From a virus: a stretch of 32,814 nucleotides of DNA. Numbering within the stretch: position 1 is the first letter of the stretch; every line of letters begins with the position of its first letter. Below the pieces are notes generated by a model, which saw nothing but the letters and a program-made list of their open reading frames with translations, did no database searches and was not told where the DNA came from. Both the position numbers and the translations under genes were made by a program. This document shows positions 1 through 32,814 of this stretch, piece after piece. The stretch spans positions 1-32,814 of IMG/VR virus record IMGVR_UViG_3300023116_000187. One strand, given 5' to 3'.

Positions 1-1
1 A

Positions 2-64
2 CAGTTTGTGATGCTGTCCCTTGACAATGTTGGGGGACAGTGTTATACTTATTTGGCAGTCTAA
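2..64 (+). CDS. Possible 3' end of an upstream gene (partial)
   Basis: A frame is open from the left edge to a TAA at 62-64 and encodes about 20 residues ending in CYTYLAV. It would be the last codons of a gene that starts outside the window. The fragment is too short to recognise and could be chance. A promoter-like sequence (21-49) lies inside it. The better-supported promoter at 592-620 similarly overlaps the stop codon of the gene before it, which gives slight support for a gene end here. Confidence 0.25.
   Translation, partial: QFVMLSLDNVGGQCYTYLAV
14..40. repeat. Inverted repeat flanking a -35 box
   Basis: CTGTCCC at 14-20 and GGGACAG at 34-40 are perfect 7-base inverted arms with a 13-base spacer. 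The spacer contains the TTGACA of the putative promoter at 21-49. This could be an operator-like site or an RNA hairpin from transcription entering from the left. Its function is not shown. Confidence 0.4.
21..49 (+). promoter_or_regulatory. Sigma70-type promoter (probable early promoter)
   Basis: TTGACA at 21-26 is followed by exactly 17 bases and then TATACT at 44-49. The -35 is perfect and the -10 matches consensus at 5 of 6 positions. Transcription would start near 56 and read into the small genes at 217 and 353. T4-like marine phages use host sigma70-type promoters for early genes, so an early role is inferred. Confidence 0.6.
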
Positions 65-216
65 TTAGTCTGAGCGTATCCTACCCTGCCTGGCTTAGTG
101 GTTATAAGGTATAAGGTAACCCCCCCCTTTCGAAAAAAGCAAACTACCCTAACCTACAAAAGGATACATCCAGGAGCTCTTTCTAAACCTCTTTATAAAA
201 AAAATTTCCAGATACT
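65..216 (+). other. Apparently non-coding leader region
   Basis: No convincing ORF or structured RNA is visible here. The stretch has a tandem heptamer ATAAGGT (104-110 and 111-117), a run of eight C at 120-127 that is unusual in this AT-rich sequence and prone to length errors, and an A/T-rich stretch with TATAAAAA at 194-201. That octamer differs from the T4-like late consensus TATAAATA at one base and lies 15 bases before the start at 217. Confidence 0.4.
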
Positions 217-363
217 ATGAGACACTCTGAAACCCCTTATTGGAATTTCTGGAGGGTACTTTTAGTTGGGTGGATGATAAGATTTCCTGGACTATTAAGG
301 GTCCCCATTGTGCTGTTCTTTGGAACAATGTTAATGGTAATTCTATATAAAAATGGAAGTTGA
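217..363 (+). CDS. Small single-span membrane protein, unknown function
   Basis: A 48-residue ORF starts at ATG 217 and stops at TGA 361-363. Residues 1-10 are polar. Residues about 11-44 are strongly hydrophobic and aromatic (NFWRVLLVGWMIRF, then PIVLFFGTMLMVILY), and the protein ends in a short polar tail (KNGS). This looks like one transmembrane segment with a preceding amphipathic stretch. There is no in-frame ATG upstream before stops at 196 and 184, so 217 is the natural start, but no Shine-Dalgarno is visible. The end overlaps the next start (353) by 11 bases, which suggests translational coupling. It lies downstream of the promoter at 21-49. Small membrane proteins are common in early or accessory regions of T4-like phages. 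I do not recognise the family and the function is unknown. Confidence 0.55.
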   Translation: MRHSETPYWNFWRVLLVGWMIRFPGLLRVPIVLFFGTMLMVILYKNGS

Positions 364-595
364 TTCAAGGTATATGAAAAAAATTCCCCAGAAAAATTTA
401 CCCCCTTCAAAGGTTTTTCACATATACTTGAAGGATCGTTGTGTATTGCATTCATTGAGTGAAGATCAGTTTAGAAACAACTGGGAGTTACTCAATAATC
501 TTGTAGGAGTAATGAAGACAGATTATACTACTGATGATTTGTCTTATGAGGAAGTAGAGCAACCTTCAAAGGAACTCAAAGAGGGATCTTATTGA
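353..595 (+). CDS. Conserved small phage protein of unknown function
   Basis: An 80-residue, mildly acidic protein. The core FHIYLKDRCVLHSLSEDQF, followed by a WELLNNLVGVMKTDY segment and DDLSYEE, resembles small conserved hypothetical proteins that I associate with marine T4-like phages; this rests on memory only. The start is uncertain. ATG 353 overlaps the previous gene by 11 bases. ATG 374 would trim seven residues and has AAGG only 3 bases upstream. The core begins after residue 20, so either start keeps it. The stop codon TGA at 593-595 is embedded in the -35 box of the next promoter. No catalytic motif or membrane segment is visible. Confidence 0.7.
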   Translation: MEVDSRYMKKIPQKNLPPSKVFHIYLKDRCVLHSLSEDQFRNNWELLNNLVGVMKTDYTTDDLSYEEVEQPSKELKEGSY

Positions 596-620
596 CACCC
601 ACTAAATACTGACATATAAT
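592..620 (+). promoter_or_regulatory. Perfect-consensus sigma70 promoter
   Basis: TTGACA at 592-597, a spacer of exactly 17 bases, and TATAAT at 615-620 match the bacterial housekeeping consensus at 12 of 12 positions. Transcription should start near 627, about 20 bases before the glycosyltransferase start at 648. The -35 overlaps the stop codon of the upstream gene. A late-promoter motif (601-608) lies inside the spacer. Confidence 0.85.
601..608 (+). promoter_or_regulatory. T4-like late-promoter motif ACTAAATA
   Basis: This octamer matches the motif found before the structural units of the window (T4 late consensus TATAAATA). It lies in the spacer of the sigma70 promoter. It is 39 bases from the next start codon, farther than the 17-26 bases seen at the other copies, so its use is less certain. 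Confidence 0.45.
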
Positions 621-647
621 ATTCATTGAATGGAGTGATTCTAATTC

Positions 648-1454
648 ATGGCTAAAGGATTTACAGTCAAAGCATCTAAACCCAATACTAAGCAAGAGAA
701 AGAATGGGATTATGATGCAATCAAAGAAAGGATGCGAGGCAAGGCAATTGTCTTTTGTCTTCCTGGGCGTGGTTGTTCATATGCCTTTATGAAGAACTTT
801 GTACAATTGTGTTTTGATCTTGTACAAAATCAGATGAGTATTCAGATTTCTCAGGATTATTCATCTATGGTAAACTTTGCACGTTGTAAGTGTCTTGGTG
901 CAAATGTTCTAAGGGGACCTGATCAGATTCCTTGGGATGGTAAGTTACAGTATGACTATCAGTTATGGATTGATAGTGATATTATGTTTAATAGTGAAAA
1001 GTTCTGGCAACTATGTGATCTTGCACTACCTGCAGAAGCAGTCAATGAAGATGGTAGTGTAGACCCTGAGAAGGAACATCCTATCTCTGCTGGTTGGTAT
1101 TCCACAGAAGACGGGAGAACCACCTCAGTTGCACACTGGTTGGAAGAGGATGACTTCAGGAACAATGGTGGTGTAATGAACCATGAGATGGTTGATGGCA
1201 TTCAAAAGCGTAAGAGTCCTTTCACTGTGGATTACACAGGTTTTGGTTGGGTACTGATCAAGAATGGTGTATTTGAGCACTCTGAGATGAAGTATCCATG
1301 GTTTGCACCTAAGATGCAAGTCTTTGAATCTGGTGCAGTACAGGACATGTGTGGTGAGGATGTCAGTTTCTGTCTTGATGCTATTGAGGCAGGCTTTGAG
1401 ATCTGGTGCGACCCCCGCATACGCGTTGGGCACGAAAAAACTCGGGTTATTTGA
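648..1454 (+). CDS. GT-A fold glycosyltransferase-like protein
   Basis: A 268-residue protein. A hydrophobic strand IVFCLPGRGCSY (residues 34-45) follows a polar N-terminus. The stretch YQLWIDSDIMF carries a DxD-type motif (D109, S110, D111) typical of metal- and sugar-nucleotide-binding GT-A glycosyltransferases. Near the C-terminus GEDVSFCLDAIEAGF (from residue 236) and GHEK (261-264, with H262 a candidate metal ligand) match the usual acidic and histidine elements of the fold. No membrane segment is seen, so it is probably cytoplasmic. The acceptor (virion protein, DNA or host surface sugar) cannot be told from sequence. It follows a perfect sigma70 promoter and shares a unit with the 48-residue basic protein at 1472, which points to early expression. 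The fold assignment rests on motifs and general family resemblance. Confidence 0.8.
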   Translation: MAKGFTVKASKPNTKQEKEWDYDAIKERMRGKAIVFCLPGRGCSYAFMKNFVQLCFDLVQNQMSIQISQDYSSMVNFARCKCLGANVLRGPDQIPWDGKLQYDYQLWIDSDIMFNSEKFWQLCDLALPAEAVNEDGSVDPEKEHPISAGWYSTEDGRTTSVAHWLEEDDFRNNGGVMNHEMVDGIQKRKSPFTVDYTGFGWVLIKNGVFEHSEMKYPWFAPKMQVFESGAVQDMCGEDVSFCLDAIEAGFEIWCDPRIRVGHEKTRVI

Positions 1455-1471
1455 TTTAAGGGAGATTAATT

Positions 1472-1618
1472 ATGGCAAAGCGTCCTTCACTGACTGGTGC
1501 AAAACAGATTGAGTCCAAACCCAAGAAAACTCGTCAAGGGTGTGGTCAACATACTAAGTATGCAGCAAGTAGTCGTAATGCAAAGCGCAAGCGTTATCGC
1601 GGTCAAGGAAAAGGTTGA
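1472..1618 (+). CDS. Small basic conserved protein (48 residues)
   Basis: ATG 1472 is preceded by a strong Shine-Dalgarno AAGGGAG (1458-1464, 7-base spacing), and the ORF ends at TGA 1616-1618 immediately before a terminator. The product is very basic: a KPKKTRQGCGQHTKY stretch in the middle, then SRNAKRKRYRGQGKG at the end. It resembles tiny Lys/Arg/Gly-rich conserved proteins of marine T4-like phages whose function I do not know. The charge would suit binding to nucleic acid or to an acidic protein, but there is no recognised domain. It begins 17 bases after the glycosyltransferase stop and is almost certainly co-transcribed with it. It is short enough for a length cut-off to miss, but the RBS and terminator context support it. 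Confidence 0.8.
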   Translation: MAKRPSLTGAKQIESKPKKTRQGCGQHTKYAASSRNAKRKRYRGQGKG

Positions 1619-1621
1619 TAT

Positions 1622-1651
1622 AGAGAGGGGGTCTTAGGACCCTCTTTTTTT
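1622..1651 (+). terminator. Rho-independent terminator
   Basis: A 10-bp stem (arms 1624-1633 and 1638-1647, with two G-T pairs) has a TTAG loop (1634-1637) and runs into a T tract to 1651. It begins four bases after the stop of the 48-residue gene and closes the glycosyltransferase unit. Confidence 0.9.
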
Positions 1652-1687
1652 GTTTATAGATATGATAAGGATCCCTTTTACTCCTTT

Positions 1688-2407
1688 ATGTCTTGTTTAA
1701 TTACTAACTTACCATCTGTTGAGGTATGGGTAAGGAAAGAGTACCTTACTGACCATCAGAGTGGTCATGGGGAGTTTGTAAAGGGTGTATGGGTATCTGC
1801 TAAGAGTATTCCAGGGCGTGCGTTTTACTTTGAGACTTATCTACCAGAGTATGGTGCAATGTATGATAAGTTACCTATTAGTGCATTTCTAAGTAGACCA
1901 GAACTACCTGATCCTGATATGAGTTTACCTAACCTACAGTTTTGGAACTGTATGGATTATGGGGTAGTTAGTATTGATAAGAAGTTCATTGGTAGTATGG
2001 ACTTTGAATGTTATACCAGAGATCATGGTACTATGATGGGAACTTATGTTTGTACCATTGATAATTACCATCATGACCCTGATTATGTTGATTGGGCAAC
2101 CAGTGAGAACCCTGCAGAACACAAGTCACATAATTTAATTGAACTGGTCAATGGACAGTATTGTTTGTATCCTAATAATAGACTTAGAATCTATGATAAT
2201 AGTTTGACACCTAAGGAACCAAAGATGCCTGACTTCAAGGTTTCTACACAGTACTATCAGGTAGAGTGTGGATATGATAAACTTGGTATGGGTGATGAAG
2301 AAGAATACTTCTGGAAGACAGCAAAAGAAAGGGATAGCAACCCCTTAAAAAGTTCTGTTCAACCTGATCAGGAGAAAACAGATGGCAAACAATCCCAATC
2401 CAGATAG
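1688..2407 (+). CDS. Conserved phage protein of unknown function (239 residues)
   Basis: A soluble protein with no signal peptide or membrane span. The N-terminal part (residues 1-80) is rich in Tyr, Trp and Pro. A conserved-looking central block includes DHGTMMGTYVCTIDNYHHD, then NPAEHKSHNLIEL and YPNNRLRIYD. The C-terminus is polar and Gln/Lys-rich, probably disordered. The central block resembles hypothetical proteins of marine T4-like phages next to gp25, from memory; I cannot name a function. No Shine-Dalgarno is clear before ATG 1688. A lone -10-like TATGAT lies at 1661-1666 without a good -35, and the preceding terminator means it needs its own promoter or readthrough. Its last 26 bases overlap the next gene in the +1 frame, so the two are probably translationally coupled. 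Confidence 0.8.
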   Translation: MSCLITNLPSVEVWVRKEYLTDHQSGHGEFVKGVWVSAKSIPGRAFYFETYLPEYGAMYDKLPISAFLSRPELPDPDMSLPNLQFWNCMDYGVVSIDKKFIGSMDFECYTRDHGTMMGTYVCTIDNYHHDPDYVDWATSENPAEHKSHNLIELVNGQYCLYPNNRLRIYDNSLTPKEPKMPDFKVSTQYYQVECGYDKLGMGDEEEYFWKTAKERDSNPLKSSVQPDQEKTDGKQSQSR

Positions 2408-2627
2408 GGATGTAGAATACATGTATGAGCAATGGGGCACTGATGGATTAATTACTGACTACCATAGAAATCCTCAGAGAATGCTTCGTGAGATTGCTAA
2501 TGATGATCTAACACCTAAGAAGCATGACTTTGCCATTCAAAAGGAATTGCATGAAAAGATTCGTAATGATGATGATTATGATGACTGGGAGTATGGGACT
2601 GAACCTATTCCATTATCTGAGTTTTAG
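2382..2627 (+). CDS. Small acidic protein of unknown function
   Basis: An 81-residue protein starting at ATG 2382 with AGGAG at 2370-2374 (7-base spacing) inside the end of the upstream gene. It is polar and acidic, with an Asp-rich run near the C-terminus (NDDDYDDWEYG, about residues 62-72). The middle (YHRNPQRMLREIANDD) is probably helical. There are no membrane segments, cysteines or catalytic motifs. The 26-base overlap with the previous gene suggests co-translation with it. It ends just before the late-promoter motif that opens the baseplate unit. The family is not recognised. Confidence 0.75.
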   Translation: MANNPNPDRDVEYMYEQWGTDGLITDYHRNPQRMLREIANDDLTPKKHDFAIQKELHEKIRNDDDYDDWEYGTEPIPLSEF

Positions 2628-2629
2628 TG

Positions 2630-2637
2630 TCTAAATA
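2630..2637 (+). promoter_or_regulatory. T4-like late-promoter motif TCTAAATA
   Basis: The motif ends 26 bases before the gp25 start, the spacing seen at the other copies (17-26 bases). It opens the gp25-gp6-gp7-like unit. A second, weaker match (TTAAATA, 2657-2663) abuts the start codon and is probably coincidental. Confidence 0.7.
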
Positions 2638-2663
2638 ATGGCAGTATTCTTGTGTGTTAAATA

Positions 2664-3065
2664 GTGCCTGTTGAAAGAATCAGTAAAGGATTCAAAGACA
2701 TTAGTGGTTCTTTTCAGATCAATCCTCTCAATGAGGACTTAATTGCTCTGAAGAATGAGACTGCTATTGCCAGGTCACTTCGTAATTTGGTACTAACTGA
2801 GAAAGGAGAGCGTCCCTTTGCACCTAATCTTGGGTGTGGTGTGAATGCTCTCCTTTTTGAAAATATGGATAGTATTACTGCCTCTGTAGTTCGTGATGAG
2901 ATTGTACAAACAATTGAAAACCATGAACCAAGAGTTGATTTGATTGATGTATTTGTTGATCCAGACTTTGATGGAAATGAATTGAACGTTACAGTTCAGT
3001 ATTATATTGTTGGTGCAGACATACCACCACAAGAATTAACATTCGCATTGCAGCCCACTAGGTAA
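2664..3065 (+). CDS. 25: Baseplate wedge subunit gp25
   Basis: A 133-residue protein, almost the length of T4 gp25 (132). The N-terminus (PVERISKGFKDISGSF), the ALKNETAIARSLRNL segment (about 28-42) and the EKGERPFAPNLGCGV segment (47-61) match the gp25/gpW lysozyme-like baseplate family. In T4, gp25 sits at the sheath-baseplate interface, contacts gp6 and gp53, and nucleates sheath assembly. The start is GTG 2664, chosen because homologues begin MPVER. No Shine-Dalgarno is visible and the leader is A/T-rich, as for other genes behind the late motif. The stop TAA abuts the gp6 ATG directly. Confidence 0.95.
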   Translation: MPVERISKGFKDISGSFQINPLNEDLIALKNETAIARSLRNLVLTEKGERPFAPNLGCGVNALLFENMDSITASVVRDEIVQTIENHEPRVDLIDVFVDPDFDGNELNVTVQYYIVGADIPPQELTFALQPTR

Positions 3066-5117
3066 ATGCCTCTAGTAAATTTTAGTAACTTAGACTTTGA
3101 TCAGATTAAAGTTTCCATTAGGGATTACCTAAAGGCGAACTCTAATTTTACTGACTATGATTATGAAGGGTCCAACCTTTCCACTATTATTGATGCGTTA
3201 GCATATAACACATATATTAATTCTTATAATGCTAACATGGTCACCAATGAGGTGTTCATTGATAGCGCCACTTTGAGAGAGAATATTGTTTCTCTGGCAA
3301 GAAATATTGGTTATGTTCCAAGATCAAGAAAAGCAGCAAGAGCAAACATTTCTTTTCTTGTTGATGCTTCCAGCACCAATGCAGTCACTTTAACTCTCAG
3401 AGCTGGTTTGGTATTGACCACTGCAAATACCTTTGGAAATACCAGCTATACCTTCTCTATACCCTCTGATATTACTGTTCCAGTAGATAGCACTGGACTG
3501 GCTCTATTTAACAATATAGAGGTGTATGAAGGTACTTACATTCAACAAGCATTTACTTATACCTCAAGAAATCCAAATCAGAAGTTCATTCTGAATAATG
3601 CGGGAATTGATACATCACTCTTGACTGTTGTTGTAAGAGAATCTCAATCATCATCAGTGTCACGTAAGTATAGGTTGGCAGATAGTTTATTTGAGGTTAC
3701 TTCCACATCTCCAGTTTATTTTATTCAAGAAATTTCTGATGAGAGATATGAACTCTTGTTTGGTGATGGCGTATTTGGACAAGCACTGGAAGATCCAAAC
3801 TATGTCACAGTAGGTTATATTATTTCTAATGGTGCAGAAGGAAATAATCTCAATAACTTCTCATTTGCTGGTAGAATTGTAGATAATAATGGAACAGTGG
3901 TAACTAATGGCATTTCATTGATTACTACAAATCAAACTTCTTATGGTGGAAAATCAATTGAATCAGTAAACTCTATCAAGAAGTATTCTACACAGATCTA
4001 TGCTTCTCAAAATAGAGCAGTGACTGCAGCAGATTATGAAGCAATCATTCCAACCATCTATGCAGAAACTGAATCTGTATCTGCATTTGGTGGTGAGGAT
4101 TTGAACCCACCAGCATATGGAAAGGTTTTTGTAAGCATCAAACCTTATAATGGAGTTTTCCTTTCATCAAACATTAAAGATAACATCAAACAACAGTTGA
4201 AAAGATATACAATTGCAGGAATTGTTCCTGAGATTGTTGATTTGAAATATCTCTATGTTGAGGCAGTCAGTAATGTTTATTACAATACCAACCTTGCACC
4301 TTCTGCTGCAAGTGTTAGATCAATTATATCATCAAATATTGTCAATTACTCAAACTCAACTGACCTTAATAAGTTTGGTGCAAGATTCAAATACAGTAAA
4401 TATCAAAATGTAATTGATAATAGTCATGAAGCTATAACTTCCAACATCTCAACCATAACAATGAGAAGAGATATGGAAGCTAGATTAAATCAGTTTGCTG
4501 AATATGAAATATGCTTTGGTAATAGGTTTTATGTGAAAAACCATGGTCACTCAGGAGCCATGAGTGGAACTGTTATTGGTTATAATATTAAATCATCTGG
4601 ATTCACTGTTAGTGGAATTAATGGAACTGTTTATCTTGGAGATCAAGCAAATTCAGATCTTAAGACAGGTAGTGTATTCTTGTTCAAACTCAATTCAGCA
4701 ACAGAACCTGTTGTTGTGAAGAGGAACATCGGAACTATTGACTATGAAAAGGGAGAAATTAAACTTAATCCGATTAATATCATTTCCACAAGAGTGGTAA
4801 GAGATATTCCTCTGATTGAGATTTCAGTGTCACCTTATTCTAATGATGTCATTGGTCTCCAAGACCTCTACATGCAGTTAGATAATTCTAATGTGACTGT
4901 CAATATGATTGCTGATAATATTGCTTCAGGAAATGATGTTTCTGGAACAAATTATAATGTTTCATCAAGTTATTCAAATGGCAGTTTGGTACGTGGTACA
5001 GCAGTTTTGGCAAACCCCAATACAACTTCTTCAACCACTACATCTACAATGGGCACTTCACAAACCTCGGTAAATAGTACTATCACTAGTACTAGTGGTT
5101 CCACTTATTCTTATTAA
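3066..5117 (+). CDS. 6: Baseplate wedge subunit gp6
   Basis: A 683-residue protein, close to T4 gp6 (660). The N-terminus contains an FTDYDYEGSNLSTIIDALAY segment typical of gp6, followed by YNANMVTNEVFIDSATLREN. The middle holds a baseplate-J-type region with TAADYEAIIPTIYAETESV and FGGEDLNPPAYGKVFVSI (about residues 320-360). gp6 forms the dimeric wedge ring that ties the baseplate periphery to the hub through gp25 and gp53. The last 60 or so residues are a low-complexity Ser/Thr tail ending in SGSTYSY, not typical of T4 gp6 and probably disordered or exposed. The gene starts on the base after the gp25 stop, so translation is coupled. Confidence 0.95.
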   Translation: MPLVNFSNLDFDQIKVSIRDYLKANSNFTDYDYEGSNLSTIIDALAYNTYINSYNANMVTNEVFIDSATLRENIVSLARNIGYVPRSRKAARANISFLVDASSTNAVTLTLRAGLVLTTANTFGNTSYTFSIPSDITVPVDSTGLALFNNIEVYEGTYIQQAFTYTSRNPNQKFILNNAGIDTSLLTVVVRESQSSSVSRKYRLADSLFEVTSTSPVYFIQEISDERYELLFGDGVFGQALEDPNYVTVGYIISNGAEGNNLNNFSFAGRIVDNNGTVVTNGISLITTNQTSYGGKSIESVNSIKKYSTQIYASQNRAVTAADYEAIIPTIYAETESVSAFGGEDLNPPAYGKVFVSIKPYNGVFLSSNIKDNIKQQLKRYTIAGIVPEIVDLKYLYVEAVSNVYYNTNLAPSAASVRSIISSNIVNYSNSTDLNKFGARFKYSKYQNVIDNSHEAITSNISTITMRRDMEARLNQFAEYEICFGNRFYVKNHGHSGAMSGTVIGYNIKSSGFTVSGINGTVYLGDQANSDLKTGSVFLFKLNSATEPVVVKRNIGTIDYEKGEIKLNPINIISTRVVRDIPLIEISVSPYSNDVIGLQDLYMQLDNSNVTVNMIADNIASGNDVSGTNYNVSSSYSNGSLVRGTAVLANPNTTSSTTTSTMGTSQTSVNSTITSTSGSTYSY

Positions 5118-5131
5118 GTAGCAGTCGATAA

Positions 5132-8100
5132 ATGGCAGTAGATAGAGTTCAATTCCAGGATATTGTTGCTAGCCAACTCCCACGTTATGTGAGAGAGGAC
5201 TTCCCTTTACTCACTAGTTTTCTAGAGCAATATTATATCTCCCAAGAGTATCAAGGGGGAGTGATTGATCTTGTATCAAATTTAGATCAGTATGTCAAAG
5301 TTGATGAGTTATATAATCTAAAAAATTCTACTGTCTTATTGTCTGACATATCTTATGGTGACACAACCATTGAAACCTCTTCTGTTGGTAATTTTACAGA
5401 AGGGTTCCCAGAAACTAATGGTTTAATCAAGATTGGCGATGAAATAATCAGATATGAATATAAAACTGACTCTTCCTTTGTCAACTGCACAAGAGGATTC
5501 AGTGGAGTTACGTCATATACTAAATCAAACCAACCAGATGAATTAGTATTTTCAACCTCTGATTCTGATGAGCATAGTTCAGGATCTACAATTTATAATC
5601 TAAATATCCTCTTCCTCCAGGAATTTTTTAAAAAACTTAAGAGACAAGTTGTTCCTGGTTTTTCTGATAGAAGTTTATACACTGGACTGGACCAAAGAAA
5701 CTTCATATACAACTCAGACAGTTTCTACAAGTCAAAAGGAACTGATGAATCTTTTGAAATTCTTTTCAGAGCATTATATGGTGTAGATGTAAAAGTCATT
5801 AAACCAACTGAGTATCTTCTTCGTCCATCTGATGCAAACTATAGAATTGTACAAAAATTAGTAGTTGAAGAAAAAACTGGAAATCCTTTAGATTTAACTA
5901 ACCTTACACTGTTTCAGGATCAAACTGGAGCAAGGGGTTCAGTAACTAATGTTGAGCAGATTCAATACGACCAAGGTCAATATTATAGATTGAGTGTTGA
6001 CTTTGGATATCAAAGGGATATTGATGTATCAGGAACTATTTTCAGTGAATTTATTCCAAATCCTGTAACCAAAATACTAAATTCAGTATCTTCTGGATCT
6101 ACTATTGTTGATGTAGATTCAACTGTTGGTTTTGGATCTACTGGATCTTTAATATCTCAAGATTCTGATGGAAATGATGTCACATTAACATATCTTGATA
6201 AGAATGACAATCAGTTTTTGAATGTAAGTGGAATCTATGGATCTTTGGGGAAAGGTATCAATATCCACGCAGATCAGTATGCGTATGCTTATGTTGGTAT
6301 TAATACCTTAGAAAAAATTGAAGTAAGAGTAACTGCTACTCTAAAAGATTTTAAAAAGAATGAGCAAACATATCTCTTCAAGAAAGATGATAAGATAAAT
6401 TTGCAATCAATTGGTATTGAGAAAAATGATGAGAAGTCTCAAAACTGGTTGTATAATGTTAAAACTAATTGGGAAGTTGAAAATGTAAAACTTCTTGATG
6501 CTACAGAAAATAGTTATGAAGTAACAACTTATGATGAAGTATTTTTATCTGAAAGATACAATGTCAATCTTATAGATGTAAGTAATAATAATTCAACAGT
6601 AACTGGAACTGTAAAAAGAGTTACAGGAAAGAGGACTTTTCAGGTAGATCTGTCCAGTTCTGTGACAGTTACTAATAGTTTCAAGGTAGAAAATCAACTC
6701 TTGAAGGGGAATTCAGGTACTTATCAAAATCTTGAAGATTTTCCTTGCAATGTTCAAAATGTTTACACAAATTATGAAGGGGAATATCTGGTAGCTTCTA
6801 ACTCTATTCCAAATTATAGTGTAGAATCTAATCCATACGATAGAAAAGTAACTTTCAGTGGAACCTTTAATGGTACTGATACCATTACTCTCACACCTTC
6901 CACAGACCATGGATTATATACTGGTGATGCTGTTTGGTACAAACCAGCAATCATTACTACAACTACCACAAATGCTGATGGAATAACAATCACAACTCAA
7001 AGTGAAGATAAACTCAGCAATGTGGATGAGGGTATTTTATATGTCTATAGAATTGATCAATCCAGAATCAAACTGTCAAGAAGCAGATCAGATCTTTTTG
7101 CAGGGAACTATGTGTCCTTGACAGGGACAGTTACGAATAATGAGTTAATCTACTATAACTTCTACAATAAGGAGTTATCCCCACAAAGAATCTACAGAAG
7201 TATTCTTCCACCTGTTAATAAGAGTGGAGAATACGCAACAGTTCCAGGATATACTGGAATGTTAATCAATGGTGTGGAAATTCTAAACTACAAATCCATT
7301 GACACTATTGCTTATGGTGATATCTTATCTTTTGATGCATCCAAAGGCGGAAGTGGATATGATGTAATTAATCCCCCAACGCTTCATATTACAGATCAAG
7401 TTGGAACAGGTGCCACAGGAACTTGTTGTGTAACTGGATCATTAAAGAGAATTGATATTATTGATAATGGATTTGATTATGTTGATAAACCAACCATTAG
7501 AATTTCTGGTGGAAATGGAACTGGTGCAGCAGCAGAACCAAATATGTCTGCTATTATACATTCAGTAAAATTCAATGCAGAAGCGGGAATTACTACTACA
7601 AATACTGTTGGTGTTGGAATTACAAATGATACCATTGGATTCTCTACTTTCCATAAGTTTGCTCAAAGCGAAAAGGTAGTATATATTTCCAATAATCTGA
7701 CAAATGTAGGTGGTCTTTCTACAGGAGCATCCTATTATGTCAATCTTGTAAATGACTACTCCATTCAACTTCACACAAAAGAATCTGATGCCACTTCTGG
7801 AATCAATACTGTCAGTTTGACCTCTCTTGGTTCTGGAATACAGAGGATACAATCTGCTCAAAGAAAGAATATTGTTTCAAGTATTGTAATAACTAATTCT
7901 GGAACTGGATATCAAAATAAAAAGAGAACTATACCAACCTCTGGAATCAACACCTCTCTTAATCAAATCAAGATCGTTGGTCATGGATATGAATCAAAGG
8001 AAATAATCAAATATACTGGATCAAATCTCTCTGGTGTTTCTACAACTAAGGATTACTATGTTGTTAAAGTTGATAATGACACATTCTCATTGTCTGAAGT

Positions 8101-11100
8101 AGGAACAGGAGCAACTCCCACAGATTACTACTATAACAATGGTGTTATTGTAGATATTTTGAGTGAAGGAACTGGTTCATTTAATTACAAACCAATCACT
8201 GTAACAGTAGAAGGAAATATTGGTGTTTCTACTAATACAGGGCAGAACTTCTCCTGCATAGTACAACCAATTTTCAGGGGGTCTGTGGACTCTCTGGACC
8301 TCTCTGCAGGTGGTGTAGGGTATGGCGCATCTGAAGTAGTTAATTTTGATAGACAACCAGATATCACTCTTAGAAGTGGAGAAAATGCTCAATTGATTCC
8401 AGTGGTGGATAATGGAATCATTACAGATATTATTATTCAAAGTAGTGGAAATGGATATAATTCACCACCTGATATTACAATCAATAGTTCTACTGGAAGA
8501 AATGCAGCATTGACACCCATCATTAGAGATGGAAAGATTGTAGATGTAGTCATAGCAAAGGGTGGAATAGGATATAGTTCAGCAGATTCTATTACAGTAA
8601 CTGCTGCTGGTTCTGGCGCTATTATCAATGCCAATATTAGAAAGTGGAATATCAACCTATTTGAAAGAAACTTTAACATTATTGAAGATGATGATGGTTT
8701 TGTGGAAGAAAGCATCAATGACAAAACTCTTGAATATTGTCACATCTATGCTCCAAGAGAATTAAGAAAGCACACATATTCTGTTTCTGGTAATGAACCA
8801 GTTTATGGTAATGCCGATTTAACTTTTGTTAGTGGATTTGAAGCAGACAGTAAGTATCATTCACCAATACTTGGTTGGGCATATGATGGAAATCCAATCT
8901 ATGGACCATTTGGATTCACAAGTGTGTCAAGTGGAACAATCAAGAGAATGGTATCTGGATATGAATTGCAGGCAGATACAACCAATAGACCACCAACTAC
9001 AGTTTATCCAGAAGGATTCTTCATTGAAGATTATGTTTATACTGGAAAGGGTGATCTTGATGAGCACAATGGAAGATATTGCATAACTCCAGATTATCCA
9101 AATGGAGTTTATGCTTATTTTGCTACTATTAATTCTACAGTTGATTCATCAGGTCCATTTAAAAATTATAAAAGACCAGTTTTCCCATATTTGATTGGTC
9201 ACAAATACAATTCACAACCAAACCTCTTCAACTTTAGACAAACATCAAATCAAATTGAATACAACTTACAGAACAGTTCATTCTTGAGATGCACTCAGGT
9301 CTATCACACAAATGATGATAAGAGTGGATATGATTATATCTTCAATTCAAAGAAGAAGAAACCTCAGACAATTGATATTACATCTGCTTCAGTTGGATCT
9401 ATTGAGAGCGTTGGTATTCTTACTGGTGGAACAAACTATAAAATCAATGATAGAGTTGATTTCAATAATGATGGATCTGGAGGGAGAAGTGCTGATGTAA
9501 GAGTTTCAAGAATTTCTGGTAAGACCATTGACACCATTAGTGTTGCTTCAACAAGCATCTATAATGTAGAGTTTATCAAGTACAATCAAAGTTACATTGG
9601 ATTTGCAGCAACACCTCACGGATTGTTGACCAATGATGTTGTTCAGATTTCTGGAATATCCACATATTTCAAAGGATTTAATGGGTCTTATCCTGTTGGT
9701 GTTAGAAGTGATAATTTTGTCTTGACCCTTGGTATTGGAACCACGGCAGCAACTGGAGATGTTACTTATCTCTATGTTTCTGGTGCTCTTGGTTATCCAA
9801 ATATCAGACCAAATGATATTTTGAGAATTGGTACTGAGGAGGTAAAAGTTCTCAATGTTGATGCAGATACTCAAAGAATTCGTGTTCTTAGAGCACAAAA
9901 CAACACTGTAGGTGTTGCTCATACCAGCAGAGAAATTCTATATGAAGATCCCAGAAAGTTTACTGTAAACATCAGTGGTCTTACTACAGACAAAAACTTC
10001 ACCATCAATAGGGAACTTTATTTTGATCCAGCAGAATCTGTTGGAACAGGAACTGCTACAGGTGCTGGGATAGGCACCACAGTCACCTTCTCAAATCCAG
10101 GTATTGGTGCTACACAGGTATTTGTACCAACAAGGGCAATTTATATTCCCAACCACAATTTAAAGATTAATGACATTCTTACATATTCAACAAATGGTGG
10201 CACACCATTGTATGTTTGGAATGGAATTGGTGGAACTTCTTACAATAGTTTGTCAAACTTCCAATATGTTTATGCTGCTCCAATTACAAATGATTTAGTT
10301 GGCATTAGTTCCAATAAAGTTGGAATGGGAAGCACTGGATATGTTGGCATCAATACATCCACTAACTTACTCTATTTCACCAATACTGGAATTGGCGATA
10401 CTCATAGTTTCACAACAAACTACGATAACATTATTAGTGGACAAGTAACTCAAAATATAGTTACTGTTTCCACAGCAAGCACTCACAATCTTTCACTTTC
10501 TGATAGAGTTTTTGTTGAAGTCAAACCAATAGGAATTACCACAGTTTCTGTAAGATATAATTCCTATAATAGAAGAATTGTATTTGATCCAAAATCATTT
10601 ACAGCAGGTGACATTGATATTTCCAATGATACCATTGCATTTGATGATCAATACTTCAATATTGGAGATAGAGTAATTCACACATCATCTTCTCCTGCAG
10701 GTGGTCTTGTTGATGAGAAAATGTATTATGTTCTTCCATATAATGAAACAAAGATTAGGCTTGTTGAAAATTACTTCGAGCTCTCATCTCAAGAACCAAA
10801 GTATGTCAATATCACAAGTTCTGGTGATGGTACTCTTTCCAAAATCAATCCACAAGTAAAGTCAAATAGAAACATCAAACTTAAATTTGATCTTTCTGAT
10901 TCATCGCTGTCCTTCGTCAATAACAGCACCAGATATTCTGCTTTTGATTTTGCTCTTTATAGTGATAAAGAGTATAACAACAATTATCTGACTTCTGGCA
11001 ATTCAAGCACCTTTGAAGTATCTTCCAGTGGAAAAATTGGAATTGATACTTCTGCAAATTTGACATTGAATATTTCTGACAATGTTCCTACAAATCTCTA

Positions 11101-14100
11101 TTATAAGTTCACCCCAACTAATTTGGACATAGTTCCAGATGATCAGAAGGGCATTTCAATTGATGATACAATTTCAAACTTTAATGAAATTGAAGTAGTC
11201 AAAACTGCGTATGATGGAAACTATCAAATTGTTGGACTTGGTACAACTACTTTCTCATATAATGTGCCAGTGGCTCCGGAGGCAACTCTTTATAATACAA
11301 CCAATTCCAATATCTCATATGAAACCAGTTCTACCAGTGCAAGTGGTTCTATTACACAGTTAAAGATTTATGATGGTGGAAGGGATTATAGAACTCTTCC
11401 TGGAATTACCTCTGTAATTAGTGGAGTTGGTAGTGGTGCCATACTTGAGGCACAATCCACTTCTGTTGGTAGAATCCTCACAACCAAATTCAATGATATT
11501 GGATTTGATTATCCATCAGACACCACTTTAAGAGTAACTGCAAACATTCCAGAGAATTTAAAAGTAGATCCACTCACCTCATTTGAGAGCATTGGTATTT
11601 CATCTGGTGGAAAAAATTATCTTGTAGCACCTGATCTTATTGTTATTGATGGTTTTACAGGAAATGTTGTTGAAGATGTTGATCTAAAATATTCTCTTGG
11701 TGATACCAGTGTAAGAATACTGAAAAATACTCAGGGAATTTATAATACAACACCAACAATTCTCCCAGTAAAAAATAGCAATGGTGTTGGAATTTCTTCA
11801 CTGACCTATGATTCTGCTACAAAGGTAGTCAGATTGTATTTGAATACCCAATTCAGCAATGCAGAAGATTTCCCATTTGCTGTTGGTGAAAATATTATGG
11901 TTGAGAATATCAGTGTTGGTGGTATTGGAACAACTGGTAAAGGATACAATTCTAAAAACTATGGTTATACCCTATTCCCAGTTACTGCAGCAGATAGTCA
12001 ATTAGGGGGATCTGGTGCTTATGTTGAATATAGCCTTGATCCATACATTCAAGATGGGAGTTCACCTGGTTCTGTTGATGGGTCAAATTCTGCAGGAAGA
12101 GCAATCCCACAAAACCATTTCCCAATCTTTGACATTAAACTAAAGAAAAATGATTTCTTTGTTGGTGAGAGAGTAACCAATGGAACTAAAGTTGGCGTAG
12201 TTGGAAGATGGGATCCTCTTAGTGAATACGTCATTGTTTCTACAGACAAAGAGTTCACTGTTGGAACAAAGATTATTGGACAGAGTTCTGGGGCACAGGC
12301 AACAATTAAGTCCAAATTGAACTTCAGTTCAGAAGTTATCACTGGAGCAGGAGCAACAGTCATTGATGGATGGCAGAGTAATTCTGGATTCCTGAATGAT
12401 AATCTCCAGAGACTCCCAAATAATGAATACTATCAAACTTTATCGTACTCATTGAAGTCAAGTATCCCTTATGGCACTTGGGATGATGCAGTAAGTTCCA
12501 TGAACCACACTGCTGGATTTGCAAAATTTGCAGATTATGTGGCAGAGAGTAAAGAAGATACTCCAGAAGGAATTGTTCAGACACAAGATTCTGGAGTTGA
12601 TATTACTGTAGATATTATTGGAACAGGCAAATTAAATTGTGTCTATGATTTTGACTATGCTACTGAAAAAACTATCAATGTTGATGGAATTATAACATCT
12701 ACAGAAGTTATTTTTGAAAATGGCGTATTTGTTGATTACTTCGAATCCTTTGGAAACAGAGTTTTAAGCATTGATGATATTAGTGGACAATTTAACAGCA
12801 ATGAGAGAGAAACTCGATACACTGCAATTGCTGATTTCTCAGATCATGTGAAATACACAAAGATATTCAATTTTGTACAAGATATAAATCTTCAGGGAGA
12901 AAGAAAAGCAGCAATTATATCTGTTCTCCAGCATGATGAGATTGGTTATATTCAAGAGTATGCAACTATTGAAACTGGAGCAGAACTTGGATACTATGAT
13001 TATCAAGCAACATCTGATGGATTCAATATCAACTTCTATCCAAATGATTATGAATTTACAAGATATGCATTGTCATCAGTATCATTTGATGCAATAAACA
13101 ATGTTACTGGTGTTGGTTCAACTAACATTGGAACAATTTCGCTCATAAATTCATATCAAACAAATGTTGCTGCTGCCACAACCACAACAATTGTTTCTAT
13201 CTCATCAACATACAGAGCATCTAAGGCTCTGATCATGCTTGAAAATGATGAGCAGCAATTCACTGCATCTGAATTGAACATCCTCCATGATGGAACAGAT
13301 GTCTATATGACAGAGTTTGGTGATCTTAGTGTGAGTTTGACTCCAGATTTTACTGGATTTGGAACCTTCCATTCATATATTGATGGTTCTCAAATCAAAG
13401 TTGATTTCATTCCAAGTGTTGGAGTAGCACTAACTGCCAATTCTAATGTTGTTTCCATTGCTAACTCAGAAGCAACTGGAATTGGATCTGTAAGATTGGA
13501 TGTTTGTGATGTAACCTCACATTATGCTTCTATTGCTGCATCTGGATCCCCAACAGCAGTAAATGTTGCTTCTTATCATGATCCAATCTTAAGTTCATAT
13601 AATCTTGTTTCTGTTGAAGATTTGACAAATAACGAGTATGAAATGTTTGAAGCAATCCTTCTAACAGGAATTACTGATGAAAATGAAGCAGTATTTGTTG
13701 AATTTGCAAATATGTCTTCTGGTGCAGGTTTGGGTACTGTTGGATTCAGCACTGATAGTGGAAATCACCTCACATTTACTCCAGAACCAAATATTGATGT
13801 TGAGGTAAGAACCTATTCTATGGGAATGTTGGTTTATGATGCTAATCTACTTCCAACAGGAATTGGATTCACAAATACTGAACTAACAACTCATGCAAGA
13901 GAATATAGAGGAACCAGACTTGAATTGGCAACCTCATTTGGTCTTAAGCATAATGGACTGGAGATCTTTAGAAGATCTTTCGATGGAAATAGCACATCTA
14001 TTGTTGATCTGACTGGAAACTTTGTTAGAATTCCTGATCACTTCTTTGTTACTGGTGAAAAGGTAACTTATCAGTATTCAGGAACAGGAACAGAAAATGC

Positions 14101-17100
14101 AATTGGTATTGCAACAACTACTGTTCCAGGAATTGGATCTACTGATAAACTTCCAACAGAACTTTATATTGTTAAAAACAGTGATGTAAATCTGAGATTT
14201 GCAGCAACTGCTGAGGATGCTTTGGCATCTGTTCCTAATACATTTGATATTACAACTGTTGGTATTGGAACTTCTCACCACATTAGGTCATCAAATCCAA
14301 ATCCAAGAGTGATGATTGCTATTGATAATATCATCCAATCTCCAATCATTTCTGCTGGTGTAACTCACTCTTTGGCAGATAATATTGTCTTTGACACTAA
14401 TTTTGAATTGAGCGGAATATCTTCCATATTTGCTGATGATTTGATAAAAATAGAAGATGAATATATGCTGGTTCTTGGTGTTGGAGTTGGAGGTGCCAAT
14501 AATGTCACTGTTAGAAGAGCACAAATGGGTTCTCAAGCAGTAAGACATAATATTGGAACCTTAGTTACCAAGATCTCTGGTAATTACAATATTGAAGAAA
14601 ACACACTTCACTTTACCAGTCCTCCTTATGGAAATACTCCAATTGGAACTACAAGTGGTGATCCTGATAACAGAGATTGGACAGGAATTACTACAAGTTC
14701 CACCTTCCAAGGAAGATCTTTCATGAGATCCGCAGCAGTTGGATCTACAACAGATACTTATGGTAAAAATTATGTCTTTGATGACATCTCAAGAGATTTC
14801 ACTGGAATCAGTAGTCAGTTTACCTTAAGTTCTGATAAAAATAATGTTGCAGGATTCTCTACAGATAATGCTATTGTTTTGATCAATGGAATATTCCAAC
14901 TCCCACAAGGAGAACAACCAACCAGTGTTCAGAGAGGTGACTACGACTTGGAGGAGGGTTCAGTAACTGGTATTACAACAATTACCTTTACTGGAAATTC
15001 AGAACTGCCTTTTGGATATGATCCAAACAGAACAGCATATCCAACTGGTGGACAAATTGTTAGTGTTGGTTCAACAGAAGGATTTGGATATCAACCTCTT
15101 GTTTCTGCTGGTGGAACTGCTGTTGTTTCTGGTCTTGGGACAATATCATCCATTAGCATTGGAAACAGTGGATCTGGATATAGAGTAGGAATTCAAACAG
15201 TTGTCAATGTAGGGGTTCAAACTTACAGTTCAGGAACACCAAATATTGAATTTATTGGAACTGCTGCTATTAGTGGTGGTCATATTGTAAGTATTGCCAT
15301 CACAAATCCTGGAGCTGGATATACCAGCACTAATCCACCAGAAGTAGTGATTGATTCTCCTCTTCCATATTCAAATATTCCTTTGGTCTATAGTTCTGAT
15401 TCATTGACTGGTTCTGGTCAGAGTGCAACTGTGGATATCACTGTGGGACAAGGTTCGAGTGTTATTAACTTTGAATTTAACAATTATGGATTTGGGTATG
15501 GACCTGATGAAATTTTGACAGTGAATATTGGTGGTGTGAGCGGTATTCCAACTGATACAACTAAAACATTTAATGAATTCCAAATTACTATTGATAGAAC
15601 TTTCAGTGATCAGTTCACTGGTTGGAATATTGGACAACTGCAAGTTATTGATGCTCTTGATAATGAGTTTGATGGATTGCAAAATACCTTTGCCATGAAG
15701 ATTAATGGTGAACCATTCTCAGCCAAAACCAGAAAAGGTTCAAATGTTGATCTTGTACAAACCTTGATAGTATTCATTAATGATGTCCTTCAAGAACCCA
15801 ATCTTTCATATACATTTAAAGGTGGTAGTTTAATTAACTTTAATGAGGCACCAAAGGAAGGTGACATTTCTAAAATTCTTTTCTACAAAGGAACTGATGG
15901 TTTAGATGTTCAGTTTGTTGATATTATTGAATCTTTAAAAGTTGGTGATGATATTGAATTAAACTATGACCCAGATCAAAATCAATCTCCTGCTCTTGAT
16001 CAAGATCCAAGGATCATAACTGGAATCAATACAGTTGATAGTGTAACAACAAACCCATACATTACTCCTGGTATTACTACCGACAGATCACTCTCAAGAC
16101 CTGTCATCTGGTGTAAGCAAACAGTTGATAGAATTATTGATGGTCAAAAAGTTGGTAAAGATAGACCTCAATATGAACCACAAATTTATCCATCTTCCTA
16201 TATTTTGAAATCTGTTGGAACCAGTACTGATAGAATCTATGTTGATACTGTAAGACCACTATATGATGCTAATAATGAGGCAACCATCAGATCATTCCAA
16301 GATGTCATTACAATTGTTTCACAAGACAATATTGTAGGTGCATCAGCAACTGCCATTGTTTCTGGTTTGGGTACTATTTCATCTCTGACAATAACAAATC
16401 CTGGTATTGGATATACAGTTGCTCCACAAGTAACTATTGCTAATCCTGTTGGACTTGATACAACATCAAGAGCTAGTGTTACTTCCACTATAAGTGGCGT
16501 TGGAACTGTTGCCACATTGACAGTATCATCTCCAGGAACTGGTTACACTTCATCAAATCCACCAATCGTTCTGATTGAAACTCCAAATGTCATTAGAGAG
16601 AAGGCAAATGTCACTTCATACACTGGTGATGATGGAATTGTAGTTGGAGTTGGAACAACCGTCTCTGGATCGCAAGATCAATTCTTCTTTGATCTCTTCA
16701 TTCCTATGCATTCCCCATTAAGAAATGCAAGTGTTGTTGGAACTGCTATTACAATTAGTGGAATATCTACTTCTGAGTATCTGGTAATAAGTGATACAGA
16801 CATTTCAATTGGAAGCACATTTGCATCTCAAGATGTAGATGGTAATTCAGTTGGTGTTGGAACAACATTTATTGATTGTGTTTACCAGGTTGCTGGTTTT
16901 GAAAATAGACAAATGACAGTTGCTGGTGTTTCTACTGTTGGTAGAAGAATTTTTGTCAATGTGGATACTGTTGGAACTGGAATTGGAACTACAACTGCAC
17001 CAAATATGGGCAACTATAGTTGGGGTAAGATTGTTCTTGATGTAAGAACAGAGTCAAATGATTTTAACTTCTATGGTGATTCTGGGGTTACTGGAATTAC

Positions 17101-17158
17101 AACATCTGCTATAGTTTCCAGATTCAATTCATTGAAGTTCAAAAACTATATTGTATAA
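5132..17158 (+). CDS. Giant gp7-like baseplate wedge protein (4008 residues) with module array and YHYH-type domain
   Basis: One uninterrupted 12-kb ORF encodes a protein of roughly 430 kDa. Residues 1 to about 250 carry an EDFPLLTSFLEQYY segment, then LDQRNFIYNSDSFYKSKGT and FEILFRALYGVDVKV. This resembles the C-terminal part of T4 gp7 (1032 residues), the wedge initiator that binds gp10, gp8, gp6 and gp53. Position between gp6 and gp8 is the T4 position of gene 7. The rest is beta-type module repeats: GxGY units (for example around residues 733-803, 1050-1170, 2073-2190, 3337-3410, 3747-3820); IGxE..V..RA units (about 100-125, 1564-1600, 3104-3150); HxLxxxDxVxY..YYV units; and three 'INGxxQxP'-type units (about 3060, 3248, 3545). 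A YHYH-type domain occupies about 1202-1335. There is no signal peptide. It starts 14 bases after gp6 and has no Shine-Dalgarno. Wedge role is probable; the function of the array is unknown. Confidence 0.8.
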   Translation: MAVDRVQFQDIVASQLPRYVREDFPLLTSFLEQYYISQEYQGGVIDLVSNLDQYVKVDELYNLKNSTVLLSDISYGDTTIETSSVGNFTEGFPETNGLIKIGDEIIRYEYKTDSSFVNCTRGFSGVTSYTKSNQPDELVFSTSDSDEHSSGSTIYNLNILFLQEFFKKLKRQVVPGFSDRSLYTGLDQRNFIYNSDSFYKSKGTDESFEILFRALYGVDVKVIKPTEYLLRPSDANYRIVQKLVVEEKTGNPLDLTNLTLFQDQTGARGSVTNVEQIQYDQGQYYRLSVDFGYQRDIDVSGTIFSEFIPNPVTKILNSVSSGSTIVDVDSTVGFGSTGSLISQDSDGNDVTLTYLDKNDNQFLNVSGIYGSLGKGINIHADQYAYAYVGINTLEKIEVRVTATLKDFKKNEQTYLFKKDDKINLQSIGIEKNDEKSQNWLYNVKTNWEVENVKLLDATENSYEVTTYDEVFLSERYNVNLIDVSNNNSTVTGTVKRVTGKRTFQVDLSSSVTVTNSFKVENQLLKGNSGTYQNLEDFPCNVQNVYTNYEGEYLVASNSIPNYSVESNPYDRKVTFSGTFNGTDTITLTPSTDHGLYTGDAVWYKPAIITTTTTNADGITITTQSEDKLSNVDEGILYVYRIDQSRIKLSRSRSDLFAGNYVSLTGTVTNNELIYYNFYNKELSPQRIYRSILPPVNKSGEYATVPGYTGMLINGVEILNYKSIDTIAYGDILSFDASKGGSGYDVINPPTLHITDQVGTGATGTCCVTGSLKRIDIIDNGFDYVDKPTIRISGGNGTGAAAEPNMSAIIHSVKFNAEAGITTTNTVGVGITNDTIGFSTFHKFAQSEKVVYISNNLTNVGGLSTGASYYVNLVNDYSIQLHTKESDATSGINTVSLTSLGSGIQRIQSAQRKNIVSSIVITNSGTGYQNKKRTIPTSGINTSLNQIKIVGHGYESKEIIKYTGSNLSGVSTTKDYYVVKVDNDTFSLSEVGTGATPTDYYYNNGVIVDILSEGTGSFNYKPITVTVEGNIGVSTNTGQNFSCIVQPIFRGSVDSLDLSAGGVGYGASEVVNFDRQPDITLRSGENAQLIPVVDNGIITDIIIQSSGNGYNSPPDITINSSTGRNAALTPIIRDGKIVDVVIAKGGIGYSSADSITVTAAGSGAIINANIRKWNINLFERNFNIIEDDDGFVEESINDKTLEYCHIYAPRELRKHTYSVSGNEPVYGNADLTFVSGFEADSKYHSPILGWAYDGNPIYGPFGFTSVSSGTIKRMVSGYELQADTTNRPPTTVYPEGFFIEDYVYTGKGDLDEHNGRYCITPDYPNGVYAYFATINSTVDSSGPFKNYKRPVFPYLIGHKYNSQPNLFNFRQTSNQIEYNLQNSSFLRCTQVYHTNDDKSGYDYIFNSKKKKPQTIDITSASVGSIESVGILTGGTNYKINDRVDFNNDGSGGRSADVRVSRISGKTIDTISVASTSIYNVEFIKYNQSYIGFAATPHGLLTNDVVQISGISTYFKGFNGSYPVGVRSDNFVLTLGIGTTAATGDVTYLYVSGALGYPNIRPNDILRIGTEEVKVLNVDADTQRIRVLRAQNNTVGVAHTSREILYEDPRKFTVNISGLTTDKNFTINRELYFDPAESVGTGTATGAGIGTTVTFSNPGIGATQVFVPTRAIYIPNHNLKINDILTYSTNGGTPLYVWNGIGGTSYNSLSNFQYVYAAPITNDLVGISSNKVGMGSTGYVGINTSTNLLYFTNTGIGDTHSFTTNYDNIISGQVTQNIVTVSTASTHNLSLSDRVFVEVKPIGITTVSVRYNSYNRRIVFDPKSFTAGDIDISNDTIAFDDQYFNIGDRVIHTSSSPAGGLVDEKMYYVLPYNETKIRLVENYFELSSQEPKYVNITSSGDGTLSKINPQVKSNRNIKLKFDLSDSSLSFVNNSTRYSAFDFALYSDKEYNNNYLTSGNSSTFEVSSSGKIGIDTSANLTLNISDNVPTNLYYKFTPTNLDIVPDDQKGISIDDTISNFNEIEVVKTAYDGNYQIVGLGTTTFSYNVPVAPEATLYNTTNSNISYETSSTSASGSITQLKIYDGGRDYRTLPGITSVISGVGSGAILEAQSTSVGRILTTKFNDIGFDYPSDTTLRVTANIPENLKVDPLTSFESIGISSGGKNYLVAPDLIVIDGFTGNVVEDVDLKYSLGDTSVRILKNTQGIYNTTPTILPVKNSNGVGISSLTYDSATKVVRLYLNTQFSNAEDFPFAVGENIMVENISVGGIGTTGKGYNSKNYGYTLFPVTAADSQLGGSGAYVEYSLDPYIQDGSSPGSVDGSNSAGRAIPQNHFPIFDIKLKKNDFFVGERVTNGTKVGVVGRWDPLSEYVIVSTDKEFTVGTKIIGQSSGAQATIKSKLNFSSEVITGAGATVIDGWQSNSGFLNDNLQRLPNNEYYQTLSYSLKSSIPYGTWDDAVSSMNHTAGFAKFADYVAESKEDTPEGIVQTQDSGVDITVDIIGTGKLNCVYDFDYATEKTINVDGIITSTEVIFENGVFVDYFESFGNRVLSIDDISGQFNSNERETRYTAIADFSDHVKYTKIFNFVQDINLQGERKAAIISVLQHDEIGYIQEYATIETGAELGYYDYQATSDGFNINFYPNDYEFTRYALSSVSFDAINNVTGVGSTNIGTISLINSYQTNVAAATTTTIVSISSTYRASKALIMLENDEQQFTASELNILHDGTDVYMTEFGDLSVSLTPDFTGFGTFHSYIDGSQIKVDFIPSVGVALTANSNVVSIANSEATGIGSVRLDVCDVTSHYASIAASGSPTAVNVASYHDPILSSYNLVSVEDLTNNEYEMFEAILLTGITDENEAVFVEFANMSSGAGLGTVGFSTDSGNHLTFTPEPNIDVEVRTYSMGMLVYDANLLPTGIGFTNTELTTHAREYRGTRLELATSFGLKHNGLEIFRRSFDGNSTSIVDLTGNFVRIPDHFFVTGEKVTYQYSGTGTENAIGIATTTVPGIGSTDKLPTELYIVKNSDVNLRFAATAEDALASVPNTFDITTVGIGTSHHIRSSNPNPRVMIAIDNIIQSPIISAGVTHSLADNIVFDTNFELSGISSIFADDLIKIEDEYMLVLGVGVGGANNVTVRRAQMGSQAVRHNIGTLVTKISGNYNIEENTLHFTSPPYGNTPIGTTSGDPDNRDWTGITTSSTFQGRSFMRSAAVGSTTDTYGKNYVFDDISRDFTGISSQFTLSSDKNNVAGFSTDNAIVLINGIFQLPQGEQPTSVQRGDYDLEEGSVTGITTITFTGNSELPFGYDPNRTAYPTGGQIVSVGSTEGFGYQPLVSAGGTAVVSGLGTISSISIGNSGSGYRVGIQTVVNVGVQTYSSGTPNIEFIGTAAISGGHIVSIAITNPGAGYTSTNPPEVVIDSPLPYSNIPLVYSSDSLTGSGQSATVDITVGQGSSVINFEFNNYGFGYGPDEILTVNIGGVSGIPTDTTKTFNEFQITIDRTFSDQFTGWNIGQLQVIDALDNEFDGLQNTFAMKINGEPFSAKTRKGSNVDLVQTLIVFINDVLQEPNLSYTFKGGSLINFNEAPKEGDISKILFYKGTDGLDVQFVDIIESLKVGDDIELNYDPDQNQSPALDQDPRIITGINTVDSVTTNPYITPGITTDRSLSRPVIWCKQTVDRIIDGQKVGKDRPQYEPQIYPSSYILKSVGTSTDRIYVDTVRPLYDANNEATIRSFQDVITIVSQDNIVGASATAIVSGLGTISSLTITNPGIGYTVAPQVTIANPVGLDTTSRASVTSTISGVGTVATLTVSSPGTGYTSSNPPIVLIETPNVIREKANVTSYTGDDGIVVGVGTTVSGSQDQFFFDLFIPMHSPLRNASVVGTAITISGISTSEYLVISDTDISIGSTFASQDVDGNSVGVGTTFIDCVYQVAGFENRQMTVAGVSTVGRRIFVNVDTVGTGIGTTTAPNMGNYSWGKIVLDVRTESNDFNFYGDSGVTGITTSAIVSRFNSLKFKNYIV
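8735..9135 (+). other. YHYH-type domain inside the giant gp7-like protein
   Basis: Residues about 1202-1335 of the giant protein contain KYHSPILGWAYDGNPIYGP, then LDEHNGRYCITPDYPNG and YAYFAT. A SPI(L)G-A-DG-PIYGP block, LDE-NGR and a Y-Y-AT ending are the recognisable signature of the YHYH domain family, a secreted or surface protein domain of unclear function. It interrupts the repeat array as a distinct folded unit. Assignment rests on recalled motif similarity. Confidence 0.7.
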
Positions 17159-17161
17159 CAC

Positions 17162-17169
17162 ACTAAATA
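17162..17169 (+). promoter_or_regulatory. T4-like late-promoter motif ACTAAATA
   Basis: The motif lies in the only gap between the giant gene and gp8, 26 bases before the gp8 ATG. It opens the gp8 unit. The leader after it is A/T-rich with no Shine-Dalgarno. Confidence 0.75.
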
Positions 17170-17195
17170 CATAAAGAAAAAAATACCATTTAAAA

Positions 17196-18755
17196 ATGGC
17201 AGCTATAATTACTGACCAACTTCGTATTTTGAATGCAAAGAATTTTGTGGCTGGAGTACAATCCAGCTCAAATTCTTATTACACATTCATTGGAATCCCA
17301 AATGCTACGGATTACCAATCTACATGGGACACCACACCCCCATCACCAATTGATAATATTCAAGAGGTGAACAATAAGTATTGGGACACAATGTTGGCGC
17401 TGAAAAAAATAGCACCAAGTGATGTGAGTCAAGTTGTATTGAAAAGATCCTGGACATCAGGAACCACATATGACATGTGGAGAAATGACATTAGTAGAAA
17501 TAATGCATCACAACCTTCTGGTGTCTTTGACATATATGATGCAAATTATTATGTAATGAATTCTGACTACAGAGTTTATATTTGTCTCTATAACAATGCC
17601 ACTCCAGAAAATAATTTTCAGGGTGGACCCTCACTTGATGAACCAACATTTACTGATTTAGAACCAAGAGCTGCTGGTTCCAGTGGTGATGGTTACATTT
17701 GGAAATATCTTTATACAATTAGTCCATCACAAGCTATCAAGTTTGATTCAACAGATTATATTCCTGTTCCATCTGATTGGGAAACCAACTCAAATTATAC
17801 TGCTGTAAGAACTAATGCATCTATCAGTGGTCAGTTGAAGGTTATCACCATTAGAGATCGTGGTGTTGCTCTTGGGACTGCAAATCAAACATACACTGGT
17901 GTTCCTATACTGGGAGATGGTGAGGGAGCAGAGGCAACAATTGTAATTAATAATGATTCTCAAGTTCAAAGTATTACAGTTTCAAATGGTGGTAGTGGAT
18001 ATACTTTTGGAACAGTAGATTTGGTTGCTGGTGGAGTTCCTACAGGAACAACTGCACCAGTATTTAATGTCATCATTCCTCCTCCTGGTGGACATGGTGC
18101 TGACATTTATAGAGAACTTGGTGCATATAATGTTTTAACCTATTCCAGATTTGAAAATGATACTGAGAATCCTGATTTTGTTACAGGAAACCAATTTGCT
18201 GCTGTTGGATTGATTGAAAATCCAAAAGCATATGGATCCACTACAAATCTTTCTCTGGACAAAGCAAGTGCTGTTTATGCACTCAAATTGACTGGAGCAG
18301 GATACAGCAGTGTTACTTTCAACCCAGACCAATACATCACTCAAACTGTAGGTGTTGGATCTACTGCTATTGGAAGAGTAGTTTCTTATGATCAAACAAC
18401 TGGTGTCTTGAAGTACTGGCAAGACAATGCTAATGCTGGATTCAACTATAATGGATCTCAGAATACTGCTCCAGAGTATGGTTTTAGAGTAAACAGATTT
18501 ACTGCTGATATCAATTCTGGAGGAAGTTTCACTATTGTTGGTGGAAGTTCAAACTTGGCAATTCAAACAAGTTTCCAAGGCATTTCGACAGTAATAAATA
18601 GTAGGACATACTATCTGGGTCAAAACTTCACTAAAGGTGTTGCCCAACCTGAATCAGAAAAATATTCTGGTAACATGCTTTATGTTGACAATAGACCTTC
18701 CGTAACAAGGTCCTCATCACAGAAAGAAGACGTAAAAATCATCTTGCAATTCTAA
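17196..18755 (+). CDS. 8: Baseplate wedge subunit gp8 (extended)
   Basis: A 519-residue protein against 334 in T4. The N-terminal third matches gp8: YYTFIGIPNATDYQSTWDT, the VVLKRSWTSGTTYDMWRND block (about 80-100), YRVYICLYNN, then GDGYIWKYLYTI (about 162-173) and TDYIPVP. gp8 is the wedge dimer that binds gp7, gp10 and gp6 near the wedge periphery. The extra length is mostly in the second half, which holds GxGY-type modules (GGSGYTFG near residue 265, GAGYSSVTF near 367) and a VGSTAIGRVVSYD segment. These are also found in the neighbouring large proteins. The stop is followed 7 bases later by the next ORF. Confidence 0.9.
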   Translation: MAAIITDQLRILNAKNFVAGVQSSSNSYYTFIGIPNATDYQSTWDTTPPSPIDNIQEVNNKYWDTMLALKKIAPSDVSQVVLKRSWTSGTTYDMWRNDISRNNASQPSGVFDIYDANYYVMNSDYRVYICLYNNATPENNFQGGPSLDEPTFTDLEPRAAGSSGDGYIWKYLYTISPSQAIKFDSTDYIPVPSDWETNSNYTAVRTNASISGQLKVITIRDRGVALGTANQTYTGVPILGDGEGAEATIVINNDSQVQSITVSNGGSGYTFGTVDLVAGGVPTGTTAPVFNVIIPPPGGHGADIYRELGAYNVLTYSRFENDTENPDFVTGNQFAAVGLIENPKAYGSTTNLSLDKASAVYALKLTGAGYSSVTFNPDQYITQTVGVGSTAIGRVVSYDQTTGVLKYWQDNANAGFNYNGSQNTAPEYGFRVNRFTADINSGGSFTIVGGSSNLAIQTSFQGISTVINSRTYYLGQNFTKGVAQPESEKYSGNMLYVDNRPSVTRSSSQKEDVKIILQF

Positions 18756-18761
18756 AGAATT

Positions 18762-21700
18762 ATGCCACAGGAAACTAACCTCAACGTTGCTCCTTATTTT
18801 GACGATTTTGACCCGCAGAGCAATTACTATAAAGTACTTTTCAAACCTGGATTTCCTGTTCAGGCAAGAGAATTAACTACTTTACAGTCAATTCTTCAAA
18901 ATCAGATTGAAGATGTAGGCAATCATCTCTTTAAAGAGGGCGCTCAGGTAATTCCTGGTGGTGTCACATACTTAAATCCATTCTATGCTATCCAAGTTGA
19001 ACCAGAATTCCTTGGAATTCCTGTTTCGCTTTACTTGGATCAGTTGATTGGTAAGCAAATTACAGGAGAAACTTCTGGAATCACTGCAAAAGTAGTCACA
19101 TATATCACAGATCAACAGTCCGAAAGGGGAAATTATACAATTTATCTTGAATATTTTGATTCAAGTACTTCAGATTTAGCAACTAATCAGTTTTTGGACA
19201 ATGAAGTCCTTCTGATTAATGAAAGTATCACCTTCGCAACCACTTTTATTAGTGCTGGGGAGGGTTTTGCCAGAACAATCTCAACAAATGCTGCTGCAAA
19301 AGCATCAGGATTTGCAATAAATGATGGAATTTACTTCCTTAGAGGTTATTTTGTTGATGTGAGGAGTCAACTTCTCATTTTAGACCAATATGGAGACACT
19401 CCTAGCTATAGAATTGGTCTAACTATTGATGAGCAGATTATTTCTTCAGATGTAGATTCATCTTTGAATGATAATGCTCAAGGATTTAACAATTTTGCTG
19501 CTCCTGGTGCTGATAGATTAAAAATCACCACCACTTTGAGCAAAAAACTGCCAGATGACATAAATGATCAAAATTTTGTCCAATTGGCAGATGTAAAAAA
19601 TGGTGTTTTAAGAGATCTTGTAGATAAAACTGATTATAATCTTCTTGGACAAGAATTAGCAAGAAGAACTTTTGATGAATCTGGACATTATTACATCAAA
19701 GAGTTTGTTACCACTGTTAGGGAGAGCCTTAACAATGGATATGGCAACAGAGGAGTATATAATTCAAATCAAACCACAGAAGCTGGAAATGCTCCAAATG
19801 ATGATTTAGCAATTTATAAAATTTCTCCAGGAAGAGCATACGTTAGAGGATATGAAGTCAAAAAAAGAGCAACTTCATTCCTTGATGTACCAAAACCAAG
19901 ATCTACTAACCTTTTAGAGGGTCAGGCAGTCAATTTTGGATTTGGTCCAACATTTACTTGCAATAGGGTTTATGGATCTGCAACAATTGGGTTCAATACA
20001 TCAAATACTCTAAGTTTAAGAGATCAGAGAGTAGGTGATACTCAGACAACAGCACCTGGAAATGAAATTGGTGTTGCCAGAATCTATGATTTTGCTTTAG
20101 AATCAGGATCTTATGACACAACCACACCAGATCTCAATCAATGGGATCTCTCTCTGTTTGATATTCAAACATATACAGATCTGACTGTAAATGAAAATGT
20201 AAATTTAACAACTCCAACCTTTATTCAAGGTCAATCCAGTGGAGCAAGTGCATTTTTGAGATATGATGTCAGTGCAGGCACTGCTGTAACTGCATATGAT
20301 GTTCAAGGAGATTTCTTCATTGGAGAAAGGTTACTTTTCAATGGTGTAAGTACAAACGCCAGAACAATAACTGATATTACCAACTATGAAGCATCTGATG
20401 TTAAGTCAGTTTATGGTATTGTAGGTTCTGGATCCACTTTCACTGCAGATTTGATTCAATATCCAAAAACTGTCATTGGTATTGCGTCAATCACAGCTCA
20501 CAATAGTGGAGTTTCAACAGTAACAACACCTTCCATTGCATTCCCTGGAATTGTAACCACTGGAGCACTTGTTCAGTATTCTGTTGCTACCAACAGTGTT
20601 CCATCTTTGGCAAGAGTCACTCAAGTCAATACAAATTCACTGACAATTGTTGGAGTTACTACTGTAACCTCATTTAGAGAGGGAGGTTTGCCAACAACAA
20701 CCACAGAAGTCACTGACTTCACTGTTGTTGAGTCAAAATTCCAAAATACCAGAGGAAGTGGAAATAGCGCTTCTAATAATACTCTTTATAGCAGGCTTCC
20801 AAAGAATAATATTGAGTCAGTTGATTTAACTAGCTCAAATTTAGTAATTAGAAAGCAATTTAGCACAACTATTACTGATAATTCAACTTCAACTCTGTCT
20901 GCAGGCACAAATGAAGTATTTTTGCCATTTGATGAGGAGAGATATGTTGTTATTCGTTCTGATGGCAGCACAGAAGCTCTAACATCAGATAAGTTAGATT
21001 TCTCAGCAGGATCTACTCAATTAACCATCAATGGTTTGGGTACTAATGATTCTGATACTACAGTTATTGCTACTCTGAGAAAGTCAAAAATTACTTCAAA
21101 AACTAAGAGAAAGTACATTGCTAATAGTTTAGTAATTGACAAATCATCTAATTCAGCATCTGGTGTTGGCGGAACAACTTTGAATGATGGTCTTACATAT
21201 GGAGATTATCCATTTGGAACCAGAGTTCAAGACCCAGTAATTTCTTTAAATGTTCCCGATGTAATCAAAATTCATGGTATTTTTGAATCTAATGATACCT
21301 CTGATGCTGTTGCACCTTCTATGACAACAGGATCACTTGATGGTCCTACAGCAACAACTAATGATCTTATTATTGGTGAAGAAATTTATGGAACTATCAG
21401 TGGGGCAAGGGCAACCTATATTGTCAGAGTAAATGACACTAATATCAGATTTGCCTATAAGAACAACACTGTATTCCAAAATGGTGAGGTTATCAATTTC
21501 ACAAGTTCAGGAGTAAGTGCAGTTGCCAATAGTATCAACATTGGCAGTAAGAATGTAACTGGAGATTATACTCTTGTAAATGGTCAAAAGAATACCATTT
21601 ATGATTTCTCCAGAATTGTTAAAAAACCAAATTCTACCACACCTTCCAAACAACTGATTGTTTATTTTGACAATGCCTACTATGAATCTGCTGATAGTGG

Positions 21701-24700
21701 AGATATCACTATTGTAAATTCATATGATGATTTTGATTACAATACTGAAATTTCTTCAATCAATGATGTAAGAAATACTGATTTGATTGATGCAAGACCA
21801 AGAGTAAGTGACTATACAGTAACTGCAGGGTCAAGATCACCACTTGAATTTTATGGAAGAATATTTACAAGTGGTCAGCACAGTTCTAAAGAAGTTCTTG
21901 CATCTGATGAATCAGTAACAATCTCTTACAATTACTATCTGCCAAGAGTTGATAGAGTGTTCATCGATAAAGATGGTAAATTTACTGTCAAGTACGGTGT
22001 TCCAGCAGATCTTCCTCAACTTCCAGAAGCAATTGATGGTGCATTGAATATTGCTAATGTATATCTTCCTGCATATCTTTACAACGTATCAGATGCAAAG
22101 GTAGATTTTATTGAGCATAAGAGATATCAAATGTCAGATATCTCTAAACTTGAGCAAAGAATCAAGAATCTTGAGTACTATACTTCTCTTAATCAGATTG
22201 AATCTGATACACTGAGTTTGTTTGTTCCAGATGCTAATGGTTTGAACAGATTCAAATCTGGTATCTATGTTGACAATTTCTCCACAACAGAACCACAAGA
22301 TTCTGGTGTAGGTATAAGAAATAGTATTGACACTAAGAAGAGAGTTCTGAGACCTTCTCACTATACTACAGCAGTCAATTTGAATATTGGCAACACCACT
22401 ATTGCTGGTGTTGGAACTACCACAGCAGCAAATCAAGATGCCAGATATGCTGATATTCTTGGAACAAACATCAAGAGAACAAATCAAGTAGTTACTCTTG
22501 ACTACAATGAGGTTGAATGGTTAGATCAACCATTTGCTACAAGATCTGAGAGTGTAACTCCTTTCCTTGTCACCTTCTATCAGGGTTCTATTGCACTTGA
22601 TCCAACTGTTGATGTTTGGATTGATGTCAATAGAATGGAAGTTAGAGATGTTCTCCAAGAGGGTTCATTCAATGCTGTTGCTGATGCAATGAGAGTTGAG
22701 ACCATTGATGAAGTTGATGGTCTTAGACAGGGTGTAAGTCCAATTATCTGGAATTCTTGGGAAACAACTGGTGTTGATGTAAACTTTAGCCTTGGAATGA
22801 ATGCAAGTGCAAGTGGAACAACAGTTAATGTTGGTGTCAATGGTAGTGTTGGAGTTAATCTTAACCAACAGAGAAGAGGCACACAAAACACTGTAACTGA
22901 GGTTATTGATACTGAATCTCTTGGTGACAGAATTGTTAGTAGAAATATCATTCACTTCATGAGAACTCGTAACATTGAGTTCACTGCAACCAGAATGAAA
23001 CCATTCACCAGAGTGTATTCATTCTTTGATAATGTTGATGTCAATCCATTCTGCCTCAGCAAATTAGTTGAAATTGAAATGGTTTCAGGAACCTTTACAG
23101 TTGGTGAAAATGTTGTAGGTAGAATGAGTGATGCACAAGAGCAACTGATTGGATCTGGTGCTCCTTCTATCAACTTTAGAGTTGCAACAGCAAACCACAA
23201 GTATGGTCCATATAACAACCCTGAAGATGTATTTGATTCTAATCCATATGACAGAAATAATGCACTTCCAGCAACCTATTCAGAATCATCAACCATTCTG
23301 AACATTGATACTTTCTCACTGTCTCAGGAAGCATGGCCAGAGTATTCTGGATATCTTGCAACTGGAATGACTCTGAGAGGTCTCAGCAGTGGTGCAGAAG
23401 CAAAGGTAACTAATGTAAGATTGGTTACAGATAGAGTTGGAACATTGATTGGATCATATAGAGTTCCTGATCCTACCAATACAGCATTCCCCATATTTGA
23501 AACTGGAAGAAATACATTCAGGCTCACCAGTAGTCCAATTGATACTGTCATTCAGGGTGAAGTCACCACTGAGGCAGTTGAGCAATTCTTCTCACAAGGA
23601 GATATTGACAATACTCAGGAAGTCACACTTTCATTGAGAAATGCAAGAGTATCCTTTGAGGAGTTTGTCCAGACCAGAACAATTGGTGATTCTGCAAGTG
23701 CAGGTGCAAGTGCTTCTGCAACTATTCAGATTCCTGCACCACCTCCAGCACCAAGAAGAGACCCACTGGCACAAACATTCTTTATTGATGATGACACTGG
23801 AATTTATGTAACCAGCGTAGATGTTTACTTCTCACAGAAAGATGATGTTCTTCCTGTCACTGTTCAACTTCGTGATGTATTGATTGGAACACCAACTCTA
23901 AACATTCTTCCATACTCTGAAGTAGAAGTTCCTGCAGCAAGCATTGTAACATCTTCAGATGCTACTGTACCAACAAGAATAACATTCGAATCTCCTGTTT
24001 ACCTTGCAGGTGATAGAGAATATGCTCTTGTTCTCCTTTCAGATTCTACTGAATATAGAGTTTGGATCTCCAGACTTGGTGAAGCTGATATAAGAACTCT
24101 TGCAACAGAAGCAGGTCAGGTTCTTGTTTCTTCTCAGAATCTTCTTGGTTCACTCTTCAAGTCACAGAATGCTGCAGTTTGGACACCTAGCCAGTATGAA
24201 GATCTTAAGTTTACTCTTTACAGAGCAGATTTTGTTTCGCAAGGTTCAGTTCAATTCTTCAATCCACAACTGCCATTTGAATTGGAGGGAATTAGTGCAA
24301 ATGGAATCAGCTTAACTCCAAGAAACATCAAAGTTGGTCTTGGAACAACCCTTCAAGATTCAGGATTAGTTCTTGGAAATACTATTCTCCAAGAGGGAAC
24401 AGACGGAACTGGATCTTTGGTTGGTTATGCTGGATCAGCAACTGGAACTCTGACTGTAACAACAGCAGGTATTGGTTACACACCATCTGCTGGGTATTAT
24501 AACTTCACTGGAGTGGCACTGACAAGTGTTACTGGAACTGGTCTCAATGCAACTGCTAACATTTCAATAAGCAATGGTGTTGCTATTGCAGCAACTATTG
24601 TTGATGGTGGAAAGGGATATGCTATTGGCGATGTCCTTACTCCAATCTCAGTTGGTAACCAATCTCTTGGTTCTGGAATGAGGCTTTCTGTTTCTGATAC

Positions 24701-26222
24701 TTATGGAAACAATGAATTGATCATTACTGAAGTTCAAGGAAGATTTGGAACTGATTCTGGGGAATATCTCAAGTACACTAATAGCAGTGGAATCACCACA
24801 ACTCTGAATTTCAGTGTTGGTGGAGACGTTGTTCCACAATCACCAATCAGAGTTGATAGTGATGGTCTTCACATGAAGATCTTCCAGAGAAATCATGGCA
24901 TGTATTCAAATACCAATACAGTAACTCTGAAGAATGTTCAGTCAGACATTACACCAACAACTTTGAGTTCAGCATATAGCAATTCTTCAACAGGAGATAT
25001 TTCTATTGCCAGCACTTCCAACTTTGGAACATTTGAAAATGTATCTGTTGCTTCTACAAATCCTGGATATGCTAAGATTGGTGGAGAAATTATCAGATAT
25101 ACTGGAGTTGGTGCAGGTTCTCTGACTGGAATTACAAGAGGAATTGATAATAGTTTGACTGAGAATCACTCTTCCAGTGACTTGGTATTTAAGTATGAGT
25201 TGGATGGTGTGTCCCTTAGAAGAATCAACACAACTCATAACCTCAATGAAGTAACTGTATCAAATCCAATCACTCTTGACTCTTATCATGTCAAGGTTGA
25301 TGTTTCAGATACAGATAAGGGAACTGACAGATCTGTTGGAAATGTTGGTGGATTCCCAGAGCTGCACTTCAATACAAGTAAGACAGCTGGTGGACCTAAT
25401 GTTAGAGGAACATACAACATCTCATTTGATCAAATTCGTCCAAATGTAAGAGTTACTACTCCAACAGGTGTAAGTGTAAACACATCAGTTAGAACTGTCA
25501 CAGGTTCCAGTGTCAATGGCACTCAAGGATCCTTTGTTGATAAGGGATTTGTTCCCATCACTCTCAACCAAGATAATTATTTTGAGGCACCAAGGATAAC
25601 TGCTTCAAATATCAATGAAACTACATATCTGTCTTCATTGCCTGCCAACAAGTCATTCACAATGAATATGAACTTTGGCACAATTGATTCCAGATTGAGT
25701 CCTGCTGTTGATCTCAACAATGCTGCTGTTATTTTCACAGCAAATAGAATCAATAGTCCAGTTACAAATTATGCAACAAACCTGCAAGTCAACACAGTTG
25801 ATCAGGATCCAAACAGATTCTTCTATGTAACCAAGAACATTGTTCTTGAAAATCCTGCAACCTCACTTCAAGTTCTCCTTGATTCATATGTAACAACCTA
25901 CAATGATGTTAGAGTGTTCTATGCATTGAATCAGGATACTGCAGTTGATGAGACAGTATTTGTTCCTTTCCCTGGATATGCAAATCTTGATCCTAATGGA
26001 ATTGTGATTAATACTGCTAATAATGATGGAACACCTGATGAATTTACACCCAAATCTGATAATTATCAGGGCAATCCATCATTGAATCTGTTCAGAGAGT
26101 ACAAGTTCACTGCTGATAGATTGGCACCATTTACATCATTCCGCATTAAGATCATTGGAACCTCCGTAAACTCTGCAATTGTACCACAGTTCAGAAATCT
26201 AAGAGCCATTGCTTTTGCTTGA
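18762..26222 (+). CDS. Very large DUF4815-type virion protein, probable baseplate periphery or fibre component
   Basis: A 2486-residue protein (about 265 kDa). The N-terminus (YFDDFDPQSNYYKVLFKPG, then ARELTTLQSILQNQIED) is the hallmark of the DUF4815 phage structural family. A short predicted coiled coil (ISKLEQRIKNLEYYTSLNQ, near residue 1125) is followed by DANGLNRFKSGIYVDNF. Further on are HFMRTRNIEFTATRMKP and DPLAQTFFIDDDTGIYVTSV (about 1665 onward) with a VWISRLGEAD segment, motifs common in large tailed-phage fibre or baseplate proteins. Inserted modules shared with neighbours include four GxxSGAxA units (residues about 97, 487, 873, 1535), two GxGY units (about 1900-1960) and an IGGEIIRY unit (about 2102). 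It sits where T4 has genes 9-12 and wac, so it may do some of their jobs; that is inference. The exact role is not established. Confidence 0.8.
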   Translation: MPQETNLNVAPYFDDFDPQSNYYKVLFKPGFPVQARELTTLQSILQNQIEDVGNHLFKEGAQVIPGGVTYLNPFYAIQVEPEFLGIPVSLYLDQLIGKQITGETSGITAKVVTYITDQQSERGNYTIYLEYFDSSTSDLATNQFLDNEVLLINESITFATTFISAGEGFARTISTNAAAKASGFAINDGIYFLRGYFVDVRSQLLILDQYGDTPSYRIGLTIDEQIISSDVDSSLNDNAQGFNNFAAPGADRLKITTTLSKKLPDDINDQNFVQLADVKNGVLRDLVDKTDYNLLGQELARRTFDESGHYYIKEFVTTVRESLNNGYGNRGVYNSNQTTEAGNAPNDDLAIYKISPGRAYVRGYEVKKRATSFLDVPKPRSTNLLEGQAVNFGFGPTFTCNRVYGSATIGFNTSNTLSLRDQRVGDTQTTAPGNEIGVARIYDFALESGSYDTTTPDLNQWDLSLFDIQTYTDLTVNENVNLTTPTFIQGQSSGASAFLRYDVSAGTAVTAYDVQGDFFIGERLLFNGVSTNARTITDITNYEASDVKSVYGIVGSGSTFTADLIQYPKTVIGIASITAHNSGVSTVTTPSIAFPGIVTTGALVQYSVATNSVPSLARVTQVNTNSLTIVGVTTVTSFREGGLPTTTTEVTDFTVVESKFQNTRGSGNSASNNTLYSRLPKNNIESVDLTSSNLVIRKQFSTTITDNSTSTLSAGTNEVFLPFDEERYVVIRSDGSTEALTSDKLDFSAGSTQLTINGLGTNDSDTTVIATLRKSKITSKTKRKYIANSLVIDKSSNSASGVGGTTLNDGLTYGDYPFGTRVQDPVISLNVPDVIKIHGIFESNDTSDAVAPSMTTGSLDGPTATTNDLIIGEEIYGTISGARATYIVRVNDTNIRFAYKNNTVFQNGEVINFTSSGVSAVANSINIGSKNVTGDYTLVNGQKNTIYDFSRIVKKPNSTTPSKQLIVYFDNAYYESADSGDITIVNSYDDFDYNTEISSINDVRNTDLIDARPRVSDYTVTAGSRSPLEFYGRIFTSGQHSSKEVLASDESVTISYNYYLPRVDRVFIDKDGKFTVKYGVPADLPQLPEAIDGALNIANVYLPAYLYNVSDAKVDFIEHKRYQMSDISKLEQRIKNLEYYTSLNQIESDTLSLFVPDANGLNRFKSGIYVDNFSTTEPQDSGVGIRNSIDTKKRVLRPSHYTTAVNLNIGNTTIAGVGTTTAANQDARYADILGTNIKRTNQVVTLDYNEVEWLDQPFATRSESVTPFLVTFYQGSIALDPTVDVWIDVNRMEVRDVLQEGSFNAVADAMRVETIDEVDGLRQGVSPIIWNSWETTGVDVNFSLGMNASASGTTVNVGVNGSVGVNLNQQRRGTQNTVTEVIDTESLGDRIVSRNIIHFMRTRNIEFTATRMKPFTRVYSFFDNVDVNPFCLSKLVEIEMVSGTFTVGENVVGRMSDAQEQLIGSGAPSINFRVATANHKYGPYNNPEDVFDSNPYDRNNALPATYSESSTILNIDTFSLSQEAWPEYSGYLATGMTLRGLSSGAEAKVTNVRLVTDRVGTLIGSYRVPDPTNTAFPIFETGRNTFRLTSSPIDTVIQGEVTTEAVEQFFSQGDIDNTQEVTLSLRNARVSFEEFVQTRTIGDSASAGASASATIQIPAPPPAPRRDPLAQTFFIDDDTGIYVTSVDVYFSQKDDVLPVTVQLRDVLIGTPTLNILPYSEVEVPAASIVTSSDATVPTRITFESPVYLAGDREYALVLLSDSTEYRVWISRLGEADIRTLATEAGQVLVSSQNLLGSLFKSQNAAVWTPSQYEDLKFTLYRADFVSQGSVQFFNPQLPFELEGISANGISLTPRNIKVGLGTTLQDSGLVLGNTILQEGTDGTGSLVGYAGSATGTLTVTTAGIGYTPSAGYYNFTGVALTSVTGTGLNATANISISNGVAIAATIVDGGKGYAIGDVLTPISVGNQSLGSGMRLSVSDTYGNNELIITEVQGRFGTDSGEYLKYTNSSGITTTLNFSVGGDVVPQSPIRVDSDGLHMKIFQRNHGMYSNTNTVTLKNVQSDITPTTLSSAYSNSSTGDISIASTSNFGTFENVSVASTNPGYAKIGGEIIRYTGVGAGSLTGITRGIDNSLTENHSSSDLVFKYELDGVSLRRINTTHNLNEVTVSNPITLDSYHVKVDVSDTDKGTDRSVGNVGGFPELHFNTSKTAGGPNVRGTYNISFDQIRPNVRVTTPTGVSVNTSVRTVTGSSVNGTQGSFVDKGFVPITLNQDNYFEAPRITASNINETTYLSSLPANKSFTMNMNFGTIDSRLSPAVDLNNAAVIFTANRINSPVTNYATNLQVNTVDQDPNRFFYVTKNIVLENPATSLQVLLDSYVTTYNDVRVFYALNQDTAVDETVFVPFPGYANLDPNGIVINTANNDGTPDEFTPKSDNYQGNPSLNLFREYKFTADRLAPFTSFRIKIIGTSVNSAIVPQFRNLRAIAFA

Positions 26223-26223
26223 T

Positions 26224-26445
26224 ATGTCATTAATACCAGTTGAAGGAAAAGACGGTTTTTTTAGAGATAGCAAAACAAATGCCATCATCAATAAAAACCG
26301 TCTTGAGTATCAATCCTATGTTAGCAATAGAGAGAAACTTCTTTCTGATAAAGAGAGGATTGTAAATTTAGAATCTGAAATGAATGACATAAAGAGTGAT
26401 TTGGATGAAATCAAGTCACTCCTTAGAATGGTTATTCAGCGCTAA
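26224..26445 (+). CDS. Small coiled-coil protein of unknown function
   Basis: A 73-residue protein starting at ATG 26224, one base after the preceding stop. A TTG start at 26209 would add five residues inside the upstream gene and is less likely. The N-terminus (SLIPVEGKDGFFRDSKTNAI) resembles a small conserved protein I associate with marine T4-like phages at this site. The C-terminal half (about 42-73) has heptad spacing (IVNLESEMNDIKSDLDEIK) and should form a coiled coil. No Shine-Dalgarno is visible, consistent with re-initiation after the giant gene. It may be a minor virion or assembly component, since it is in the same unit as gp8 and the 2486-residue protein; function unknown. Confidence 0.75.
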   Translation: MSLIPVEGKDGFFRDSKTNAIINKNRLEYQSYVSNREKLLSDKERIVNLESEMNDIKSDLDEIKSLLRMVIQR

Positions 26446-26446
26446 A

Positions 26447-26454
26447 CATAAATA
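26447..26454 (+). promoter_or_regulatory. T4-like late-promoter motif CATAAATA
   Basis: This is one of the two closest matches in the window to the T4 late consensus TATAAATA (7 of 8). It begins two bases after the upstream stop and ends 21 bases before the gp13 ATG. Confidence 0.8.
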
Positions 26455-26475
26455 GAAAAAAATATTGTTATATAA

Positions 26476-27336
26476 ATGGCACAGCCTTCAACCAGACAGG
26501 AACTGATTGACTACTGTAAGCGTCAATTGGGTGCTCCTGTCTTAGAAATCAATGTTGCTGATGAACAGATTAGTGATTTGGTTGATGATGCTGTTCAATA
26601 TTTTCAGCAAAGACACTTTGATGGTGTTTCTCAGGTTTACTTAAAATATCAAATTACTCAAGAAGATATAGATAGAGGAAAAGCACGTCCAAACGTGGTT
26701 AGTGGTGGAACCAACGCTGGAATTGCTTCAACATCTGCAACTTCTTCTATTGGGGGTTCTGATGTAACTTTCACTTACTATGAGAATAGTAACTATTTGC
26801 AAGTTCCACCAGATATTATTGGTGTAACAAAAGTTTTCAAGTATGATGACGCACAATCAGTAAGTGTGTCTAATATGTTCAGTTTCAAATATCAACTCTT
26901 TTTGAATGATATTTACTACTGGGGACAAACTGATTTACTCAGTTACTCAATGGCAATGAGTTATCTGGAAACAACAGATTTCCTTTTGAACACTCATAAA
27001 CAAATCAGATTCAATCAAAGACAAGACAGAATGTATCTTGATGTTGATTGGGCTAACTTGAGAGTGGGTGAATTTATCATTATTGATTGCTTCAGACAGA
27101 TGGATGGTAATAGTTTCAACAGAGTTTGGAATGATCCATTCCTGAAGAAGTATCTAACTGCATTGATGAAGAAGCAGTGGGGACAAAATCTAATCAAGTT
27201 CCAAGGTGTAAAACTTCCTGGTGGTGTAGAACTGAATGGAAGACAGATTTATGATGATGGAGTAAAGGAATTAGAAGATATCAAAACACAAATGTCTTCA
27301 ACTTATGAGTTGCCACCTCTTGATCTGATAGGATAA
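26476..27336 (+). CDS. 13: Neck protein gp13
   Basis: A 286-residue protein, close to T4 gp13 (309). The N-terminus (RQELIDYCKRQLGAPVLEIN, then QISDLVDDAVQYFQQRHFDG) is typical of gp13. So are the QVPPDIIGVTKVF segment (about 113-125) and the C-terminal FLKKYLTALMKKQWGQNL (about 222-239). gp13 and gp14 form the neck that closes the DNA-filled head and joins it to the tail. There is an Ala/Ser/Gly-rich insert around residues 75-97 (GGTNAGIASTSATSSIGG), probably a surface loop. No Shine-Dalgarno precedes the start, which is the first gene behind a late motif. It is followed 4 bases later by gp14. Confidence 0.95.
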   Translation: MAQPSTRQELIDYCKRQLGAPVLEINVADEQISDLVDDAVQYFQQRHFDGVSQVYLKYQITQEDIDRGKARPNVVSGGTNAGIASTSATSSIGGSDVTFTYYENSNYLQVPPDIIGVTKVFKYDDAQSVSVSNMFSFKYQLFLNDIYYWGQTDLLSYSMAMSYLETTDFLLNTHKQIRFNQRQDRMYLDVDWANLRVGEFIIIDCFRQMDGNSFNRVWNDPFLKKYLTALMKKQWGQNLIKFQGVKLPGGVELNGRQIYDDGVKELEDIKTQMSSTYELPPLDLIG

Positions 27337-27340
27337 AAAT

Positions 27341-28744
27341 ATGCTCAACCCATTTTTTCAACAAGGTTCTCAAACAGAGCAAAGTTTAGTTCAAGATCTA
27401 ATCAACGAACAGTTGAGAATGTATGGCGTTGAGGTATATTATCTTCCAAGAATCTATGCAAAGACAAATACCATAATTAGAGAAGTAATCCAATCAGAAT
27501 TTACAAATGCATATCCTTTGGAAGCATATGTAGATAGTTATGAGGGATATGGTGGGCAAAGTACAATCTTATCCAAATTTGGAATTCAAGAACTTGATGA
27601 TTTGACTCTGATTATCTCTCAGGAAAGATATAGTAATTATATTACACCACTTCTTGGAAATGTAAGTAATTCTGAACTTTCTACAAGACCTAAAGAAGGT
27701 GATTTGATTTATTTTCCATTAGGTGACAGATTATTTGAGATCAAATATGTTGAACATGAGCAACCATTCTATCAGTTACAGAAAAATTATGTTTATACAT
27801 TGAGATGCTCACTCTTCAGATATGAAGATGAGGTTCTTGATACTGGTGTTGATGAAATTGATGATGAAATTGATCAACTTGGATATATTCAAACCCTCAC
27901 TCTACTTGGAGCAGGTTCAACAGCAACTGGAATTACAACATTCTGCCCTTCTGGTGCTGTAAATCAAATTTATATCACCAATATGGGAAGTGGATACACT
28001 AAGCAACCCATCATTGGATTTTCATCAGCTCCTGCTGGAGGAATCACTGCTGTTGGAGTAGCATCAATCACTACATCATACATTGGTTGTAGTGGAATAA
28101 ATGGTGGAAAAATTGCTTCCATCAATATAACAAATCCTGGATGTGGATATACTGAACCACCTTGGATTACAATCAGAGAAGGTGGAGGAACAGGAGCTGC
28201 TGCAACAGCAGGAATTGGCACAACAGGATCTATTGGCATTGTAACTATCACCAGTGGAGGATCTGGATATACAACAAATCCAAACATTACTTTTGCAGGT
28301 GGTGGCTCTGGTGTAGGATTTATTACAGCAAGAGGATTTGGTGAAATTAATTCTGCAGGTATAGTTACTGTTGCTTATATTACACATGCTGGACTTGGAT
28401 ATACCCAAGCACCAACTATCACATTTGATGCACCAACTGGTATTGGAACAACTGTGGGAGTTGGAACTTTCATCTTCAATGAGATTATTACAGGTCAAAC
28501 TTCAGGCACAACTGCAAGAGTTAAAAAGTGGACTGCTTCCTCCAACTCTCTTGAAGTTTCTATTGTTGATGGAACATTTACACCTGGTGAAAAGATTCAA
28601 GGTCAAGATTCTGGAGCATTCTACATAGTGACCAATCAAAATACTGATGATCTTGTAGATGCATTTGCAGACAATGATACCTTTGAAACTGAGGGTGATG
28701 CAATACTTGATTTCTCAGAAACTAATCCATTTGGTATGCCCTGA
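27341..28744 (+). CDS. 14: Neck protein gp14 with a large internal module insertion
   Basis: A 467-residue protein, much longer than T4 gp14 (256). Residues 1 to about 185 match gp14: EQLRMYGVEVYYLPRIYAKT, FGIQELDDLTLIISQERY, and FPLGDRLFEIKYVEHEQPF. Residues about 190-430 are an insert rich in GxGY modules (GSGYTKQP, GCGYTEPP, GSGYTTNP, GLGYTQAP). It ends with two GxxSGxxA-type units (GQTSGTTARV near 385 and GQDSGAF near 421). The C-terminal tail DFSETNPFGMP looks like the native gp14 end, so the modules appear to be inserted rather than appended. A Shine-Dalgarno-like AGGA lies 8 bases before the ATG. gp14 acts with gp13 at the head-tail junction; the insert would be displayed around the neck. 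Confidence 0.93.
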   Translation: MLNPFFQQGSQTEQSLVQDLINEQLRMYGVEVYYLPRIYAKTNTIIREVIQSEFTNAYPLEAYVDSYEGYGGQSTILSKFGIQELDDLTLIISQERYSNYITPLLGNVSNSELSTRPKEGDLIYFPLGDRLFEIKYVEHEQPFYQLQKNYVYTLRCSLFRYEDEVLDTGVDEIDDEIDQLGYIQTLTLLGAGSTATGITTFCPSGAVNQIYITNMGSGYTKQPIIGFSSAPAGGITAVGVASITTSYIGCSGINGGKIASINITNPGCGYTEPPWITIREGGGTGAAATAGIGTTGSIGIVTITSGGSGYTTNPNITFAGGGSGVGFITARGFGEINSAGIVTVAYITHAGLGYTQAPTITFDAPTGIGTTVGVGTFIFNEIITGQTSGTTARVKKWTASSNSLEVSIVDGTFTPGEKIQGQDSGAFYIVTNQNTDDLVDAFADNDTFETEGDAILDFSETNPFGMP

Positions 28745-28752
28745 ACATTTTT

Positions 28753-28760
28753 GTTAAATA
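28753..28760 (+). promoter_or_regulatory. T4-like late-promoter motif GTTAAATA
   Basis: The motif lies in the gap after gp14, 25 bases before the gp15 ATG. The leader is A/T-rich and lacks a Shine-Dalgarno. Confidence 0.65.
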
Positions 28761-28785
28761 GTAAGTATAAAGTTGTACTATAAAA

Positions 28786-29787
28786 ATGTTTGAGTATTTT
28801 TATAACGAGATCTTCAGATCTGTTATTATTGGGTTTGGAACCTTGTTTAACGGAATTGAAATCCAACATAAGGATTCTAATGATGATACATTCAGTATCA
28901 TAAAAGTTCCTCTTGCATATGGTCCAACTCAAAAGTTTCTTGCAAGAATGCAACAAGAAGCAGATCTGAACAAACCAATTCAGATGACTCTTCCAAGAAT
29001 GTCATTTGAAATGGTTGGATTGCAGTATGATCCATCTCGCAAATCTACTCAAACACAAACTATCATCAATCAAACGCCTGATGGTAGTGCATTAAAAAGG
29101 AACTACATGCCAGTTCCTTATAACATATCATTCCAACTTTCTATTATGACAAAGTTGAATGATGATATGCTTCAGATTATTGAACAGATACTTCCATATT
29201 TCCAACCTGCTTATAACCTTTCTATAAACTTCCTTGGAAATCTGAAAGAGAAAAGAGATATTCCTATTCAATTAGATTCCATTCAAATGGATGATGATTA
29301 TGAAGGCAATTTTGATACAAGAAGAGCACTTATTTACACACTAAACTTTACAGCAAAAGTATATCTGTTTGGTCCTATCTCTGATATCACTGGAGATATC
29401 ATTAAGAAGGTATCTGTTGGATTTGTTGCTGGAGAAAGAGGTGGCACTGCTGCTACAAGAGATCTTACCTATCAAGTTGTTCCAAGAGCAACAAAAGATT
29501 ATGATGGTAGTGTAGTGACTAACCTTGCTGAAAACGTTGACCTCACAGAAACAGTCATTACTGTTAATGATGGAAGTGCAGTGACTGCACAAACATACAT
29601 TTATGTTGGGGATGAAGAAATGTATGTTGAATCTATTTCTGGAAATGACCTCACTGTAAGGAGAGCACAAGACAACACAACCCCACAAAACCATGTATCT
29701 GGTGCTGAGGTTAAGAGTATCACTGCTGCAGATAACAATCTCATTGAGTTTGGTGATAACTTTGGATTTGATGGAACCACTTTTTGA
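28786..29787 (+). CDS. 15: Tail terminator / sheath stabiliser gp15 with C-terminal extension
   Basis: A 333-residue protein against 272 in T4. The start MFEYFYNEIFRSVIIGFGTL, the NKPIQMTLPRMSFEMVGLQY segment and the NDDMLQIIEQILPYFQPAYN block (about 125-144) are characteristic of gp15. gp15 forms the hexameric ring that ends the tail tube and sheath and docks to the neck. Residues about 245-333 form an extension absent from typical gp15. It holds a YVGDEEMYVESISGNDLTV unit and a RAQ..T...H..G pattern, as in the giant gp7-like protein and the 2486-residue protein, and ends in FGFDGTTF. That ending resembles the DGGTF tails of three proteins downstream. Followed 10 bases later by gp16. Confidence 0.93.
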   Translation: MFEYFYNEIFRSVIIGFGTLFNGIEIQHKDSNDDTFSIIKVPLAYGPTQKFLARMQQEADLNKPIQMTLPRMSFEMVGLQYDPSRKSTQTQTIINQTPDGSALKRNYMPVPYNISFQLSIMTKLNDDMLQIIEQILPYFQPAYNLSINFLGNLKEKRDIPIQLDSIQMDDDYEGNFDTRRALIYTLNFTAKVYLFGPISDITGDIIKKVSVGFVAGERGGTAATRDLTYQVVPRATKDYDGSVVTNLAENVDLTETVITVNDGSAVTAQTYIYVGDEEMYVESISGNDLTVRRAQDNTTPQNHVSGAEVKSITAADNNLIEFGDNFGFDGTTF

Positions 29788-29797
29788 GGATTGAAAA

Positions 29798-30232
29798 ATG
29801 AAGGAAAAGTATGATAAACTTAATGAAACATTTGACATTCAACCAACAGAGGTTGAAGTGGAGGTCCAAAAGCATGATATCGAGAATAAGATTGAAAAAG
29901 TCAGGTCAAGTAGTGAAGACATTCGTAAGGACTACGAATATACAAGGGGTAATTTATATTCGATCATTGAAAAAGGACAAGAAGCAATTAATGGTATCTT
30001 AGAACTTGCACAAGAAAGTGAAATGCCCAGAGCATATGAAGTTGCAGGTCAACTTATTAAAAATGTTTCTGATGCTACTGATAAATTGATGGATCTTCAG
30101 AAAAAACTCAAAGATGTAACTGAAGATAAGGAAGTAAAGGGACCAACAACAGTGAACAATGCTCTTTTTGTTGGTTCTACTGCTGAACTTCAGAAACTTC
30201 TAAAAAAATCAGCCACAGACATAAATAGTTAA
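29798..30232 (+). CDS. 16: Small terminase subunit gp16
   Basis: A 144-residue, mostly helical protein, close to T4 gp16 (164). Matching features are the DYEYTRGNLYSIIEKGQEAI segment (about 45-64), the ARE-like SEMPRAYEVAGQLIKNVSDA segment (about 75-94), the DLQKKLKDVTEDK helix and the C-terminal NNALFVGSTAELQKLL. gp16 forms the ring that regulates the packaging ATPase gp17 and selects viral DNA. GAGG lies 8 bases before the ATG, a good Shine-Dalgarno. The gp17 gene that usually follows is not next to it: four fibre-like genes intervene before the window ends. The last codons contain the next late-promoter motif. Confidence 0.9.
   Translation: MKEKYDKLNETFDIQPTEVEVEVQKHDIENKIEKVRSSSEDIRKDYEYTRGNLYSIIEKGQEAINGILELAQESEMPRAYEVAGQLIKNVSDATDKLMDLQKKLKDVTEDKEVKGPTTVNNALFVGSTAELQKLLKKSATDINS
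30220..30227 (+). promoter_or_regulatory. T4-like late-promoter motif CATAAATA inside the gp16 end
   Basis: The octamer is identical to the one before gp13. It overlaps the final codons of gp16 and lies 17 bases before the ATG at 30245. Despite the coding constraint, match and spacing support a real promoter for the three small genes that follow. Confidence 0.7.
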
Positions 30233-30244
30233 AAAGTCCCAGAC

Positions 30245-30580
30245 ATGGCAGTCAATCCAGTAATCAATATAACCATTCCACAAGGTTCAGATTTTTCAGA
30301 AGTTTTTGTATCCACAGAAACTGATGGTTCTGCATCCAATCTTGCTGGGTATACTGGTGCTGCTAAGATCAAAAAACATCCTGGATCAGATACTTCAAGT
30401 TCATTTACAGTTAGTATCACAGCATCTACTGGTGAAGTTTCTATTGCAATGACTTCTGGCAGAACTGTTGCTTTGGATCCAGGTAGATACTATTATGATG
30501 TAAGATTGACTTCAGGAAGTGGAGCGGTTTCCAGATTAGTTGAAGGGATGGCATTTGTAACTGCAGGAATTACCACCTAA
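30245..30580 (+). CDS. Small beta-rich protein, possible Ig-like or BppU-N-like virion component
   Basis: A 111-residue protein with alternating strand-like segments. They run from NITIPQGSDFSEVFV near the N-terminus through NLAGYTGAAKIKK and GEVSIAMTSG to LDPGRYYYDVRLTSG and LVEGMAFVTAG. The order (strand, 'DGxxxNLxGYxxxxxIK', 'TGxVSIxM', 'LxPGxYYYDV', final strand) resembles the beta-sandwich of baseplate upper protein N-terminal domains and similar small phage adhesin domains. This is a fold-level guess. It lacks a Shine-Dalgarno and is the first gene behind a late motif, so it is probably made late as a virion component. It is followed 5 bases later by the first of two paralogues. No enzyme motif is visible. 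Confidence 0.75.
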   Translation: MAVNPVINITIPQGSDFSEVFVSTETDGSASNLAGYTGAAKIKKHPGSDTSSSFTVSITASTGEVSIAMTSGRTVALDPGRYYYDVRLTSGSGAVSRLVEGMAFVTAGITT

Positions 30581-30585
30581 GTAAA

Positions 30586-30909
30586 ATGGCAGTAGTCAAA
30601 AAGGCACAGTCCATTTCAAATATTGCTAAGAAAAAAGCAATACGGAAAGTAGCAACTCAATCAGTAAGACAACCGTCAATTGTGACTGAGATGGGTGATG
30701 TTAACTTTGGAACTTTAACTGAAGCAAATGATGGACAGATTGTTTCATATGATGCAGCAACAGATAAGTTTATTTTGATTACTGCTGATGAATTGCTGGC
30801 AGTATCTGCAGAGGATAATGACATCCCTGATGAGTTGGTGACTGCACTGGAAGGTGAACTTGATCTTGGTCAAATTCAAGTTGAGACACTTGATGGAGGT
30901 ACTTTCTAA
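30586..30909 (+). CDS. Small fibre-cassette protein A (DGGTF tail)
   Basis: A 107-residue protein with a basic N-terminus (KKAQSISNIAKKKAIRK) and an acidic C-terminal half. From residue 40 it aligns with the next protein: NFGTL / DFGTL; IVSYDAATDKF / IMRYNASTGKF; a P(D/Q)..V...E.....D segment; and the ending LDGGTF / IDGGTF. The two are clearly tandem paralogues, and this one has about 28 extra basic residues at its N-terminus. Its stop overlaps the next start by one base (TAATG). Function is unknown; it lies between a beta-rich protein and a fibre, so a role in fibre assembly or attachment is inferred. Confidence 0.8.
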   Translation: MAVVKKAQSISNIAKKKAIRKVATQSVRQPSIVTEMGDVNFGTLTEANDGQIVSYDAATDKFILITADELLAVSAEDNDIPDELVTALEGELDLGQIQVETLDGGTF

Positions 30910-31139
30910 TGCCAACCAGATTAAGAGATCTCTCAAATACTGATTTTGGCACTTTAAATGCACAAAAGAATAAAAATATAATGAGATATAATGCATCAAC
31001 AGGAAAGTTTGATGTGATACAAATTGACAATACTTTGGGGTTAGCAACAACACCACCACAATCATTTGTTGATGTAGTAGAGAGCAAAATTGATACTGAC
31101 AATATACCCATTAGAGGTATTGATGGGGGAACTTTTTAG
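30909..31139 (+). CDS. Small fibre-cassette protein B (DGGTF tail)
   Basis: A 76-residue protein with a Shine-Dalgarno GGAGG at 30895-30899 and an ATG that overlaps the previous stop. It opens PTRLRDLSNTDFGTL and shows a YNASTGKF motif at about residues 26-33. It ends IRGIDGGTF. It is the shorter paralogue of protein A, lacking the basic N-terminal extension. The stop TAG (31137-31139) is the left arm of a 6-bp inverted repeat that surrounds the next late-promoter motif. Role unknown, probably virion-associated. Confidence 0.8.
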   Translation: MPTRLRDLSNTDFGTLNAQKNKNIMRYNASTGKFDVIQIDNTLGLATTPPQSFVDVVESKIDTDNIPIRGIDGGTF

Positions 31140-31153
31140 TATCCTAAATACTA
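31137..31153. repeat. Inverted repeat around a late-promoter motif
   Basis: TAGTAT (31137-31142) and ATACTA (31148-31153) are perfect 6-base arms with a CCTAA spacer. The structure covers the CTAAATA motif. It may be coincidental because the motif itself is A/T-rich. Confidence 0.4.
31143..31150 (+). promoter_or_regulatory. T4-like late-promoter motif CCTAAATA
   Basis: The motif begins four bases after the upstream stop and ends 24 bases before the fibre ATG. No Shine-Dalgarno follows. Confidence 0.7.
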
Positions 31154-31174
31154 TTAAACATTAGAATTAGATAG

Positions 31175-32761
31175 ATGGCATCTCCTGTAATTCAGTTTAA
31201 AAGAGGCGCCTTTGCAAATCTTCCTGGTCTTCAGGCAGGTGAACCAGCTCTCACAACAGATACCTTCGAACTTTACGTTGGTATAAACAGCACCACTGGT
31301 GGCAATAAGTTTTTTGGTTCTCATAGATATTGGACAAGAGAAGGATCTTCAACAGGAAGTGCTGTAAATCTTGTTGAGGGAACATCAAATGGTTCTTCCT
31401 ATGTTGCTCTCAAATCACCAGATTCACTATCAGGAAATGTAACTTTTACACTTCCAGGTTCTGATGGAACTAATGGGCAAGTTCTTACAACCAACGGTTC
31501 AGGAACTCTGTCATTCAGCACTCTTTCATCAAGTTTAAGCCTTGCTGGTGACACTGGAACAGATACACTGACTGTTGGAAGTGATACTCTGACATTCACT
31601 GGTGGAACTGGAATTGATGCTACAGTTACTGATAATCAAGTTTCATATGGTCTTGATGCACAACTTGTTGATATTGCAGGTTTAACACCTTCTGATGGCG
31701 GAATCATCATTGGTGATGGTAGCAACTTTGTTGTAGAATCTGGTGCTACTGCCAGAGCATCTCTTGGAGTTGATGTTGCTGGAACTGATAACTCCACAGA
31801 TGTAACTCTGGTTACTGCAACTGCTGACTATCTGAGTATTTCTGGTCAAGCAATCACTCTTGGTTTGATTGACCTTACTGCTGATGTTAGTGGTACTCTT
31901 CCACTTGCTAATGGTGGTATTGGTGCTACAACTGCTGCTGGTGCAAGAACAAACCTTGGACTTGCCATTGGTTCTGATGTTCAGGCATATGATGCAGAAC
32001 TTGCTGCTCTTGCTTCTGTAACATCTGCTGCTAACAAACTTCCTTACTTCACTGGATCAGGAACTGCTGACGTTGCTGATTTAAGTGCTTTTGGTAGAAG
32101 TTTGATTGATGATGCTGATGCATCTGCTGCAAGAACAACTTTAGGTGTTGATGTTGCTGGTACAGACAACTCAACAGATGTAACCCTCGCAGGTTCTTAT
32201 GATTATCTGACCCTTTCTGATCAGCAAATCACTCTGGGTCAGGTTGATCTTTCAACTGATGTAACTGGTACATTAACAACCACAACAGTTAATGTAACCA
32301 ATGTAAAAGCAAATGATGGCACTTCTGCCATCCAAATCACAGACAGCACTGGTGCTGTTGAGATGTCTCAGAACTTGACTGTTCAGGGCAACCTGATTGT
32401 CAATGGTTCTACTACACAGGTCAATACAACTCAAACAACTATTGAAGACCAACTTCTGGAGTTGGGTATTGTTGATGGAAGTGCTCCATCTTCTGACTTG
32501 AATAAGGATCTTGGTATCCTGTTCAATTACTATACTTCTTCTGCTAAGAAAGCAGCAGTATACTGGGATGACAGTGCATCAAGAATTGTTCTTTCTGATG
32601 ATGTTTCAGAAAGTTCTGGAGTCCTGACTGCTGCATCATATGCAGGTCTTGAGATTGGTTCTCTGTGGGTTAATGATTGTGCTGGTCCATCACAGGTAAT
32701 CAACTGCTCTGGTTCAACTAGGACTCTGGAGAACATCACAGTTGATGGTGGAACATTCTGA
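31175..32761 (+). CDS. Tail- or head-fibre protein
   Basis: A 528-residue protein. The N-terminus ([20 protein letters not shown], then [11 protein letters not shown] and FFGSHRYW) is the attachment-type module common in marine phage fibres. The middle contains phage fibre repeats: [32 protein letters not shown], and a 16-residue unit [16 protein letters not shown] present twice, exactly 126 codons apart. The C-terminal part ([18 protein letters not shown], then [19 protein letters not shown]) is another common marine phage fibre module. The protein ends VDGGTF, the tail also found on the two preceding small proteins. Composition is Gly/Ala/Thr/Asp-rich with no cysteine until two near residues 500 and 508. 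It is the only large gene in its unit, closed by a terminator. Whether it sits on tail, neck or head cannot be told from sequence. Confidence 0.85.
31763..31810 (+). repeat. Fibre repeat copy 1
   Basis: Encodes [16 protein letters not shown], identical in protein to copy 2 but different at several third codon positions. This indicates an old duplication kept by selection on the protein. Confidence 0.85.
32141..32188 (+). repeat. Fibre repeat copy 2
   Basis: Second copy of the 16-residue unit, 378 bases (126 codons) after the first. Both copies are preceded by an ARxxLG motif and followed by a strand-rich 'DYLxxSxQxITLGxxDL' block, so the real repeat unit is longer than the identical core. 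Confidence 0.85.
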
Positions 32762-32775
32762 TTCCCATAATATAC

Positions 32776-32783
32776 TCTAAATA
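32776..32783 (+). promoter_or_regulatory. T4-like late-promoter motif TCTAAATA for the next unit
   Basis: The motif lies 14 bases after the fibre stop and ends on the first base of the terminator stem. Transcripts from it would start near 32790, inside the hairpin. The gene it serves begins beyond the window. Confidence 0.65.
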
Positions 32784-32808
32784 GAGGGGCTTATGCCCCT
32801 CTTTTTTT
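32783..32808 (+). terminator. Rho-independent terminator
   Basis: A perfect 8-bp G/C-rich stem (arms 32783-32790 and 32795-32802) has a TTAT loop and is followed by six T (32803-32808). It closes the fibre unit. Confidence 0.92.
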
Positions 32809-32814
32809 ATGAAT

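Follow-up and report, generated by a model that had tools for sequence, protein, structure and literature searches.

A 4008-residue gp7-type baseplate wedge protein of a marine T4-like phage, with a core apparently split by a long insertion

The DNA analysed here (the window) is a 32.8-kb fragment of a viral genome, 32,814 nt in length, from IMG/VR record IMGVR_UViG_3300023116_000187. Positions 5132 to 17158 on the plus strand form a single open frame that begins with ATG and continues for 4008 codons without an internal stop. The calculated mass of its product is 434 kDa, in line with a first-pass annotation in which six copies were estimated to add roughly 2.6 MDa to a baseplate. The gene lies between gp6 and gp8, the place of gene 7 in T4; as that annotation had it, the frame is uninterrupted, and both flanking products match their T4 namesakes. 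Following gp8 are, in order, a gene for a 2486-residue VrlC/DUF4815-type protein (18762-26222), gp13, gp14, gp15 and gp16. Scanning the window for tRNAs and Rfam RNAs revealed none, and a search for tandem repeats yielded nothing notable. The features referred to below are, by position in the window:

2664..3065, plus strand: gp25 (wedge, sheath initiator); PHROG 261/43
3066..5117, plus strand: gp6 (wedge); PHROG 219 and Pfam Gp6 domains; hhalign to T4 gp6, 99.5%, E 2.7e-23
5132..17158, plus strand: predicted gp7-type baseplate wedge protein, 4008 aa, 434 kDa; open reading frame, PHROG 2885 'baseplate wedge subunit' (3695 bits), gp6 and gp8 flanks
5132..6061, plus strand: putative first part of the gp7 core, residues ~1-310, equivalent to T4 gp7 ~642-814; compact-gp7 profile
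5309..5611, plus strand: insert 1, residues ~60-160, within the N-terminal core part; jump in the N-core HMM
5723..5740, plus strand: FYKSKG motif, residues 198-203
6062..12361, plus strand: central insertion, residues ~311-2410 (~2,100 aa), at the point equivalent to T4 gp7 ~815-830
7286..7711, plus strand: G-x-G-Y beta modules, residues ~719-860; fragment comparison with itself and gp14
8282..8620, plus strand: G-x-G-Y beta modules, residues ~1051-1163; same comparison
8846..9139, plus strand: YHYH domain, residues 1239-1336, inside the insertion; Pfam PF14240
11255..11587, plus strand: G-x-G-Y beta modules, residues ~2042-2152; fragment comparison with itself and gp14
12362..12559, plus strand: putative second part of the gp7 core, residues ~2411-2476, equivalent to T4 gp7 ~845-895; C-core HMM
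12560..17155, plus strand: C-terminal extension, residues 2477-4008 (~1,530 aa), with more beta modules
12812..14011, plus strand: least conserved zone, residues 2561-2960, 38-43% identity; alignment of 38 relatives
15095..15367, plus strand: G-x-G-Y modules, residues 3322-3412, in a zone of 68% identity; fragment comparison and alignment of 38 relatives
16334..16576, plus strand: G-x-G-Y modules, residues 3735-3815; fragment comparison
17196..18755, plus strand: gp8 (wedge); PHROG 438; hhalign to T4 gp8, 92.8%, E 4e-7

Some minor points concern the neighbouring genes. The family of the gene at 1688-2407 is labelled 'ferredoxin' by PHROG, while the S-SM2 gene at the matching place is annotated PurM and ACG-2014e uses both names for its counterpart. 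The VrlC-like gene and gp13/gp14 are just 253 bp apart (26223-26475), and this place lacks the 'host recognition cluster' that pelagimyophages are described as having between VrlC and gp14 (PMC7029224). A fibre-like gene occupies 31175-32761. Between its gp7 and gp8 genes, P-TIM68 carries an 814-aa ORF that is absent from the window (positions 24942-27386 of our sequence L001) and matches PHROG 677, 'baseplate wedge tail fiber protein connector', a gp9-like family.

The size of the protein is not new, because annotated cyanophage gp7s already measure between 1.9 and 6.6 thousand residues, and the window protein is ordinary for this group. Giants at the same position are found in P-TIM68 (AIR93427, 4307 aa), S-SM2 (4156), Bellamy (gp111, 4067) and P-SSM2 (5195), and further gp7-position proteins in P-HM2 (4454), ACG-2014f (4225), ACG-2014e (3495), S-PM2 (3048), S-H34 (1942) and P-RSM4 (6603); many of those from cultured phages are already called gp7. 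The match to PHROG 2885, the cyanophage giant gp7 family, is collinear (window residues 4-3368 against 8-3359 of 4179, 3695 bits). Position, architecture, both core parts and YHYH sites are as in the window protein, and the differences are confined to length and detail; over residues 1-2656, identity to the window protein is 41.9% in Bellamy and 48.5% in P-TIM68. That the frame is fused or mis-assembled, as its size and the separate extension gene of phage DSL-LC02 might suggest, is a possibility we consider negligible, since 38 relatives align with it collinearly and the same open frame recurs in cultured phages and in dozens of contigs of independent origin.

Relating this group to T4 gp7 required profiles. 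A phmmer search of the PDB with the window protein gave no match, and BLAST did not link T4 gp7 to cyanophages. In contrast, an N-core profile built without T4 and run against 177,635 PDB sequences found T4-type gp7s as its sole significant matches (E 1.7e-4 and 6e-4). The same two proteins headed the PDB list obtained with a profile of the phiM12, RHph_I1_18 and DLP6 gp7s, which covers residues 647-762 of T4 gp7 and 648-832 of the second T4-type gp7 (E 1.5e-3 and 0.012). In a published study of DLP6 (PMC5349666), its gp7 is listed at percentages of about 4-11 relative to other T4-like phages. A profile of 44 compact metaviral gp7s aligned with T4 gp7 642-901 over 252 columns (hhalign, 99.1%; E 1.6e-18, which like all hhalign E-values here refers to a single comparison, library-wide significance coming from the PDB and Foldseek searches). 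The score was 144.8, and column-shuffled T4 profiles (n=150) peaked at 25.1. The N-terminal profile of the window protein itself paired with T4 727-814 at 95%.

Structure prediction pointed the same way. An AlphaFold model of the compact gp7 core had a mean pLDDT of 69.7 and a pTM of 0.37; its beta domain (140-215) exceeded a pLDDT of 80 and mostly reached 90-95. In Foldseek, three PDB chains matched this model below E 0.001 (1e-12 to 1.6e-7), all of them T4-type gp7. These matches span 202-255 columns with TM-scores of 0.25-0.29, low values for which reason we used the local fold match alone and not the domain arrangement; with a model of this quality we likewise draw no evidence on how the two core parts pack. 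A model of the whole HTVC008M-type gp7 (11 sequences) had a pLDDT of 33.5 and was left out.

The resemblance of the N-terminus to the C-terminal part of T4 gp7, noticed in the first-pass annotation, was thus borne out by profile searches: about 300 residues there are equivalent to the last third of the T4 protein. The FYxxKGTxxSFxxLFRxLY pattern cited there is real; it runs from residue 198 and matches the 727-760 stretch of T4 gp7. The helical domain and FYxxKG helix of T4 (~642-765) have a counterpart in the window protein. For domain V and the W...HPxGF segment (~766-901) the direct match is partial, but it becomes strong via compact intermediates. We conclude, from sequence, profile and fold comparison, that the 4008-residue ORF encodes gp7, a baseplate wedge protein of a marine T4-like phage.

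This assignment is at variance with a 2020 study, which reported gp7 to be missing from pelagi- and cyanomyophages and proposed VrlC as its replacement (PMC7029224). If so, the VrlC-like protein (18762-26222) would substitute for gp7 in marine T4-like phages and the giant would be an unrelated structural protein. The failure of BLAST agrees with that published inference, as do the Pfam gp7 models: none of PF21427, PF21428 and PF21456 reaches E 1 with the window protein. The same models recognise T4 gp7 yet miss the HTVC008M protein too, and describe the T4 branch rather than the wider gp7 family. Against the absence of gp7 stand the profile and fold searches, which connect the giant to T4 gp7, and the gene order gp25-gp6-X-gp8, in which X carries the gp7 core in every gp7-position protein examined. 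Moreover, VrlC showed no match to T4 gp6, gp8-gp12 or wac (T4 gp7 was left out of this comparison). We regard a gp7-less baseplate as very improbable; the present data contradict the published claim.

Comparison with T4 gp7 (5iv5, 5hx2; Pfam Gp7_helical, 5th and 6th domains) shows the same 6-7-8 gene order and a matching core, 642-901. In T4, however, 641 residues precede the core, domain VI follows it and the core has no insertion. Neither T4 1-641 nor domain VI (906-1032) had a detectable counterpart in the window protein, and the C-terminal extension did not match domain VI. Both segments are dispensable for membership of the wider family, because minimal gp7s lack them. The first-pass annotation had supposed that the giant lost the T4 N-terminal region. 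We do not retain this view: minimal gp7s begin directly with the core helices (RHph_I1_18, 528 aa; XM1, 242 aa), and T4 residues 1-641 are therefore best read as an addition on the T4 side. XM1 gp17, a minimal orthologue from a Vibrio phage, is a core-bundle partner of a gp6-type dimer and has a helix-turn-helix start (PMC10457771); far shorter than the window protein, it is likened to it by description and not by sequence.

The second piece of the core lies 2,100 residues downstream of the first. The N-terminal part comprises the helices of the helical bundle, the FYxxKG helix and the start of beta domain V. When the compact-gp7 profile was aligned with the 4008-column family of the window protein, it matched this part (6 to ~310; 99.4%, E 4e-21) and, a second time, residues 2311-2476 (97.3%, E 2.8e-11). 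The latter contain the pattern GxLNxxxQxxxxxYYQxxSYxxxSxxxxxxWxxxVxxxxHxxGFxxF. A C-core HMM gave E 6e-42 on the window protein, which was in its training set, and E 1e-19 to 1e-30 on the unseen S-PM2, P-RSM4, S-H34, DLP6, DSL-LC02 and ACG-2014e/f proteins. Each gp7-position protein examined has one strong match to YYQxxSYxxxSxxxxxxWxxxVxxxxHxxGFxxF, at 2433-2468 in the window protein, ~2485-2520 in P-SSM2, ~773-810 in HTVC008M and 862-893 in T4. All 12 cyanophage gp7s examined contain one strong C-core, preceded by the N-core where the 5' end is present. Among 160 metaviral ORFs with the N-terminal part, some of them from near-identical contigs, 135 also have the C-terminal part, and it is absent from just two 3'-complete ORFs.

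Could the YYQ...HxxGF segment at 2411-2476 be a mere shared module, the giant consisting of a T4-like N-terminal core that grew at its C-terminus only? Alone, the C motif matches T4 weakly (hhalign 52%); T4-type gp7s take the top two places in the PDB, but with E 0.022 and 0.25. Beta modules like those flanking the motif also occur in gp14. The score against T4 (38.8) nevertheless exceeded those of all 200 shuffles (best, 24.5), and neither gp14 nor VrlC gave a strong match to the C-core HMM, whereas each gp7 has exactly one and T4 carries the motif itself at the matching place. The link of the C-core to T4, being weak alone, rests on the compact intermediates. In proteins such as L176 of IMG/VR (482 aa), the two parts follow each other without a long gap and the alignment to T4 645-892 is unbroken. 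Growth at the C-terminus alone is thus improbable. A C-core profile that included T4 (E 1.7e-22) was discarded as circular.

Window residues 191-290 correspond to T4 727-814, and residues 2373-2464 to T4 818-889; the latter pairing, weak alone, falls where it is expected among the 4008 columns. The insertion therefore falls within Pfam gp7 domain V (T4 766-861). Altogether, these data show that the T4 gp7 core has been cut in two by an insertion of ~2,100 residues and followed by a tail of ~1,530. The C-terminal growth proposed in the first-pass annotation accordingly holds for the extension, but an internal insertion, with the second core half beyond it, makes up the other main part of the growth. 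We found no report of a split gp7 core in the literature. It is this architecture, with its narrow insertion point, that deserves recording, and its recognition corrects the statement that gp7 is missing.

Other members of the family display the same core with different additions. The gp7-position protein of Pelagiphage HTVC008M (1016 aa, PHROG 3465) has both core parts, as in the window, but an insertion of ~400 aa and an extension of ~170 aa. Both parts are also kept in the compact gp7s of RHph_I1_18, phiM12 (1007 aa) and L176, which differ from the window protein in having no insert 1, a small insertion and a C-terminal part that lies near the N-terminal part or ends the protein; in RHph_I1_18 and phiM12 the C motif is at the very end. 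The distance between the parts ranges from T4-like to 1,263 residues among metaviral ORFs and from 1,444 to 2,598 in cyanophages. It is nearly constant (2235-2280 aa from N motif to C motif) in the window protein, P-TIM68, S-SM2, Bellamy and P-SSM2. Extensions after the C-terminal part vary from 0 to over 2,600 residues among the gp7s surveyed. In the Synechococcus phage DSL-LC02 (L132 6140-6215), gp7 is made of two genes with the break directly after the C-terminal core part, the ATG of the extension gene being 3 nt past the stop codon of the core gene.

A smaller addition, insert 1, is revealed by a jump of the N-core HMM from position ~41 to ~110 in phiM12/RHph_I1_18; it is absent from phiM12, RHph_I1_18, DLP6 and T4. 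Its domain at ~70-158 (~90 residues) recurs in the VrlC-like protein (24975-25247, 39% identity). P-RSM4 (ADO98490; L133, 4156 onward), with 6603 residues, has a further insert of ~500 residues inside the N-terminal core part.

As for the content of the added segments, 'beta-module repeats' had been said to fill the rest of the protein. Modules are indeed present, as dispersed and weakly similar units of G-x-G-Y and 'HGL' type, but they form no regular array and the second core piece lies among them. Internal pairs in fragment phmmer reach E 6e-14 at best and mostly lie between 1e-2 and 1e-5. The gp14 of the window (27341-28744; 467 aa, against 256 in T4) has a C-terminal extension (27908-28660) of gp7-like G-x-G-Y modules, so that neck and baseplate have building blocks in common. 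The YHYH domain scores 89.5 with PF14240 (curated cut-off, 25 bits) and is present in 12 of 12 cyanophage gp7s examined. A Zn hydrolase of this type would be expected to conserve three His and one Asp. All aligned relatives have His1243, and an Asp (YDGNP) is retained; the other histidines of the domain are not conserved throughout the gp7s.

Conservation along the protein was measured against 38 relatives, namely 35 IMG/VR ORFs exceeding 3,300 aa and the proteins of P-TIM68, S-SM2 and Bellamy; past residue ~3680 the alignment reaches just the three cultured phages. All are collinear with the window protein, with 38-69% identity per 80-residue block and rare gaps. Identity peaks in the N-terminal core part (61-69%), the YHYH domain (65%), the C-terminal core part (62%) and residues 3281-3440 (68%); minima occur at residues 2561-2960 (38-43%), where some relatives have big insertions, and 481-560 (39%).

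These figures bear on the possibility that, around a gp7 core as described, insertion and extension serve mainly as a rapidly evolving apparatus for receptor binding that determines host range. YHYH domains, predicted metal-dependent hydrolases, are often fused to tail or lectin proteins (PMC7824862), and the less conserved 400-residue zone with its large insertions would suit such a role. However, the insertion is evenly conserved, mostly under steady constraint and nearly gap-free in the 38 relatives, unlike a fast-evolving receptor binder, and a fibre-like gene exists elsewhere in the window. An almost fixed length and steady constraint would suit a structural element better than an adhesin free to vary. 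We consider a predominantly receptor-binding role rather unlikely.

In contractile tails, gp7 and two copies of gp6 form the core bundle of each wedge. We favour, with a probability of about 0.8, the reading that the ORF encodes a split-core gp7 scaffold of a T4-like baseplate, whose insertion and extension most likely make up a peripheral layer with docking sites. It would be the one-per-wedge gp7 of a member of the Kyanoviridae with a P-TIM68/S-SM2-like baseplate. Some 280-370 of its 4008 residues would constitute the core that joins two gp6 copies: residues ~6-310 would supply bundle helices and the start of domain V, and ~2411-2476 would complete the core. If the two pieces reunite in the fold, the insertion must exit and re-enter the core at one domain V loop. 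It might then reach outward as a string of small beta modules that is nearly constant in length and includes one YHYH domain, while the extension would depart from the end of the core. Together they may build the outer layer of the baseplate, as arms or a skirt, and offer docking sites for fibres or contacts with the cell surface.

In T4 the periphery is the task of separate proteins, gp9-gp12. A single-sequence search of low power with T4 gp9-12 and wac detected none of them in gp6, gp7, gp8 or the VrlC-like protein. In XM1, flexible stretches of gp17 (80-106 and 201-242) bind tail spikes (PMC10457771); by analogy with these adhesin sites around a gp7 core, insertion and extension would provide an outer layer and fibre sockets. 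Presence in virions is supported by S-CREM2, whose ORF122, a 1937-aa protein at the same position, yielded 91 unique peptides (PMC10665884); in S-H34, which belongs to the cluster of S-CREM2, the homologue measures 1942 aa and contains both parts of the core. More tentatively, gp7 might be a platform with three expansion sites (domain V loop, N-core loop and C-terminus), on which, in marine T4-like phages, a single covalent chain of as many as 6,600 residues in each wedge replaces gp9-gp12, possibly with a YHYH enzyme acting on the host envelope.

Few viruses on Earth outnumber marine T4-like phages. The literature and the PDB copy that we searched contained no baseplate structure for any of these phages. 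The wedge protein of a contractile tail can, it seems, enlarge severalfold with its core retained. A split core would also account for misleading database labels: gp7-type proteins in PHROGs 3465, 4406 and 701 (L095 9001-12051) are labelled 'head closure Hc2' or 'head and packaging', and these 'head' labels probably stem from the modules that such proteins have in common with gp14.
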